Below are positions 1-64,000 of a DNA stretch of 64,000 bases, in pieces. Position 1 is the stretch's first letter. Every line of letters begins with the position of its first letter. The notes under the pieces were generated by a model. It did not search any database and had not been told where the DNA came from. It saw only the letters and a program-made list of their open reading frames with translations. The translations under genes were made by a program, and so were the position numbers. Origin of the DNA: Roseateles hydrophilus (GTDB taxonomy: Bacteria; Pseudomonadota; Gammaproteobacteria; Burkholderiales; Burkholderiaceae_C); the NCBI RefSeq assembly GCF_026712245.1, contig NZ_JAPPUY010000003.1, forward strand, positions 124,001 through 188,000. The letters run 5' to 3'.

Positions 1-888
1 GGCGCCGCGCAGGCCGGCTCGGTGCTGCCGCAGGGCTGTGACCGCCCGGTGGCCGTCAACGCCACGCAGCAGGACCGGCTGCTGCGCTTCACGGCCGTGG
101 TGCGCGAGGCGCTGGCCGCGTCGGGCGCGCCGGCCGCGCTGGTCGCCCGCTCCGGCACCGACCTGTCACGCCTGGGCCTGCGCTACTCGCACGCCGCCGT
201 CGCGCTGGCCGAGGGGCTGGACACGCCCTGGGCCGTGCGCCAGCTCTACTACGCCTGCGCCGAGGGCCAGCCGCGCCTGTTCGACCAGGGCCTGGCCGGC
301 TTCGTGACCGGCAGCGACGATCCCGACGTCGGCTACCTCAGCGTGCTGCTGCTGCCGCCCGAGGCCGGCGCCGCGCTGGCCGCCGCCACGCTGGACCGGC
401 CGCGCGCGCTGGCGCTGCTGAACGCGCGCTACAGCGCCAATGCCTACCCGTTCAGCACCGAGTACCAGAACTGCAACCAGTGGGTGGCCGAGCTGCTGGC
501 CGCCGCCATCGCCGGCAGCACCACGCGCACCGAAGCCCAGGCCTGGCTGCAGCGCGAGGGCTATGCGCCGCAGCCGGTGCGCGTGTCGCCGTGGCTGATG
601 CTGGCGGGCCGCTTCGTGCCCTGGGTGCGCTTTCACGACCACCCGGACGCGCTGCTGCAGGCCGGCCTCGTGCAGACCAGCCTGCCCGACAGCCTGGAGG
701 CCTTCGCGCTCAAGCGCTGGCCCGGCGCCCGGCGGCTGGAGTTCTGCCATGGGCCAAAGGGTGTGTTGCGCAGCCTCGACGGCAAGCCGCTGCCGGCCGG
801 CTGCGTGGCGCAGGCTGAGGTCAGCGCGGCTGATGGACGGCACGCCGCCGCAGCAGCGCCAACACTGCCAGACCGGCCAATCCCATGA
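1..888 (+). CDS. DUF2145 family protein (5' end outside window)
   Basis: The frame is open from the first base. The residues there (GAAQAG) look like the end of a signal peptide, so the true start lies upstream of the window and the GTG at 22 is probably internal. The body has the features of the DUF2145 family common in Burkholderiales: a GLRYSHAAVAL segment, paired cysteines, and an EYQNCNQWVAE motif whose Cys and upstream His resemble a papain/NlpC-like pair. Function is unknown and a periplasmic location is inferred. The last 22 codons overlap the 3' end of the convergent PEP-CTERM gene. That tail is Ala/Pro-rich and lies past the usual end of the family (a PLPAGC-type motif), so it may be stop-codon read-through. 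Confidence 0.8.
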   Translation, partial: GAAQAGSVLPQGCDRPVAVNATQQDRLLRFTAVVREALAASGAPAALVARSGTDLSRLGLRYSHAAVALAEGLDTPWAVRQLYYACAEGQPRLFDQGLAGFVTGSDDPDVGYLSVLLLPPEAGAALAAATLDRPRALALLNARYSANAYPFSTEYQNCNQWVAELLAAAIAGSTTRTEAQAWLQREGYAPQPVRVSPWLMLAGRFVPWVRFHDHPDALLQAGLVQTSLPDSLEAFALKRWPGARRLEFCHGPKGVLRSLDGKPLPAGCVAQAEVSAADGRHAAAAAPTLPDRPIP

Positions 889-1573
889 GCGCCGCGGATG
901 GTTCAGGTACCGGCGTCGTGATGAGGCTCAGCCGGTCCAGCCGCGTCGCGCTTGCGTCGGGCGCCTCGACGCCGCCCGCCAGGTCGCTCCCATTTGTGTA
1001 CACAGCCGCGATCGTGCCAACGAACAGCAGCTTGTTCAGGTCGATCCCGGTTGCCGTGGGCAAGGCATCACCGGGCTGCAGCAGGCCGGTGGTGCCGATC
1101 AGCTCGACGCTCCACTCATAGCGCGCTGATGCACCGCAGTCGCTGGTGCTGCAGACCGCGGACATGCCGAAGAACGTGATCTTCTCGTATGTGCCGGCGG
1201 GCAGGATGCCGAACGCGCCGTCATAGTCCCAGGCCGTCTTGATGTTGATGTAGTTCAGTGCGGAGGTGGCAGCAAAACCGCCGTCCACGACCACATTCAG
1301 GCCACCCGTGCCCTGCAGCTGCCAGCCCCGGTCGAAGTCCGCCGTCGGCCCATCCACGCGCTGAACCAGCAGCGAAGACCAGCTCATCTGCACGCTAAAG
1401 GTCTTGCCGAGCCAGCTTTGCAGCTGATTCGGGACGCCGCCCAGGTCGCTGCCGATGAGCTCGGTGGTGAACTGCCCGGTGGTGGCCAGGTGGTGCTGGT
1501 CAGCGGCCTGCGCTGCAGGCGTCGTACAAGCAAGGGCGCAAAGCGCCGCGATAGTGGACATGAGCGTGCGCAT
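821..1573 (-). CDS. PEP-CTERM sorting domain protein
   Basis: A 250-residue secreted protein. It has an N-terminal signal peptide ending near AAQA and a C-terminal sorting signal: VPEPSAALMG, a hydrophobic helix, then an RRR cluster. PEP-CTERM proteins are processed by an exosortase and usually end up in the exopolysaccharide or outer surface. The central domain is not recognised; it is rich in aromatic and Gly residues and contains two Cys about 6 residues apart (CSTSDC) that could form a disulfide. The chosen ATG has GGGGAA about 6 bases upstream. The gene is monocistronic and convergent with the DUF2145 gene, overlapping it by 68 bases. No exosortase gene is in the window. Confidence 0.88.
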   Translation of the reverse strand: MRTLMSTIAALCALACTTPAAQAADQHHLATTGQFTTELIGSDLGGVPNQLQSWLGKTFSVQMSWSSLLVQRVDGPTADFDRGWQLQGTGGLNVVVDGGFAATSALNYINIKTAWDYDGAFGILPAGTYEKITFFGMSAVCSTSDCGASARYEWSVELIGTTGLLQPGDALPTATGIDLNKLLFVGTIAAVYTNGSDLAGGVEAPDASATRLDRLSLITTPVPEPSAALMGLAGLAVLALLRRRAVHQPR

Positions 1574-1767
1574 GGCGTTTCCCCGACGAGTGATGACGCT
1601 GCAGTCTAGGCACGCGTTCGAGCGTGTCCATCAGCAAGTGTGGGGGCAGCAGCGATGCTAGGGGGACGGAGCTGGTGCCACCACTTCGGGCGCCTCACGA
1701 CCCTGCCGGGTTGGGGGGAGGGTACAGCTGTGGAGCGGCCAGCCTAGCGGCGCGAGAAAATGCCCGC

Positions 1768-2673
1768 ATGACCTCCACCGCTCCCGCCGCCACGCCGCCC
1801 TCGCGGCTTGCGCTCTACCTGCAACTCATCCGCTGGGACCGCCCGGCCGGCTGGCTGCTGCTGCTGTGGCCCACGCTGGCGGCGCTGTGGATCGCGGCGG
1901 ACGGCTTCCCCGGCTGGCACCTGCTGATCGTCTTCACGCTGGGCACGGTGCTGATGCGCTCGGCCGGCTGCTGCGTGAACGACGTCGCCGACCGCGATTT
2001 CGACCGCCACGTGAAGCGCACCGCGCAACGGCCGGTGACGACGGGCGCGGTGTCGGTGAAGGCCGCGCTGACGCTGGGCGCGGCGCTGGCGCTGGCGTCC
2101 TTCGGCCTGGTGCTGACGACCAACCCGCCGGCCATCCTGCTGAGCTTTCCTGCGCTGGCCGTGGCCATCGCCTACCCGTTCGCCAAGCGCGTGCTGGCCA
2201 TGCCGCAGGCGGTACTGGGCGTGGCGTTCTCGTTCGGCATCCCGATGGCGTTCGCCGCCGCGCTGGGCGGCATGGAGTGGCACCTGCGATCGGTGCCGCT
2301 GTCGGCCTGGGCGCTGCTGGTGGCCAACCTGTTCTGGGTGCTGGCCTACGACACCGAGTACGCGATGGTGGACCGCGACGACGACCTGAAGATCGGCGTG
2401 CGCTCCTCAGCCGTCGCGCTGGGCCGCTGGGATGTGGCCGGCATCATGGGCTTCTATGCGGCCTTCCTCGGGCTGTGGACCTGGCTGGGCCTGCGCCTGG
2501 GGCTGGGCGCGTGGTTCCTGGCCGGCATGGCCGTGGCGGCCGCGCAGGCGCTGTGGCACTACACGCTGATCCGCCACCGCAGCCGCGACGACTGCTTCCG
2601 CGCCTTCCGCGCCAACCACTGGCTGGGCTTCGCGGTGTTTGCCGGCACGGCGCTGGACCTGGCGCTGCGCTGA
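1768..2673 (+). CDS. ubiA: 4-hydroxybenzoate octaprenyltransferase UbiA
   Basis: A membrane prenyltransferase that attaches the polyprenyl tail to 4-hydroxybenzoate in ubiquinone synthesis, at the inner membrane. The protein is about 301 residues, the usual UbiA length. It has the two Asp-rich prenyl-diphosphate/Mg sites, NDVADRDFD near residue 74 and [12 protein letters not shown] near residue 195, and roughly eight hydrophobic helices. The frame is open from 1624, but the ATG at 1768 gives the normal N-terminus ([18 protein letters not shown]). The longer frame would add 48 residues that look non-coding. The partner enzyme gene ubiC (chorismate lyase) lies about 3.6 kb downstream on the other strand. 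Confidence 0.96.
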
Positions 2674-2768
2674 GGGAGTGAAAAGTCACGCGTGATCGCG
2701 CAGCGCGGCGAGCCGACGCGCCGCCGGACCCACGTACATTGCCCGCCATCGTCCCGGGGAGTGAATCG

Positions 2769-4376
2769 ATGTCCGATGTGTTGCGTGCGCCGCTGTCGCT
2801 GGCCTTGCTGCTGAGCTTGGCACTGGCCGGCTGTGGCGGCGGTGGGGGGGGTGGCGGCACGTCGACCACCGGAGGCGGTGGCGGCAGCAGCGGCAGCGCG
2901 TCGCCCAACCCGCAGGGGCCGTCGTCCAGCTTCGCGCAGCAATGCGCCGCCAACAACACGCTGGCCGCCGCCGGGCTGCGCACCGCCACGCTGGACACCG
3001 AGAAGAAGTGGCTGCGCGCCTACGTGGACGAGGCCTACCTGTGGCGCGACGAGGTGCCCACGGTCGACCCGTCCGCCGCGGCCTACAGCGGCAGCGACGC
3101 CTTTGTCGCGATGGACAACTACTTCGAGGCCCTCAAGACCCCGCAGCTGACCGACACCGGCCAGCGGCGCGACCGCTTCAGCTTCACCTACGCCACCGAT
3201 AAGTGGAACGCGCTGAGCAGCAGCGGCCAGGAGGCGGGCTACGGCATCGAATGGCGGCTGGCCAGCACCACGCCGCCGCGGCAGATCCGCGTGGCCTATG
3301 TCGAGCCGGGCAGCCCGGCGGAGCGGGCCGGTGTGATGCGCGGCGACGAGCTCGTCAGCGCCGATGGCTACAGCGCCGACGTGTCCAGCGACGCGGGCGT
3401 GGACGGGCTGAACGCGGCGATGTACCCCGAGGCGGCCAACGCCGCGCACAGCTTCGTGTTCAACCGCAGCGGCAGCGGCACGCTGACCCGCAGCCTGACC
3501 AGCGCCATCATCACCAAGACCCCCGTGCCGCAGGCCCGCGTGCTGAGCACGCCGCAGGGCAAGCGTGCCGGCTACCTGGTGTTCCATGACCACATCGCCT
3601 CGGCCGAGCAGCCGCTGATCGACGCGATGCGCAGCTTCCAGCAGCAGGGCGTGAACGAACTGGTGCTGGACCTGCGCTACAACGGCGGCGGCTACCTCTA
3701 CCTCGCCAGCGAGCTGGCCTACATGATCGCGGGCACGGCACGCACCAGCGGCCAGGCCTTCGAGACGCTGCGCTACAACGCGCGGCGCAGCGCCGACAAC
3801 CGCACCACGCCGTTCTACAGCACCTCCTGCCTGCTGGTGGGCAACCGCTGCACGCAGGAGCTGCCGCTGCCCGCGCTCAACCTCAGCCGGGTCTACGTGC
3901 TGGCGCAGTCAGGCACCTGCTCCGCCAGCGAGGCCCTCGTCAACAGCCTGCGCGGCGTGGGCGTGGAGGTGGTGCTGATCGGCGGCAAGACCTGCGGCAA
4001 GCCCTATGGCTTCACGGCCAAGGACAACTGCGGCATCAGCTATTTCCCCATCGAGTTCACCGGCGTCAATGCGCAGGGCTTCGGTGACTACGCCGACGGC
4101 TTCGAGCCCACCGCCAGCGGCACCACGGGCACCCGCTTCGTGAAGGGCTGCACCGTGGCCGACGACTTCAGCCGCGCCCTGGGTGACACCAGCGAGTCCC
4201 TGCTCGCCTCGGCGCTTGGCCATGCAGACACAGGCAGCTGCCCGGTGCTGCCGGGCGTGTCGTCCGCCACCGCGCGCGCCCAGGGTGCCTTGCACGGCGA
4301 GGGCGGCGAGGGCGGTGTGGCGCTGATGCCGCGCCGCCACCCGGCGCGCGACAACCGCATCTGGATCGCGCGCTAG
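2769..4376 (+). CDS. S41 family (C-terminal processing-like) peptidase, lipoprotein
   Basis: A predicted periplasmic lipoprotein protease of about 535 residues. The N-terminus has a hydrophobic segment and the lipobox LALAGC, then a long Gly/Ser linker. A PDZ-like segment (YVEPGSPAERAGVMRGDEL) precedes the S41 catalytic domain. That domain contains LVLDLRYNGGG, the probable nucleophile Ser in SGTCSASEALVN and the probable general-base Lys in GGKTCGKPYG. Additional Cys pairs may form disulfides. The ATG at 2769 is preferred over 2739 because GGGGAG lies 7 bases upstream. A run of eight G residues (2844-2851) codes part of the linker. The gene ends in a hairpin shared with the convergent oxidoreductase gene. 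Confidence 0.9.
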   Translation: MSDVLRAPLSLALLLSLALAGCGGGGGGGGTSTTGGGGGSSGSASPNPQGPSSSFAQQCAANNTLAAAGLRTATLDTEKKWLRAYVDEAYLWRDEVPTVDPSAAAYSGSDAFVAMDNYFEALKTPQLTDTGQRRDRFSFTYATDKWNALSSSGQEAGYGIEWRLASTTPPRQIRVAYVEPGSPAERAGVMRGDELVSADGYSADVSSDAGVDGLNAAMYPEAANAAHSFVFNRSGSGTLTRSLTSAIITKTPVPQARVLSTPQGKRAGYLVFHDHIASAEQPLIDAMRSFQQQGVNELVLDLRYNGGGYLYLASELAYMIAGTARTSGQAFETLRYNARRSADNRTTPFYSTSCLLVGNRCTQELPLPALNLSRVYVLAQSGTCSASEALVNSLRGVGVEVVLIGGKTCGKPYGFTAKDNCGISYFPIEFTGVNAQGFGDYADGFEPTASGTTGTRFVKGCTVADDFSRALGDTSESLLASALGHADTGSCPVLPGVSSATARAQGALHGEGGEGGVALMPRRHPARDNRIWIAR

Positions 4377-4395
4377 GAGCCTGTCGGGCTCCTAG
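4373..4395. terminator. Bidirectional hairpin covering both stop codons
   Basis: A perfect 9-bp stem (CTAGGAGCC at 4373-4381, GGCTCCTAG at 4387-4395) with a 5-base loop lies between two convergent genes. It contains the TAG stop of each. There is no strong U-tract on either side, so it may act as a weak terminator or an RNA 3'-end protector. Confidence 0.6.
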
Positions 4396-5423
4396 CCCTT
4401 CTTGTTCACGCCTCCGGGCAGGCGCTCACGGATCGCGTCGCTCCAGCGCAGCAGGCCCAGCGTCTCGCTGTGCGGCATGCGCGGGCTCTCCAGCAGGCCG
4501 GCGCGGATGCAGGCCTGCGCCTCGGCGATCTCGCCCTCGAAGCCATTGACGGCATGCGGCGCGTCGAAACGCTGCACCGGCGCCTTGCGCGTGACCAGCT
4601 CCACCGCCTCCGAGCCCCAGAAGTCCACCGGAAAGCGCAGCGCGGCCTTGGCGCCCATCGCCTCGAAGGCGTTCATCGACGACGCGTCGAAACCGCAGCG
4701 GAACTGCGACGTGACGCCGCCGGGAAAGTGGAACGTGGCCGTGACGGACGCATCCACGCCGGTGGGTGCCAGCGTGGCGGCCACGTCGATGCACTCGGGC
4801 TCGGGGCACTCGCCGCCGTTCATCTGCTGCAGCACCCAGCGCGTGACGACGAGGTTGTAGATGCCGATGTCCCACAGCGCCCCGCCGGCCAGCGCCGGGT
4901 TCCAGCAGCGGTGCGTCAGGTCCGCAGGGCCCGTGAAGCAGAAGGTGGAGGCCATCGCGCGCAGCTCGCCGATGGCGCCCTCGCGCAGCAGCCGGCCGGC
5001 CAGCTCGTAGGCGGGCAGGAAGCGCGTCCACACCGCCTCCATCAGGAACACGCCGCGCTCGCGGGCCAGGGTGATCAGCGCCTGGCCTTCCTCCAGCGAC
5101 GTGACCAGCGGCTTCTCGCACAGCACCGGTTTGCCGGCCAGCAGTGCGGCGCGGATGTACTCGCCGTGGTGGGAGTGAGGCGTGGCGATGTAGACCGCGT
5201 CTACATCACCGTCGGCCAGCAGCTCGGCCAGCACCGTGGTCACGCGCGCCGGTGCGCCGTCACCCCGCCACTGCTCGGCATAGGCCTGGCCCTTGGCGGC
5301 GTCGCGCGCGAACACCGCGGCCAGACGCGCCCCGGGCACGCCGGCCAGCGCGCCGGCAAAACGGTTGGCAATGCCGCCCGGGCCGATCACGCCCCAGCGG
5401 AAGGATTCTTGGTGTTCAGTCAT
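4392..5423 (-). CDS. Gfo/Idh/MocA family NAD(P)-dependent oxidoreductase
   Basis: A dehydrogenase of about 343 residues with an N-terminal Rossmann fold (GVIGPGGIANRF) and the family signature CEKPL near residue 100. The YIATPHSHH segment and the C-terminal GFDxSxxNxFE region resemble the trans-dihydrodiol/D-xylose dehydrogenase branch that oxidises or reduces sugars or cyclic diols with NAD(P). The substrate is not determinable from sequence. The ATG at 5423 (MTEHQESF) is chosen over the in-frame TTG four codons upstream. It is a single gene, convergent with the S41 protease and sharing its hairpin terminator. Confidence 0.9.
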   Translation of the reverse strand: MTEHQESFRWGVIGPGGIANRFAGALAGVPGARLAAVFARDAAKGQAYAEQWRGDGAPARVTTVLAELLADGDVDAVYIATPHSHHGEYIRAALLAGKPVLCEKPLVTSLEEGQALITLARERGVFLMEAVWTRFLPAYELAGRLLREGAIGELRAMASTFCFTGPADLTHRCWNPALAGGALWDIGIYNLVVTRWVLQQMNGGECPEPECIDVAATLAPTGVDASVTATFHFPGGVTSQFRCGFDASSMNAFEAMGAKAALRFPVDFWGSEAVELVTRKAPVQRFDAPHAVNGFEGEIAEAQACIRAGLLESPRMPHSETLGLLRWSDAIRERLPGGVNKKG

Positions 5424-5535
5424 GGCGAGCAGCAATGCAGCGGTGGCCCGGACGGAGGCCCGGGCCGGCCGCGCATTGTGGGCGCCACGGCGCTGCGCCG
5501 AGGTTCAAGCCGGTTTCATCAACCGGGCGTCGCCC

Positions 5536-6081
5536 TCACTTGCCGAGCAGGGCCGCCATCTCCTGCTTCAGCACCTTGGCCTGGGCGCGGCGCTCCTTGG
5601 TCGCGGCGCGCTGGTAGGCCTCCTCGGCCTTCTCGCGCAGCGCGACGGCGCGCGCCAGCGCCTCCTGGTAGCGCTCGATGGTGTAGGTGTTCTCGGTGCC
5701 GATGTAGACGCTGCGCGCCAGCGGCGTGTCGCCGAAGCGAGGCAGGGTTACCGCGAAGCTGCAATCACGGACACGACTGCCCGCGCGCTGGCGAACGATG
5801 GGGCCGGAAATGCCCGACGGCAGGTCGCTCTGTTTTTTGCGGCTGGGCGTGCGGCGCAGGCGCGACGGTGCGGGCATCGTCGCGATGCGTTTGAGCAGTT
5901 CCTTGGTGGCCAGCACCAGTGCCTTCTTGGCGCCGCTGCCGTCCTGGCTGTGATCGGAGTACAGCTTGGTGCCGCCGTAGCGCAACTGCCAGCCGTGGGT
6001 GGAAAGGTGATCGATGCGCTGGATGCACTGCGGCACCATGAAACGCTCGCCGGTGAAGATCGCGACATCACGGGTCTTCAT
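5536..6081 (-). CDS. Small AP2-like domain hypothetical protein
   Basis: A 181-residue basic protein. Residues about 85-150 (SGISGP..., FAVTLPRFG, a charged helix around ERYQEALARAVALREKAEE) resemble AP2-type DNA-binding units found in many betaproteobacterial hypothetical proteins. This similarity is from memory and weak. The C-terminus is a Lys/Arg/Glu-rich helix. The start at 6081 has GGGAC about 6 bases upstream and gives a sensible MKTRDVAIFTG N-terminus; the longer open frame upstream is ignored. It is a single gene with no obvious partner. A DNA-binding role is inferred. Confidence 0.6.
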   Translation of the reverse strand: MKTRDVAIFTGERFMVPQCIQRIDHLSTHGWQLRYGGTKLYSDHSQDGSGAKKALVLATKELLKRIATMPAPSRLRRTPSRKKQSDLPSGISGPIVRQRAGSRVRDCSFAVTLPRFGDTPLARSVYIGTENTYTIERYQEALARAVALREKAEEAYQRAATKERRAQAKVLKQEMAALLGK

Positions 6082-6257
6082 GTTTGTCCCAACTGTTCTT
6101 GTGCCTGCCTTTGCGGGGTCCGCGGCAGGTCGTCTAACGCCCCTCTGCAAGGGCAGATTTTATGAGCGCCATGCGCCGCACCGCGCATTTATGACTGGGT
6201 GAAAACACCGTCATTGTTCACGCGTCAGCCCGCTGACAGCTGACCGCGCCGTCAGCG

Positions 6258-6791
6258 CTAACGCCCGGGCCGGTGCCGCCGCAGTTCGGGCGCGAACAGC
6301 TCCATCACGCGCAACTGCGCGCCGCCGCGGCTGAACACCGAGTTGCGCGACCACAGCATCTGCGCCGGCATGGCCTCGCCCGTGGCAGCCAGCCACTGGC
6401 GCTCGGCATGCCGGCGGGTGTGGCCGTGGCGCGAGAGCCGGCGCGGCTGCAGCTCACTGCGACGGATGCGGTCGTCGTCGTACAGCAGGTGGGCCAGCGG
6501 GCGGGCACCCAAGCCCTTCACCGCCCGCCACGGCCCCGTGGTGGCGCGCTGGTGCAGCGCCGAGCGGGCCCACACCAGCGGCCGGTCGTCCACGCGCAGG
6601 ATGACCTCGCGCACCACCGTGAGCCCGCGCGGCGGCAGGCCCAGCGCGGCGCGCTCCAGCGCCCGGAACGGCGCCACACGCTGGCGCAGCACCTGCACGC
6701 TGAAACGCTCGCCCAGCCGCGCCAGCCGGCGGCTCAGCGAGCCCGGCGCACGCAGCCAGTCGCGCAGGCTGTCGCGAGTGGCGATGCCCAT
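6258..6791 (-). CDS. ubiC: Chorismate lyase UbiC
   Basis: Converts chorismate to 4-hydroxybenzoate plus pyruvate, the first committed step to ubiquinone and the source of UbiA's substrate. At 177 residues it has normal family length. Recognisable segments are VREVILRVDDRPLVWARS (active-site Arg region), the short G-x-x-PLAHLLYDD block, and the C-terminal LWSRNSVF...LRVMELFAPEL with the conserved Glu. It starts 4 bases after the proC stop, so it is probably co-transcribed and translationally coupled with proC. Identification rests on block similarity to E. coli UbiC, which is quite divergent overall. Confidence 0.87.
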   Translation of the reverse strand: MGIATRDSLRDWLRAPGSLSRRLARLGERFSVQVLRQRVAPFRALERAALGLPPRGLTVVREVILRVDDRPLVWARSALHQRATTGPWRAVKGLGARPLAHLLYDDDRIRRSELQPRRLSRHGHTRRHAERQWLAATGEAMPAQMLWSRNSVFSRGGAQLRVMELFAPELRRHRPGR

Positions 6792-6795
6792 GGGT

Positions 6796-7611
6796 TCAGC
6801 CGAATTCCTTGCCGAGTTCGGCGGCGCGGTGCTGTGCGGCGATCACGGCGCGCCGGATGGCCGCGTCCACGCCATCGGCCTGCAACGCCGTGATGGCCGC
6901 ATGCGTGGTGCCGCCCTTGCTCGTCACGCGCTCGCGCAGCGTGGTGGGCGACTCGGGCGACGCCAGCCCCAGCGCCGCCGCGCCCTGGCAGGTGGCCAGC
7001 GCGAGGCGCCGGCCCTGCTCGGCGCTCAGGCCCATGTCCTGTGCCGCGGCCATCATGGCCTCGACGAAGAAGAAGAAATACGCCGGGCCCGAGCCCGACA
7101 GCGCCGTCACGGCGTCCAGGTCGTCCTCACGCTCCACCCACAGCGTCTGCCCCGTGGGCTGCAGCAGGTGCTCGACGGCGGCGCGCTCCACGGCCGACAC
7201 CGCCGGCCGCGCATACAGCCCGGCAATGCCCTGGCCGATCAGGGCTGGCGTGTTGGGCATGCTGCGCACGATGCGCTCGCTGCCGGTCAGGCGCACCAGC
7301 GCCTGCGACGGGATGCCCGCCATCACCGACAGGTGCAGCGCGCCGCCCAGCCAGGCCTGCAGCGGCTCGGCTGCCGCGGTGAACAGCTGCGGCTTGACGG
7401 CCCACACCACCGTGGCAACGCCCGCCAGTGCGGCGTCACCCGCGGGCCGGGCCTCGATGCCGAAGTCGGCCCGCAGCTTGTCGCGCTGCGGCGCGTGGGG
7501 TTCGATGACGAGCACGTCGGCCGCCTTGACCTGCCCCGCCCGCAGCAGGCCGCCAAGAATGGCGCCGGCCATGTTGCCGCCACCGATGAAGGCGATCTGT
7601 TCTGAACTCAT
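6796..7611 (-). CDS. proC: Pyrroline-5-carboxylate reductase
   Basis: Reduces pyrroline-5-carboxylate to proline with NAD(P)H, the last step of proline synthesis in the cytosol. At 271 residues it is standard length. It has an N-terminal Rossmann motif (FIGGGNMAGAI), the RSMPNTPALIGQG block and the C-terminal signature ALSGSGPAYFFFFVEAM followed by LRERVTSKGGTT. It is the first gene of a two-gene unit with ubiC, an arrangement that joins unrelated pathways. The proline catabolic gene putA lies elsewhere in the window (about 45-48 kb). Confidence 0.97.
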   Translation of the reverse strand: MSSEQIAFIGGGNMAGAILGGLLRAGQVKAADVLVIEPHAPQRDKLRADFGIEARPAGDAALAGVATVVWAVKPQLFTAAAEPLQAWLGGALHLSVMAGIPSQALVRLTGSERIVRSMPNTPALIGQGIAGLYARPAVSAVERAAVEHLLQPTGQTLWVEREDDLDAVTALSGSGPAYFFFFVEAMMAAAQDMGLSAEQGRRLALATCQGAAALGLASPESPTTLRERVTSKGGTTHAAITALQADGVDAAIRRAVIAAQHRAAELGKEFG

Positions 7612-7653
7612 GGGGCGCGAGTCTACGGGCCCGCCGGATCGGCCGCGCCCGCC

Positions 7654-10137
7654 TCAGCCGCGGGTCAGCGCGCGCCGGTCGGCCTGCACGCGCTGCTGCA
7701 CCTGGGCGTGCAGCGCGGCCACGCGCGGCAGCTCGCGCACGCTGGCCAGCGCCGGGTCGTGGGCGATGCACCAGCTGCGCCGCCAGCCCAGGCCCACGGC
7801 CTCCTCCAGCGCCGCCACGGCCGCCTGCGGGCGCTGGCGCAGGGCCTCGATGCGGGCGCGTAGAAAGGGCTCGGTGTGCCAGACGTTGCCCTGCTGGCGG
7901 TGGCGCTTGAGAAAGGCCTCGGCCTGGGCCAGCAGGGGCTCGGCGCGGGCAGGCTCGCCCAATCCCAGGTAGACCGCCGCCGCGTCGATCAGCACATGGC
8001 GGCCGTTGAAGGCATCCCAGTTGCCCCAGGCGGGCAGGGGGTCGGCCAGCATCAGGCCCACGGCCTGCTCCAGCAGGCGACGGGCGCGTTGCCGGTCGCC
8101 CAGACGGAGCCACAGCAGCGCGGCGTCGATCACCAGCTCGTGCCCACCGCTGGCCGGCAGTTGCAGGGCCTGCAGCGTCTGGCTCAGCGCAGCCGCGTCG
8201 TCCAGCTGCAGTCGCGCGCCGGCGAGCTGCGTCTCGGCCGGCTGCGCCGTCTGCGACTGGGACTGGGCGAAGGCGTGGCGGGCTTCGTCGGCCATGCCCA
8301 AGTCGAGGTAGAGCCAGCCCAGCTGCAGCCACAGGGCGTCGCGGCGGGGGTCGACGACCAGCGCCTTGCGGTAACCCTGCACCGCCTCGGCGAGCTGGCC
8401 GCGCGCATAGCCCACCAGGCCCAGACCCCAGTGGCCGTTGGCATGCTGAGGGGCCAGTACCAAGGCGCGGCGATAGTGGGCCTGGGCCTCGGCGTAGCGG
8501 CCGGCGTACAGCGCAGCCAGGCCGGCCAGGTGCTGCACCTGGACCGCCAGCGGGCTCAGCTCCGCCGCGCGCCGCAGCAGCGGGCCGGCGGCAGCGGGAT
8601 GGCCGTCGTCCATCTCGTTCTTGGCCGTCCAGGTCAGCAGCGTGACGTCGTTGGGCGAGCGCTGCAAGGCCGGGCCCAGCCAGCGGCGCGCCTCGTCATG
8701 CAGGCTGAGGTTGGCCTTGAGGTGGCCCTGCAGGCCCTGGGCCAAGGGCAGCTCGGGCGCCAGCTTGAGGGCGCGGTCGATCAGGGGCTGGGCGCGCGCA
8801 TCCACGTCGCGCAGGGCCAGGCCGCCGCCGTAGTGGAACTGGGCGATCCAGGTCGCGGCCTGGCCGACGTAGGCGGGCGCGAAGCCGGCGTCGCGGTCGA
8901 TGGCGCGCTGGAAGTACTCGCGCGCCTTCAGGATGCCGGGCAACTGCGCGCTGCGCTGGTGCTGCAGACCGGTCAGGTAGAGCTCGTAGGCATCGGCGGG
9001 CGTGGCCGGCAGCACGGGCGCCGACACCGGCGCCGCACCCAGGGCATCCAGTGCCTGGTTGGCCACGCTCAGCGCCAGGCGGCTCAGGTCGGCCAGCTCC
9101 ACCTCCAGCGCTTCGCGCCACAGCAGCCGCTGCCGGGGCAGGCCGTGCAGGCGCAGGTTCAGGCTCAGGCGGCTCGGGCCGCGCGTCAGCTCGCCCGCCA
9201 GCACATGGGTGACGAAATGCTGCTCGGCCAGCGGCAGCAGGGCATCGGGGCTGTTGAACTGGAAGCTGGTGGCCCGCGACAGCACGCGCACCTGGCGGTG
9301 GCTGGCCAGCGCGACGATTACCTGCTCGGCTAGGCCATCGGCCAGCGGCTGCTCCAGCTTGTGGGCCGAGGTGTCCTGGAACGGCAGCACGGCCAGCCGC
9401 ACGTTCTCGGGCAGTACCCGGCCGGCCAGCTGCCACCACGCCGCCAAGCCGCCTGCACCGGCAAGCGCCACCGCACCGCCGCCCACCAGCCAGGCGCGCC
9501 GGCGCGGGCCGGTTGCCAGGGTGGGCGCCGGCTCGGCATTCGGCGCCGGTGGGGCTGCGGTTGCGGAAATGGGGTCAGGCTCAGGCGCCGATACCGGTAA
9601 GGGTATCGGTGGCGAGGCGGTGGCCGGTGCAGCTGGCGATTCCACCGGCACCGGTGCCCGAGGCACCCGCACCGGCTCCACCACGGCGACCAGCCGATAG
9701 CCCTTGCGCGGCACGGTGGCGATGTAGCGCGGTCGGCCGGCCTCGTCGCCCAACACCTGACGCAACTGCGATACGGCCTGGTAGACCGAACTCTGCGTGA
9801 CCACCAGGTCGGCCCAGACCTCGGTCAGCAATTCGTCGACCGTCAGCACCTCGCCGGGGCGCTGCGCCAGGGCGGCCAGCAGCCGCATATTGCGCGGTTC
9901 GATCTTGATGACTTCGTTGCCGCGGCGCAGCTCATCGAGCTGGCTGTCGGCCAGCCAATCACCGATCAGCCACTGCTCGGGCGGGTTGTCCAGGTCCTCT
10001 GGCAGCCCGGCCAACTCCTCACCCCCCTGTTTGAATGGCTCCATAACTCGTTGTTTTATTTGAGGAAATTGCTTCTTGAGACAAGCATCAGGGAAGCTTG
10101 AGGACAGCGATGCATCGGCCGTCCAGGATGTCTCCAT
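7654..10137 (-). CDS. Membrane-anchored winged-helix transcriptional regulator with TolB-like and TPR domains (CadC/ToxR type)
   Basis: About 827 residues. An OmpR/PhoB-type winged helix lies near residues 55-155 (WLIGDWLADSQLDEL..., SSVYQAVSQLRQVLGD, PRKGYRLVAVVEP). A Pro/Ala-rich linker leads to one transmembrane helix at about 215-235. The periplasmic part has a TolB-N-like segment (VRLAVLPFQDTS...) and then many tetratricopeptide-like repeats to about 700. It should bind DNA as a one-component, ToxR-like sensor. The start at 10137 is chosen for the strong GGGAGG 5 bases upstream; an internal ATG at 10044 lacks one. It is divergent from the large PEP-CTERM operon and is its natural candidate regulator (inference). 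Confidence 0.85.
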   Translation of the reverse strand: METSWTADASLSSSFPDACLKKQFPQIKQRVMEPFKQGGEELAGLPEDLDNPPEQWLIGDWLADSQLDELRRGNEVIKIEPRNMRLLAALAQRPGEVLTVDELLTEVWADLVVTQSSVYQAVSQLRQVLGDEAGRPRYIATVPRKGYRLVAVVEPVRVPRAPVPVESPAAPATASPPIPLPVSAPEPDPISATAAPPAPNAEPAPTLATGPRRRAWLVGGGAVALAGAGGLAAWWQLAGRVLPENVRLAVLPFQDTSAHKLEQPLADGLAEQVIVALASHRQVRVLSRATSFQFNSPDALLPLAEQHFVTHVLAGELTRGPSRLSLNLRLHGLPRQRLLWREALEVELADLSRLALSVANQALDALGAAPVSAPVLPATPADAYELYLTGLQHQRSAQLPGILKAREYFQRAIDRDAGFAPAYVGQAATWIAQFHYGGGLALRDVDARAQPLIDRALKLAPELPLAQGLQGHLKANLSLHDEARRWLGPALQRSPNDVTLLTWTAKNEMDDGHPAAAGPLLRRAAELSPLAVQVQHLAGLAALYAGRYAEAQAHYRRALVLAPQHANGHWGLGLVGYARGQLAEAVQGYRKALVVDPRRDALWLQLGWLYLDLGMADEARHAFAQSQSQTAQPAETQLAGARLQLDDAAALSQTLQALQLPASGGHELVIDAALLWLRLGDRQRARRLLEQAVGLMLADPLPAWGNWDAFNGRHVLIDAAAVYLGLGEPARAEPLLAQAEAFLKRHRQQGNVWHTEPFLRARIEALRQRPQAAVAALEEAVGLGWRRSWCIAHDPALASVRELPRVAALHAQVQQRVQADRRALTRG

Positions 10138-10294
10138 CCTCACCTCCCTGGCTGGCCCGGGCGGTGCCCAGGCGCCAGGCTGCCTCACTCTTTAAGAGGC
10201 CGCAGTATCTGGAATTCCGGCAGTTGCCGAGTCCCTCGTTCAGAGGGCGCGGCGGCGGCGGGCCTGGGCACCCACGGGTTGGCAGCGCACACCG
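10138..10294. promoter_or_regulatory. Divergent intergenic region, regulator / PEP-CTERM operon
   Basis: About 157 bases separate the start codons of the winged-helix/TPR regulator (minus) and the first PEP-CTERM gene (plus). It should hold both promoters. It includes an interrupted inverted repeat around GGAATTCC near 10211-10218 that could be a regulator site. I cannot assign -35/-10 boxes with confidence. Confidence 0.45.
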
Positions 10295-13200
10295 ATGGCC
10301 ATGCTTTGCCCACGTTTCGCCCTCTCCCGCCTCGCCCTGGCGCTGTTGGCGCTGAGCTCCACCTCGCTGGCACCCGCCGGCACTGTGACCTGGGTCGGCC
10401 CGCAGGGCGGCAGCTGGGCGGATGCCGCAAACTGGAGCGGTGGCGTGCTGCCGTCGGCACTGGACGACGTCCAGCTGGGCAGCTTCATCACGGCGGTAGA
10501 GGGTACCCACGTCATCGCCAGCCTGATGGGCACGAACTCGCTGCAGCTGTACAACACCGGCGGCCGGCTGACGGTCAACGGCGCCGCCGACCTGGGCGCG
10601 CTGGACCTCGTCGCGGGCACGCTGATTGGCAACGGCAACACACAGGTGGGCGGCTCGCTGCGATGGGACAACGGCAGCCTGGCCGGCGCCGGCAGCACGC
10701 GTGTGCTGGGCCTGACCACGCTGAGCGGCACGCTGTTCAACGTCCGCTCGCTGAGCGGCGGCCACACGCTGACACTGGCCGGCGGCGTGCAGCTGACCGA
10801 CAACTTCGGCCTGGACATCACCGGCGGCAGCACGCTGGTCAACACCGGCATCTGGCGCGACCAGGCCGCCGGCGACATCGGCCTTGGATCCATCGAATCC
10901 GCCACCGGCCCGGCCAACCGCTTCGACAACCGCGGCAACTACGTCAAGGCCGGCAACTTCACGACCAGCGTGGCGGCCGGCGTGGCCTTCGACAACAGCG
11001 GCAGCGTGGCCGTGAACGAGGGCACGCTGAGGCTGCAAGGCGGCGGCGATGGCCGCACCGGCAGCTTCAATGTGGCCCTTGGCGCGACTCTGGACTTCAA
11101 CCACGCCGGGCAGACTTATGCGCTGGGCCGCAACGTCGTCAACCGTGGCCGGCTGAAGATATCCGTCGGCACGGTCACTGCTGATTCGGGCCTGGAGGTC
11201 GATGGCAACGTCACGGTGGAGGCGGGAGAGCTGCAACTGGGCCTTGCCAGCACCTTCGAGAATTTGAGTCTGGTGTCGCCCTCCAGCCTTGTCAGTGTGA
11301 GCCGCAACAGCGGCATCATCACCGATGGACTTGATTGGGGAGGCGGAACACTCAGCGTCAGCGGCATGGCTGTCCAGCGCGCTATGTTGATCCATGGCGG
11401 TTCCCACCAGCTGGGGGGCTTCCTGTCGCTGGCGGCAGGAGCCAACAGCTCCGTCCAGGGCTCGCAGGTCAGCGTCAGAGGCGTCGGCGCCACGCTCTCG
11501 AACAGGGGCGTCTGGAACGACCTCACCTCCATCAGCCTGGATTTCGTCGACGCCGGCACGTTCTTCAACTTCGGAAGCTTCCTCAAGAGCGGAGCTGGCA
11601 CGACGACGTTGGACTGGGCCTTCGACAACAGCGGCGTCGTCAACCTGTTCTTCGGCACGCTGCGGCTGATGGGCGGCAGCGATGCGGCCAGCGGCTCCTT
11701 CGCGCTGTCCTCCGGCACCACGCTGGAGCTGGGCGGTGCCGCCAACCATGCGCTGAACCGCAATATCAGCAACGGCGGCACGCTGCTGATGCAGGGCACC
11801 ACCGTCGACGCCGCTGCGGGGCTGGCCCTCGGCGGCCAGACCCGCATCAACGGTGGCAGCCTCACGCTGGGTGCCGACAGCAGTATGAACGCGTTAACGC
11901 TGCAGGGCGGCGCGACGCTGAGCAGCGCTGGCAGGCTGGAGGTGAACGGGCCCATGGTGTGGGAAGACGGCCACCTGGCCGGTGCGGGCCGCACGCGCGT
12001 GCTGGGCCCGCTGACGCTGGACGGCAACACCGTGCGCACCGTGGCCGCCGGCCACACGCTGGAACTGCTTGGCAATACGGCCTTGAACGCCGGCACGCTG
12101 CAGCTGCAGTCCGCCTTCAACCAGGTCGGCAGCCTCAGCATCGCCAGCGGCGCCGTGCTGCAGGTCGACCACACCAGCTTCACCAACAGCGGCACGCTGG
12201 CCGGCTCGGGCACGGTGCGGGCGCTGGACGCACTCGGCAACACGGGCACCCTCGCCCCGGGCGGCATCGGGCAAGTGGGCCGGCTGGACGTGATCGGCAA
12301 CCTGGTCAACAGCGGCAGCCTGCTGGTGGACCTGGGCCGCAGCAGCGCCGACCAGCTGGCCGTCAGCGGCAGCGTCACGCTGGGCGGCACGGTCAACTTC
12401 GCCGTGGCCGGCGGCGAGCGCCTGGCGCGCGGCAGCCAGTTCACCGTGGTGAGCTGGGCCGAGCGGGCCAACAACAGCCAGTTCGACACGCTGGACTTCT
12501 CCCAGGCCTCGGGCTACCGCTTCGCCACTGCGTATGAGGCCAACGGCCTGAGCGTGACCGTGACCGGCGTGCCGTTCAACTGGACGGGCGCGGCAGCCGG
12601 CGGCTTCTGGGATGTGGCCAACAACTGGAACAGCGGCAACGACGGCCTGCCCCAGGCCGGCGACACCGTGCTGCTGGGCGGCGCCGACACCGTGATCCGC
12701 AGCACCCGATCGATGGCCGCCGCGACCGTCAACGGCACCGGCACCCTGGTCATCAACAGCGGCGCCACGCTCACGCTGAGCGACAGCGCCAGCCTGGGCG
12801 GCCTGCACCACAGCGGCACGCTGAACAACACCGGCCGCATGGTCGTGACGGCCGCCGGCATCCTCTCAGGCGCCACCCTCAGCGGCGCGGGCACCACGCG
12901 CTATGAAGGCGCGCTCGCCATCCAGGGCAATGCCAGCGCCCTGCAGAACGGGCAGACCCTCGAGGTGGCGGGCACGACCACGGTGCAGGGCAGCACCGCC
13001 ACCGGCCTGTCTGCCAGCAGCGGTGCGCGCATCGTCAACCAGGGCACATGGATCGATGTCGCCAGCGCCAACAGCCGCCTGAGCGGCAACAGCGGCAGCA
13101 GCGCTTTTGACAACCAGGGCAGCTTCACCAAGGCCAGCGCCACCACCACCACCATCGGCAGCTTTGGCCTGAGCTTCAACAACAGCGGCAGCGTCAACGT

Positions 13201-15091
13201 CGAGGCCGGCACGCTGAGCCTGGTCGGCAACGGCGCCAGCACCGGGCAGATCCGCATCGCCAGCGGCGCCACGCTGGATTTCGCCGGCAGCGGCGCCAGC
13301 TTTGACCTGAACCGCGACGTGAGCAACGCCGGCAGCTTCCAGGTCCGCGCCGGCGTTGTCAACGCGGCACAAGGCCTGACGCTGGGCGGCAGCACGGTCA
13401 TCAGCGCCGGCCGGCTCAACCTGGGCGGCAACAGTCAGTTCGACACCTTCAACTTCGTCGGCAGCGGCAGGCTCGACAGCAACGCCACCCTCATCGTCAC
13501 CGGGCCTACCACCTGGGCCGGCGGCACCTTCGCCGGCACGGGCACCACGCGGCTGGAAGGCGCGGTGAGCCTGGAGAGCGCCTCGTCCAGCGCCCTCAGC
13601 GGCGGCACGCTGGTGATGGCCGGCACCACCACGCAGACCAGCAGCGCCGGTATCAACATGAATGGCGGCGCCAGCGCCCGCCTCGTCAACGAAGGCACCT
13701 GGCTGGACCAAGCCGGCGGCAACATCAGCATCGGTGGCAGCGCGTCTCGCTTCGACAACACGGGCCGCTACATCAAGACCGGTGCCTTCACCACCAGCAT
13801 CGGCAGCTTCGGCACCGTCTTCAACAACACCGGCACCGTGGACGTGCAGGCCGGCACGCTGGACTTCTTTGGCGGCGGCAACAGCCCCGGCCAGTTCACG
13901 GTGGCCGCTGGCGCCACGCTGCAATTCAGCGCCGGCACCATGACCTTGAGGCGGTCGGTCAGCAACCTGGGCAGCTTCCGCGTGGGGGGCGCCGCCATCG
14001 TCAATGCCGCGCAAGGTCTTGAGCTCGGCGGCAGCACGGTCATCAGCGCCGGCCGGCTCAACCTGGGCGGCAACAGTCAGTTCGACACCTTCAACTTCGT
14101 CGGCAGCGGCAGGCTCGACAGCAACGCCACCCTCATCGTCACCGGGCCTACCACCTGGGCCGGCGGCACCTTCGCCGGCACGGGCACCACGCGGCTGGAA
14201 GGCGCGGTGAGCCTGGTGGGCGCCTCGTCCAGCGCCCTCAGCGGCGGCACGCTGGTGATGGCCGGCACCACCACGCAGACCAGCAGCGCCGGTATCAACA
14301 TGAATGGCGGCGCCAGCGCCCGCCTCGTCAACGAAGGCACCTGGCTGGACCAAGCTGGCGGCAACATTAGCATCGGTGGCAGCGCGTCTCGCTTCGACAA
14401 CACCGGCCGCTACATCAAGACCGGTGCCTTCACCACCAGCATCGGCAGCTTCGGCACCGTCTTCAACAACACCGGCACCGTGGACGTGCAGGCCGGCACG
14501 CTGCAGGTGTCCACGGGATTCAGCAACACCGGCCTGATCACCCTCGCCGCGGGTGCCGAGCTCCACGGTACGGTTGGCGCCTTCACCAACGCCGGCACGC
14601 TGGCCGGCGACGGCACGGTGCGCGCGGCCGACCGGCTCACCAACACCGGCACGCTGGCGGCCGGCGGCCTGAGCGACGCCGGCACGCTGAGCCTCATCGG
14701 TGGCCTGACGCAGCAGGCCGGTGGCACCTTCCTCGTCGACCTGGGTGGCACCACGGCCGGCAGCTTCGACCTGCTCACCATCAGCGGCGTCGCCACGCTG
14801 GGCGGCACGCTGGCCGTCAACCTGCTGGACGGCGCGCACTTCAACGTGGGCGACAGCTTCACCGTGATGACCTGGGGCCAGCGCCTGAACAACAGCCAGT
14901 TCGCCAACCTGGACCTCAGCCACGCCCAGGGCTACACGTTTGCCACCGAGTACGGCGCCAACAGCCTGACGCTGCGCGTGATGACCGCCGCGCCCGTGCC
15001 CGAGCCGGGCAGCTGGGCGCTGATGGCGGCGGGCCTCGTGGCCCTGGGCGCACTGCAGCGCCGCCGCCGCAAGGTCCAGCCCACCGCCTGA
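10295..15091 (+). CDS. Giant PEP-CTERM protein built of duplicated beta-strand repeat halves
   Basis: 1598 residues, Gly/Ala/Thr/Ser/Asn-rich and strikingly poor in Cys and Lys. A signal peptide lies at about 1-29 and a C-terminal PEP-CTERM signal (VPEPGSWALMAAGL, hydrophobic, then RRRRK) at the end. The chain has two similar halves. Each opens with a W-x(n)-W-x-x-A-x-NW block (near residues 33-47 and 768-785) and closes with a block ending in a short NNSQF motif (near 728 and 1535). In between are short beta-strand repeats of the kind seen in adhesins and passenger domains. A 159-codon segment is almost exactly duplicated (13385-13861 and 14027-14503). It is probably an extracellular matrix or surface protein processed by an exosortase. 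It is the first of seven co-directional genes. No strong ribosome site is seen. Confidence 0.85.
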   Translation: MAMLCPRFALSRLALALLALSSTSLAPAGTVTWVGPQGGSWADAANWSGGVLPSALDDVQLGSFITAVEGTHVIASLMGTNSLQLYNTGGRLTVNGAADLGALDLVAGTLIGNGNTQVGGSLRWDNGSLAGAGSTRVLGLTTLSGTLFNVRSLSGGHTLTLAGGVQLTDNFGLDITGGSTLVNTGIWRDQAAGDIGLGSIESATGPANRFDNRGNYVKAGNFTTSVAAGVAFDNSGSVAVNEGTLRLQGGGDGRTGSFNVALGATLDFNHAGQTYALGRNVVNRGRLKISVGTVTADSGLEVDGNVTVEAGELQLGLASTFENLSLVSPSSLVSVSRNSGIITDGLDWGGGTLSVSGMAVQRAMLIHGGSHQLGGFLSLAAGANSSVQGSQVSVRGVGATLSNRGVWNDLTSISLDFVDAGTFFNFGSFLKSGAGTTTLDWAFDNSGVVNLFFGTLRLMGGSDAASGSFALSSGTTLELGGAANHALNRNISNGGTLLMQGTTVDAAAGLALGGQTRINGGSLTLGADSSMNALTLQGGATLSSAGRLEVNGPMVWEDGHLAGAGRTRVLGPLTLDGNTVRTVAAGHTLELLGNTALNAGTLQLQSAFNQVGSLSIASGAVLQVDHTSFTNSGTLAGSGTVRALDALGNTGTLAPGGIGQVGRLDVIGNLVNSGSLLVDLGRSSADQLAVSGSVTLGGTVNFAVAGGERLARGSQFTVVSWAERANNSQFDTLDFSQASGYRFATAYEANGLSVTVTGVPFNWTGAAAGGFWDVANNWNSGNDGLPQAGDTVLLGGADTVIRSTRSMAAATVNGTGTLVINSGATLTLSDSASLGGLHHSGTLNNTGRMVVTAAGILSGATLSGAGTTRYEGALAIQGNASALQNGQTLEVAGTTTVQGSTATGLSASSGARIVNQGTWIDVASANSRLSGNSGSSAFDNQGSFTKASATTTTIGSFGLSFNNSGSVNVEAGTLSLVGNGASTGQIRIASGATLDFAGSGASFDLNRDVSNAGSFQVRAGVVNAAQGLTLGGSTVISAGRLNLGGNSQFDTFNFVGSGRLDSNATLIVTGPTTWAGGTFAGTGTTRLEGAVSLESASSSALSGGTLVMAGTTTQTSSAGINMNGGASARLVNEGTWLDQAGGNISIGGSASRFDNTGRYIKTGAFTTSIGSFGTVFNNTGTVDVQAGTLDFFGGGNSPGQFTVAAGATLQFSAGTMTLRRSVSNLGSFRVGGAAIVNAAQGLELGGSTVISAGRLNLGGNSQFDTFNFVGSGRLDSNATLIVTGPTTWAGGTFAGTGTTRLEGAVSLVGASSSALSGGTLVMAGTTTQTSSAGINMNGGASARLVNEGTWLDQAGGNISIGGSASRFDNTGRYIKTGAFTTSIGSFGTVFNNTGTVDVQAGTLQVSTGFSNTGLITLAAGAELHGTVGAFTNAGTLAGDGTVRAADRLTNTGTLAAGGLSDAGTLSLIGGLTQQAGGTFLVDLGGTTAGSFDLLTISGVATLGGTLAVNLLDGAHFNVGDSFTVMTWGQRLNNSQFANLDLSHAQGYTFATEYGANSLTLRVMTAAPVPEPGSWALMAAGLVALGALQRRRRKVQPTA
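13385..13861 (+). repeat. Intragenic near-identical repeat, copy 1
   Basis: A 477-base block of the 1598-residue PEP-CTERM gene that recurs 642 bases downstream, with about five differences seen by eye. The offset is a multiple of three, so the reading frame is kept. The encoded units begin GGSTVISAGRLNLGGN and end TVDVQAGTL. Confidence 0.92.
14027..14503 (+). repeat. Intragenic near-identical repeat, copy 2
   Basis: Second copy of the 477-base block at 13385-13861. The differences noticed include GAGAGC/GTGGGC after the SL codons and three single third-position changes. The near identity at nucleotide level, against much weaker similarity of the other units in the gene, points to a recent duplication or gene conversion. 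Confidence 0.92.
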
Positions 15092-15102
15092 ATGGAACTG
15101 CC

Positions 15103-16056
15103 ATGAACCACGCCCCGCGCCCCATCCCGTTCCCCGCGCAACCGCAACCCGCCACGGCCCGCCGCACGCTGGCGCTGCTGGCCACGCTGGGCGCCCGAGC
15201 CCGGGCCGAATCGCCGGGCCGTGACGCCGAGCAACAGCGCGCTGCCGGCCTGGCGCCGTCCACCGGCGGCAAACCGAGGCAGCGCCGCTGGCGGCGGCTG
15301 CGTGCCGGTCTGGCGGGCCTGGCCCTGGCCTGCGGCGCCCTCAACGCCGCCCAGGCCGGCCTCGTGAGCTATCGCTTCGACGGCCACTTCACCGCGGCCG
15401 GGCCGCATGACCCGGCACTGGTGGATGCCTTGTTGCCGCTGCTGAACACGGGTGCCGTGCGCATCGACATCACGTTCGACACGGCGGCGCCGGTCTCGCT
15501 GGAGGCAGAGGGCCAACTCGCCCGTGCGGCCGCCATCACCGGCGCCAGGTTCCAGTTCGCCGGCTTCTCGGGCGAGCTGACCGGCTGCGCCAGCCGGCCG
15601 GACAGCAGCTGTGCGGTCCGCGTGGGCAATGACATCTCGCCGTTCGACCCCGACGACCCGGGGGGCTACGACCTGTTCGGCCTCTCGCCCGGCCTGTTTC
15701 ATCTGCAGGCACTGGACGATGCCGCCGGCCTCGGCACGCGCATCGACTTGCGTTGGCACATCGGCTTCCTCGACGTCTTTGGCAATGCGCTGGACTCGTT
15801 GGCCTTCGACGCCGACCTGACGACGTTGCCGCTGAGGGACTGGTACCCATCGCTGTTCGCCGCGGCACCGGAACGCCCAAGCGCCTTTGGAACGGCCGAG
15901 TTCCACATCCGGATGGACGCGGTGACGCGGCTGGACGAGGCGGTGGTCGTCACCGTGCCCGTGCCCGAACCCGCTTCATGGGCACTGACCGTGCTCGCAC
16001 TTGGCGGTGCAGCACTGGGCGCACGCCGCCGCGCCGCCATCACACGCACAGCCTGA
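15103..16056 (+). CDS. PEP-CTERM sorting domain protein
   Basis: A 317-residue secreted protein. The hydrophobic export segment is preceded by an unusually long, Arg-rich N-terminal region of about 65 residues, with cleavage likely after LNAAQA. An internal start is possible but no clear one is seen. The mature part has beta-rich sequence (YRFDGHFTAAG, ITFDTAAPV) with one Cys pair, resembling other small PEP-CTERM proteins that carry a YRF/ITFDT block. The C-terminus is VPVPEPASWALTVLALGG followed by ARRRAA, a typical exosortase signal. It starts 11 bases after the giant gene, so it is the same transcript. Function is unknown; surface or matrix is inferred. Confidence 0.82.
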   Translation: MNHAPRPIPFPAQPQPATARRTLALLATLGARARAESPGRDAEQQRAAGLAPSTGGKPRQRRWRRLRAGLAGLALACGALNAAQAGLVSYRFDGHFTAAGPHDPALVDALLPLLNTGAVRIDITFDTAAPVSLEAEGQLARAAAITGARFQFAGFSGELTGCASRPDSSCAVRVGNDISPFDPDDPGGYDLFGLSPGLFHLQALDDAAGLGTRIDLRWHIGFLDVFGNALDSLAFDADLTTLPLRDWYPSLFAAAPERPSAFGTAEFHIRMDAVTRLDEAVVVTVPVPEPASWALTVLALGGAALGARRRAAITRTA

Positions 16057-16087
16057 CACCTCAACGCTGCGCCAAGGGGAGCCCGCC

Positions 16088-16951
16088 ATGTCCAAAGCCC
16101 TCGACGACCTGCTGACCAAGCTGCCGCTGTGGCTGGGCCAGTTCACACGCACGCTGACCCACCCCAGCCAGGTGCTGACCGAGCAGCTGAGCGCGGACGC
16201 CACCGCCAGCGCCCCGACGGACGCCAAGCCCGTGCAGGACGGCGTGGGCTTTCTGATCCTGTCCTTCGCCGTGGCGGCCGGCGTGGCCATCGCCTTCCCC
16301 GTGGCCAGCATGGCCCCGCTGGCGCCGGTGCCGGCCGACGGCGCGCTCGCGCAGAGTGCCTTGGTGCTGCGCCATCTGTTCGTGTTCCTGGGCGCCGCCG
16401 CGCTGGTGCACGGCGCCAGCAAGCTGCTGGGCAACCGGCAGGCCTTTGCCGGCTTCTTCGGCGCGGTGGCGCGCTTCGGCGGCGTGACGCTGGTGCTGCT
16501 GGCCCTGGCTGGCGCACTGACCAACGTGGGCATGGCCGACCCCATCGTGGCGCGCAACTGGCAGCAGTTGCGCCAGGTGGCCGTGCAGATGGGCGAGGGC
16601 GCCAAGACCGTGCTGTGCCAGGCCGACGCCAAGACCGGCCAGCTCTCGACCGGCACCGCCGTCGCTGGGCTGAACCCCGCCCAACTCGCCGACGCGCAGG
16701 CCCTGTACCTGGACACCGTGAGCCGCCCGCTGGTCCTCATCGCCAGCGCGCTGGAGTCGCTGTGCCTGCTGGCGCTGACCGTGTGGCTGGGCTGGGTGTG
16801 GTGGCGCTACTTGCGCACCAGCGGACTCACACCCGGCCGCGCCGTCGCGGCCAGCGCCGTGGGCGCCGTTGGCCTGGGCAGCGGCTACCTGCTGCTGGTG
16901 CTGATCGACGGCGGGCAGATGGCGTCGCAGCTGATGCGCACCTGCAGCTGA
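16088..16951 (+). CDS. Multi-pass inner membrane protein, unknown function
   Basis: 287 residues. A hydrophilic N-terminus (MSKALDDLLTKLPLWLG) is followed by about five hydrophobic helices (near 57-80, 97-117, 130-150, 215-240 and 255-275). It has no signal peptide and no catalytic motif that I recognise; the layout recalls Yip1/YIP-like membrane proteins, but that is not a firm match. The ATG at 16088 has AGGGGAG about 7 bases upstream; a longer open frame from 16001 overlaps the previous gene and is rejected. It sits between two exported PEP-CTERM genes in the operon, so a role in their export or assembly is possible (inference only). Confidence 0.7.
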   Translation: MSKALDDLLTKLPLWLGQFTRTLTHPSQVLTEQLSADATASAPTDAKPVQDGVGFLILSFAVAAGVAIAFPVASMAPLAPVPADGALAQSALVLRHLFVFLGAAALVHGASKLLGNRQAFAGFFGAVARFGGVTLVLLALAGALTNVGMADPIVARNWQQLRQVAVQMGEGAKTVLCQADAKTGQLSTGTAVAGLNPAQLADAQALYLDTVSRPLVLIASALESLCLLALTVWLGWVWWRYLRTSGLTPGRAVAASAVGAVGLGSGYLLLVLIDGGQMASQLMRTCS

Positions 16952-16962
16952 ACTCACCCCAC

Positions 16963-18051
16963 ATGCTGATACCCATGACCCATCTCCTCCCCGTCCGGCT
17001 GCTGCGCCACACCATCGCACTGCTGACTGCCAGCCTGCTCTGCGTGAGCGCTGGCGCCATGCCCCTGGTCAGCGCCGAGGCGGCCTTGCTGGCGCTCATC
17101 AACGATGCCCGCGGACAGCTGGGCGCCGCGGCACTGACGCTGAACGACCGCATGCGTGACGCGGCGCTCGCCGCCGCGCAAGACATGGCCGCCCACGCCA
17201 TCACCGGCCCGGTGGGCAGCAACGGCAGGACGGCGCTGGATCGCCTGGGGGACGCCGGCTACACCGCCGCCACCTTCCAGCCCGTGGGCCTGGTGGGCGT
17301 GGGCGGCGCGGACGGCAGCGCTCCGGTGCTGCTGGATCTCTGGCTGGCCGACACCACCAGCCGCGCCGCGTTGACCGCCACGTCGGCCACCGAGATCGGC
17401 GTGGGGCTGAGTTTTGACAGCGCCTCGCGGTCGTACTGGTCCCTGGTGATCAACCCGGTGGTGCCGGCCGACAACGGTGGCAATGACACCCCGCCCACCC
17501 CGCAGCCCCTCCCCGGGCTGGACCCGACCGCCTGCGCGGCCGGCCTGGCCACCCTGGACCGAGCCCAGTGCCTGCTGAACGACCTGCGGCTGCGCCAGGG
17601 CCTGCAGCGCCTGGCGCTGGACGGCGCCTTGACCGACGCCGGCCAGGCCCACAGCCTGGACATGCTGACCCACGACTTCCTGGGCTTCCTGGGCAGTGAT
17701 GGCAGTGACCTCATGCAACGCACGGCACAGGCCGGCTACGACGGCGCCGTGCTCGGCCAGCTGGTGGCGGACGGCTTCGCAGGTGTGGACGCCGTGCTGG
17801 GCGCCTGGCTGGACGGAGCAGCCAGCCGCGACGTGCTGCTCAACCCGCTGGCCAACGAGTTCGGCCTGGGCCTCCAAGGCAGCGGGCGCGACAGCCGCTG
17901 GACGCTATTCACCGGCCAGGCTCACGACACCGCGGCCGACCTTCCCGAGCCCGCGGCGCCGGGCCTGGCCTTGCTGGCCCTGGCAGCGCTGGGCGCAGTC
18001 CAGGCCCGCCGCCGCGCCACCACCATCTATCTCCCGACCCCGAGGACCTGA
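16963..18051 (+). CDS. Protein with two CAP/SCP-like domains and a PEP-CTERM-like tail
   Basis: 362 residues. A signal peptide ends near SAGA. It is followed by two tandem CAP-superfamily (SCP/PR1-like) units at about 38-165 and 190-325. Each starts with the helix typical of bacterial CAP domains (LLALINDARGQLG; AQCLLNDLRLRQGLQ) and has a DAGQAHS/ALAAAQD-type helix. The usual catalytic-site His residues appear only partly kept. The end (LPEPAAPGLALLALAALG, then ARRRA) matches a PEP-CTERM signal with a variant first residue. It starts at ATG 16963 (or 16975), 12 bases after the previous stop. It is probably exported to the surface with its neighbours; binding of lipid or polysaccharide is speculative. 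Confidence 0.78.
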   Translation: MLIPMTHLLPVRLLRHTIALLTASLLCVSAGAMPLVSAEAALLALINDARGQLGAAALTLNDRMRDAALAAAQDMAAHAITGPVGSNGRTALDRLGDAGYTAATFQPVGLVGVGGADGSAPVLLDLWLADTTSRAALTATSATEIGVGLSFDSASRSYWSLVINPVVPADNGGNDTPPTPQPLPGLDPTACAAGLATLDRAQCLLNDLRLRQGLQRLALDGALTDAGQAHSLDMLTHDFLGFLGSDGSDLMQRTAQAGYDGAVLGQLVADGFAGVDAVLGAWLDGAASRDVLLNPLANEFGLGLQGSGRDSRWTLFTGQAHDTAADLPEPAAPGLALLALAALGAVQARRRATTIYLPTPRT

Positions 18052-18054
18052 ACC

Positions 18055-21000
18055 ATGCGCCACCTCGCCCTGCGCACCCTCCCCGCCGCCCTCGTGCTCA
18101 TCGGCCTGCTACCCGCCCCGGGCGGCGCCGCCGTCCACCTGTGGACGGGTGCCACCGACGCCAACTGGAGCAACGCCGCCAACTGGGCCGGCGGACTGCC
18201 TGTGCCCGGGGGCGAGCTGCTGCTGGACAGCGCCACGCGCCCGGCCACGTTCAACGACATCGCCGGCGGCGTCACGCTGCTGGGCCTGACGCTGGGCGCC
18301 AACGCGCCCGCACCCATGCTGAGCGGCAACGCGCTGCGCTTCCAGGGCGACGGCGCCTACCTGCGCATGCTGTCCAACAGCGGCCACGGCCTGGTGGACA
18401 ACGACCTGCAGCTGGACAACATGCTGCAGATCAGCGGCGGCCCCAGCGTCACCAGCCAGCTGTTCCTGCGCGGCGACATCAGTGGCAGTGGCGGGCTGGC
18501 CGCGCTGTCCGGCCGCACGGTGCTGAGTGGCAACAACAGCTTCAGCGGCGCCACCACCATCGCGGCCGGTGCCGCGCTGGGCATCGCAGGCGGCGCGCTG
18601 GCCGGCAGCAGCGGCGTGCAGGTGGCGAACGGCGGCGAGCTGCAGTTCGTCAGCGCCAACGTCGCGACCACGCTGAACAAGCCCGTCGCGCTGGGCGGGC
18701 GGCTCAGCAGCAGCGCTGTCGACGTGCAAACCCCCTTCGGCAAGGTCGCAGGCAGCGCCGTGCAGGGCGCGGTGACGCTGACCGACAGCGCCGAGATCCT
18801 GGCGCTGAACGGCACCACCGCACAGCCGGTGCGCTTCTTCGTGACCGGCAGCGTCGACCGCGCCGGCCAGGCGCTGACGCTCGCCACGTCGGGCGTGGGC
18901 AGCACGCTCAACGTCGGCGCCATCGTCGGCAACGGCGCGCTGACGCTGCGGCCGGCCGGCGGCGCGATCACCGTCGGCGCCGTGAGCGGCGCGGGCGAAC
19001 TGCGCGCCACCGGCGCCAGCGGCTCGGCCACCGTGGCCAGCCTGGCCGGCGACGGCCGCGTGCTGGTGGACTTCGACGACAGCTTCGGCAAGCTCACCCT
19101 CACTGGCGCCCTGGGCGGCCAGCGCGACCTGGACGTGCGCCGCGGCACGCTGAACCTCGGCACCACGGCACCGCTGAGCTTCACCGGCCAGATCACGCTG
19201 CGCGGCGAGGGCACGCTGAGCCTGGGCCGCGAGAGCTATCTCGGCAACGCCAGCCCGGTGCTGCAGTTCGACGGCGGCGGCCGGCTGGTGCTGCGCGACG
19301 GCTTCGGCCTGGCGCGCAACATCGTCACCCAGGGCGGCACGGGCAGCGTGACCTTCGGCGCCAGCACCACCAACACCGTCAGCGGCACCATCAGCGGCGA
19401 CGGCGGCATCAGCTTCGTCGGTGGCGTCATCACGGTCACCGGCAACAACACGTTCGCAGGCGGACTGGGCGTGTTCAACGACGGCACGATCAATGCCGCC
19501 GGCCAGCCCAACACCACCACGCTGCGCTTCAACCATGACGGCAACCTGGGCGCCGCGGGCCAGGGCATCACGCTCAGCGGCGGCCTGGCGCTGCCCGACG
19601 GCTACGACCTGAGCCGCCCGCTGACGCTGGTGGGCACGGCCGCCAACCTCAGCGCCAGCGGCACGCACACGATCGCCAGCAGCATCAGCGGCGACGGCCG
19701 CCTCAACCTCGGCGGCGCCGCCCGCTACGTGCTGACCGGCACCAACACGCACACCGGCGGCGTGGCGCTGGCCGGGCAGGCGAGCGGCCAGGCCGCCGTG
19801 CTGGTGATCGACAGCGACGCCCAACTCGGCATGCCCGGCGGCGTGCTGAACATCGGCCGCGCCAGCGGCTTCTTCACGCTGCCCGGCACGCTGGTGGCAG
19901 CCGGCAACCTGGACATCGCCGCCACGCGCAGCACGAGCTTTCGCGCGATGACGGTGGACACCAACGGCTTCGATGTGGTGTTCAACCAGCCCATCGCCGG
20001 GCTGGGCATCACCAAGGCCGGCACCGGCACCTGGACGCTGAACACCGCCAACACCGGCACCGGCGCCGACAACGTCGTGCGGGTGCAGCAGGGCACGCTG
20101 GCGCTGGGCGCCGACGAAGCGCTCGGCACGCGCAACCTCGTGACCGTGGCCGATGGCGCCCAGCTGGCACTGAGCGGCCACGTGCTGACCATGACCTCGC
20201 TGGATGCCGCCGCCGGCAGCACGGTGGACCTCGGCGCCGGCGGCACGCTGCGGCCGCTGTTCGGCACGCTGGACGGCGCGCTCACCGGCCAGGGCAGCCT
20301 CGTCGTCGGCCGCGCGGGCTTCTCGCCGGCCGGCGTGACGCTCAACGGCGCCAACAGCTTCAGCGGCAGCATCGACGTCATGAACGGCAGCCGGCTCACC
20401 GTCGGCCATGTCGACGCGCTGGGCGCAGCCGCCAACCTCATCCGCCTGGACAACGGCTCGCTGGAGGCCACCAGCCGCCTCGCCGCACCGCTGGTCATCA
20501 GCAATGCCACCAACCTGCAGATCGGCACGGGCGGCGCCGGCTTCGTGGCGGGCGGCCAGTCCGTCGTCATCGAGCGCACGCTGACGGGGCCGCTGGCGCT
20601 GCGCATCCAGGGCGGCAGCCTGCCCGGCAACGGCGGCGACAAGTTCGACGTGCGCCTGGCGGCCCGCGACAACAGCTTCACCGGCGACCTCGTGCTGGGC
20701 GACCCGCAGAGCTTCGGCAGCGCGGTGCTCGGCATTACCGCCGACGGCTCGCTGGGCGCGGCCGGCAACCGGCTCGTCCTCGGCAAGAGCTTCTTCGACG
20801 GCGAGAGCACCCGCAGCGCCCAGGGCGGCCTGCGCGCCTGGGACTCGCTGACGCTGGCGGCCACGCGCACCCTGCTGCTGGACGGCAGCGCAGGCGACAC
20901 CGCCGGTTTCATCGACACCAACGGCCACACGCTGGTGGTGGCCGGTCGCATCGGCGAGTTGCAGTCCGAGCTGGGCCTGCTCAAGACGGGCGAAGGCACG

Positions 21001-21549
21001 CTGGTGCTCAACGGCGTTCAGGCCTACACCGGCCGCACGACGGTGGACGCCGGCACGCTCGGCGGCCACGGCGAGGTGGAACGGCTGGCCGTGCAGGCCG
21101 CCACGCTGGCGCCGGGCGAGAGCGCGGGGCTGTTCAGCGTGCGGCAGGACTTGAGCTTCAGCAGCGCCGCCCAGCTCAGCATCGAGCTGGGCGGCCTGCT
21201 GCGCGGCACGGGCTACGACGCGCTCAACGTCGGCGGCAGCGTGGACCTGGGCGGCGACACGCTGCTGAGCCTGAACTTCATCAACGGCTTTGTCGCCACG
21301 GCGGGCCAGCAGTTCCAGCTCATCCAGGCCGACGGCGGCCTGTTCGGCAGTTTCGCCAACGTGGCCGACGGCGCGCGGCTGCTGACCACCGATGGCAGCG
21401 GCAGCTTCCTCGTGCAGTACGGCAACGGCCAGGGCCTGGTGATCAGCGACTTCCAGGCCGCCGCCGTACCGGAGCCGTCCACCTGGGTGCTGATGGCCCT
21501 GGGCCTGGCCGGCCTGGGCCTGCGGGCCCGCCGCCGCGCAAGCGTCTGA
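18055..21549 (+). CDS. Large PEP-CTERM protein with autotransporter-type beta-strand repeats
   Basis: 1164 residues. A signal peptide ends at about 25 (GGAA) and is followed by the same W...W-x-x-AANWAGG opening block as the giant gene. The body is made of passenger-associated (PATR-like) repeats of the form G-x-G-L-x-x-x-G-x-x-x-L-x-G-NNSFSG-x-T-x-I. The C-terminus is VPEPSTWVLMALGLAGLG then RARRRA, an exosortase signal, so despite the autotransporter-like passenger there is no outer-membrane barrel. It starts 3 bases after the CAP gene stop, with GAGGA inside the end of that gene as a likely ribosome site. It is probably a fibrous surface or matrix protein in the same operon. Confidence 0.86.
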   Translation: MRHLALRTLPAALVLIGLLPAPGGAAVHLWTGATDANWSNAANWAGGLPVPGGELLLDSATRPATFNDIAGGVTLLGLTLGANAPAPMLSGNALRFQGDGAYLRMLSNSGHGLVDNDLQLDNMLQISGGPSVTSQLFLRGDISGSGGLAALSGRTVLSGNNSFSGATTIAAGAALGIAGGALAGSSGVQVANGGELQFVSANVATTLNKPVALGGRLSSSAVDVQTPFGKVAGSAVQGAVTLTDSAEILALNGTTAQPVRFFVTGSVDRAGQALTLATSGVGSTLNVGAIVGNGALTLRPAGGAITVGAVSGAGELRATGASGSATVASLAGDGRVLVDFDDSFGKLTLTGALGGQRDLDVRRGTLNLGTTAPLSFTGQITLRGEGTLSLGRESYLGNASPVLQFDGGGRLVLRDGFGLARNIVTQGGTGSVTFGASTTNTVSGTISGDGGISFVGGVITVTGNNTFAGGLGVFNDGTINAAGQPNTTTLRFNHDGNLGAAGQGITLSGGLALPDGYDLSRPLTLVGTAANLSASGTHTIASSISGDGRLNLGGAARYVLTGTNTHTGGVALAGQASGQAAVLVIDSDAQLGMPGGVLNIGRASGFFTLPGTLVAAGNLDIAATRSTSFRAMTVDTNGFDVVFNQPIAGLGITKAGTGTWTLNTANTGTGADNVVRVQQGTLALGADEALGTRNLVTVADGAQLALSGHVLTMTSLDAAAGSTVDLGAGGTLRPLFGTLDGALTGQGSLVVGRAGFSPAGVTLNGANSFSGSIDVMNGSRLTVGHVDALGAAANLIRLDNGSLEATSRLAAPLVISNATNLQIGTGGAGFVAGGQSVVIERTLTGPLALRIQGGSLPGNGGDKFDVRLAARDNSFTGDLVLGDPQSFGSAVLGITADGSLGAAGNRLVLGKSFFDGESTRSAQGGLRAWDSLTLAATRTLLLDGSAGDTAGFIDTNGHTLVVAGRIGELQSELGLLKTGEGTLVLNGVQAYTGRTTVDAGTLGGHGEVERLAVQAATLAPGESAGLFSVRQDLSFSSAAQLSIELGGLLRGTGYDALNVGGSVDLGGDTLLSLNFINGFVATAGQQFQLIQADGGLFGSFANVADGARLLTTDGSGSFLVQYGNGQGLVISDFQAAAVPEPSTWVLMALGLAGLGLRARRRASV

Positions 21550-21590
21550 CCACGCTGCGCACCGCCTGACACACCGACACGGACGGAACC

Positions 21591-24500
21591 ATGCCCAATC
21601 TCGTACTCGCAGGTGAAGTCTTCTCGCTGGACGCTTCGGCTGGCTTCGACGAGGGCCTCATCCGCGGCAAGGTTGGCGCCGGCGCGCGGCTCAACTTCAC
21701 CACGCGCTTCACGGCCTGCCACGGCCTCGCCGCGCAAGCCGCTGCGCAAGCGCGGGCCGACGCCTCGGCGCAGCTCGGGCTGCTCGGCCTGCTGTCCGGC
21801 GATGCCCAAGGCGCCGCGCTGGCCACGGCGGGGGCCACGCTGGTCGCGACGGCCACCATCGACCCCTTCGACCGCGCTGGCCTGGACGTTGGCGTGGCGG
21901 CCTACGCCGAGGCCTCCGTGGCGGGGCGGCTGAGCTTGTCGCTGGACTTGCAGGACGTCGCCCGGCTGGCCGCCGAGCGGCTGGACGGCCCCGCGCTGGA
22001 GGTCTTCCTCGCCTTGCTGCGCGAGATCAAGCTGGGTGCCGGGGTGTGGGCACGCATCGGCGTGGCCGCGATGGCGCGGGGGCAGCTGTCGGTGCTGCTG
22101 AGCCTGGCGGACGACGACAAGGCGGGCTTCGTGATCGAGGGCAGCCTGGCGGTCGGTGCCGCTGTCGGCGGCGGGGTGGATGTGTACGCGGGCGCGCTGT
22201 TCGAGAGCCCGAAGCGCTTCTTCCTGACGGCGGTGGACATCGCGACCGGAGCCTTGGTGACCGAGGCCCACAAGCACCTGCCGCCCAGCCTGCGCGTGCA
22301 TCTGGCGGCCCTGGAGTTCGCGCTGCCGGCGTTGCTCAACGCCGCGTACGAGATCGCCCAGATCGACACCGCCGCGCTGGCCGCCCGGCCGGCGCTGGCC
22401 GGCGAGGTCTTCGCGGCCTGCATCGGGGCTGAGTTGCAGCGCTTCCTGCTCGACAAGCTCGCGCTGGGTGCGGCCACCCTGGTTGCTGCGCAGCTGGATG
22501 TCCTCTCGGAGCGCCTCGCCGCCGCGCCCTTGCCTGACGCGGCCGCGCGCACGGCGGCCGCGGCGGTGCGGTCTGCCTTGGACCTGCTGGAAGGCCGGAC
22601 GTTGACCCTGACCAGCGCCACCGAAGCGCTGCCTGCGCTGGCCGCCGTGCTCGACGCGGTGGATGCGGCGGGGCGCAGCACCTGGCGGCCGGCGCTGGCG
22701 GCGCTGTGGCTCAGCCTGGCCGCCGCCGATGCGCTGCGCCAGGGCATCGTCGCCCGGCACGCAGGCGCCAGCGCGGGCGTGATGGGGCTGGCGGCGCAGG
22801 TGACGGGCGCGCTCACGATCGAGATCCGCGATGTGCCGGCCTTCATTCAGGACGAGCTGCAGGCGCGGCTGGGCATCCCGCGCGCCAGCAAGCTCGGTTT
22901 CACGCAGGTGGTGGCCTGGCTGATCGACAGCCAGCTGCTGCCACGGCTGCGCCTCGCGGTGCCCGAGGTCGTGCCCTTGCTGGACATGATCGAACGGGAG
23001 CTGGACCTCTCGGATGTGATCACCGCCGCGCTGCGGGGCGACCTGAAGCTCAGCTACGCGCCCTGCCGTGCGCTGGCGTCGCGCCTGCTGGATGAGTTGC
23101 TGCTGCAGCGCTTGCTGCCTCAGCTGGCCCTGCTGCTGCGGGACAACGACGCCAGCCGCTTGTGGACCGAGGAGGTGGCCCGCCCCAGCCTGGTGATGCT
23201 GCGCGACTTTGTACTGGCCCGGCTGGACGACGCCGTGGCAGGCCGCGCGCTGCAGCAGGAACCCTTGCGCGCGGCCTTGGGGCTGCTGGTGGGCAAGATC
23301 GTCACCAGCCACGTCATCGTGCTGCGCGACATCCTCGTGGACCACATCCGCGACAACGTGGCCCAGGCGGCACGCCAGCTGTCCGATGAACTGAGGGACG
23401 GGCGGCGCACGCCGCTGGTCAACGCCTTCAACACCCTGGCGCAACCGCTGGTGTCGGTGGCCGGCCATGTCATCCCACGCCCGCTGATGCTCGATGCCTG
23501 CCAGGAGCTGGCGGCCGACCTGCTGCTGGCGCTGGCCAGCGCCACCGGTGAGCAGGTGTGGACCGACGCGCGGCGCGCCAAGGAGCGCGAGCTGCTGCGC
23601 CGCATCGTGTTCAGCATCTACAGCGAAGCCGACCGGGCAGACCCGAATCGCTTCATGGCCGAGGTCGCCGCCTGCGCCTACCTGCCGGCACCGCAAGCCG
23701 TGAAGGACATGCTGCTGCTGCAGGCCGAGATGATGGCCGCGACGCTGGGCCAAACCCTGTCCGCCACGTTGGCGGCGCTGGAACGCTTCTTCGCCCGGCT
23801 GGCTGAAGGCTTGATCAAGCAGATCGAGACCGGGCTGGCCGACGGGCTGGCCGACCTGCGTGACGACCTGGTGGCCATCGGCAAGGAGCTGGTGGTGCTG
23901 GGCCGGCAAGCCGAAGCGCGGTTGGCCGAGGCCGAGCGCTTTGCACGCGAGATCTCCCGCCAGCTTGGCAACGCGGCGGCGGCCTGCCGGTCTGCCACCC
24001 GACGCCAGCAAATCCTCGACCGGCTGCAACGGGACGGCGCCGCCAACGCGCGCGCGTTCGCCCGGCAGGCGCCCGGCTTCAGCCTGTGGCCGAGAGAGGC
24101 CCGGGCACTGGCCCTGACCGCCGCAGGCAACGCATTCGGCACGGCCTTTGGCGCCGTGCGGCCGCTGCTGGACGGCGCGCTCCGGGTGCTGGGCGCGGTG
24201 GGCGACGACATCGCCCGGCTGTTCGCGGCTGTGGCCGACATGGCGGCCCTGATGCGGGCGCTGACCCAGGCCATCACGAACCGCCTGAATGCCGCCGTGC
24301 AAGCCTTGGCGAACCTGCAACTGCCACGCGAGATCTCCCTCCAAGCCATCGTGGACGCGGCGGTGGACATCGTGACCAACCTCCCGCCGATCCGCGAGGC
24401 GCTGCGCCTGGCCTTCGCCGCGCGCCAGAACGAGCAGGCAGCCCGAGCCGGCGAGCGCAGGCTGCGCGCCAGCATCGCCACCAAGGCCCAGGCCCAGGAG

Positions 24501-25229
24501 GCCAAGCAGGACGCGCTGGACGCGGCCCTGGTGGGCGGCGCGCTGGGGGTGAACATCTGCAGCCCGCTGGGCGTCACCAACGATCCGGATGCTGCTTGCG
24601 TCTACCACACGAGCATCCCGGTCCGCATCGTCGTCGCGGGCCTGCCCGCGACGCCCGGCAACGCCATGGACGGCCAAGCGCTGCTGCTGCTCAATGGCCA
24701 GCAGGTCAGCGTGCCGGATGCAGCGTGGCAACGCACCGGCAAGCTCTTGCGGCTGTCACTGCCACTGGCGGCGTCTCACCCGGCGATGCGGCCGGGCCTC
24801 AACGTGCTGGAGTTCGCCTGCGCCGGTGGCGGACGGCCTGCCCAGCGCAGCCGCAAGACCTTCCTGGTGAACAAAGCCGCGACGCCGACCGACGGTGTGC
24901 GGGTACGCGTGACGAACGGGGCCCTCGACATCAGCGGCGCGGTGAGCACGGCCGCGCTGCAGGGCTGGCGCGTGGTGGTGCCCGGCGGGCAGGTGCGCCG
25001 GGGCGTCTTGACCGCCGGCACGCCCATGCCGCTGAACAAGCTGGCGGGCCCACCAGCCGCACCACCCAGCCCGCGACCCGGGCCGCCCCGCATCCATCCC
25101 GCCCCGGTGACGCCGGGACGAATCCCCCATCTGCGGCCCGTCAACCTGGCGCCATGCCTGCGGGCCATCACCGTGATCGACGCCGCCGGGCGTCACCGCC
25201 TGGACCACCTGCTGGGAGACGACCAATGA
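21591..25229 (+). CDS. 1212-residue protein of unknown function, no signal peptide
   Basis: Not recognised. The N-terminal ~230 residues are Gly/Ala-rich with beta-like runs (IRGKVGAGARLNF, VGAAVGGGVDVYAGALF). From about 240 to 1000 it is almost wholly predicted amphipathic helix, Ala/Leu/Arg/Asp-rich, including apolipoprotein-like segments (ARLAEAERFAREISRQLG). The last ~200 residues contain a beta-like domain (IPVRIVVAGLPATPGN, ALLLLNGQQV, a few Cys) and a Pro-rich linker. There is no N-terminal signal, PEP-CTERM tail or clear transmembrane helix. GGACGGAA precedes the ATG. It follows the PATR-like gene by 41 bases and overlaps the next gene by 4 bases (ATGA). A scaffold, lipid-binding or tape-measure-like role is possible but unproven. 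Confidence 0.7.
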   Translation: MPNLVLAGEVFSLDASAGFDEGLIRGKVGAGARLNFTTRFTACHGLAAQAAAQARADASAQLGLLGLLSGDAQGAALATAGATLVATATIDPFDRAGLDVGVAAYAEASVAGRLSLSLDLQDVARLAAERLDGPALEVFLALLREIKLGAGVWARIGVAAMARGQLSVLLSLADDDKAGFVIEGSLAVGAAVGGGVDVYAGALFESPKRFFLTAVDIATGALVTEAHKHLPPSLRVHLAALEFALPALLNAAYEIAQIDTAALAARPALAGEVFAACIGAELQRFLLDKLALGAATLVAAQLDVLSERLAAAPLPDAAARTAAAAVRSALDLLEGRTLTLTSATEALPALAAVLDAVDAAGRSTWRPALAALWLSLAAADALRQGIVARHAGASAGVMGLAAQVTGALTIEIRDVPAFIQDELQARLGIPRASKLGFTQVVAWLIDSQLLPRLRLAVPEVVPLLDMIERELDLSDVITAALRGDLKLSYAPCRALASRLLDELLLQRLLPQLALLLRDNDASRLWTEEVARPSLVMLRDFVLARLDDAVAGRALQQEPLRAALGLLVGKIVTSHVIVLRDILVDHIRDNVAQAARQLSDELRDGRRTPLVNAFNTLAQPLVSVAGHVIPRPLMLDACQELAADLLLALASATGEQVWTDARRAKERELLRRIVFSIYSEADRADPNRFMAEVAACAYLPAPQAVKDMLLLQAEMMAATLGQTLSATLAALERFFARLAEGLIKQIETGLADGLADLRDDLVAIGKELVVLGRQAEARLAEAERFAREISRQLGNAAAACRSATRRQQILDRLQRDGAANARAFARQAPGFSLWPREARALALTAAGNAFGTAFGAVRPLLDGALRVLGAVGDDIARLFAAVADMAALMRALTQAITNRLNAAVQALANLQLPREISLQAIVDAAVDIVTNLPPIREALRLAFAARQNEQAARAGERRLRASIATKAQAQEAKQDALDAALVGGALGVNICSPLGVTNDPDAACVYHTSIPVRIVVAGLPATPGNAMDGQALLLLNGQQVSVPDAAWQRTGKLLRLSLPLAASHPAMRPGLNVLEFACAGGGRPAQRSRKTFLVNKAATPTDGVRVRVTNGALDISGAVSTAALQGWRVVVPGGQVRRGVLTAGTPMPLNKLAGPPAAPPSPRPGPPRIHPAPVTPGRIPHLRPVNLAPCLRAITVIDAAGRHRLDHLLGDDQ

Positions 25230-26173
25230 GCAGCCGCCAACCGCTGGCCCCGCTGAGGCCGGCCTTGAACCGCCTGCTGGGCACGCTGGAGGCGCGCCCG
25301 CTGGACGGGCGCCTGATGAGCACGCTGTCCATGCTGACCGACTTCGACATCAACAGCGCGGCGTTGACGGCCGAACACGAGCAGCAGATTGCCGACATCG
25401 CGCAGTTCATGCTGGAGCGGCCCGAGGCCGGCATCGTCAGCATCGTGGGCCGCGCCAGCCAGACCGGCCCCGAGGCCACCAACCGCGCGCTGGCCCAGGC
25501 CCGCGCCGAGCAGGTGGCCACCGCGCTGGCGGCCCACGGCCTGCCGCCGTCGCGCATCGGCGCCACGCTGTCCAACGGCTCACGCCTGCCCCTGATCCAC
25601 ATCCCGGGGCGCGAGGCCGGCCTGAACCGCAGCGTGGAGCTGACGCTGGAGTGGCGCGCCCGGATGGCGAGCCCGGCGCCGGCCGCCAACGCGGCAACGT
25701 CGACCGACTGGGTGCTGGACCTGAGCCTGAGCATGACGCTCACGTCCGGCCTCATCAAGCTGCCACTGGCGGGGCAGGTGCAGCTCGGCGAGCTGCAGCG
25801 CCTGGACGCCTCGGGGCGGGTGCTGGAAACCCGCAGCGCCCATCTGTTCATGGGCGGCCTGGACTGGGGCATGTCGTTCAAGAAGATCGAAGCGCTGCCG
25901 ATCTTTGCCTCGTTCTCGACAGGCGCCGGCCTGGGCGGCGAGATCTACATGCCCGACCCGCCCGGCGCCGTCGACGCCGAGTGGTTCGACGGCCGCTGCG
26001 TCATGCTCATCGGCGTCTCGGCCGGCGTCGGCGTGGGTGTCGAGGGCACGGTGCTGCTGTTCCCCAGCGTCGGGGAGTGGCCGGGCACGTTCTACGCACA
26101 GGTCACGACGGGCTTCCAGGCCGGGGCGAGCCTGCTGACCGGCCTGGTCGGTGTGCTGACCCTCGCGGACTGA
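25226..26173 (+). CDS. OmpA-like domain protein with Gly-rich C-terminal domain
   Basis: 315 residues, no signal peptide. Residues about 30-145 look like an OmpA/MotB peptidoglycan-binding fold: LTDFDINSAALTAEHEQQIADIA, then IVGRASQTGPEATNRALAQARAEQV, then NRSVELTLEW. The usual Asp/Arg contacts appear shifted. The C-terminal ~165 residues form a separate beta-like domain with Gly-rich runs (FSTGAGLGGEIY, LIGVSAGVGVGVEG) resembling the Gly-rich part of the preceding protein. Start and upstream stop overlap as ATGA, so the two are translationally coupled and may interact. Lack of a signal peptide is odd for OmpA-type domains and suggests a cytoplasmic or non-classical location. Confidence 0.75.
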   Translation: MSSRQPLAPLRPALNRLLGTLEARPLDGRLMSTLSMLTDFDINSAALTAEHEQQIADIAQFMLERPEAGIVSIVGRASQTGPEATNRALAQARAEQVATALAAHGLPPSRIGATLSNGSRLPLIHIPGREAGLNRSVELTLEWRARMASPAPAANAATSTDWVLDLSLSMTLTSGLIKLPLAGQVQLGELQRLDASGRVLETRSAHLFMGGLDWGMSFKKIEALPIFASFSTGAGLGGEIYMPDPPGAVDAEWFDGRCVMLIGVSAGVGVGVEGTVLLFPSVGEWPGTFYAQVTTGFQAGASLLTGLVGVLTLAD

Positions 26174-26174
26174 T

Positions 26175-26202
26175 CCGGCACGCGCAGCGGCGCTAGTGCC
26201 GG
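26175..26202. terminator. Hairpin between convergent operons
   Basis: CCGGCAC (26175-26181) pairs with GTGCCGG (26196-26202), extended inward by GCGC/GCGC with a small bulge. It lies at the meeting point of the plus-strand PEP-CTERM operon and the minus-strand metal operon, overlapping the stop of the EamA gene. No U-tract is present. Confidence 0.5.
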
Positions 26203-27260
26203 TGCGTGTGGTGCGCGTCCGGCACGTGCGGGTGGGCGTGGCGCTTGGGCTCGTGGCGGTGCGGGTGGCTGTGCGCACCGACGGGCATGGGGTCGTGCCA
26301 GTGGTCGTGGTGGTCGTCGCCGTGCGTATGCGTATGCGCATGCTCGTGCTCCAACGCCTCGTGCTCATGCTCGTGCGCGTGCGATTCCATCAGGTGCAGG
26401 GCCACGCCCGCCAGCATCAGCGCACCGCCCGCGGCCATGCCCCAGCTGGCCAGCCGGTCGCCCATCAGCAGCGCAATGCCCGCGCCCACAAAGGGCGCGA
26501 AGGCAAACACCGAGCCGGTGCGTGCGGCGCCGAAGGTCCGCTGGGCCAGCAGGTAGAAGCGCAGGCTCAGGCCATAGCCGCTGGCACCGATGACCAACAG
26601 GGCGCTCGCGGCCGCCGCACCGGGCAGCGGTTCTCCGGCAAGCACGGCCAGCACCAGCGCCGCACCGGCGCCCAGCGCCGCCTTGGCCATCACCACCTGC
26701 CCCGGATCGCGCTCGGCCAAGGCGCGTGACAGGCAGTTGTCCACGCCCCAGGCCACCGTCGCCAGTCCGATGGCCAACAGGCCCAGCAGCTGCGAGTTCC
26801 CGCCTCGGCCCTGGTCCAGCACCAGCACGACGCCCCCGGCAAACAGCATCAGCAACGCCGCCCAGACGCGCCGGTCCATCACCTCGCCATAGAGCCTCCA
26901 GGCCAGCAGCGCGGTGAACAAGGCCTCCAGCGTCAGCATCAGCGACGCGCCCGTGCCGCTGGTGCGCTGCAGCCCCCAGGCCAGCGCCACCGGGCCGATG
27001 ACGGCACCGCACGCCGCGAGCAGCAACAGCCGCGGCAGGTCGGCACGCCGCAACGCCGCCTCGCGCTCGGGCCGCTGCCGCAGCAGCGCACCGATGCAGG
27101 CCGCCCCCGCGTACAGCAGGGCGGCCGTGGTGAACGGGCCCAGCCCGCGCCCGACCTGCTGCACCAGCGGCATGCTGGCGCCAAACAGCAGCGCAGCCAG
27201 CAGCGCCAACGCACCGCCGCGCAGGGCCGGGCCGGTGAGCACGAGGCGGTGCATGCTCAC
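26193..27260 (-). CDS. EamA/DMT family transporter with a His-rich cytosolic or periplasmic tail
   Basis: 355 residues. About ten hydrophobic helices in two EamA halves cover residues 10-290. A hydrophilic tail of about 63 residues then carries roughly two dozen His, mixed with Asp/Glu. His-rich tails usually bind Zn, Ni, Co or Cu; here it sits on a drug/metabolite-type permease, the last gene of a heavy-metal efflux operon. This suggests metal or metallo-metabolite export (inference). The GTG at 27260 overlaps the stop of the preceding gene by 4 bases; an ATG two codons in (27254) is an alternative start. Confidence 0.87.
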   Translation of the reverse strand: MSMHRLVLTGPALRGGALALLAALLFGASMPLVQQVGRGLGPFTTAALLYAGAACIGALLRQRPEREAALRRADLPRLLLLAACGAVIGPVALAWGLQRTSGTGASLMLTLEALFTALLAWRLYGEVMDRRVWAALLMLFAGGVVLVLDQGRGGNSQLLGLLAIGLATVAWGVDNCLSRALAERDPGQVVMAKAALGAGAALVLAVLAGEPLPGAAAASALLVIGASGYGLSLRFYLLAQRTFGAARTGSVFAFAPFVGAGIALLMGDRLASWGMAAGGALMLAGVALHLMESHAHEHEHEALEHEHAHTHTHGDDHHDHWHDPMPVGAHSHPHRHEPKRHAHPHVPDAHHTHRH

Positions 27261-27637
27261 TTGATGGTGAAGCGCACGGTCACCGTCTTGCCTTCGACGT
27301 TGTTCAGCACGGCCACGACCTTGGCGCCCGCGGCGATCTTCACGCCGGTGGCGCGCAGCTTGTCGTCACCGGCCGACTTGATGTCGACCTCGGTCTTCTG
27401 CGCGCCCTGCAACACGGTCAGCTTGCCGCCGATGCCGGTGGACGACATGGGCTCGTCGTGGTCGGTCAGGTAGATGGTCGCGCCGTCGGCCTCGGCCACC
27501 AGCTCGAAGCTGACATCGTGGGCCACCTGCACGATGCCGCCGTGGCGCGGCTTGGCCGCGCCATGGGCCATCGCGGTGTTCAGGGTCAGGGCGGACAGGG
27601 CCAGCACGGCGGCCTGGAACAGTTGCTTCATCGTCAT
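27257..27637 (-). CDS. Small exported protein of the metal efflux operon
   Basis: 126 residues with a signal peptide ending near NTAMA and a mature N-terminus HGAAKPRHGGIVQ. The HGG-I-V motif with nearby His resembles small periplasmic proteins found next to HME-RND pumps. The rest is a compact beta-like domain (FELVAEADGATIYLTDHDEP...). A periplasmic metal-binding or chaperone role is inferred. The ATG at 27637 is chosen over later ATG codons because AAGGAG lies 8 bases upstream. It follows the pump gene by 70 bases and is coupled to the EamA gene. Confidence 0.78.
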   Translation of the reverse strand: MTMKQLFQAAVLALSALTLNTAMAHGAAKPRHGGIVQVAHDVSFELVAEADGATIYLTDHDEPMSSTGIGGKLTVLQGAQKTEVDIKSAGDDKLRATGVKIAAGAKVVAVLNNVEGKTVTVRFTIK

Positions 27638-27707
27638 CTTCAAAACTCCTTGGTGTCGGTGCGGCGCGCTTGATGCAGGCGCGCGCCGCGAGGCCTGATT
27701 CAAACGC

Positions 27708-30839
<3,132 letters not shown>

Positions 30840-30854
30840 GATCGGCGGCTCCGT

Positions 30855-31961
30855 TCAGCGGATCTGCGCCACCAGGGACGCCCCCTGGACGACGACCCGG
30901 TTGTCGGGGGCCAGGCCTTGCGTCACCAGCACCGTGGCGCTGTCCAGCGGCTGCACCTGCACCGGCTGCGGCACATAGCGCTCAAAGCCCGCCTTGATCC
31001 AGACGACGGCCTCGTTGGCTGGGCTGCGCACAACGGCTGCAGCCGGCAGCACCATGCCCTTGCGGCGCTCCTTCAACGCGGCCACCAGCGTCACCGGCTG
31101 GCCCAGGGCCAGCGGCGTCGCGCCCGGCGCCACGCTGGCGCGGAAGTTCAGCGGCAGCACGCCGTCGCGCAACGCACGGGCAGCGCCGACGAGGTGGAGC
31201 TTCACGCCCTCCACGCCCAGCAGATGGGCGCCAGCCAGCTTGACGCCGAGCGACACATCGGGCGTGCTGGCCTCCACCATCAGCCGCGTCGGGTCCACCA
31301 CCTCGACCAGCACCTCGCGGGGCTCGACGATCTGGCCGGCCTTGAGGTCGGCACGGGCGATGACGCCGGAGATCGGCGCCCGCAGCGCCTCGCGGGCGCC
31401 CAGGCTGGCGGCAATGCTCTGCTCACGCGCGGCCAGCGACTGCGCCTGGATGCGCGCCGCGTCGATGTCCTTGCGCGGCACCGTGCCCTCCAGGCCTTCG
31501 AGCCGACGCACGCGCTGCTCGGCCAGCTCACGGGCCGCCTTCAGCTCGGCGCGCTGCGCCTGCTGGCTGGCCTGGGCGAAAGGCTCGGCGTGGTGGCGCA
31601 CCCAGGCGATCACGTCGCCCTGGCGCACCGCCTGGCCGGCCACCGGCAGGCCCTGCGGGCCGGCCTCGATGCGGCCGCCATGCGCCGACTGCACCTGGCC
31701 GCTGGCATTGGGGTCGGCCACGACGCGGGCCGGCAGCTGCACCGTGGCGGCCGCCTCGGTCTCGGGCGCGATGAGCGTGCGCAGGCCCATGCGCCGCTGC
31801 GCGAGCTTGGGCACATTGACGCTGCCGTCGGGCAGCCGCGCCAGGCCGTTGGCCGTGGGCGCGCTGGCCTGGTCCAGGTGCTCGCCGTTGGGGCCGTGGG
31901 CGCCCGGGCTGGCCCAGGCGATGGAGGTGGCGAATGCGAGGGTGATGCAAAGCCGCTTCAT
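30855..31961 (-). CDS. Efflux RND periplasmic adaptor (HlyD/CzcB-like)
   Basis: 368 residues. A signal peptide (MKRLCITLAFATSIAWA) is followed by the motif GAHGPNGEHLD. Next come beta-barrel/lipoyl-like segments, a coiled-coil helix hairpin (about residues 125-175, ELKAARELAEQRV) and C-terminal barrel domains. It links the RND pump to the outer-membrane channel. The ATG at 31961 has GGAGG 7 bases upstream and overlaps the preceding stop (ATGA). The same GAHGPNGEHLD motif occurs at the mature N-terminus of the preceding protein, suggesting a common partner or metal site. Confidence 0.92.
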   Translation of the reverse strand: MKRLCITLAFATSIAWASPGAHGPNGEHLDQASAPTANGLARLPDGSVNVPKLAQRRMGLRTLIAPETEAAATVQLPARVVADPNASGQVQSAHGGRIEAGPQGLPVAGQAVRQGDVIAWVRHHAEPFAQASQQAQRAELKAARELAEQRVRRLEGLEGTVPRKDIDAARIQAQSLAAREQSIAASLGAREALRAPISGVIARADLKAGQIVEPREVLVEVVDPTRLMVEASTPDVSLGVKLAGAHLLGVEGVKLHLVGAARALRDGVLPLNFRASVAPGATPLALGQPVTLVAALKERRKGMVLPAAAVVRSPANEAVVWIKAGFERYVPQPVQVQPLDSATVLVTQGLAPDNRVVVQGASLVAQIR

Positions 31962-32569
31962 GCCTGGCCTCCGTCGTTGTTGTGGCCAAAGCGCAGGCCC
32001 TGGCGACGGCGCCAAGCCAAGCCGCCCAGCGCCACCGCCACCGCCGCGCCGCCGAGGGCCCAGCGGCCCCAGCGCGTGCCGTGCGCATGGTCATGATCGT
32101 CGTCGCCATGGGCATGGTCGGCATCGCTGACGGCCTGCGTCACACGCAGCACGCCGTCCAGCAGGTCGGTGTCATCGCCGGCCAGCACCGTGATGACGAG
32201 CGCGTGCTCGCCCGGCGTGGACAGCTTCTTCAGCAGCGCTGCGTCGTCGACCGAGAAGTCGCCGATGTCGGCATGGAACTTGGCCTTGGCCTTCAGGCCA
32301 CCGGACTCGACCTCGACCTCCGCCTTCAGCAGCGGCTCGTTGGTGGCGAAGCGGTCGATCAGCAGCGACAGCTCGCCGCCAGCCAGCGTGCCGACGATCT
32401 CGAACAGCTCCGATTGGGCCTCGATGCGCGGGCTGGCCTTGCCGCCCGCAGCCGTGGTGGTGGGCGCGTCCAGGTGTTCGCCGTTGGGGCCATGGGCGCC
32501 GGGCGCGGCCAGGACGGGCAGCGCCAGCAGGCTGGCCGCCAGCGCGCAGGACATGGAGGAGTGATTCAT
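31958..32569 (-). CDS. Periplasmic protein with His/Asp-rich segment and C-terminal anchor
   Basis: 203 residues. A signal peptide ends near PVLAA and is followed by GAHGPNGEHLD and a globular region (SELFEIVGTLAGGELSLLIDRF..., AKAKFHADIGDF) that resembles an adaptor/CzcB-type barrel half. Next are a metal-binding-like DADHAHGDDDHDHAHG stretch, a hydrophobic helix (WALGGAAVAVALGGLAW) and a short basic tail, so it is probably anchored in the inner membrane facing the periplasm. Start and stop overlap neighbours by 4 bases on both sides. It could deliver metal to the pump or modulate the adaptor (inference). Confidence 0.8.
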   Translation of the reverse strand: MNHSSMSCALAASLLALPVLAAPGAHGPNGEHLDAPTTTAAGGKASPRIEAQSELFEIVGTLAGGELSLLIDRFATNEPLLKAEVEVESGGLKAKAKFHADIGDFSVDDAALLKKLSTPGEHALVITVLAGDDTDLLDGVLRVTQAVSDADHAHGDDDHDHAHGTRWGRWALGGAAVAVALGGLAWRRRQGLRFGHNNDGGQA

Positions 32570-33819
32570 GGCAGGTTTCCGAGAGCTTGTTGGAGGCGGG
32601 CCAGGGCCAGTTGGTGGCTGGCCTGCTGGCGGGCACTGGCGGCGTCGGCCAACGCGGCGGCGCCGAGGGCGCGCAGCAGTTCGGGCAGCGGCGTCTCGCC
32701 AGCGCGGAAGGATTTGTCGATCAGCTGGGCACGCTCGCGCAGCAGGGCCGCACGGTCGCGCTCCAGCGCGGCCTGGGCCTGGCTGGCCTGGGCCTGCTCG
32801 GCCGCCAGCGCCAGCTCGGCCGTGAGCCGTTCGCGCGTGCGGCGCTGCTGGGCACGCGCCACCTCGTCGTCGGCCAGCGCCGCAGCGATGCGCGGCTGCT
32901 GGTGCGCCTGGCCGCCGAACGGCACCCGCAGGCCCACCACGACGCTCTGTTGCGACGGCAGCGCGCCGCCCGGCCGCTCCTGGCGCAGGCCAATGGACAG
33001 CTCGGGCGCTGCGCCACGCTGCAGCCGCGCCAGCGCCAGCCGGCGCTGGCTCAACGCCAGGGCCGCATCGGCCAGCCTGAGCTCGGGATGCGCGTCGGGC
33101 AGGTCCTGCGGCGTGCTGGCGGCCGGTGCTTCGGCAGGCTGGGCATCGAAGCCCGTCAGCAGCCGCCAGGCGGCGCGCTGCGCCTGCAGTGCCTGCTGGC
33201 TGCTGCGCCATTGAGCCTCAGCGGCCAGCAGCTCGGCGCGGGCCGCGAGCGAGTCAGCCAGCGCGAGATCGCCGGCCTGCACGCGGCGCGCGACGTCGTC
33301 AGCCAGGCGGCGCAGCGTCTCAACCTGCTGCTGAGCCTGCGCGGCCTCGGCAGCGGCCAACCGCGCGGCGCCAGCGGCTTCACGCAACTGGCCGGCCAAG
33401 CGCAAGCGCTGCGCCTGCTCGCTGGCGTCGGCCCAGGCCAGTTCGGCGTCCGAGGCCTCGCCGCCGGCCGCACGCTGGCCCGGCCGCCACAGCGGCAGCG
33501 CCAGGCCCAGCTCGGTCTCGCGGGCGCCTGCCGGCAGGCCGGCACGGCCCTCGCGCTGGCTGGCTGACAGCGCCGCAGGGGCCGCCAGCCAGCTCTGCGC
33601 GGCCGCTTGTTCGGCGCGCGCCCTGGCCTGGCGGCCCTGCGATTCGGCAGCGTCGATGGAGCGCTGCCAGGCAGCGTCCAGCGCCTGTTTCAAGGAAGGA
33701 GGGGCACCGTCAACCGGTGCCTGCGCCCACGCTGTGCGGGCGCTCGCGGCCAGGCACAGCGCAAGGGCCGCCGCAAGGCGGGCGATGCGCCATGGCCGCG
33801 GCCATGGAGAGAGAGTCAT
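32566..33819 (-). CDS. TolC-family outer membrane efflux channel
   Basis: 417 residues. A signal peptide ends near TAWA. The two long Ala/Gln/Arg-rich helical repeats typical of the TolC/CzcC family follow (SLKQALDAAWQRS... and HPELRLADAALALSQRRLALARLQ). It forms the outer-membrane exit duct for the RND pump. It is slightly shorter than TolC and similar in length to CzcC. It overlaps the next gene by 4 bases (ATGA) and is separated from the small His-rich gene upstream by 106 bases. Confidence 0.9.
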   Translation of the reverse strand: MTLSPWPRPWRIARLAAALALCLAASARTAWAQAPVDGAPPSLKQALDAAWQRSIDAAESQGRQARARAEQAAAQSWLAAPAALSASQREGRAGLPAGARETELGLALPLWRPGQRAAGGEASDAELAWADASEQAQRLRLAGQLREAAGAARLAAAEAAQAQQQVETLRRLADDVARRVQAGDLALADSLAARAELLAAEAQWRSSQQALQAQRAAWRLLTGFDAQPAEAPAASTPQDLPDAHPELRLADAALALSQRRLALARLQRGAAPELSIGLRQERPGGALPSQQSVVVGLRVPFGGQAHQQPRIAAALADDEVARAQQRRTRERLTAELALAAEQAQASQAQAALERDRAALLRERAQLIDKSFRAGETPLPELLRALGAAALADAASARQQASHQLALARLQQALGNLP

Positions 33820-33893
33820 GATGATCGTGGCAGAGATGCGCCCCGGTCGCCCGCCGCATGGGCACAGGCGGGGTGGGGCAGCGGTCAGCAGAG

Positions 33894-33914
33894 CCCGGGC
33901 AAGGCAAGCCCGGG
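33894..33914. terminator. GC-rich hairpin inside the metal operon leader
   Basis: CCCGGGC (33894-33900), a 7-base loop, then GCCCGGG (33908-33914). It lies just downstream of the small His/Asp-rich gene and upstream of the TolC-like gene on the minus strand. It could attenuate transcription between the first gene and the rest. No U-run follows. Confidence 0.4.
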
Positions 33915-33925
33915 GCGACAGCGGA

Positions 33926-34291
33926 TCAGGCCGTCAGCCGTGGCGGTCGTTCAAGACCGGCCAGGAAGGGGAGCGCATGCGCTGGCAGCGCGGCCGGCAG
34001 CGGCCGCTCCGGGCAAGGCTGCAGCAGTGGCAGGATCAGCGCCGAGGTCAGGGCCGGCGCAAACAGCCCGGCGTCCAGCGTGACGTGCGTGACCGAGGCG
34101 GTCGAGTCGTCCTGGTGCAGGCCGCCGTCGTCATGATCGTGGTCGTCATGGTGATGGGCGACGTCCTCGAAGTGCAACTGCTGGTGCACCCGCTCTTCCG
34201 CACTGGCCACCACAGCGCCCACACCCGCGAAGGCCAGCGACTGCCAGCACATGCAGAGGGTCAGGAGGAAGGCGACGAGCCGGCGAGACAT
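33926..34291 (-). CDS. Small His/Asp-rich exported protein
   Basis: 121 residues. A hydrophobic N-terminus (LVAFLLTLCMCWQSLAFA) is followed by the cluster HHHDDHDHDD at about residues 48-57 and a second hydrophobic stretch near 82-92. Similar short proteins with a His-rich loop often head metal efflux operons in proteobacteria and may act as metal sensors or buffers; no named family is claimed. The ATG at 34291 is chosen because it gives a clean signal peptide; the open frame extends to 34375. It is probably the first gene of the operon running to 26193. Confidence 0.68.
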   Translation of the reverse strand: MSRRLVAFLLTLCMCWQSLAFAGVGAVVASAEERVHQQLHFEDVAHHHDDHDHDDGGLHQDDSTASVTHVTLDAGLFAPALTSALILPLLQPCPERPLPAALPAHALPFLAGLERPPRLTA

Positions 34292-34397
34292 GTCAAAAAG
34301 TCTAGCCGACGAACACCAGCGCACCGACAAGGCCTGACGCGGCGCAAGGCTGTGGGCCAGCAACAAAGCAGCCAAGTCCGCCCGCTATCGTGCCGTC

Positions 34398-35360
34398 ATG
34401 ACGCCGCCTCGCCTTGACCGCCGCACGCTGTGGTTCGCCATGCTCAGTCTCGCCCTGGCCGGCTGCGCCGGTGCGCCGCCTGAGCCCCGCCCCTGGGCCG
34501 AGGTGGCAACGCGCGAGTTGCAATTGGTGCTGGACAGCATCGAGGTGCAGGGCCGGCGCGTGGCCATCACGCGCAGTGCCACGGCCGTGGCCGCCACGCC
34601 GGTGGTCGTCTACCTGCCCGGCCTGGGGCAGGACACCGAGGCCGGCCAGCGCTGGGCGGCGGCGTGGGCGCAGGCCGGCTACACCGTGCTGACCGTGCAG
34701 CCGCTGGCCGCCGATGCGCTGGCCTGGCGCTCGGCGCTGGCGCGGGCGGCCGAGTTCCGCGCGCTGGGCGAACACCACTACGGCCCGGGGCTGCGCGCCG
34801 AACGGCTGGCAGCGCTGCGCCAGCTGCTGCCCGCGCTGCAGGCCGCCCGGCCCGCGCTGGACTGGCGCCGCGCCGCGCTGGCCGGCTACGAGACCGGCGC
34901 CCAGACGGCGCTGGACGCCCGCGCCGACGCCGCCTGGCGGGCCGTCATCGCCATCAGCCCGCCGGCCATGCAGGCGCCCGCCACCGGCGCGCCGGCCCTG
35001 CTGATCACCAGCGAGACCGATCACGATCCGCTGGGCCTGCTGCGCAACCCGGCCGAGCGCCTGCAGACCCTGGCGGCCGACGGCGTGCAACTGGCCCAGC
35101 TGGGCGCGGTCTCGCATGCGGCGCTGGCCGGCACGCGGGCGCCCGACGGCTGGCATGCGCAGGACCAGCACCTCGTGCGCGCCGCCCGCCGTGGCCCCGG
35201 CCAGGGCGGCGGCGCACCCGGTGGCGCACCCGGTGGCGCGCCAGGCGGCGGCGCCCTGGCGCCACGCAGCGGCAGCGCGACCGAAGCCGCGCTGACCGAC
35301 CTCGGCGACGGCCTGTCGCGCAGCCGCGCCTTTCTGGATGCCTGGCTGCGCCGCCCCTAG
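34398..35360 (+). CDS. Alpha/beta hydrolase-fold lipoprotein with altered nucleophile elbow
   Basis: 320 residues. The lipobox LALAGC sits at about residue 22. The fold is recognisable from the VVYLPGLGQD strand-loop and the following helix and strand order. Where active hydrolases have G-x-S-x-G this protein has G-Y-E-T-G (ALAGYETGAQ), so the nucleophile Ser is replaced by Glu. A later SETDHDP segment may hold the Asp. Near the C-terminus is a short repeat of GGAP (bases about 35207-35250). It may be an inactive binding protein or an unusual enzyme. It has no operon partner; the start is at ATG 34398. Confidence 0.72.
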   Translation: MTPPRLDRRTLWFAMLSLALAGCAGAPPEPRPWAEVATRELQLVLDSIEVQGRRVAITRSATAVAATPVVVYLPGLGQDTEAGQRWAAAWAQAGYTVLTVQPLAADALAWRSALARAAEFRALGEHHYGPGLRAERLAALRQLLPALQAARPALDWRRAALAGYETGAQTALDARADAAWRAVIAISPPAMQAPATGAPALLITSETDHDPLGLLRNPAERLQTLAADGVQLAQLGAVSHAALAGTRAPDGWHAQDQHLVRAARRGPGQGGGAPGGAPGGAPGGGALAPRSGSATEAALTDLGDGLSRSRAFLDAWLRRP

Positions 35361-35506
35361 CCGGCGGTCGGCGCTCACCGGCGCTCGTGAACAAATGCGG
35401 TGAATCGCCGCCGGCCTGTCGCCCGCCCCTGTGCGTGCGCAGCAACGCCGCCCTATCCTGCGGCGAGCTGGGTGATCGTCACCGGCCTCTGACCGCAGGA
35501 GTACGC

Positions 35507-36055
35507 ATGTACGGCCTTGTGAACCGCGCCATTGAGCAACTGGTCGTGTCCCTCAAGGGGCCCGCTGCCTGGGAAGAGATCTGCACCGCTGCGGACTGGC
35601 CGGATGGCGGCTTCGTGGCGATGCAGACCTATGACGATGCCGTGACCTACCGCCTGGTCGGTGCCGTCAGCCACACCCTGGGCCTGACGCCGGAGCAGGT
35701 GCTGCGGGCCTTTGGCGAGTACTGGATCCTCTACACCGCCGAAGAGGGCTACGGCGACATGCTCGCCATGTGCGGCAACGACCTGATCGGCTTTCTGCAT
35801 GGCATGAACCAGATGCATGCCCGCATCGAGGCCTCGCTGCCCGACATCCGGCCGCCGCACTTCGCGGTCAAGGAGCTCGGCCCCACCGAGTTCGAGTTGA
35901 CCTACGCGTCCAAGCGCGAGGGCCTGGCGCCCATGGTGGAGGGCCTGATCAGCGGGCTGGCCAAGCGCTTCGGTCAGCGGGTGGACATCCAGCACACGGC
36001 GCAGCGATCGGCGCAGGCGCCGCGCGACTGCTTCCTGATCAAGATCCTGCAGTGA
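35507..36055 (+). CDS. H-NOX haem-nitric oxide/oxygen binding protein
   Basis: 182 residues, the usual length of stand-alone H-NOX proteins. The probable proximal haem His is in MNQMHARIEAS (about residue 105), and the haem-propionate motif Y-x-S-x-R appears as YASKREG (about 134-139). The start MYGLVNRAIEQLV is typical. It binds NO (or O2/CO) through a b-type haem in the cytosol and controls a partner kinase or diguanylate cyclase. The ATG at 35507 has AGGAG 5 bases upstream. The next gene, a histidine kinase, overlaps it by 4 bases (GTGA), so they form a signalling pair. Confidence 0.95.
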   Translation: MYGLVNRAIEQLVVSLKGPAAWEEICTAADWPDGGFVAMQTYDDAVTYRLVGAVSHTLGLTPEQVLRAFGEYWILYTAEEGYGDMLAMCGNDLIGFLHGMNQMHARIEASLPDIRPPHFAVKELGPTEFELTYASKREGLAPMVEGLISGLAKRFGQRVDIQHTAQRSAQAPRDCFLIKILQ

Positions 36056-37587
36056 ATGCGCCCACCCCCATCCTCGCGGGCGCCGATCTGGACGCGGTCT
36101 TCCCGTTCTACATCCTGCTGCACGCGGACGGCACGGTGCTGTCCGTCGGCACGGGGCTGCACCGCGTGCTGCCCGCGCTGGCGCCCGGCACGCGGCTGCG
36201 CGACCAGCTGACCCCGACACGCCCCGTGGCGCTGGCCACCGCCGACGACTGGCTGCGCTTTGACGGCCAGGCCGTGCTGCTGGAGACCGTGCAGGCCGGC
36301 GGCCTGTCCCTGCGCGGCCAGCTGTGCAGCCAGCCCGACCAGCGCGTGTTGCTGCTGCTGCGCCCCAAGGTGCAGACCTTCGAGGACTTGAAGACCCACG
36401 GCCTGCAGCTCGAAGACCTCGCCGCGCACGATGCCACGGGGGATCTGCTGCTGCTGCAGCGCGCCGCACAGACCTCGCGCGAGGACGCCCAGCGGCTCAC
36501 CGACCGCCTGCGGCAGAAGACCCAGCAGCTGCAGCTGATGAGCGAGCTGTCGGCCATGGGCATGGGCTACTTCTCGGCCTCGGGAGAGCTGCGGCAATCC
36601 AACCGCTTACTCAACACCATCCTGCGCGTCGAGCCAGGGGCGCCCGCGTTTCGCAACGTCGCTGATGTCGAGCAGCATTTGAGAGGCCTGGTGGACGCCA
36701 GCGACGCCGTGTGGCTGCGCCTGGACGAGCTCGCGCTCCACGCCAGCGATGACGACGGCGCCTTCGTGCTGCGCACGCGCGACGGCCGCCACCTGTCCCT
36801 GCTCTACCGCAGCGGCGGCGACCACGAACACGTGCTCTTCGTGCGCGACGTGACCCGCGAGACGCTGGTGGACCGCATGAAGAGCGAGTTCCTCACGCTG
36901 GCCGCACACGAGCTGCGCACGCCGATGACCAGCATCTTCGGCTTCAGCGAGTTGCTCATCCACCGCACGCTCACGCCCGAGCGCTTCCGGGACACGGCGG
37001 CCACCATCCACAAGCAGGCGGCCTGGATGGTCAGCCTGTTGGACGAGGTGCTCGACGTGGCCCGCATCGAGGCCAAGCAGTCCGGCGACCTGCACCTGTC
37101 GGCCATCCACCTGTCCGCGCTGCTGCCGGACACCATCAACGCCTACGGCAACGCCCACCAGACAACCGAGCTGCGGCTGGACCTGCCCGATGATCTGCCA
37201 CCGATGCGCGCCGACCGCGTGAAGGCCGGGCAGGCGCTGGGCAACGTGATCAGCAACGCCATCAAGTACTCGCCCAACGGCGGCATCGTCGACATCCGCT
37301 GCCGGCCGCAGGCCAAGGGCTCGCTGCCCGGCCTGCTGATCGAGGTGCAGGACCACGGCATCGGCATGTCCGAGGAGCAGGTGGCCCGCATCTTCGAGCG
37401 CTTCTACCGCGCCGATCCATCCGGCCACATCCCGGGCACGGGCCTCGGGATGACACTTGTCGAACAGATCATGAAGCTGCACCGCGGCACGGTGAAGGTG
37501 GCCAGCACGCTGGGCCAGGGCACCTGCGTGAGCCTGTGGTTCCCGACCGCGACCGAGGCCGCGCCCAGCGAGGGCGCCAGCGCCTGA
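36052..37587 (+). CDS. H-NOX-associated sensor histidine kinase (HnoK-like)
   Basis: About 511 residues from a GTG start overlapping the H-NOX stop. The N-terminal ~125 residues (DAVFPFYILLHADGTVL..., GTRLRDQL, LRGQL) look like an HNOBA-type H-NOX-binding domain. A coiled linker (RQKTQQLQLMSELS) and a PAS-like region follow. The kinase core has the H-box LAAHELRTPM (His near residue 286), the N-box NVISNAIKYSPN, and the ATP lid motifs DHGIGM and GTGLGM. There are no transmembrane helices, so it is cytosolic. It should autophosphorylate under control of the NO-bound sensor. No response regulator is adjacent; its partner must lie elsewhere. Confidence 0.93.
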   Translation: MNAPTPILAGADLDAVFPFYILLHADGTVLSVGTGLHRVLPALAPGTRLRDQLTPTRPVALATADDWLRFDGQAVLLETVQAGGLSLRGQLCSQPDQRVLLLLRPKVQTFEDLKTHGLQLEDLAAHDATGDLLLLQRAAQTSREDAQRLTDRLRQKTQQLQLMSELSAMGMGYFSASGELRQSNRLLNTILRVEPGAPAFRNVADVEQHLRGLVDASDAVWLRLDELALHASDDDGAFVLRTRDGRHLSLLYRSGGDHEHVLFVRDVTRETLVDRMKSEFLTLAAHELRTPMTSIFGFSELLIHRTLTPERFRDTAATIHKQAAWMVSLLDEVLDVARIEAKQSGDLHLSAIHLSALLPDTINAYGNAHQTTELRLDLPDDLPPMRADRVKAGQALGNVISNAIKYSPNGGIVDIRCRPQAKGSLPGLLIEVQDHGIGMSEEQVARIFERFYRADPSGHIPGTGLGMTLVEQIMKLHRGTVKVASTLGQGTCVSLWFPTATEAAPSEGASA

Positions 37588-37610
37588 GCAGGCCGGGGCC
37601 GCGCTGCTCA
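37585..37610. terminator. Hairpin spanning both convergent stop codons
   Basis: TGAGCAG (37585-37591) pairs with CTGCTCA (37604-37610). The TGA stop of the kinase gene and the TGA stop of the ABC gene on the other strand form the outer ends of the stem. The loop is GC-rich and can pair further (GGCC/GGCC). Confidence 0.5.
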
Positions 37611-39464
37611 GTCCTCGCCCAGGAAGCCGCCGCTCTGGTGCGCCCACAGACGCGCGTAGATGCCGCCCGCGGCCAGCAGCTCGGCGTGCGTGCCCTGCTC
37701 CACGATGCGGCCGGCGTCCATCACGACGAGCCGGTCCATCGCCGCGATGGTGGACAGCCGGTGCGCGATGGCCACCACCGTCTTGCCCTCCATCAGCGTG
37801 TACAGGCTCTGCTGGATGGCGGCCTCGACCTCGCTGTCCAGCGCGCTGGTGGCCTCGTCCAGCAGCAGGATGGGCGCGTCCTTCAGCATCACGCGCGCAA
37901 TCGCGATGCGCTGGCGCTGGCCGCCCGACAGCTTCACGCCGCGCTCGCCCACGAAGGCCTCGAAGCCGGTGCGGCCCTTGGGGTCGGACAGCTGCGCGAT
38001 GAACTCGTCGGCATGGGCACGCACGGCGGCGCGCTGCATGTCCTCGGCGCTCGCATCGGGGCGGCCGTAGAGGATGTTGTCGGCCACCGAGCGGTGCAGC
38101 AGCGAGGTGTCCTGCGTGACCATGCCGATGTGGCGGCGCAGGCTGTCCTGCGTGACGCAGGCGATGTCCTGGCCGTCGATGCTGATGCGGCCGCCGCCCT
38201 CGGGCAGGTCGTACAGGCGCAGCAGCAGGTTGACGAGCGTGCTCTTGCCCGCGCCGCTGCGGCCCACCAGGCCGATCTTCTCGCCGGGGCGGATGGTCAG
38301 GTCCAGCCCGTCCACCACCACCTTGCCATTGGGGTAGGCAAAGCGCAGCTGCTCGAAGCGCACCTCGCCCTGCGTCACGGTCAGCTCGGTCGCGCCGTTC
38401 GCATCGGCAATCGACTGCGGCTTGGACAGCGTGGCCAAGCCGTCCTGCACGGTGCCGATGTGCTCGAAGAGAGACGCCATCTCCCACATCACCCAATGCG
38501 AGATGCCGTTCAGCCGCATCGCCATCGCGGTGGCCGCCGCCACGGCGCCCACGCCCACGGCGGACTCGCTCCACAGCCACAGCGACAGCAGCGCCGTGCT
38601 GCCCACCAGCAGCGCCGACAGCGTGGCGTTGACGACCTCGAAGCCCGTCACCAGCCGCATCTGGCCGTAGGCCGTGAGCATGAAGTCCTGCATCGCCGAC
38701 TTGGCATAGCCCGCCTCGCGCCGCCCATGGGCGAACAGCTTGACGGTGGCGATGTTGGTGTACGCATCGGTGATGCGGCCCGTCATCAGGCTGCGCGCAT
38801 CGGCCTGCGCCTGCGCCACCCGGCCCAGCCGCGGCACGAAGAAGCGCAGCGCCAGCAGATACAGCGCCAGCCACACCGCGAACGGCGCCATCAGCCGGGC
38901 GTCGAACGCCGCCACGATGGCCACCATGGTGCCGAAGTACACGCACACGTAGACGAGGATGTCCACGACGATGAGCCAGGTGTCGCGCACCGCCAGCGCC
39001 GTCTGCATCACCTTGGTGGCGATGCGGCCGGCGAACTCGTCGCCGAAGAAGGCCATGCTCTGGTTGAGCATGCGGCTGTGGAAGATCCAGCGCATGCGCA
39101 TCGGGAAGTTGCCGAACACGCCCTGGTACTTCATCAGCGCCTGCAGGCCGGCCAGCACCACCCCCAGCGCCAGCACGCCCACCAGCATCAGCACCACCGG
39201 CTGCGGCCGCTGCCACAGCTCGGCTGGCTGCTGCGTGGCCAGCCAGTCCACCAGCGAGGCCATCAGGCTGAACAGCCAGGCCTCCGCCGCCGCGATGCCC
39301 GCCGTGAACAGCATCACCGTCAGCAGGTGCGGCCGCACCCCATCGGCGCAGCGCCACAGAAAGGCAAAGAAGCTGGCCGGCGGCGCCGCGTGGCCGGAGG
39401 TCTCGGGGTAGGGGTCGACGAGGTGCTCGAAGCGCGCAACGAGCGGTTGGAACAGGGAAGCCAT
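37608..39464 (-). CDS. ABC exporter, fused membrane and ATPase domains
   Basis: 618 residues. About six transmembrane helices lie in residues 30-310. A C-terminal nucleotide-binding domain follows, with Walker A GRSGAGKST, a Q-loop (VTQDTSLL), the signature LSGGQRQR, and Walker B ILLLDEATSALD followed by the H-loop IAHRLST. It is an MsbA/half-transporter type that should work as a homodimer exporting a lipid, drug or peptide; the substrate is unknown. The ATG at 39464 (MASLFQPLVARF) is chosen over an upstream in-frame extension. It is a single gene convergent with the H-NOX/kinase pair. Confidence 0.93.
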   Translation of the reverse strand: MASLFQPLVARFEHLVDPYPETSGHAAPPASFFAFLWRCADGVRPHLLTVMLFTAGIAAAEAWLFSLMASLVDWLATQQPAELWQRPQPVVLMLVGVLALGVVLAGLQALMKYQGVFGNFPMRMRWIFHSRMLNQSMAFFGDEFAGRIATKVMQTALAVRDTWLIVVDILVYVCVYFGTMVAIVAAFDARLMAPFAVWLALYLLALRFFVPRLGRVAQAQADARSLMTGRITDAYTNIATVKLFAHGRREAGYAKSAMQDFMLTAYGQMRLVTGFEVVNATLSALLVGSTALLSLWLWSESAVGVGAVAAATAMAMRLNGISHWVMWEMASLFEHIGTVQDGLATLSKPQSIADANGATELTVTQGEVRFEQLRFAYPNGKVVVDGLDLTIRPGEKIGLVGRSGAGKSTLVNLLLRLYDLPEGGGRISIDGQDIACVTQDSLRRHIGMVTQDTSLLHRSVADNILYGRPDASAEDMQRAAVRAHADEFIAQLSDPKGRTGFEAFVGERGVKLSGGQRQRIAIARVMLKDAPILLLDEATSALDSEVEAAIQQSLYTLMEGKTVVAIAHRLSTIAAMDRLVVMDAGRIVEQGTHAELLAAGGIYARLWAHQSGGFLGED

Positions 39465-39563
39465 GGCGCTAGTTTCGCTGCGGGGCGAGTCAGCACGGTG
39501 GCGGGCCGCGCAGCCACGGTCCGTCAGCCGGCGCACCGCCGGGGAATCCCCGGCGCGCTGCCG

Positions 39564-39821
39564 TCAACGCCGGGGGTTGCGCAGGAACGGTTCTGGCACC
39601 TCGATACCAGCGGGCTTCAGTGCGGGATCCGCCTGCACCAGGCCCCAGGCCGTGGCCCTCAGGGAGCGGGCGGCGTCCGCCTCCTCGCGCTCGCGTTCAA
39701 AGTAGTAGTCGCGGTCGTCATCAGCATGCGCCTCACGCGCCCGTTGGTAGTACGAGCCCGCCCGGGCCTCATGGGCATTCGCTTGCGCCAGCAGGCGCAC
39801 GATGTCGTCTGGGGTGGTCAT
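39564..39821 (-). CDS. Small hypothetical protein, charged and helical
   Basis: 85 residues, starting MTTPDDIVRLLAQAN. It is very rich in Arg, Ala, Asp and Glu, with a Tyr-rich middle (SYYQRAREAHADDDRDYYFERERE) that is probably helical. GGGAG lies 6 bases before the ATG at 39821; an in-frame ATG at 39845 lacks this. There is no signal peptide and no family recognised. It stands alone, divergent from the NTF2-like gene. Confidence 0.6.
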   Translation of the reverse strand: MTTPDDIVRLLAQANAHEARAGSYYQRAREAHADDDRDYYFEREREEADAARSLRATAWGLVQADPALKPAGIEVPEPFLRNPRR

Positions 39822-40008
39822 GCGGTTCTCCCACGCTGCGTTCATGAATTCGGCGCTTGCATCGCAAGCCGGGGCACACAGCTTCGCGCATGCACCAAGC
39901 CTTCATCAAGGCCGGACGCTACCGATGGGGTTCGCCAGGCGGCTTGCTTACAGTCCGGTTGCGATGCCCAAGCCACCGCCACGCCGTGCCTCACCGGGAG
40001 CCCCGCCG

Positions 40009-40500
40009 ATGATCCAGATCCGCATGACGCCTGTGCTTCGTTTGCTCGCCACGCTGCTCGTCAGCGGCGCCGTGGCGTCAGCCGCCGTGGCCCAACAGCC
40101 CGCTTTGGCAGCGGCCAAGGCGGACATCGAACCGATGTTCGCGGCGATGTTGACTGCCGCGCATGCACGGGACGCCGAGCGCCACATGGCGGCCTACGCG
40201 CAGGACCCGGCGCTGGTGTTCATCTACAACGAGGCCAAGTTCAGCGGGTACGACGCCGTGCTGGCCATGACGCGCCAGGCCTTCTCGCCCGGCTCGGACC
40301 TCGCCTTCCAACTCCAGGGCGAGCCCCAGTACCAGCTGCTGACGCCCGACTGGGTGATGCAGACCTTCTTCCTGACGTCGACGTTCACCAGCCCCAAGGG
40401 GCAAGCCATGAAGGGCCGGCTCAGCGTTTCCAACCTGTGGCACAAGCGCGCTGAGGGCTGGCGCATCGTCTACACGCACGAGTCGAACGTGGTGCGCTGA
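40009..40500 (+). CDS. Exported NTF2/SnoaL-like (DUF4440-type) protein
   Basis: 163 residues. A signal peptide ends near AAVAQ. The remainder is a single cone-shaped NTF2-like domain: an ADIEPMFAAMLTAAHARDAERHMAAYAQDPALVF helix-turn start and a WRIVYTHES end are typical of DUF4440/SnoaL-like proteins. Specific function is unknown; these domains bind small ligands or act as isomerases. The ATG at 40009 has GGGAG about 9 bases upstream and gives a clean signal peptide, whereas the open frame extends 207 bases further. Confidence 0.83.
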   Translation: MIQIRMTPVLRLLATLLVSGAVASAAVAQQPALAAAKADIEPMFAAMLTAAHARDAERHMAAYAQDPALVFIYNEAKFSGYDAVLAMTRQAFSPGSDLAFQLQGEPQYQLLTPDWVMQTFFLTSTFTSPKGQAMKGRLSVSNLWHKRAEGWRIVYTHESNVVR

Positions 40501-40577
40501 GGGGCGCGGCGACAGCCCGCTGGCCGACACCTGCACAGGGCGCCATCACCCGATCACCGGGCTGGCCTGCGCTGAGA

Positions 40578-40898
40578 TCAGTTGCTCGTCACCTCGAAAT
40601 CACCCTTGGCGGCAATCGAGATCGGTTTGAACTTGGAAAACACCCACAGCCCCAGCGCCGATGCCGAGCCCAGCAGCGCCGTGAACATGAGGGCCACAAA
40701 GGCGCCGACAAACGGCCCCGCCAGGAGCCCGGCGAAACCGTGGATTGGCTGCCCGTTCCATGTGACGGTGTCGTAGCCGAACAGGGAAAACACACCGAAC
40801 ACGGCGCCCAACGGCACGAATGATGTGGTCAAGCCAATCATCCAGAGCTTGTAGATGGTTCCTGTGCTCAGGCGGGCCGCCGAGATGTTGGTAAACAA
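40578..40898 (-). CDS. Small membrane protein with TTG start
   Basis: 106 residues with two to three hydrophobic helices (about 20-45 and 60-90) and a short conserved-looking linker (GYDTVTWNGQPIHG). The frame is open to 41063 without a good ATG. A TTG at 40898 has AAAGGA about 8 bases upstream and gives MFTNISAARLSTGTIYKLW, the likely true start; an internal ATG would cut into the first helix. It resembles short uncharacterised inner-membrane proteins of gammaproteobacteria by general layout. Function is unknown. The 250 bases between its start and the next gene hold nothing I recognise. Confidence 0.65.
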   Translation of the reverse strand: MFTNISAARLSTGTIYKLWMIGLTTSFVPLGAVFGVFSLFGYDTVTWNGQPIHGFAGLLAGPFVGAFVALMFTALLGSASALGLWVFSKFKPISIAAKGDFEVTSN

Positions 40899-41150
40899 GC
40901 CGATGTTCCTTTGCTGATGCTGACGTTCGATGGGCCTGTCTGAGGTCCCAAGGGCCGAGAAACGACCTGCGACCCATCGTCCAATGGCTAATCTTTGTGC
41001 AGCCCTGTGTCGTGACTTGGGGTGACGCACCCACATCTCGGCGTGAGTGCCTTCCTGGCCCAAGTATGGCGCGCCCCACAGGCAGCAACCGCCTTGCCGC
41101 CCCTGGCGCTAACCCTGCCAAGCGTTCACGCCATCACCACCCCGCGCGGC

Positions 41151-41762
41151 TCACCAAGGCCGCCCCTGCCTCACCGCCCGGTCATCCGACCACGTCGCCG
41201 CCAGGTAGTCCGCCGGCTCATCGCGAGACAGCGTGCGCCCATACCCTGCGCCGGTGCCGGCCACCAGCAGGAAGTCGGCGCTGGGGTGGATCAGCCGGGC
41301 GTTGAAGTAGGCGGACGCGAGCGAGGCCTGATCGCCGTCCGGCGGGTCGCGGTACCAGGGGCCGAAGCTGGCTTCCAGGTCACCCAGCCGCACACGGCCC
41401 GGCTTGAACTGCGCGGTAAGCGCGGCCACCAGCGCGTCGGGCACCGGGCTGACGGTGGCGATGTGCAACTCGGCCACCACGCCGTGCTGCACCTGGTAGG
41501 CCACGCCCCAGTCGGCCTGTTCGGTGCGCTGCGCGCGATGGGGCGATGCCGCCAGCCAGCGCGTCACGTGGGCCGCGCGGCGGGAGTAGGTCAGCTGCGC
41601 GAACGCGCGGCGCACGAAATCCAGGTCTTCGGCCAGCGACGTGCTCATCTCCACGGGCCGCAGCGTCTGCGCCCATGGCGCCAGCGGCTGCAGCCCCAGC
41701 AGGGCGCCGCAGGCGGCCGGCAGGTGGCGCGTCAGCAGCCGGCGGCGGCCCGGGCTCGGCAA
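41151..41762 (-). CDS. Exported hypothetical protein with Arg-rich signal
   Basis: 203 residues starting at a TTG at 41762, 12 bases after the stop of the previous gene. The N-terminus has GRRRLLTRHL followed by a hydrophobic stretch ending PWAQ; the paired Arg could be a Tat signal but lacks the full motif. The mature part is mixed alpha/beta (RAFAQLTYSRRAAHVTRWLAA, ...DPPDGDQASLASAYFN) and not recognised. It is probably co-transcribed with the small anchored protein upstream. Confidence 0.6.
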   Translation of the reverse strand: MPSPGRRRLLTRHLPAACGALLGLQPLAPWAQTLRPVEMSTSLAEDLDFVRRAFAQLTYSRRAAHVTRWLAASPHRAQRTEQADWGVAYQVQHGVVAELHIATVSPVPDALVAALTAQFKPGRVRLGDLEASFGPWYRDPPDGDQASLASAYFNARLIHPSADFLLVAGTGAGYGRTLSRDEPADYLAATWSDDRAVRQGRPW

Positions 41763-41773
41763 GGCGCAGGTGC

Positions 41774-42199
41774 TCAGCGGCTGGCCGCCGAGGCGGGCAG
41801 CGCCATGGGCTGCGGCACGACGACGCCGGGCGACAGGGAGATCTCATCCACCAGCGTCACCCCGGTCACGAAGTAGCGCGTCTCGCCGAAGCAGGAGCCC
41901 GGCAGGCCCACCTTCTCCTCGTAGTGCAGGTTCACGCGCCGGCCCATGACCTTGTTGATGGCCTGGGCGGTGGCCTCGTCGTGCACGGTGAAGTGGAACT
42001 TCTCGACCGTGCTGGAGCCAGGCAGCGACACCAGCGCCTGCTCGCCCTCCCAGGTCTTGCACACCCAGCCCTTGCGCGAGAGCTTCTGCACCCAACCGGC
42101 GCGTTCGCCCTCGGAATAGCTCCAGTTCCAGGCAAACACGAACCAGGCCGCCACAAGCAGCAGCAGGGCAACGATGACGAGGGCAAGCTTCAGGCGCAT
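41774..42199 (-). CDS. Conserved membrane-anchored small protein
   Basis: 141 residues. One N-terminal helix (LALVIVALLLLVAAWFVFAW) acts as anchor or uncleaved signal. The soluble domain contains SEGERAGWVQKLSRKGWVCKTWEGE and two Cys (VCKTW, GSCFGETRYFVTG). Proteins with the SEGxRxGxxxKxSxKG block are widespread in proteobacteria and are often mislabelled as 6-phosphogluconate dehydrogenase; no enzyme domain is present here. A periplasmic role is unknown. The next gene follows after 11 bases. Confidence 0.78.
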   Translation of the reverse strand: MRLKLALVIVALLLLVAAWFVFAWNWSYSEGERAGWVQKLSRKGWVCKTWEGEQALVSLPGSSTVEKFHFTVHDEATAQAINKVMGRRVNLHYEEKVGLPGSCFGETRYFVTGVTLVDEISLSPGVVVPQPMALPASAASR

Positions 42200-42345
42200 G
42201 GCGGGTGGGTGAGGAAAGGCGCGGCGATTGTGCGTCAGGCCCGTGACGCAATTCCCCAGTCACACGGCCGGTTTGAACTTGGGCCAGACTCCGCCTCGCG
42301 GCCTGCTGCCGCACCAGCTGCCCCCACTCTTTTGCCAGCACCGCC

Positions 42346-43122
42346 ATGACCCTGCTGCCCCGCTTCCCGCTGCCCCTGATCGCCGCTGCCGTGGCGGCGC
42401 TCCTGCCCCTGGCCAGCCACGCGCAGCCGCCCGCCGAGGGCGACGCGCCCCGCAGCAGCTGGGCCGCCGGCCTGGCCGTGATGCCCGAGACGCAGGCCTA
42501 CCGCGACTTCGACGACAAGCTGCGCGTGCTGCCGCTGCTGACCTTCGAGAACCGCTGGGTGCGCGTGTTCGGCCCCGGCCTGGAGCTCAAGCTGGGCCGC
42601 AGCGGCCCGCTGAGCTACGGCCTGACGGCCAGCTACGCGCGCGACGGCTACGACGCGGGCGACTCGCCCTTCCTGGCCGGCATGGACAAGCGCCGCGCCA
42701 GCGCCTGGCTGGGCGCCCGCCTGGGCCTGCGCACCGAGTTCGCGTCGCTGAGCGCGCACTGGCAGGCCGACGCCAGCGGCCACAGCAAGGGCCAGAAGCT
42801 TCGCCTGGGCGCCGAGCGCCGCCTGGCGCTCGGCGAGGTGGGCCTGACGCCGCGCCTCAGCGCCACCTGGCTGGACGGCAAGTTCATCAACTACTACTAC
42901 GGCGTGCGCATGGGCGAGGTGCGCGCCGACCGCGCGGCCTACACGCCCGGCTCGACGGTGAACACCGAGCTGGGCCTGCGCGTGGACTACCGCCTGGCGC
43001 CGCAGCAGACGGTGTTTGCCGACGTGGGCGTCACGCTGCTGGGCGGCGCCATCAAGCACAGCCCGCTGGTGGATCGCAGCACGCTGCCCGAGCTGCGCGT
43101 GGGCTGGCTGTACGCCTTTTGA
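42346..43122 (+). CDS. MipA/OmpV family outer membrane protein
   Basis: 258 residues. A signal peptide ends near ASHA. The rest is a small beta barrel with alternating strands (YGLTASYARDGYDAGDSPFLAGMDKR, the family's conserved region). The C-terminus is GWLYAF, with an aromatic final residue as required for barrel insertion. MipA links murein synthesis and hydrolysis enzymes in E. coli, but many family members are simply outer-membrane scaffolds of unknown role. It starts at ATG 42346; the following lipoprotein gene begins 24 bases later, probably on the same transcript. Confidence 0.92.
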   Translation: MTLLPRFPLPLIAAAVAALLPLASHAQPPAEGDAPRSSWAAGLAVMPETQAYRDFDDKLRVLPLLTFENRWVRVFGPGLELKLGRSGPLSYGLTASYARDGYDAGDSPFLAGMDKRRASAWLGARLGLRTEFASLSAHWQADASGHSKGQKLRLGAERRLALGEVGLTPRLSATWLDGKFINYYYGVRMGEVRADRAAYTPGSTVNTELGLRVDYRLAPQQTVFADVGVTLLGGAIKHSPLVDRSTLPELRVGWLYAF

Positions 43123-43146
43123 GAGCTTGCGCTAACGTGTCGATGC

Positions 43147-44034
43147 ATGAGCCGACACCTCTTTGCGTCCCTGGGCCTGGCGATGCTGACGGGCTGCCAG
43201 TCCGGCGAGGCCCCGTCACACACCCCCACGCCCTCTGCAACGCCCGGCGCGGCCGATGACTCGCCCGCCGCGCTGATGGCCGCGGCCTTCCCTGGCTGGG
43301 CGCCGGGGCGGGCGCATGCCGTGGCCGTGGGCACGCCCGAGCCCAGCTCGGGCCAGGTGATGGACGTGCAGGTGGCACCCGCGCGCGTGGTGGCGCTGGA
43401 CGCGCAGCACCGCGTGCTGGTGGTGACCGGCCCGCCCGTGACGGCCGACGGCGAGCCCGTGGCCTCGCACGCCAACGGCGCGAATGTGGGGCTGTATGGC
43501 TTTGAGCGGCGCAACGGGCGCTGGCACCGCACGTTCGCGCAGCCCTCGCTGGCCTGGACGGGCTTCTTCGGCCAGGCCGGCGAGCTCCAGGCCCACCCGC
43601 TGGGCGCGGGGCGCTGGGCGCTGTCCATCGAGAACGGCAGCTGCTGGCAAGGCCAGTGCGGCCGCTGGCTGACGCTGTTCTCGCTGAGCGCCCGGGGCGG
43701 GCAAGCCCTGGCCCCGGCACTGCAGACCCAGGCCTCGGCCGTGGGCGCCACGCTGGGCTGCGAGGAGGTGCTGCAAGGCCAGCCGCTGCCGGCCGACAAC
43801 CCCATGCCGGTCACCGCCGACACCTGCTACGACATCAGCAGCCGCTGGCGTTTCGAGCCCACGAGCGGCCCGGGTTGGCCGGCGCTGGTGCTGGACTTCG
43901 GCGGCGCCGAGGTCGCGCCGGCCGACGCCGCCAGCGCGCCGCAGCGGCGCGCGGTGCAGGCGCAATGGGTGCTGCGCCACGACGGCCAGGCCTACCGGCC
44001 GGTGCAGGGCCGCAACCCGGTGCGCGCCTTCTAG
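43147..44034 (+). CDS. Hypothetical lipoprotein
   Basis: 295 residues with lipobox LAMLTGC at about residue 17, then a Ser/Thr/Pro linker. The body contains repeated beta-like strands (MDVQVAPARVVALDAQHRVLVVTG, GLYGFERRNGRWHRTF) and two Cys pairs (CWQGQC; C...C near 200-225). No family is recognised. It is probably outer-membrane anchored, facing the periplasm. Its TAG stop shares three bases with the stop of the convergent gene (CTAG at 44031-44034). Confidence 0.72.
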   Translation: MSRHLFASLGLAMLTGCQSGEAPSHTPTPSATPGAADDSPAALMAAAFPGWAPGRAHAVAVGTPEPSSGQVMDVQVAPARVVALDAQHRVLVVTGPPVTADGEPVASHANGANVGLYGFERRNGRWHRTFAQPSLAWTGFFGQAGELQAHPLGAGRWALSIENGSCWQGQCGRWLTLFSLSARGGQALAPALQTQASAVGATLGCEEVLQGQPLPADNPMPVTADTCYDISSRWRFEPTSGPGWPALVLDFGGAEVAPADAASAPQRRAVQAQWVLRHDGQAYRPVQGRNPVRAF

Positions 44035-44201
44035 GCAGCCGCCTCGGGATGCCGCTCGCGCCACGCGCGCAGCGCGCGGCGGTACTCGTCCATGGCCAGG
44101 TCGTGCAGGTCGAAGATGCAGGGGTCGCAGCCGTTGCCGCAGCAGGCGTCGAAGTCCGGCGGCGGCGGGGGCAGCGGCATGGGGTCAGGCGTGTCGCTCA
44201 C
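44031..44201 (-). CDS. Small oxidoreductase-like domain protein (Cys-rich)
   Basis: 56 residues from a GTG at 44201, or 49 from an ATG at 44180. The block PPPPPPDFDACCGNGCDPCIFDLHDLAMDEY, shortened here, is the oxidoreductase-like N-terminal domain (PF09791 type): four Cys in a CC-x(3)-C-x(2)-C pattern followed by a helix. These proteins may bind a metal or an iron-sulfur cluster; no reaction is established. It is too short for many gene finders. The convergent lipoprotein shares the CTAG stop. Confidence 0.8.
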   Translation of the reverse strand: MSDTPDPMPLPPPPPDFDACCGNGCDPCIFDLHDLAMDEYRRALRAWRERHPEAAA

Positions 44202-44229
44202 GGCGCGGATTGTCGCGCCGGGCGGCCGC

Positions 44230-44550
44230 TCAGGCGCGGCGGCGCAGGCGCTCCACGTCCTTGATGGCCTGGATGGCGGCGTGGATGGCGCGCAATTCCT
44301 CCAGCGGCTTGGACGCCGCCTGCACCTCGGCCGGCAGCCGCTCGGCCCAGTCCAGCAGCAGCTGGGTGATGACGCCCAGCTGGTCGCCGTAGCTGGCCAC
44401 ATCGAAGGCCAGGGCCTCGATGCGCGCATCGCCCGCCCCGGGCTTGATGCCGCGGAAGAAGACGTCGAGCCGGGGCTCGATGTCCTGCGTCACATCACCG
44501 CTGAAGGGCAGCTGCAGCTGCGGCGCCCACAACCAGAACCACGGAAACAT
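44230..44550 (-). CDS. Conserved hypothetical protein next to putA
   Basis: 106 residues starting MFPWFWLWAPQLQLPFSGDVTQDIEP, with GGGAG 6 bases upstream. The N-terminus is Trp/Pro-rich, followed by an all-helical charged region (DQLGVITQLLLDWAERLPAE, IHAAIQAIKDVERLRRR). It resembles short helical proteins commonly found in Burkholderiales; no function is known. It lies 103 bases downstream of putA and may share its transcript. Confidence 0.68.
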   Translation of the reverse strand: MFPWFWLWAPQLQLPFSGDVTQDIEPRLDVFFRGIKPGAGDARIEALAFDVASYGDQLGVITQLLLDWAERLPAEVQAASKPLEELRAIHAAIQAIKDVERLRRRA

Positions 44551-44653
44551 CGCGCGCTCCCGGCGCCCGAGACGACAGGCGCACGGGCCGATGCTGGCGG
44601 CCCCATCCCCAGCGCGCAAGCTGCGCCGTGGGGATGGACAGCGGGCGAGAGGC

Positions 44654-47600
44654 TCAGTGCCCGCCGGCCAGCAGCGCCGCGTTGCCGCCGGCTGCCGCCG
44701 TGTTGACCGTGAGCGTCTGCTCGGCCGTGAAGCGGTAGAGCTGGCGCACATGGCCAGCCGCCGTGACCAGCGGCAGGATGGCGCCCGGCCGGCCGGCGAG
44801 CGCCTGGGCCAGCGTGTGGGCGGCGTCGGCGTCTGACGAGGCCAGGGCCACGCCGGCCAGGGCCGGCGCCACCAGCAGGCCGGGCAGCGCGGTGTCGGGC
44901 GGCAGCGTCAGCGCGTTGGCGGGCAGGCCGGCGCGCAGCAGCGCCTGGCGCACGCGCTCGTCGCCGCCCAGCCACAGCACGCTGTTGCCGGCCAGCAGAG
45001 CGCTGACGACGGCGGCCAGGCCCGCGTCGCCACGGCCCAGCACGAGGAAGGCGCCGCGGGCATGGTGGCGCAGCGTGTTGCGCTCACCGGTGGGGCCGGG
45101 CAGCTCGATGTCGGCGAACTGCGCCTGGGCCGCCGTGAACAGGCCGCGCAGCGCAAGGGCGCTGGCCGCGTCCAGCGCGTCGGCGGCGCGGCGCAGCGTG
45201 GCGATGCGCTGGGCCAGCGGGGTGTAGCGCCAGGTGGCGTCGGCCACCACGACCAGCGGCGCGGGGTGGCTGCCCAGATGCAGCGGGGGCAGCGGCGACG
45301 CGGTGGTGTCCAGCTGCGGCTCGGCGCAGAAGCGGTGCAGGTAGTCGGGGCCGCCGGCCTTGGGGCCGGTGCCGGACAGGCCTTCGCCGCCAAAGGGCTG
45401 CACGCCCACCACGGCGCCGATGATGTTGCGGTTCACGTAGACGTTGCCGATGCGGGCGGCGTCGGCCAGGCGCTCAGCGCGGCTGTCGATGCGCGTCTGG
45501 ATGCCCAGCGTCAGGCCGTAGCCCAGCGCGTTGATCTCGGCGATGACCTCGTCGGGCGAGCCCTCGAAGCGCACCACGTGCAGCACCGGGCCGAAGATCT
45601 CTTCGCCCAGGTCGGCGATGCGGCGCAGCTCGAAGGCGACCGGCGGGATCTGGCGCGGCAGCGGCTCGGCCACGGGCGACTCGGCGATGAGTGTGGCCTC
45701 GCGCTTGAGGCGCTCGACGTGGCGGGCGATGTGGGCGTGGGCCTCGTCGTCGATGACGGGGCCGACGTCGGTGGCGAGATTGGCGGGCTGGCCCACGTGC
45801 AGCTGTTCGAGCGCGCCCTTGAGCATCTCGATGACCCCATCGGCGATGCTGGACTGCACGCACAGCAGGCGCAGCGCCGAGCAGCGCTGGCCGGCAGAGC
45901 GGAAGGCGCTCTGCACGACGGCGTCGATGACCTGCTCAGGCAGCGCGGTGGAGTCCACCACCATGGCGTTCAGGCCGCCGGTCTCGGCAATCAACGGCAG
46001 CGGCGAGTTGGGCTTGGCGGCCAGCGCCTTGTGGATGATCTGCGCGACGGCCGTGGAGCCGGTGAAGCAGACGCCCGCCGTGTGCGCGTGGGCCACGAGG
46101 CCGGCGCCCACGGTCTCGCCCGCGCCGTGCAGCAGCGCCAGCGCGTCGGCCGGCACGCCGGCGGCGTGCAGCAGCTCGACCATCTTCAGCGCGACGAAGG
46201 GCGTCTGCTCGGCGGGCTTGGCGGCCACGGTGTTGCCAGCCACCAGCGCGGCGACCACCTGGCCCGCAAAGATGGCCAGCGGGAAGTTCCAGGGGCTGAT
46301 GCAGACGAACACGCCGCGGCCGCGCATGCCGGCCTCATCGGCTTCCGCTTGATCAGCGTAGTAGCGCAGGAAGTCGACGGCCTCGCGCACTTCGGCCACG
46401 CAGTCGGCCTGGGTCTTGAAGGCTTCCTTGACGAGCAGCGCGCAGAACTCGGCCAGGCGGTCGTCCAGCGCATCAGCGGCGCGGCGCAACGTGGCGGCAC
46501 GCTGGGCGACGGGCGTGGCGTTCCACGCCGCAAAGCCGGCGTGCAGGCGCTGCATGGCGGCGTCCACATCGGCGGTGCTGGCCTCCGGCACGCCAGCGAC
46601 CTGCACCATGCCCAGCGCGGCCTGCAGCGGCGCGCGCTGGGCGGGGGCGGTGAGGTCGGCACCGGTGGAGTTGACGCGGCCCTGGCCGTTGGCGTCGAGG
46701 TAGAGCGCCGGCGGCAGCGGCAGGGCGCTGGCGGCGCGGATGTCGGCCAGCGGCGAGCCCAGCAGCTCGGGCACCTGCACGGTGGGGTCGGCCAGCTGGT
46801 GCACGAAGGACGAGTTGGCGCCGTTCTCCAGCAGCCGGCGCACGAGGTAGGCCAGCAGGTCGCGGTGCTCGCCGACGGGGGCGTAGACGCGGCAGGGGAT
46901 GGACGCGTCCTTCAGCACCTCGCGGTAGACGCCCTCGCCCATGCCGTGCAGGCGCTGCATCTCAAAGGCCGCACCGGCCGAGCGCGCCATCTGCACGATG
47001 GCGGCGATGGTGCCGGCGTTGTGGCTGGCGAACTGCGGGTAGATGACGTCGGCGTGCTGGATGAGCGCGCGGGCGCAGGCCAGGTAGCTCACGTCGGTGT
47101 GCTGCTTGTGCGTGAACACCGGGTAGGCGGCCAGGCCCAGCTCCTGCGCGCGCTTGATCTCGCCGTCCCAGTAGGCGCCCTTGACCAGGCGCACCATGAA
47201 GCGCAGGCCATGCTTGCGCGCGATGGCGGCCACCTCGTCGACGACGGCCAGCGCGCGGGTCTGGTAGGCCTGCACCGCCAGGCCGAATCCGCGCCACTCG
47301 GGGAACTCCAGCGCGATGCGCGCAGCCAGCGTGTCCAGCACGTCCAGCGACAGCTCGAGGCGGTCGACCTCCTCGGCGTCGATGGTGAGGTTGATATTGG
47401 CCGCCGCGGCCAGCGCTATGAGCTGCCACACGCGCGGCAGCAGCTCGGCGAACACGCGTTCGCGCTGCAGCACCTCGTAGCGGCTGAACAGCGCGCTGAG
47501 CTTGATGGAAATGCCGTCGGAGGCCTCGGGGCTTTCGGCGCGGCGGCCGGCGCTGATGGCCTTGATGGCGTTGACGTAGGCGGCCTGGTAGCGCTCGGCG

Positions 47601-48217
47601 TCATGCTCGGTGCGGGCGCCTTCGCCCAGCATGTCGTAGCTGAAGCGCAGGTTGGCCTGGGCCTTGCGCGCGTCGCTGGCCTCGCCCATGGCCTCCTGGA
47701 TGTTGCGGCCCAGCACGAACTGGCGGCCCAGCAGCTGGATGGCCCGCACGGTGGCGGCCACCACGGTCTGCGCGCCCAGGCGCTTGAGCAGGCCGCCTTC
47801 GTCCTCGGCGCCCGGCAGGAAGCGCTTGGACATGGCGATGGCCGAGGCCGACAGCGCGGCCAGCATCTTGTGCGGGCTGCCCTCGCTGGCGCCGTCGAAG
47901 TCGGCGCGGCCCAGCTGGTCGGCGGTCAGCGCGATCGCGGTGGGCGCGTCGGGCACGCGCAGCAGCGCCTCGGCCAGGCGCATCAGGGCCAGGCCCTCGG
48001 CGCTGGTGATGGGGTACTCGCGCAGCAGCGACTCCATCGCCCAGAACGGCGCGGGGTTCTTGCGCACCTGCTCCACCCAGGGCGAAGCCATGTCGATGAC
48101 GCCCGGCCAGTGCAGCGCGGCACCGACACGTTCAGCCAGCGCCTGCACGACGGGCGCCTCGGCCCGGTAGGGCTCGGGCAGGCGGGGTTGCTCGATGGGC
48201 GCGACAAACTTGGTCAT
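44654..48217 (-). CDS. putA: Bifunctional proline dehydrogenase / P5C dehydrogenase
   Basis: 1187 residues. It oxidises proline to pyrroline-5-carboxylate (FAD) and then to glutamate (NAD), channelled within one enzyme. The proline dehydrogenase barrel spans about 160-450 (RLVKGAYWDGEIKRAQ, HNAGTIAAIVQMA). The ALDH domain spans about 540-980, with the catalytic Glu in AETGGLNAMV and Cys in SAGQRCSAL. A further ALDH-like C-terminal domain completes the family architecture. The N-terminal ribbon-helix-helix DNA-binding domain of trifunctional PutA is absent; regulation is probably by the divergent Lrp-type gene. AGGAG lies 8 bases before the ATG. Confidence 0.95.
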   Translation of the reverse strand: MTKFVAPIEQPRLPEPYRAEAPVVQALAERVGAALHWPGVIDMASPWVEQVRKNPAPFWAMESLLREYPITSAEGLALMRLAEALLRVPDAPTAIALTADQLGRADFDGASEGSPHKMLAALSASAIAMSKRFLPGAEDEGGLLKRLGAQTVVAATVRAIQLLGRQFVLGRNIQEAMGEASDARKAQANLRFSYDMLGEGARTEHDAERYQAAYVNAIKAISAGRRAESPEASDGISIKLSALFSRYEVLQRERVFAELLPRVWQLIALAAAANINLTIDAEEVDRLELSLDVLDTLAARIALEFPEWRGFGLAVQAYQTRALAVVDEVAAIARKHGLRFMVRLVKGAYWDGEIKRAQELGLAAYPVFTHKQHTDVSYLACARALIQHADVIYPQFASHNAGTIAAIVQMARSAGAAFEMQRLHGMGEGVYREVLKDASIPCRVYAPVGEHRDLLAYLVRRLLENGANSSFVHQLADPTVQVPELLGSPLADIRAASALPLPPALYLDANGQGRVNSTGADLTAPAQRAPLQAALGMVQVAGVPEASTADVDAAMQRLHAGFAAWNATPVAQRAATLRRAADALDDRLAEFCALLVKEAFKTQADCVAEVREAVDFLRYYADQAEADEAGMRGRGVFVCISPWNFPLAIFAGQVVAALVAGNTVAAKPAEQTPFVALKMVELLHAAGVPADALALLHGAGETVGAGLVAHAHTAGVCFTGSTAVAQIIHKALAAKPNSPLPLIAETGGLNAMVVDSTALPEQVIDAVVQSAFRSAGQRCSALRLLCVQSSIADGVIEMLKGALEQLHVGQPANLATDVGPVIDDEAHAHIARHVERLKREATLIAESPVAEPLPRQIPPVAFELRRIADLGEEIFGPVLHVVRFEGSPDEVIAEINALGYGLTLGIQTRIDSRAERLADAARIGNVYVNRNIIGAVVGVQPFGGEGLSGTGPKAGGPDYLHRFCAEPQLDTTASPLPPLHLGSHPAPLVVVADATWRYTPLAQRIATLRRAADALDAASALALRGLFTAAQAQFADIELPGPTGERNTLRHHARGAFLVLGRGDAGLAAVVSALLAGNSVLWLGGDERVRQALLRAGLPANALTLPPDTALPGLLVAPALAGVALASSDADAAHTLAQALAGRPGAILPLVTAAGHVRQLYRFTAEQTLTVNTAAAGGNAALLAGGH

Positions 48218-48276
48218 GGCTGGCTCCTGGTGAGATCAGCAATGTATTCAGCGGGTTCTAGAATTAATCGCTGATG

Positions 48277-48291
48277 ATCGAATGATTCGAT
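48277..48291. promoter_or_regulatory. Perfect 15-bp palindrome, putative Lrp-type operator
   Basis: ATCGAATGATTCGAT (7+1+7) in the 72-base putA/lrp intergenic region, overlapping the first ATG of the Lrp-like gene. Length and A/T-rich arms match the 15-bp sites of Lrp/AsnC proteins. It is a candidate for autoregulation and putA control (inference). Confidence 0.55.
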
Positions 48292-48775
48292 GAAGAAAAT
48301 CCAGATGACGGACGAAAACCGACTCGACAAGATCGACGCACGCATCTTGCGCGTGCTGCAGGCCGATGGGCGCATTTCCAACCTGAAGCTGGCGGAAGAA
48401 GTGCACCTGTCGCCCACGGCCGTGCTGGAGCGCGTGAAACGGCTGACGCGCGACGGCTACATCCTGGGCTACGAGGCGCGGCTGAACCCGGCGAAGCTCG
48501 GCGCGGCCATGCTGGTGTTCATCGAGGTGCACCTGGACCGCACGGTGCAGGACGTGATGGACACCTTCAAGGCCGCCGTGCAGGCGCGGCCCGAGATCCT
48601 GGAGTGCCACCTGGTGGCCGGCGGCTTCGACTACCTGCTCAAGACCCGCGTGCGCGACATGAGCGCCTACCGCGAGTTCATCGGCAGCGTGATCTGGAGC
48701 CTGCCCGGCGTGCGCGAGACGCGCACCTATGCGGTGATGGAAGAGGTGAAGGCCACCAACGCCCTGCCGATCTGA
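48290..48775 (+). CDS. Lrp/AsnC family transcriptional regulator of putA
   Basis: 161 residues. An N-terminal winged/helix-turn-helix is seen at about 10-65 (DKIDARILRVLQADGR..., LAEEVHLSPTAVLERVKRL), with a C-terminal ligand-binding AsnC (RAM) domain at about 75-150. Its place divergent to putA matches known proline-responsive activators (PutR-type); proline sensing is inferred. The ATG at 48290 is used; the ATG at 48305 (MTDENRL) is an alternative. If 48305 is correct, the palindrome lies entirely in the leader. Confidence 0.93.
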   Translation: MKKIQMTDENRLDKIDARILRVLQADGRISNLKLAEEVHLSPTAVLERVKRLTRDGYILGYEARLNPAKLGAAMLVFIEVHLDRTVQDVMDTFKAAVQARPEILECHLVAGGFDYLLKTRVRDMSAYREFIGSVIWSLPGVRETRTYAVMEEVKATNALPI

Positions 48776-48798
48776 GTCGGACAGCCAACACCCGCACA

Positions 48799-49392
48799 AT
48801 GAGCCCCATGGACATGCGGCATCAACCGGCCTGGCTGCGCTGGCGCCAGGCCCTCGCCACCGGGGAACTGGGCGTCTGGGACCTGCGACTGGACCTGGAA
48901 ACCGTCCACTACTCCCCGCACTGGAAGCTGCGGCTGGGGTTCCCCGAGCCGGAGCGGCCCGACAGCACGCACTTCTGGCGCATCCGCGTGCACCCGGACG
49001 ACATCGACACCATGATGACCGGCATGCGTGAGCATGTTCGCGGCCTGCAGCCCACCTATGAAGCGCGCTTCCGGCTGCGCAGCAATGGCTCGGGCTACCG
49101 GCTGGTGCAGTCGCGCGGCCGCGTCGTCGAGCGCTGCACCGAGGGGCGCGCCGTGCGCATGGTGGGCACCATGCTCGACCTCACCGACCGCCCGCCCACG
49201 CCTCAGGGCGGCCTGCCCGAAGGCCCGCGCGGCGCCATGGAAGCGGCGCCGCTGGTGCGGCCCTTCCACCAACTGCTGACCGAGGACGACAGCCACGAGC
49301 CGAGCCAGCTCGAGCGCGACCGCGTGCTGGCGATGGTGGACGACCTGCTGCAGGACACGCTCACCCAGCTCGCCGCGCTGCGCCCCGGCTGA
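48799..49392 (+). CDS. PAS-domain protein
   Basis: 197 residues. A single PAS_3-type fold covers about 15-130 (ELGVWDLRLDLETVHYSPHWKLRLGF, RVHPDDIDTMMTGM, YEARFRLRSNGSGYRLVQSRGRV), ending MVGTMLDLTDR. The remaining ~65 residues are a low-complexity linker and a short helix (ERDRVLAMVDDLLQDTLTQLAAL). No output domain such as kinase or GGDEF is attached, so it may work through a partner. The start MSPMDMRHQPAWLRW is at 48799, 23 bases after the Lrp gene. Confidence 0.82.
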   Translation: MSPMDMRHQPAWLRWRQALATGELGVWDLRLDLETVHYSPHWKLRLGFPEPERPDSTHFWRIRVHPDDIDTMMTGMREHVRGLQPTYEARFRLRSNGSGYRLVQSRGRVVERCTEGRAVRMVGTMLDLTDRPPTPQGGLPEGPRGAMEAAPLVRPFHQLLTEDDSHEPSQLERDRVLAMVDDLLQDTLTQLAALRPG

Positions 49393-49398
49393 GCCCGG

Positions 49399-50094
49399 TC
49401 AGCCCAGTTGCCGGCCGAAGAAGCGCATGGTGCGGTCCCAGGCCAGCTGGGCCCAGGCGGCGTCGTACTGCGTCTGCGGCAGCCGGCCCGGGCCCTGCGC
49501 CGTCTCGTTGGCGAACGCATGGTGGGCCAGGTAACGGTGGCCCTCGTAGGCCACGCCGGCCTCGGCCAGCTTGGCCTCCAGCGCGTCCACGCCGTCGATC
49601 TTGAAGAACTCGTCCTGCGTGGCCCAGTGCGCCTGCAGCGGGATGCCGATCTTGCTGGCGTCCACGAATTCCAGCGGCGGCATACCGTACCAGACCACCG
49701 CCGCATCCGCCTCGGGCACCAGCGTGGACGCCAGCACCGTCAGCGCGCCGCCCATGCAGTAGCCGGTGACGCCCACCTTGCCGCTGCCCAGGGCCAGGCC
49801 CTTCAGGTAGCTCACGGCGCCGCGCACGTCCTGCGCGGCCGCCTGGCCGAAGTCCAGGCCCGACATCAGGTGATGCGCTTCTTCAGCCTCCACGGTGCTC
49901 TGGCCGCGGTACAGGTCGGGCACCAGGGCCGTGAACCCGGCGCGGGCGAAGCGGTCGGCCACGCCACGGATCTGGTCATTCAGGCCCCACCACTCCTGGA
50001 TGACCACGACGGCACCCACGGGCTGCGCCGCTTGGGCCAGATAGCCGCTGACCATGGCGCCATCCGGGCGCTGGAACTGGACGGTTTGGGACAT
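49399..50094 (-). CDS. Dienelactone hydrolase family protein
   Basis: 231 residues, normal for the family. The nucleophile is the Cys in VTGYCMGGALT. The activating Glu is in IQEWWGLN, the Asp/His pair is completed by HWATQDEFF and RYLAHHAFAN. Members hydrolyse dienelactones or related small esters in the cytosol; the substrate is not determined here. The ATG at 50094 (MSQTVQFQRPDG) has CAGGAG 8 bases upstream. It is a single gene, convergent with the PAS gene at a 6-base gap. Confidence 0.93.
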   Translation of the reverse strand: MSQTVQFQRPDGAMVSGYLAQAAQPVGAVVVIQEWWGLNDQIRGVADRFARAGFTALVPDLYRGQSTVEAEEAHHLMSGLDFGQAAAQDVRGAVSYLKGLALGSGKVGVTGYCMGGALTVLASTLVPEADAAVVWYGMPPLEFVDASKIGIPLQAHWATQDEFFKIDGVDALEAKLAEAGVAYEGHRYLAHHAFANETAQGPGRLPQTQYDAAWAQLAWDRTMRFFGRQLG

Positions 50095-50176
50095 GCCTGA
50101 CTCCTGAACGAATGGGGCTGCAGTCTGCCTCAATCGCAAGCCCGAGCAGGGCCTGCTGGCATTGGGGAAGGCGCCG

Positions 50177-51781
50177 CTAGGCAGCGCCCGTGGCCGGACG
50201 CGCCATCATCAGCGCGGCCAGCACCTGCGCGCGCAGCGCCTTCAGCAGGGTCAGCGCGCGCTCGTGCACCAGCAGGTCGCCGGGCTGGCGCTGATCGCCA
50301 TAGATCATGCCCAGCACGCCCGGCGGGCCGACCAATGGCAGCAGCAAAAAGGCGCCGGCATCCACCTCGGCGCGGAACCACGCCGGCAGGCGCTGCGCGA
50401 TGACCGGGTCGGTGATGTCGCTGATCAGCGTATCGGCATTGCGGCTGCACAGCATGCCGAACAGGTCGGCCGGCGGATTCAAGGGCACATCGAACAGCGG
50501 CGCCAGCACCACGGCCTTGTCGCCCAGGCCCAGGCGGCCCTGCAGCGCACCGCGCGCCGGGTCCAGCAGGCAGATGACGACGCGCTGCAGGTGCAGCGCC
50601 TTCTGCAGCAGCCGTGCGGCCGTCTCCAGCACCTCGCTCAGCGGCGCGCCGCGCCGGTTGAGGCGGGTCAAGTGGTCGATGGCGTCCGCCAGGTCCTCGG
50701 CCAGAGCCTGGCGGTAGGCCTTGCTGTTGGGGTCGGGGCGGGCAGCGGCCTCGGCGGCCGCCAAGGCGGCATCGTCCGGCAGCGACATGCCCAGCGACCG
50801 CAGCAGCTCCTGCCAGGCGCCGTGGGTGCGCTCGACGAGCGGCACCAGCGTGTCGGCGTCCAGGCCCAGCGGCCCGGCAAGCTGGGCTGCACATCGCTGC
50901 ACCACGGCGGCGCGTGCGGCCTCGCGCTCCTCGGGCGTGCCCGCAGTCGGCAGCCGCACCAGCTCGCCCGCCAGAGCGTTCATCGCGGTGCACAGGGTGC
51001 GCGCATAGGCGTCACCGCTGAGCGCATCTCCACCCGGCGCCAGCGGCAGCGAGCGCATGGTGGCCAGCAGGTCGGGCGGCCAGCCCCAGCCCGCAGCGAC
51101 CGAATGGCCGATGGCTTCCACCGTGTCGCCCCATTGCAGCCGCGCCAGGCGCTCGCGTTCGCGCAGCCGCTCGGGGGATTCGGGCGCCAGCTTCTGCGCG
51201 TCCAGCAGGTCGTCGAAGGCGCGCACCTCGTCGCGAAAGTGCAGCCCGCCCAGCATGTCACCCAGGCGCTGGAACAGCGCGGCGAGGTAGATGTGGTCCA
51301 GGTGCGCGCGGCTGTGGCAGACCTCGTGGGCCAGCAGCGCGGCCAGCTGGGCCCGCGCGAACTCGCGGCCCAGTCGCTGGCCATCGGCGCCCGCGGGCAG
51401 CTTGTCGAACAGCATCAGCGAGCTGGCCAGCATCGCGATCTTCTCGAAGCCCAGCAGCGACACCGCGCGCGCCATGCTGGTGATCTCGCCGCCACCGGCC
51501 GTGCGGTAGAAGGCTGCGTTGCTCAGGCGCAGCAGCTTGCTGAGCATGCCGGGGTCGTTGTGGATGAGCGCCTCCAGCGCGCGCACATGCGAGTTCTCGG
51601 CATGGGCTACCCGCTGCAGCTGGGCCATCGAGGTCTTCAGGCTGGCGAAGTCGGGGCGGGCATCGATGCCCTGCAACAAGCGCGTCAGGCGCTCGCGGCG
51701 CTGGGCGTCTTCCTGCGCCGCCAGCGCGTCCTGGCGTGCCTGAGGCGACGGCGGCGTTTCGACTTCGGGTGTGGGCTGCAT
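50177..51781 (-). CDS. HDOD domain signalling protein with GAF-like C-terminus
   Basis: 534 residues. An HDOD domain lies at about 30-250 (LQRVAHAENSHVRALEALIHNDPGMLSKLLRLSNAAFY, RAVSLLGFEKIAMLASSLMLF). The C-terminal ~170 residues (LSEVLETAARLLQKALHLQRVVICLLDP, ...PLVGPPGVLGMIYGDQRQ) look like a GAF domain. HDOD proteins lack the catalytic HD residues and usually relay signals in stress, motility or c-di-GMP networks. The start at 51781 (MQPTPEVETPP) is in frame with a longer open frame that enters the ribA upstream region, which is rejected. Confidence 0.88.
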   Translation of the reverse strand: MQPTPEVETPPSPQARQDALAAQEDAQRRERLTRLLQGIDARPDFASLKTSMAQLQRVAHAENSHVRALEALIHNDPGMLSKLLRLSNAAFYRTAGGGEITSMARAVSLLGFEKIAMLASSLMLFDKLPAGADGQRLGREFARAQLAALLAHEVCHSRAHLDHIYLAALFQRLGDMLGGLHFRDEVRAFDDLLDAQKLAPESPERLRERERLARLQWGDTVEAIGHSVAAGWGWPPDLLATMRSLPLAPGGDALSGDAYARTLCTAMNALAGELVRLPTAGTPEEREAARAAVVQRCAAQLAGPLGLDADTLVPLVERTHGAWQELLRSLGMSLPDDAALAAAEAAARPDPNSKAYRQALAEDLADAIDHLTRLNRRGAPLSEVLETAARLLQKALHLQRVVICLLDPARGALQGRLGLGDKAVVLAPLFDVPLNPPADLFGMLCSRNADTLISDITDPVIAQRLPAWFRAEVDAGAFLLLPLVGPPGVLGMIYGDQRQPGDLLVHERALTLLKALRAQVLAALMMARPATGAA

Positions 51782-51912
51782 CGCGGACGGGAGCCTACAC
51801 CGACCCGACCCGGCGCGCGCCCGGCGCAGCCAGGTTCGGCACGCGCCATCGGCACGCCGGCCACGGGTATTTCCCGGGGCGGCGACAATGGCACCCTGAT
51901 CGCCCCCACCCC

Positions 51913-52527
51913 ATGAAGCTCGACCACATCGTCTCCACCCGCCTGCCCACGCCGTTCGGCGAGTTCGCCATCCACGGCTTCCGCGAGAGCGACAGCGGCC
52001 AGGAGCACGTGGTGCTGAGCATGGGCGACCTCGTCGGCCAGCCCGGCGACGAGCCGCCGCTGGTGCGCGTGCACTCCGAGTGCATGACGGGCGAGGTCTT
52101 CGGCTCACTGCGCTGCGACTGCCGGCCGCAGCTGGAAAGTGCGATGAAGCGCATTGCCGCCGTGGGGCGCGGCGCCATCGTCTACATGCGCGGCCACGAG
52201 GGCCGGGGCATCGGCCTGGTGCAGAAGCTGCGCGCCTATGCCGAGCAGGACGCCGGGGCCGACACCATCGAGGCCAACGCCGCCCTGGGCCTGCCCATTG
52301 ACGCGCGCCGCTACGACGCCGCCGCCTGCATGCTGCGCGCCCTGGGCGTGCAGCGCATCCGGCTGCTGACCAACAACCCGCTCAAGATGGCCGCACTGGC
52401 CGAGTTCGGCATCGAGGTCGTGGAGCGCGAGGCCTCGCTGACCCGCCCCGGCCCCGAGAACGAGAAGTACCTGCGCACCAAGGCCGAGTCCATGGGACAC
52501 CACGACCTGGGGCACCTGTTCGAGTGA
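51913..52527 (+). CDS. ribA: GTP cyclohydrolase II
   Basis: 204 residues, normal length. It opens GTP to 2,5-diamino-6-ribosylamino-pyrimidinone phosphate plus formate and pyrophosphate, the first step of riboflavin synthesis. The Zn ligands are in ECMTGEVFGSLRCDC, the catalytic region is RGHEGRGIGLVQKL, and NNPLKMAALAEFGI is characteristic. There is no fused ribB (dihydroxybutanone phosphate synthase) domain. It starts at ATG 51913. Its stop overlaps a short palindrome with the convergent AraC gene (TGAGGCCTCA, 52525-52534). Confidence 0.97.
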   Translation: MKLDHIVSTRLPTPFGEFAIHGFRESDSGQEHVVLSMGDLVGQPGDEPPLVRVHSECMTGEVFGSLRCDCRPQLESAMKRIAAVGRGAIVYMRGHEGRGIGLVQKLRAYAEQDAGADTIEANAALGLPIDARRYDAAACMLRALGVQRIRLLTNNPLKMAALAEFGIEVVEREASLTRPGPENEKYLRTKAESMGHHDLGHLFE

Positions 52528-52531
52528 GGCC

Positions 52532-53365
52532 TCAGTCGCTGCGGCGGTAGCGCTCGCGGTAGGCCGAGGGGCTGAGCCCGTGGCGGCGCCGGAAGCGCTG
52601 CGTGAAGTAGAACGGGTTGGCAAAGCCCACCATCTCCGCCACCTCCGCCACCGGCTGCGCCGTGGCGCGCAGGTAGTGCGCCGCCATCTCCAGGCGTCGG
52701 TCTTCCATGTAGACCTGCGGCGAACGCCCCGTGCCACGCCGGAACAGCAGGCAGAACTGTGAACGCGACAGCCCGGCGCATTCGGCCAGCTGATCCACGT
52801 TGACGGTGGCCGCCAGGTCGCAGTGAAAACGCTCCAGCACGCGCTCGATGCGCGGGTCCACCGGCGTGGCGCCGCCCGGGCTGGCTGCGGCTGCGGCCAC
52901 CCGCAGCAGGAAGGCTTCCAGCAAAGCCTCGACGATGGGCTCGCGCTGCGGCAGGTCGGGTTGCGCCAGGTTGAAGCGATGCGCTGCCTCCAGCTGCGAG
53001 GCCAGCTCCACGCGCAGCGACACATCGGCCACCGCATGCACCTGCCACGGGCGCCGCGGGTCGAACCAGCTCAGGCGCTCGCCCAGCCGGGGCGTCATCC
53101 GAAAATGTAGCCAGTAGAACTCCCAGCCGACCTGCGGGTCCGGGATGCGGTAGGAGCGCGGATGCGTGGGGGACAGCAGCAGCAACTCACCAACGCCGGT
53201 GGCAACCGTCTCGGCCGCGAAGCGGACCTCGCCTTTTCCCCGGAGCGTGAAGTAGCCGTTCCAGTGCGCGAGGTTGCCCTCGCCCCACTGGCGCGGCTCG
53301 GCACGGCTGTTGAAGTAGCCGGTCATGGGCATCATGGGCCCGGTCGATCCGATCACGCCACGCAT
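52532..53365 (-). CDS. AraC family transcriptional regulator
   Basis: 277 residues. An N-terminal cupin-like sugar-sensing domain covers about 15-140 (HWNGYFTLRGKGEVRFAAE, RSYRIPDPQVGWEFYWLHF). Two helix-turn-helix units follow at about 175-272 (QLAECAGLSRSQFCLLFRRGTGRSP and VAEMVGFANPFYFTQRFRRRHG). The layout resembles AraC-type arabinose/xylose regulators. It is divergent from the GH3 gene and about 3 kb from the arabinoside-uptake genes, so control of that set is likely (inference). The ATG at 53365 is used; other Met codons follow within 14 residues. Confidence 0.92.
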   Translation of the reverse strand: MRGVIGSTGPMMPMTGYFNSRAEPRQWGEGNLAHWNGYFTLRGKGEVRFAAETVATGVGELLLLSPTHPRSYRIPDPQVGWEFYWLHFRMTPRLGERLSWFDPRRPWQVHAVADVSLRVELASQLEAAHRFNLAQPDLPQREPIVEALLEAFLLRVAAAAASPGGATPVDPRIERVLERFHCDLAATVNVDQLAECAGLSRSQFCLLFRRGTGRSPQVYMEDRRLEMAAHYLRATAQPVAEVAEMVGFANPFYFTQRFRRRHGLSPSAYRERYRRSD

Positions 53366-53401
53366 CGGCCGATGTTATAGGTGGATCGCCCTTGCGGCGA
53401 T
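53363..53401. promoter_or_regulatory. Paired inverted repeats between araC-type regulator and GH3 gene
   Basis: CATCGGCCGATG (53363-53374) is a 12-bp palindrome overlapping the regulator start. ATCGCC...GGCGAT (53385-53401) is a 6+5+6 inverted repeat. Together they sit in the divergent promoter region and may hold the regulator's site. This is by position only; the individual bases are not tested. Confidence 0.4.
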
Positions 53402-53470
53402 TCACGGCCGCGGGGGTGGGCCCCTAGAGTCGCCGCCGGCCCTGCCCATACAACACCCAGGAGACACCCC

Positions 53471-55729
53471 ATGGCCCGCCCGTCCCGACTCGCCGCCGCC
53501 GTTTGCACCGCCCTGCTGGCCGGCAACACCCTCGCCGCCGACGCCCTTGTTCGGCGCGCCGATGCGCTGATTGCGCGCATGACGCTGGACGAGAAGATCG
53601 GCCAGCTCACGCAGCTGGGCGCTGACGCCCCGGGGCCGGACAAGGAGGCCGCCGACACGCTGATCCGCGCCGGCAAGGCGGGCTCGGTGCTCTGGACCAT
53701 CAACAGCGATGCCATTGCCCGCATGCAGCGGGTGGCGGTGAAGGAAAGCCGGCTCGGCATCCCGCTGCTGTTCGGCTTCGACGTGATCCACGGCTACAAG
53801 AACGTCTTCCCCGTGCCCCTGGGGCTGGCGGCCACCTGGGACACCGCGCTGGTGGAGCGCGTGCAGGCCATCGCGGCCAAGGAGTCGCGCGTGGCGGGCA
53901 TCAACTGGACCTTCTCGCCGATGGTGGACATCGCGCGCGATGCGCGCTGGGGCCGCATCGTCGAGGGCGCGGGCGAAGACACCTTCCTGGGCGTGGCCAT
54001 GGCACGCGCCCAGGTGCGCGGCTTCCAGGGGCCTGCCCTGGGCACGCCTGAGCGCGTGCTCACCAGCGTGAAGCACTTTGCCGCCTACGGCGCCGCCGAT
54101 GGCGGGCGCGACTACGACTCGGTCTACGTGCCCGAGGTGCAGCTGCGCAACGTCTACTTCCCGCCGTTCCAGGCCGCCATCGACGCCGGCGCCGGCACGG
54201 TGATGGCCGCCTACATGACGCTCAATGACGTGCCGGCCTCCGGCAACCGCTGGCTGCTGCGCGACGTGCTGCGCGGCGAGATGGGCTTCAAGGGCTTTGT
54301 CGTCAGCGACGCATGGTCGGTGCACTCGCTGGTGAACCACGGCTTCGCGGCCGACAAGGCAGACGCCGCGCTGCGCGGCCTGCAGGCCGGCGTGAGCATG
54401 GACATGGGCAGCAACACCTACCTGACCCAGCTGCCCGCGCTGGTGAAGCAGGGCAAGCTGCCGCTGCGCGTGGTGGACGACGCGGTGCGCGAGGTGCTGC
54501 TGGTGAAGCTGCGCATGGGCCTGTTCGAGCAGCCCTACGGCGCGCCCGAGCGCAAGGACGCGGTGTTCAACGACCCGGCCCACCGCGCCGCCACGCGCGA
54601 AGCCGCGCAGCGCTCCATCGTGCTGCTGCGCAACGAGGGGCGCGCATTGCCGCTGGCGAGCACGCTGCGGCGCATCGCCGTGATCGGCCCGCTGGGCGAC
54701 AGCACCGAGGACATCAAAGGCTCGTGGACCGTGGAAGGCGGCGCCGCGGTATCGGTGCTGGAAGGCATCAAGGCGCGCTGGCCGCAGGCCGAGGTGAGCT
54801 TCGCGCGGGGCGGCGACATGCAGCGCGCCTATGCGCTGCCCTGGGACGCCGACCAAGGCAAGCCCGCCCCGACGCTGATGCCCGCCGCCGAGCAACAGGC
54901 CGAGCTGCTGAAGGCGGTGGACACCGCCCGCCAGGCCGAGGCCGTCGTGATGGTGCTGGGTGAACGCGCCAACATGAGCGGCGAGGCCGCCTCGGTCGCC
55001 TCGCTGGCGCTGCAGGGCAACCAGCAAGCGCTGCTGGAGGCCGTGGTGGCCACGGGCAAGCCGGTGGTGCTGGTGCTGCTCAACGGCCGGCCGCTGGACA
55101 TCCGCTGGGCCAGCGAGCATGTGCACGCCATCGTGGAAGCGTGGTTCCCGGGCACCGAGGGCGGCCACGCCGTGGCCGACGTGCTCAGCGGCGCCATCAA
55201 CCCAGGCGGCAAGCTGCCCGTCACCTGGCCACGCAGCACCGGCCATGTGCCGGTCTACTACAACCACAACCGCACGCATGCCGACGAGACCAGCCGCACC
55301 TTCACCTCGCGCTACGCCTCGGACGCAACGTCCTCACCGCTCTATCCCTTTGGCCACGGCCTGAGCTATACCAGCTTCAGCTACGAAGGGCTGACGCTGG
55401 ACCGGCGCACCGCGCGGGTGGGCGAGCCGATCCGCGTCAGCGTCACGGTGCGCAACACCGGGGCCGTGGCCGGCGACGAGGTGGTGCAGCTCTACACCCA
55501 CCAGCGCGCCGGCAGCACCGCACGACCGCAACGCGAGCTCAAGGGCTTCCAGCGCATTCACCTTGCGCCCGGCGCCGCGCAGACGGTGACCTTCACGCTG
55601 GGCCGCGAGGAGCTGAAGTTCTGGAGCCCCATCACGCGCGCCTGGGGCGTGGAGGCTGCGAGCTTCGACGTGTGGGTGGGCGGCAGCTCGCTGGCCACCG
55701 CCCATGCCGAGTTCAAGCTGACCCGCTGA
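53471..55729 (+). CDS. GH3 beta-glycosidase (BglX-like)
   Basis: 752 residues. The signal peptide ends near NTLAA. The GH3 N-terminal barrel has FSPMVDIARDARWGR, KHFAAYG and the nucleophile Asp in GFVVSDAWSV. The C-terminal GH3 domain and a fibronectin-III-like tail (VSVTVRNTGAVAGDEVVQLY) complete the BglX layout. It should be periplasmic and release terminal glucose, xylose or arabinose from beta-linked oligosaccharides; the exact sugar is not given by sequence. AGGAG lies about 7 bases before ATG 53471. It is divergent from the AraC regulator and close to an arabinoside locus. Confidence 0.94.
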   Translation: MARPSRLAAAVCTALLAGNTLAADALVRRADALIARMTLDEKIGQLTQLGADAPGPDKEAADTLIRAGKAGSVLWTINSDAIARMQRVAVKESRLGIPLLFGFDVIHGYKNVFPVPLGLAATWDTALVERVQAIAAKESRVAGINWTFSPMVDIARDARWGRIVEGAGEDTFLGVAMARAQVRGFQGPALGTPERVLTSVKHFAAYGAADGGRDYDSVYVPEVQLRNVYFPPFQAAIDAGAGTVMAAYMTLNDVPASGNRWLLRDVLRGEMGFKGFVVSDAWSVHSLVNHGFAADKADAALRGLQAGVSMDMGSNTYLTQLPALVKQGKLPLRVVDDAVREVLLVKLRMGLFEQPYGAPERKDAVFNDPAHRAATREAAQRSIVLLRNEGRALPLASTLRRIAVIGPLGDSTEDIKGSWTVEGGAAVSVLEGIKARWPQAEVSFARGGDMQRAYALPWDADQGKPAPTLMPAAEQQAELLKAVDTARQAEAVVMVLGERANMSGEAASVASLALQGNQQALLEAVVATGKPVVLVLLNGRPLDIRWASEHVHAIVEAWFPGTEGGHAVADVLSGAINPGGKLPVTWPRSTGHVPVYYNHNRTHADETSRTFTSRYASDATSSPLYPFGHGLSYTSFSYEGLTLDRRTARVGEPIRVSVTVRNTGAVAGDEVVQLYTHQRAGSTARPQRELKGFQRIHLAPGAAQTVTFTLGREELKFWSPITRAWGVEAASFDVWVGGSSLATAHAEFKLTR

Positions 55730-55743
55730 GCGCGGGCCGCGCG

Positions 55744-56046
55744 TCAATCCTCCAGCCCGCCGCCCCAGGCGGCCTGGAACGCGTCCGCGAACTCGGCCGA
55801 GGCGCTGAACGTCAGCGTGACGGTGATCCACCCGCCGTCTTCGTGCTGCACCAGCAGCTCATGGTCCCAGGCGTTGCCGTCCTCCACCGGCCCGTGCCGG
55901 CTGCCGAAGTGGGCCTGCGCCCAAGCCAGCATCTGGTTCACCTCCACCATCACGGCCGCATGCTCGGCCCCGCGGGTGGAGGCCATCGCTTCCAGCGTGA
56001 GGATGTCGTCGGAGCTGTCGGTGAAGTCGAAGGTGAGGTGGCGCAT
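55744..56046 (-). CDS. Small conserved hypothetical protein
   Basis: 100 residues starting MRHLTFDFTDSSDDILTLEAMAST. It is acidic and alpha/beta-like (LLVQHEDGGWITVTLTFSA, EFADAFQAAWG), with no signal peptide or known motif. The ATG at 56046 is the most plausible start, without a clear ribosome site; the frame is open to 56181. It is convergent with the GH3 gene. Function is not recognised. Confidence 0.62.
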   Translation of the reverse strand: MRHLTFDFTDSSDDILTLEAMASTRGAEHAAVMVEVNQMLAWAQAHFGSRHGPVEDGNAWDHELLVQHEDGGWITVTLTFSASAEFADAFQAAWGGGLED

Positions 56047-56193
56047 GGGGGGAACGGTCGTGCGTTCACCATTGTCCTGGCGAGGGCGCGTCTGCGGCGG
56101 CGGTGACGTGCGACTTATCGGGGGATTGCCGGGCGCGCATCCCGGCAATGCAACGGGCAAACGCCTGCTACCCGCAGACAACCCGACAACGCA

Positions 56194-57159
56194 TCAGCGC
56201 TTGCAAGCCGCCGAAGGATTCGCCCTCGGCCCCGTCTTCGTCTGCGGAATGAACGGCATCGTCCCGTCCTCGCGGTACTCGAACTCCTCGATCGCCACCG
56301 ACCGCCGGTACTCCCCGCCGCCCGGCAGTTCGGCGTTGTGATACGCGATGTAGCTGCGGCCGTTGAAGTCGAAGATGGCCTGGTGGATGGTGGGCGTCTT
56401 CAGGTTCTTGGCCATGATGACGCCGCGCGGCGTCCAGGGGCCCGTCGGTGACGGCCCGGTCAGGTAGGCCGTCTGCTCGGGGAAGAACTCCGAGTAGCTG
56501 AGGTAGTACATGGCCTTGCCGCCCACCTTGCGCTTGTGCAAGTAGGGTGCCTCGACGAAGTCCTTCACCGGCAGCACCTGGATGGGCCCGTCCAGCTCGG
56601 TCATGTTGGGCTTGAGCTTGGCGTACTTCAGCACCGTGTTGCCCCAGTACAGATACGCCTGGCCGTCGTCGTCCAGGAACACGCCGGGATCGATGTCGTC
56701 CCAGGCGATGTCGGTCTGGGTGGTCATGTCGTTGGTGATGAGCGCCGAGCCGCGTGCGTCCTTGAACGGGCCGGTGGGCGAGTCGGACACCGCCACGCCG
56801 ATGGCAAAACCTGGCACCGTGGCGTGCTCCACTGTCGAGTAGAACCAGTACTTGCCGTCGCGCTTGACGATGTCGGACGCCCAGGCGCGGGCCTTGGCCC
56901 AGGCGAAGGTCTTCACGTTCAGCGGCACGCCGTGGTCCTGCCAGGTCACCATGTCGCAGCTGGAGAACACGCGCCACTCGTGCATGACGAAGTCCTTGCC
57001 GCCGGGCTGGGCCTCGTCGCGGCCGGTGAACAGGTAGACGCGGCCGCCGTCCACCAGCACGGCCGGGTCGGCCGTGTAGAGCGGGGCGAACAGCGGGTTG
57101 GTGGCGGCGTGCGCCGCGCCGCACGCCAGCGCGGCGGCCAGCAGGAGCTTCTTGAACAT
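56194..57159 (-). CDS. GH43 family glycosidase (arabinosidase/xylosidase type)
   Basis: 321 residues. A signal peptide ends near AAHA. The five-bladed fold is indicated by the GH43 residues: an Asp in YTADPAVLV (general base), an Asp in WDDIDPGVFLDDDG (pKa modulator) and a Glu in FVEAPYLHKR (general acid). It probably removes arabinofuranosyl or xylosyl units from side chains in the periplasm. Its ATG overlaps the stop of the permease gene by one base (TGATG), so it is the last gene of the importer operon and is translationally coupled. Confidence 0.92.
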   Translation of the reverse strand: MFKKLLLAAALACGAAHAATNPLFAPLYTADPAVLVDGGRVYLFTGRDEAQPGGKDFVMHEWRVFSSCDMVTWQDHGVPLNVKTFAWAKARAWASDIVKRDGKYWFYSTVEHATVPGFAIGVAVSDSPTGPFKDARGSALITNDMTTQTDIAWDDIDPGVFLDDDGQAYLYWGNTVLKYAKLKPNMTELDGPIQVLPVKDFVEAPYLHKRKVGGKAMYYLSYSEFFPEQTAYLTGPSPTGPWTPRGVIMAKNLKTPTIHQAIFDFNGRSYIAYHNAELPGGGEYRRSVAIEEFEYREDGTMPFIPQTKTGPRANPSAACKR

Positions 57160-58136
57160 CAGTGTTGGGCTTTCTTCAGAGACAGCAGCCGTTGCACGGC
57201 GCAGAACACGAACAGCAGCACGCCGATGACGATCTTGGTCCACCAGGAGCTGAGCGTGCCGTCGAAGGCGATCAGCGTCTGGATGAGGCCCAGCACCAGC
57301 ACGCCCGACAGCGCGCCGGCGACGTAGCCGTAACCGCCCGTCAGCACGGTGCCGCCGATGACGACGGCGGCGATCGCGTCCAGCTCCACGCCCTGGCCGT
57401 GCTGGCCGTAGCCGCTGAGCATGTAGAACGCGAACAGCAGGCCGGCCAGCGATGCGCAGAAGCCGCTGAGGCCGTACACGGCCACCTTGGTGCGGCCCAC
57501 GGCCAGGCCCATCATCAGCGCCGAGGTCTCGTTGCCGCCCAGCGCGTAGACGGTGCGGCCGAAAGCGGTGCAATGCGCGATCCACAGCCCCGCGCCCAGC
57601 ACGGCCAATGCGATCACCGCGCCGGGCGACAGGAAGGCGTCGCCCAGCAGCGGGATCTGCGTCTGCGACAGGCTCACGAACAGCGGCGCGTCGATGGTGA
57701 TGCTGTCCACGCTGATGAGGAAGCACAGCCCACGCGCCAGGAACATGCCGGCCAGCGTGACGATGAAGGCCTGCAGCTTGAACACGTGGATGACCAGGCC
57801 TTGCAGCGCGCCGAACAGCGCGCCGCCCAGCAGCACGACCGCGATGACCAGCGCCGCCGGCCACTGCGCGACCTGCAGCAGCCAGGCCGCGACCATGGTG
57901 GTCAGCGCCAGCACCGAGCCCACCGACAGGTCGATGCCGCCGGACAGGATGACGAAGCTCATGCCCACCGCGATGACGAGCAGGAAGGCGTTGTCGATGA
58001 GCAGGTTCAGCACCACCTGCGTGGAGCCGAAGCCGGTGTAGCTGGTCGCACCGGCCACGAACAGCAGCCCCATCAGCACGACGCTGACCCAGGTGGTGAA
58101 GGAGGGAGCGGCCATCGCCGCACGCAAGGCTTTCAC
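57159..58136 (-). CDS. yjfF: Sugar ABC permease, YjfF type
   Basis: 325 residues from a GTG overlapping the stop of the previous permease gene (GTGA). About nine hydrophobic helices, with the family block SGGIDLSVGSVLALT and GGTVLTGGYGYVAGALSG. It pairs with the YtfT-type permease as the membrane channel of a furanose importer. E. coli YjfF/YtfT import galactofuranose. Here the linked GH43 and GH127 enzymes favour arabinofuranose or related pentoses (inference). Confidence 0.9.
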   Translation of the reverse strand: MKALRAAMAAPSFTTWVSVVLMGLLFVAGATSYTGFGSTQVVLNLLIDNAFLLVIAVGMSFVILSGGIDLSVGSVLALTTMVAAWLLQVAQWPAALVIAVVLLGGALFGALQGLVIHVFKLQAFIVTLAGMFLARGLCFLISVDSITIDAPLFVSLSQTQIPLLGDAFLSPGAVIALAVLGAGLWIAHCTAFGRTVYALGGNETSALMMGLAVGRTKVAVYGLSGFCASLAGLLFAFYMLSGYGQHGQGVELDAIAAVVIGGTVLTGGYGYVAGALSGVLVLGLIQTLIAFDGTLSSWWTKIVIGVLLFVFCAVQRLLSLKKAQH

Positions 58137-59152
58137 TTGGACCTCCGCGCGGACCAGATGGACGACTGCGAGATGCAGACGGCGAACACGACGACGGCCT
58201 TGACGACCATGGTCACCTGCGGCGGCACGCCCAGGGCGTAGATGGCCGAGGTCAGCGTCTGGATGATGAGCGCGCCGATGAGGCTGCCGGCCAGGCTGAA
58301 CTTGCCGCCGTTCAACTGCCCGCCGCCCAGCGTGACGGCGAGGATGGCATCCAGCTCCAGCAACAGGCCGGCATTGTTGGCGTCGGCGCTCTTGATGTTG
58401 GACGAGATCAGCAGGCCCGCGAGGCCCGCGCCCAGGCTGCAGTACACGTAGACGAAGAACACGATGGCCGCCGTGCGCACGCCGGCCAGCCGGGCGGCCA
58501 CCGGGTTGATGCCAACCGTCTGGATGAACAGGCCCAAGGCGGTGCGCTTCATCAGCAGCGCGGTGAGGCCCGCGACGAGGGCGACGACGTAGAACGACAC
58601 CGGCAGGCCCAGCACGTAGCCGGCGCCCAGCCAGAAGAAGCTGGCGGGCTCGTAGACGGTGAGGATCTGGCCGTCGGTCAGCAGCTGCGCGAGGCCCCGG
58701 CCGGCGACCATCAGGATCAGCGTCGCGATGATGGGCTGCAGGCCCAGGCCGGCCACCAGCAGGCCGTTCCACAGGCCGCACAGCAGCGCGGCACCGAGCG
58801 CCGCACCGAAGGCGACGGCCACGCCGTGGCTGGCCGCGAGCACGCAGGCCACGGTGCCGGAGATGGCGACGATGGCGCCCACCGACACGTCGATGCCACG
58901 CGTGGCGATGACCAGCGTCATGCCCAGCGCGGCCAGCATCAGCGGCGCAGCGCGGTGCAGGATGTCGACGAGGTTGCCGTAGAGGCGGCCGTCCTTGATC
59001 TCCAGGTGCAGGAAGCCGGGCACGCTGATGGCGGCGATGGCCAGCAGCAGCGCGAGCGCGGCCAGCGGGCGGAACAGCGGGTGCTGCCAGGGCCGGCGGG
59101 CGGCCGCGGCGCTGGGCGGGGTAGGGGTGAGGGTCACGGTCGGGGAACTCAT
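58133..59152 (-). CDS. ytfT: Sugar ABC permease, YtfT type
   Basis: 339 residues. The N-terminus is Pro/Thr-rich; about nine helices follow, with the block ATRGIDVSVGAIVAISG and LGGGQLNGGKFSLAGSLIGAL typical of this permease class. It overlaps the ATPase gene (ATGA) upstream and the second permease gene (GTGA) downstream, so the three are translationally coupled. Role: channel of the furanose importer with YjfF and YtfR. Confidence 0.91.
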   Translation of the reverse strand: MSSPTVTLTPTPPSAAAARRPWQHPLFRPLAALALLLAIAAISVPGFLHLEIKDGRLYGNLVDILHRAAPLMLAALGMTLVIATRGIDVSVGAIVAISGTVACVLAASHGVAVAFGAALGAALLCGLWNGLLVAGLGLQPIIATLILMVAGRGLAQLLTDGQILTVYEPASFFWLGAGYVLGLPVSFYVVALVAGLTALLMKRTALGLFIQTVGINPVAARLAGVRTAAIVFFVYVYCSLGAGLAGLLISSNIKSADANNAGLLLELDAILAVTLGGGQLNGGKFSLAGSLIGALIIQTLTSAIYALGVPPQVTMVVKAVVVFAVCISQSSIWSARRSK

Positions 59153-60690
59153 GCGGTGGCGGCCTGGGGCGCCGGTTCGGCGGCGATGACTTCGAGCACG
59201 CTGCGCTCGTCCAGTTCGCCACGGCGGTACTCGCCGGCGGCACGGCGATCGCGCATCACGAGCACGCGGTCGCTGCAGTGCAGCACCTCGGGCAGTTCGG
59301 ACGAGATGAAGACGACCGCCATGCCGGCCTGGCCGTCTTCAGCATGGGCCAGCGCGCGCACCTGGTCCATCAGGTCTTCCTTGGCGCGCACATCGATGCC
59401 GCGGGTGGGTTCGTCCAGGATGAGCACGGCCGGCTGCGTGGCCAGCCAGCGCGCGAGCAGCGCCTTTTGCTGGTTGCCGCCGGAGAGCTGCCCGATCGGC
59501 GTGTCAGCGCTGGCGGTCTTGATGCCCAGCTTGCGGATGTAGTCGTCGGCCAGTGCCTGCTGCTGCTCGTGGCTCATGCACAGCCGCAGGCCGGTGCGGG
59601 CCTGCAGCGCGAGCAGGATGTTCTCGCGCACGGACAGGTCCAGGATGGCGCCCTCGTGCTTGCGGTCCTCCGAGCAGAAGGCGATGCCGGCGGCGATGGC
59701 GTCGCGCGGCGACTGCCAGCGGCGCGCCCGGCCCTGCAGGGTGATGTGGCCGGCGTCGGCCGCATCGGCGCCGAACAGCAGCCGCGCGGCCTCGGTGCGG
59801 CCGGAGCCCAGCAGGCCCGCAAGGCCCAGCACCTCGCCTCGGCGCAGCGTCAGGTCCAGCGGCTGCAGCGCACCGCGGCGGGCCAGGCCCTCCACCGTCA
59901 TGAACGTGTCGCCACCGGCGCTGGCGCGGCTGTCCAGCCGCGTGGGCTGCTGGTCGGGCGGCGCGCCCACCATCTTGTTGACCAGCGCCAGGCGGCCCAG
60001 GTCGGCGGCCAGGTACTCGCCCTCGGTCTCGCCGTTGCGCATGACGGTGATGCGGTCGGAGATGGCGTAGGTCTGGTCCAGAAAGTGGGTGACGAACAGG
60101 ATGGCCAGGCCCTGGTCGCGCAGGCGCTTCAGCACGGTGAACAGGCGCTGCACGGCGGCATCGTCCAGGCTGGACGTGGGCTCGTCCAGGATGAGCACGC
60201 GCGCCGAGATGCGCAGCGCGCGGGCGATGGCCACCATCTGCTGCACCGACAGCGAGTAGCGCGACAGCGGCGCCGTGACGTCGATGTCCAGGTCCATCTG
60301 CTTCAGCACGCGCTCGGCGTCAGCGTTGACGGCGGCCCAGTCGATGCGGCCCCACTTGCGGGGGAAGCGGCCCGCGCAGATGTTCTCCGCCACGCTGAGG
60401 TTGGGGCAGAGGTTGACCTCCTGGTAGACGGTGCGGATGCCGTGGGCCTGGGCGTCTTCAGTGCGCTTCGGTTGAATGGCCTGGCCGTCGAGCGTGATGG
60501 TGCCGGCGTCGGGCTGGTACAGGCCCGTGAGCACCTTGATCAGCGTGGACTTGCCGGCGCCGTTCTGGCCCATCAGCGCGTGGACCTCGCCGGGGAAGAG
60601 GCGCAGCGACACATCGCTGAGCGCCTTGACGCCGGGGAAGCTCTTGTGGATGCCGGCGAGTTCCAGCACGGGGTGGGTCGTTGTTGTCAT
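59149..60690 (-). CDS. ytfR: Sugar ABC importer ATPase, YtfR type (two ATPase domains)
   Basis: 513 residues with two fused nucleotide-binding domains. Domain 1 has Walker [10 protein letters not shown], the signature [12 protein letters not shown] and Walker [11 protein letters not shown]. Domain 2 has a degenerate Walker A ([13 protein letters not shown]), the signature [13 protein letters not shown] and Walker [12 protein letters not shown]. This is the RbsA/AraG/YtfR layout. The ATG at 60690 ([11 protein letters not shown]) is chosen over an in-frame TTG upstream; no strong ribosome site is seen. It lies about 500 bases after the binding-protein gene, separated by a repeat element. Confidence 0.93.
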
Positions 60691-60723
60691 GTCTTTGCGA
60701 CTCTTGTTGAGTGCCAAGAGTGG

Positions 60724-61133
60724 TGCCCGGCGTTCGCCCGGGCGGGCGGCCTACTTTCTTGTGCGGACAAGAAAGTAGGCAAAGAAGGCGCCCCCGATCC
60801 GCCCGCCCTTCGTTGCGCTACGGGCTCCCTGCGGTGCTCGGTGCGAACGGCATTCGGGCTTGGCTGTTGGCCGTTGGGATGGGCTGTTTGAGGCCTCCCC
60901 TTCAAAACCGCTGAGAAGCACAGAAACCCAGGGCGCGCGCGCAGCGCGCTTCAACATCTGACTTCGCGCCCCTTTGTCTGAACGGAGCGTAGCGAAGTGA
61001 GTTGGGCGCGGCCCTGGGTTTCGAGCATCGCAGGGGACCCGGCTTTGCCGGGCGGTTTTGCAGGGGCGGTTTCTTTGCCTACTTTCTTGTCCGCACAAGA
61101 AAGTAGGTCGCCCGCCGGGGCGAATTCCCGGCA
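60724..61133. repeat. Nested inverted-repeat element between ytfQ and ytfR genes
   Basis: Fills most of the ~500-base gap. The outer arms of about 63 bases (60724-60786 and 61071-61133, inverted) are nearly identical, and their inner ~37 bases match exactly. Each arm itself contains the hairpin CCTACTTTCTTGT-GCGG-ACAAGAAAGTAGG (60750-60779 and 61078-61107). Inner inverted pairs are GAAACCCAGGGC/GCCCTGGGTTTC (60923-60934, 61011-61022) and ACTTCGC/GCGAAGT (60961-60967, 60992-60998). No open frame here is convincing. It resembles repetitive extragenic elements of Burkholderiales. It may fold the mRNA between the binding-protein gene and the importer genes. Confidence 0.8.
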
Positions 61134-61191
61134 TGGGCCTCACGCGACAACCTGCTCCCACCACAAGCGAGCCCGGCAGCCGTCGACGGAA

Positions 61192-62145
61192 TCAGTACTT
61201 CCGGTTCGGCAGCTCCTTCGCCGCCATGTCCGCCGTGAACACGCCTTCATTGACGGTGATGCGCTTGTCCACCGGCTTCTTGGCCACCACATCCTTGGCC
61301 AGCTGCATCAGCTGCGGGCCCAGCAGCGGGTTGCATTCCACGGTCACGTTCAGCTTGCCCGCCTTCATCGCTTCAAACGCGCCACGCACGCCGTCGATGG
61401 AGATGATGACGATGTCCTTGCCCGGCTTCAGGCCGGCTTCCTCGATGGCCTGGATGGCGCCGATGGCCATGTCGTCGTTGTGCGCGTAGAGCACGTCGAT
61501 CTTCTTGTCGCGCTGCTTCAGGAAGGACTCCATCACCTCCTTGCCCTTGGCGCGCGTGAACTCGCCGGACTGCGAACGGATGATCTGCAGCTTGGGATTG
61601 GTCTTGAGGACTTCCTCGAAGCCCTTCTTGCGGTCGATGGCCGGGGCCGAACCCACGGTGCCCTGCAGTTCGACGATGTTCAGCGCGGCGTTCGGCGACT
61701 TCTTGGCGTGCTCCAGCAGCCAGCGCGCGGCCTTGCGGCCTTCCTCGACGAAGTCGGAGCCGATGAAGGTGACGTACAGCGACGGGTCGGCCACCTTGAC
61801 GGCACGGTCGGTCAGGATGACGGGGATGCCGGCCTTCTGGGCTTCCTTCAGCACCGTGTCCCAGCCCGATTCGACGACTGGCGAGAAGGCGATCACGTCC
61901 ACCTTCTGCGCGATGAAGCTGCGGATGGCCTTGACCTGGTTCTCCTGCTTCTGCTGCGCGTCGGCAAACTTCAGCGTGATGCCGGCTTCCTTGGCGGCCG
62001 ACTTGATGGAGGCGGTGTTGGCCGTGCGCCATTCGCTCTCGGCACCCACCTGGGAGAAGCCCATGGTCAACGGCGCGGCCAGCGCGGCGAAGGCAGGCAG
62101 GGACAGCGCAGCTGCGATCAGCGCGCGGCGGGCAACGAGTTTCAT
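61192..62145 (-). CDS. ytfQ: Sugar ABC substrate-binding protein, YtfQ type
   Basis: 317 residues. A signal peptide ends near AALAA; the rest is a periplasmic type I binding protein fold (LTMGFSQVGAESEWRTANTASI, VIAFSPVVESGWDTVL, YAHNDDMAIGAIQAIEEAG). The N-terminal block with SEWRTAN is characteristic of YtfQ, which binds furanose sugars. It lacks a lipobox. GGAGAC lies 6 bases before the ATG at 62145. It is transcribed ahead of ytfR-ytfT-yjfF, with the repeat element between; GH127 lies 86 bases upstream. Confidence 0.93.
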   Translation of the reverse strand: MKLVARRALIAAALSLPAFAALAAPLTMGFSQVGAESEWRTANTASIKSAAKEAGITLKFADAQQKQENQVKAIRSFIAQKVDVIAFSPVVESGWDTVLKEAQKAGIPVILTDRAVKVADPSLYVTFIGSDFVEEGRKAARWLLEHAKKSPNAALNIVELQGTVGSAPAIDRKKGFEEVLKTNPKLQIIRSQSGEFTRAKGKEVMESFLKQRDKKIDVLYAHNDDMAIGAIQAIEEAGLKPGKDIVIISIDGVRGAFEAMKAGKLNVTVECNPLLGPQLMQLAKDVVAKKPVDKRITVNEGVFTADMAAKELPNRKY

Positions 62146-62231
62146 GGGTTTGTCTCCGGGTTGTGGGGCGATGCTAGGAAGGGCGGCGATGCAGCGCAAT
62201 GACATTTCCGCTCCTGGCGATATCCAATTCG

Positions 62232-64000
62232 TTATCGAAGCAGGCGCAAGCCGTACAAGCCACCGGCGATGGAGCCGGGCTGGGCGACGAACTTGACCTC
62301 CAGCTTGCCGCCGGCGGCCTGCACCAGCGCAGCGGGCAGCGCGAAGTCGCGCGTGTAGATCTCCTCGCGGCTGGCGTCCGAGGCGAGCTCGATGTCGGCC
62401 ACGTGCTGGCCGTTGAGCTGCAGCGCGAAGCGCCGCCCGGCGTCACGCGTGGAGAAGCTCAGGCGCAGCACGCGGGCCTCGGTCTTGGGGTCGTTCAGCA
62501 CATAGCTGAACCACTGCCTGGCATGGCGCCAGCGGCCGGCCGGGGCGATGCCGTTCTCGGCGCCCTCGCCCTTGAAGAAGTGGTCGGACTCGGGCTGCTG
62601 CTCGCCGGGGGCGACCTGGTCGATGGTCTGCGCATCCAGCGCCAGCCGGGCTTGCTCGGCCTGGGCGAGCTCGGCGCGGAGCAGGCTCTGCCGGGCCGGC
62701 GTGCTGCGGCCCCAATAGAGCATGTAGCGGGAATCGTGCAGGCGGAAGAAGGGGATGAGCTGCAGGCGGTCGGCGCCGGGGCGACCCTGGATGAGGCCGG
62801 GCGCGGTGAACGTCAGCGGCTGGCCGGGCACGGCGCGGAAGCGGCGCACGAAGTCGGCCTTGTCGCTGACGAAGACGGGCGCCGCGTCCTGCGGGCAGAC
62901 GGCGCCGTGCGCGATGTGGCCCATGCGCGAGGCGTCAGCACGGAAGTTCAGCGTCTCGCCGGGCTGCGGCGTCTTGGCGGCCAGCACGATGGGGCCGTGC
63001 AGCACGGCGACGTAGTTCGTCAGCCCGGGCATGGGCTCCAGCGTCGTGCGCATGGGCAGCTCGACGTCGACGGTGTCCCCGCGCTGCCAGGTGCGGCTCA
63101 GCGTGACGAAGCCGCCGGGCCGGGCCGTCAGCGTCACCGGCTTGCCGTTGAGCTTGAGCTTCAGCGCGCCAGGTGCCACCCAGCCGGGGTAGCGCAGCTT
63201 CAGCACGAAGCGGCCCGTGCCGTCCACCGTCAGCCGCGTGCGCGACTCGTCGGGGAAGCGGGTGGCCTGGGTCAGCTGGATGCCGCGCTCGCGCCAGTCC
63301 AGCGTGGACGCAACGAAGAGGTTGACGAACAGCGTGTCGCCGTCGTGCGCGTAGATGAACTCGCCATGCCGCGCATGGCTCTCGATGCCGGAGCCCACGC
63401 AGCACCACATGCCCTCGTGCACCTGCGAGTAGACGCGGTAGTGCTGCGGCCGCATGGGCGTGAAGTAGACGAAGCCGCCCTGCGGGTGCTGGGACGCGAG
63501 GATGTGGTTGTAGAGCGTGCGCTCGTAGTAGTCCGCATAGCGGCCGGTCTCGGGCGCGGCCTGGGCCAGCAGCGCTGTCAGCTTCAGCATGTTGTAGCTG
63601 TTGCAGGTCTCCGGCCCTTCCACCTCGTTCAGCATGGGCTTGAAGTCGGTGTCGGGGTGGAAGTGCTCCTTGACGCTGTTGCCGCCGATGGCCACCGAGC
63701 GCTTGTCCACCACGGTGCGCCAGAAGAACTCGGCCGCCTGGCGGCCTTCGGGCTCCTCGGTGAGCTGCGCGATGCGCGCGAAGCCGATGACCTTGGGGAT
63801 CTGCGTGTTGGCGTGCAGGCCGGTCAGCTTGTCCTGGCTGCTGGCGAGCGGCTGCAGCACGGCCTGGTGCGAGAAGCGCCGCGCCAGCGCCAGGTAGCGC
63901 AGGTCGCCGGTCATCTGCGCCACGTCGGCCAGCACCTCGTTCATGCCGCCGTGCTCAGCCCGCAGCATGTCCTGCATCTGCGCGTCGGTCAGCGGCGTGG
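62232..64000 (-). CDS. GH127 beta-L-arabinofuranosidase (5' end outside window)
   Basis: About 589 residues are present; the N-terminus runs off the right edge, as the frame continues to the last base (…TPLTDAQMQDML). The GH127 Zn/Cys centre is visible: EVEGPETCNSYNM (Glu and Cys ligands) and MWCCVGSGIESHARHG (paired Cys including the probable nucleophile). The C-terminal domain is a DUF4986-like extension. It should cleave beta-L-arabinofuranosyl linkages. It is probably the first visible gene of the uptake operon, supplying arabinofuranose for the YtfQ-type binding protein. Confidence 0.94.
   Translation of the reverse strand, partial: TPLTDAQMQDMLRAEHGGMNEVLADVAQMTGDLRYLALARRFSHQAVLQPLASSQDKLTGLHANTQIPKVIGFARIAQLTEEPEGRQAAEFFWRTVVDKRSVAIGGNSVKEHFHPDTDFKPMLNEVEGPETCNSYNMLKLTALLAQAAPETGRYADYYERTLYNHILASQHPQGGFVYFTPMRPQHYRVYSQVHEGMWCCVGSGIESHARHGEFIYAHDGDTLFVNLFVASTLDWRERGIQLTQATRFPDESRTRLTVDGTGRFVLKLRYPGWVAPGALKLKLNGKPVTLTARPGGFVTLSRTWQRGDTVDVELPMRTTLEPMPGLTNYVAVLHGPIVLAAKTPQPGETLNFRADASRMGHIAHGAVCPQDAAPVFVSDKADFVRRFRAVPGQPLTFTAPGLIQGRPGADRLQLIPFFRLHDSRYMLYWGRSTPARQSLLRAELAQAEQARLALDAQTIDQVAPGEQQPESDHFFKGEGAENGIAPAGRWRHARQWFSYVLNDPKTEARVLRLSFSTRDAGRRFALQLNGQHVADIELASDASREEIYTRDFALPAALVQAAGGKLEVKFVAQPGSIAGGLYGLRLLR

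Follow-up and report, generated by a model that had tools for sequence, protein, structure and literature searches.

Does a run of seven closely spaced genes on one strand make one system, or do separate units lie end to end? The question is raised by genes P1-P7 in a stretch of 64,000 nucleotides of Roseateles hydrophilus DNA, called here the window. The initial annotation had taken them for a single system in which PEP-CTERM proteins, a membrane protein and a possible internal scaffold stand opposite a ToxR-like regulator. A literature search found no paper on a gene set of this make-up, a statement limited to that search, and a defence-protein scan of four proteins returned nothing (best E 0.28). 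The seven genes span 10295-26173 and are faced by a divergent regulator.

Regulator, 7654-10188, minus strand: Trans_reg_C winged helix, one membrane segment (by eye) and TPR repeats; CadC/ToxR/HilA-like
P1, 10295-15091, plus strand: 1598 aa, giant repeat PEP-CTERM protein (PEP-CTERM 28.9 bits; repeats at about 642 nt)
P2, 15103-16056, plus strand: 317 aa, PEP-CTERM protein (25.1 bits) with two signal-like N-terminal stretches
P3, 16088-16951, plus strand: 287 aa, multi-pass membrane protein with five hydrophobic segments; no family
P4, 16963-18051, plus strand: 362 aa, two CAP stretches (75.4 bits) and a PEP-CTERM-like tail (14.9 bits, below cut-off)
P5, 18055-21549, plus strand: 1164 aa, PATR repeat PEP-CTERM protein (PATR 40.3 bits, PEP-CTERM 28.7 bits)
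P6, 21591-25229, plus strand: 1212 aa, Ala/Leu-rich, without signal peptide; no relative found, frame backed by codon score
P7, 25226-26173, plus strand: 315 aa, without signal peptide; OmpA-like domain at about 30-140 (51.1 bits) and an orphan C-terminal half

Gene calls and the facing regulator

The intergenic gaps are 11, 31, 11, 3, 41 and -4 bases. Seven other window genes served to train a codon-usage score, which preferred the listed frame for each of P1-P7; for P6 it gave +0.392 bits per codon, against -0.157 or lower in the five other frames. Since the score prefers these frames, the long antisense frames opposite the array (for example 21213-24731) were ruled out as real genes. Coordinates, gaps and codon score thus confirm the original count of seven plus-strand genes spaced by -4 to 41 bases.

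The regulator matched Trans_reg_C (64.1 bits) and TPR repeats in Pfam, and its layout, an N-terminal Trans_reg_C domain, a membrane segment seen by eye and a C-terminal sensor part, is that of CadC/ToxR-like proteins, as the initial annotation had recognized. The top NCBIfam model was CadC, at 91.4 bits against a cut-off of 400. Because this score is under the model cut-off, we class the protein by sequence as CadC/ToxR-like and not as CadC itself. It is 77-78% identical in three of the 19 other genus genomes (E<=1e-60), and proC adjoins it in all three.

PEP-CTERM proteins and the changing neighbours of P5

PEP-CTERM proteins are exported, their tails are processed by exosortase, and they end at the surface or in a matrix. 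A Pro-Glu-Pro motif, a hydrophobic stretch and a basic end were found at the C-terminus of P1, P2, P4 and P5. P1, P2 and P5 have tails scoring over the Pfam threshold; that of P4, at 14.9 against 20.7 bits, is sub-threshold and has the expected form and place, so the four PEP-CTERM-type tails of the earlier reading stand, as does its multi-pass membrane protein, P3. Across the genome, PEP-CTERM gave 45 matches and exosortase (PF09721) two over the cut-off, and such substrates are therefore routine for it. Signal peptides in the array were judged by eye and hydropathy only; P4 and P5 passed the hydropathy cut for an N-terminal export signal, and P1 and P2 failed it. A further PEP-CTERM gene lies outside the array, at 821-1573 on the minus strand.

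Within P1, a 300-nt unit is present in two copies (13347-13646 and 13989-14288) with a 642-nt spacing and 96% identity; older copies are similarly spaced, which suggests that this repeat surface protein has recently grown longer. Over 45 bases, the stretch of P1 that encodes the PEP-CTERM tail (14994-15038) has 93% identity to the corresponding tail of a different gene in a genus relative, G162. Such tails could be recombination sites at which array members are swapped, or could merely reflect a shared motif and codon bias. P2 has its two signal-like stretches in tandem (15103-15360); roughly its first 30 residues align with the N-termini of small PEP-CTERM proteins in G153 and G491, the remainder differs, and the DNA of this head is 91% identical to G153 over 44 bases. 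Judged by these matches, P2 is probably a hybrid gene produced by recombination. Apart from tails, repeats and the P2 head, neither P1 nor P2 recurred in the fetched loci.

Neither Pfam nor NCBIfam gave a match to P3. A relative with 74% identity was reached by synteny in G153, two places before P5. The draw of 150 family genomes searched with P3 left out G153 and gave a sole other match, in G105, which was rejected; it lies opposite a PpiD-like gene. P4 has a relative in G167 (54%) that adjoins P5.

P5 itself has relatives in six genomes, with about 64-77% protein identity. Three of them (G492, G491 and G011) came from a search of 199 other family genomes, and the genus relatives G153, G162 and G167 were reached by synteny, through regulator and P4 matches. 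For long queries in large draws (P6 in 150 and P5 in 199 family genomes), 3-4 candidates were scored per genome. The gene order around P5 differs from genome to genome. In G153 the order is regulator, AAA/TPR protein, PEP-CTERM gene, P3, PEP-CTERM gene, P5; in G162 the regulator is followed by three PEP-CTERM genes (one of them DUF7453) and then P5; G167 ends its contig with P4-P5; and G491 has AAA/TPR, PEP-CTERM, P5 and PEP-CTERM. No other PEP-CTERM gene was present around P5 within the fetched flanks of G492 and G011. The array parts that recur in relatives are the regulator, P3, P4 and P5. By these comparisons P5 is the recurrent core of the array, and its array neighbours vary between genomes. 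Whether the seven genes keep the same order elsewhere was a check named by the initial annotation, and they do not in the genomes compared: P5 has different neighbours in different genomes, and in none of the six with a P5 relative do the fetched flanks contain P6 or P7.

Other genes were seen at these loci. The AAA/TPR protein heads the array in G153 and G491 (L050:743-3751 and L058:10918-14022; Pfam). In G165 (L052:1-1500) an AAA/TPR-like sequence, identified by eye, faces the regulator at the position which P1 occupies in the window. An EarP-like gene lies 3' of P5 in G153 (L050:9849-11216), scoring 46.2 against 25 bits with Pfam EarP and 49.6 against 347 with NCBIfam.

According to passages of a published report, pepA of Aquincola tertiaricarbonis encodes a PEP-CTERM protein tied to floc formation (PMC9850573). 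The array resembles such PEP-CTERM/exosortase systems in its PEP-CTERM tails, its repeat-rich proteins and the exosortases of the genome. It differs from pepA in that P2 scores 17.4 of 80 bits on NCBIfam floc_PepA, the neighbouring regulator is CadC-like, and sigma-54-type sites are at chance level in the window (38 matches, 44.9 expected), with none in the gap before P1. As the site count is not above chance, a sigma-54 promoter for the array was rejected.

P6, P7 and the segment 3' of P5

The last two genes had been described as lacking signal peptides, and this holds. The P6 frame is open for only 7 codons upstream of the start (1219 codons in all), so as the frame reads it cannot conceal an upstream signal peptide. 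For P7, nothing signal-like was seen by eye at the start or in frame upstream.

P6 gave a single Pfam/NCBIfam match, DUF7217, far under its cut-off (18.2 against 29 bits). At E<=0.001 it matched its own genome only, both among 20 genus genomes and among 150 family genomes; two further short genus matches (E 0.076 and 0.32) were attributed to chance. Pattern scans seeded on six exact 8-residue peptides, which detect close relatives only, gave 64 stretches in genome contigs and 8 in viral contigs, none confirmed, and no relative in plasmids or phages. When residues 1-300 were compared with 299 phylum genomes, 28 genomes including its own matched at E<=0.1 (best other 4.6e-4); 14 loci (L030-L043) were re-aligned, and the 9 that aligned look by eye like unrelated proteins. 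The genomes with P5 relatives were covered as whole genomes for G153, G162, G167 and G011 and as fetched flanks for G491 and G492. In every search made, P6 is an orphan. Its residues 721-880 have high helical moments (predicted amphipathic helices), its C-terminal part has low helix propensity and is Pro-rich near the end, and its ten Cys residues are scattered along its length. Internal repeats are weak at best, as 5 and 8 of 200 shuffles scored at least as high as the top two of ten segment pairs. A relation between the P6 N-terminus and the P7 C-terminus was rejected, its score being reached in 147 of 300 shuffles.

P7 contains an OmpA domain (PF00691, 51.1 against a cut-off of 27.2 bits) that aligns with the YiaD, Pal and OmpA structures. 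In peptidoglycan-binding domains of this kind an Asp and an Arg bind diaminopimelate, at the positions of the Acinetobacter structure. P7 retains the Arg and has Ser at the Asp position in all five alignments shown. Matches at E<=0.001 were present in 125 of 150 family genomes, and among the matches listed only the own genome extended beyond residue 217. Fourteen family loci besides its own were fetched, and the 8 that aligned at E<=0.01 resemble, by eye, exported or lipoprotein OmpA proteins; plasmids (9 records) and phages (5 records) matched the OmpA part only. The C-terminal residues gave 68 stretches in genome contigs, none confirmed, and residues 156-315 matched 11 of 369 class genomes at E<=0.05, its own included. 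Nine of these candidate loci were re-read and 6 aligned; two were IspH-like by eye and the others were short or unrelated frames. The second half of P7 is, on these searches, an orphan. The structure model of P7 was poor (mean pLDDT 37.8), with a C-terminal half that is beta-rich at low confidence. Profile searches, among the methods that the initial annotation had recommended for both proteins, placed the OmpA domain and left P6 and the rest of P7 without a family.

The YiaD-type OmpA lipoproteins are the best match of the P7 OmpA domain (47.3 bits, under the cut-off of 175; structure 2k1s). P7 differs from them by the absence of a lipoprotein signal, the Ser in place of Asp and the additional C-terminal half. 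A likeness can also be drawn to TraAB of myxobacteria, an outer membrane exchange pair (PMC3325183). Both loci combine, within a single gene run, a surface protein that ends in a sorting tag and a protein that bears an OmpA domain. P7 departs from TraAB in lacking a signal peptide and in having its OmpA domain at the N-terminus and without the Asp, and at this locus P6 intervenes; P7 scored 14.1 bits on NCBIfam exchanger_TraB, far from the cut-off of 700.

P6 and P7 overlap by four bases (ATGA), and overlaps of this type are a usual sign of translational coupling. Their sequences suggest a cytosolic pair with coupled translation. In 13 fetched loci (157,600 bases, including P5 itself and one genome without P5) only short, weak matches were found, with best E values of 0.63 for P6 and 0.036 for P7.

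DNA similarity between the window and five relatives stops at 21519-21535, in the P5 tail. Similarity to G491 stops at 21315, and a match at 21539 pairs the P5 tail with another PEP-CTERM gene. For G162 it ends at 21522 and restarts at 34379; for G153 it restarts at 34449, in both at a hydrolase-like lipoprotein gene, and G162, G153 and G167 are also similar at about 37600, at an ABC transporter. In G162 the first of the downstream-similar genes follows P5 after 84 bases; in G167 P5 is directly adjoined by the ABC transporter gene; and in G153 the distance from P5 to the downstream-similar region is about 3.7 kb, filled by other genes. P6 and P7 lie in a segment that also contains four genes identified by Pfam:

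Segment without counterpart in G162, 21523-34378, no strand: 12.9 kb; its limits are ends of DNA similarity, not mapped breakpoints, and the first lies in the last P5 codons
EamA transporter, 26193-27260, minus strand
RND pump, 27708-30839, minus strand
HlyD protein, 30855-32015, minus strand
Outer membrane efflux protein, 32566-33819, minus strand

None of the three genus relatives with a comparable downstream side has the segment in this form: it is either absent there or differs. Because similarity stops and restarts, and because relatives have other junctions next to P5, the segment appears either specific to the host lineage or lost in others. P6 was not found in any of the 19 other genomes of the genus, which makes insertion the simpler reading; the absence in relatives could instead reflect deletion there. 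P6 and P7 have codon usage and G+C normal for the genome and therefore do not look freshly foreign. No mobility gene was found in the Pfam-scanned frames, no tRNA in the window, and no flanking repeat above 11 exact bases; flanking direct repeats were rejected. A scan that is low-powered here found no terminator-like site in the 41-base P5-P6 gap, so a single transcript over all seven genes is possible.

Weighing the readings

We regard it as probable that two unrelated units lie end to end, a variable array of exosortase substrates (P1-P5) and a separate, appended pair (P6-P7). P1-P5 would form a variable substrate set behind the CadC-like regulator. P1, P2, P4 and P5, each with a putative N-terminal signal, would be exported through Sec and have their tails processed by one of the two exosortases; P1 and P5 as repeat adhesins and P4 as a CAP protein would then reach the surface or matrix, and P3 may be an accessory inner-membrane protein. 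P5 would be the lasting member, with neighbours gained, lost and swapped around it. P6-P7 would have arrived with the efflux pump and transporter in the 12.9-kb lineage-specific segment just 3' of P5, and through this position may be read off the P5 transcript. The OmpA domain of P7 probably binds a protein partner and not peptidoglycan, and P6, with its predicted amphipathic helices, would be the likeliest such partner.

The strand, the short gaps, the one divergent regulator and the lack of a terminator-like site between P5 and P6 speak for one system of seven genes, in which a PEP-CTERM surface matrix would be built with P6 as internal scaffold and P7 as anchor. We nevertheless hold this unlikely, since P6 and P7 are not found in the fetched surroundings of P5 in six relatives, P5 stands without a PEP-CTERM neighbour in the fetched flanks of two of them, P1 and P2 are not seen again at these loci save for tails, repeats and the P2 head, and P6-P7 share their segment with pump genes. 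What survives of the original proposal is the PEP-CTERM set facing a CadC/ToxR-type regulator; the unit of all seven genes with an internal scaffold finds no support. P6 and P7 were not seen widely apart from PEP-CTERM genes, a pattern that the initial annotation had named as fatal to its idea, because no P6 relative was found at all.

The common segment could also be taken to mean that P6-P7, the pump and the EamA gene were acquired as one module. P6-P7 lie on the strand opposite to the pump genes and RND pumps function without such partners, which makes this reading very improbable. It is also quite improbable that P6-P7 act outside the cell after leaving it by a non-Sec route, such as lysis or an injection apparatus, with the C-terminal 200 residues of P6 resembling a beta-domain. 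The low helix propensity and Pro-rich end of P6 and the beta-rich, low-confidence second half of P7 would fit such export, but there is no signal, the ten Cys residues are spread along P6, and the scans made found no phage, plasmid or viral-contig relative of P6. A more speculative proposal, to which we give little credence, is that P6-P7 are the first members of a cytosolic pair of a new kind, a long helical protein with an OmpA-like protein that no longer binds peptidoglycan; this lineage would have recruited the pair into the PEP-CTERM array's expression unit, to act on array products before export.

We thus favor the reading of an appended pair, with P1-P5 as an ordinary, variable PEP-CTERM array and a seven-gene system as unlikely. 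The locus illustrates how a PEP-CTERM array may change, with a lasting P5, swapped neighbours and new cargo at the 3' end, and it marks P6-P7 as an orphan pair with a defined site. We know of no cytosolic helper of exosortase substrates; if P6-P7 serve the surface array, they would be a new helper of that kind.
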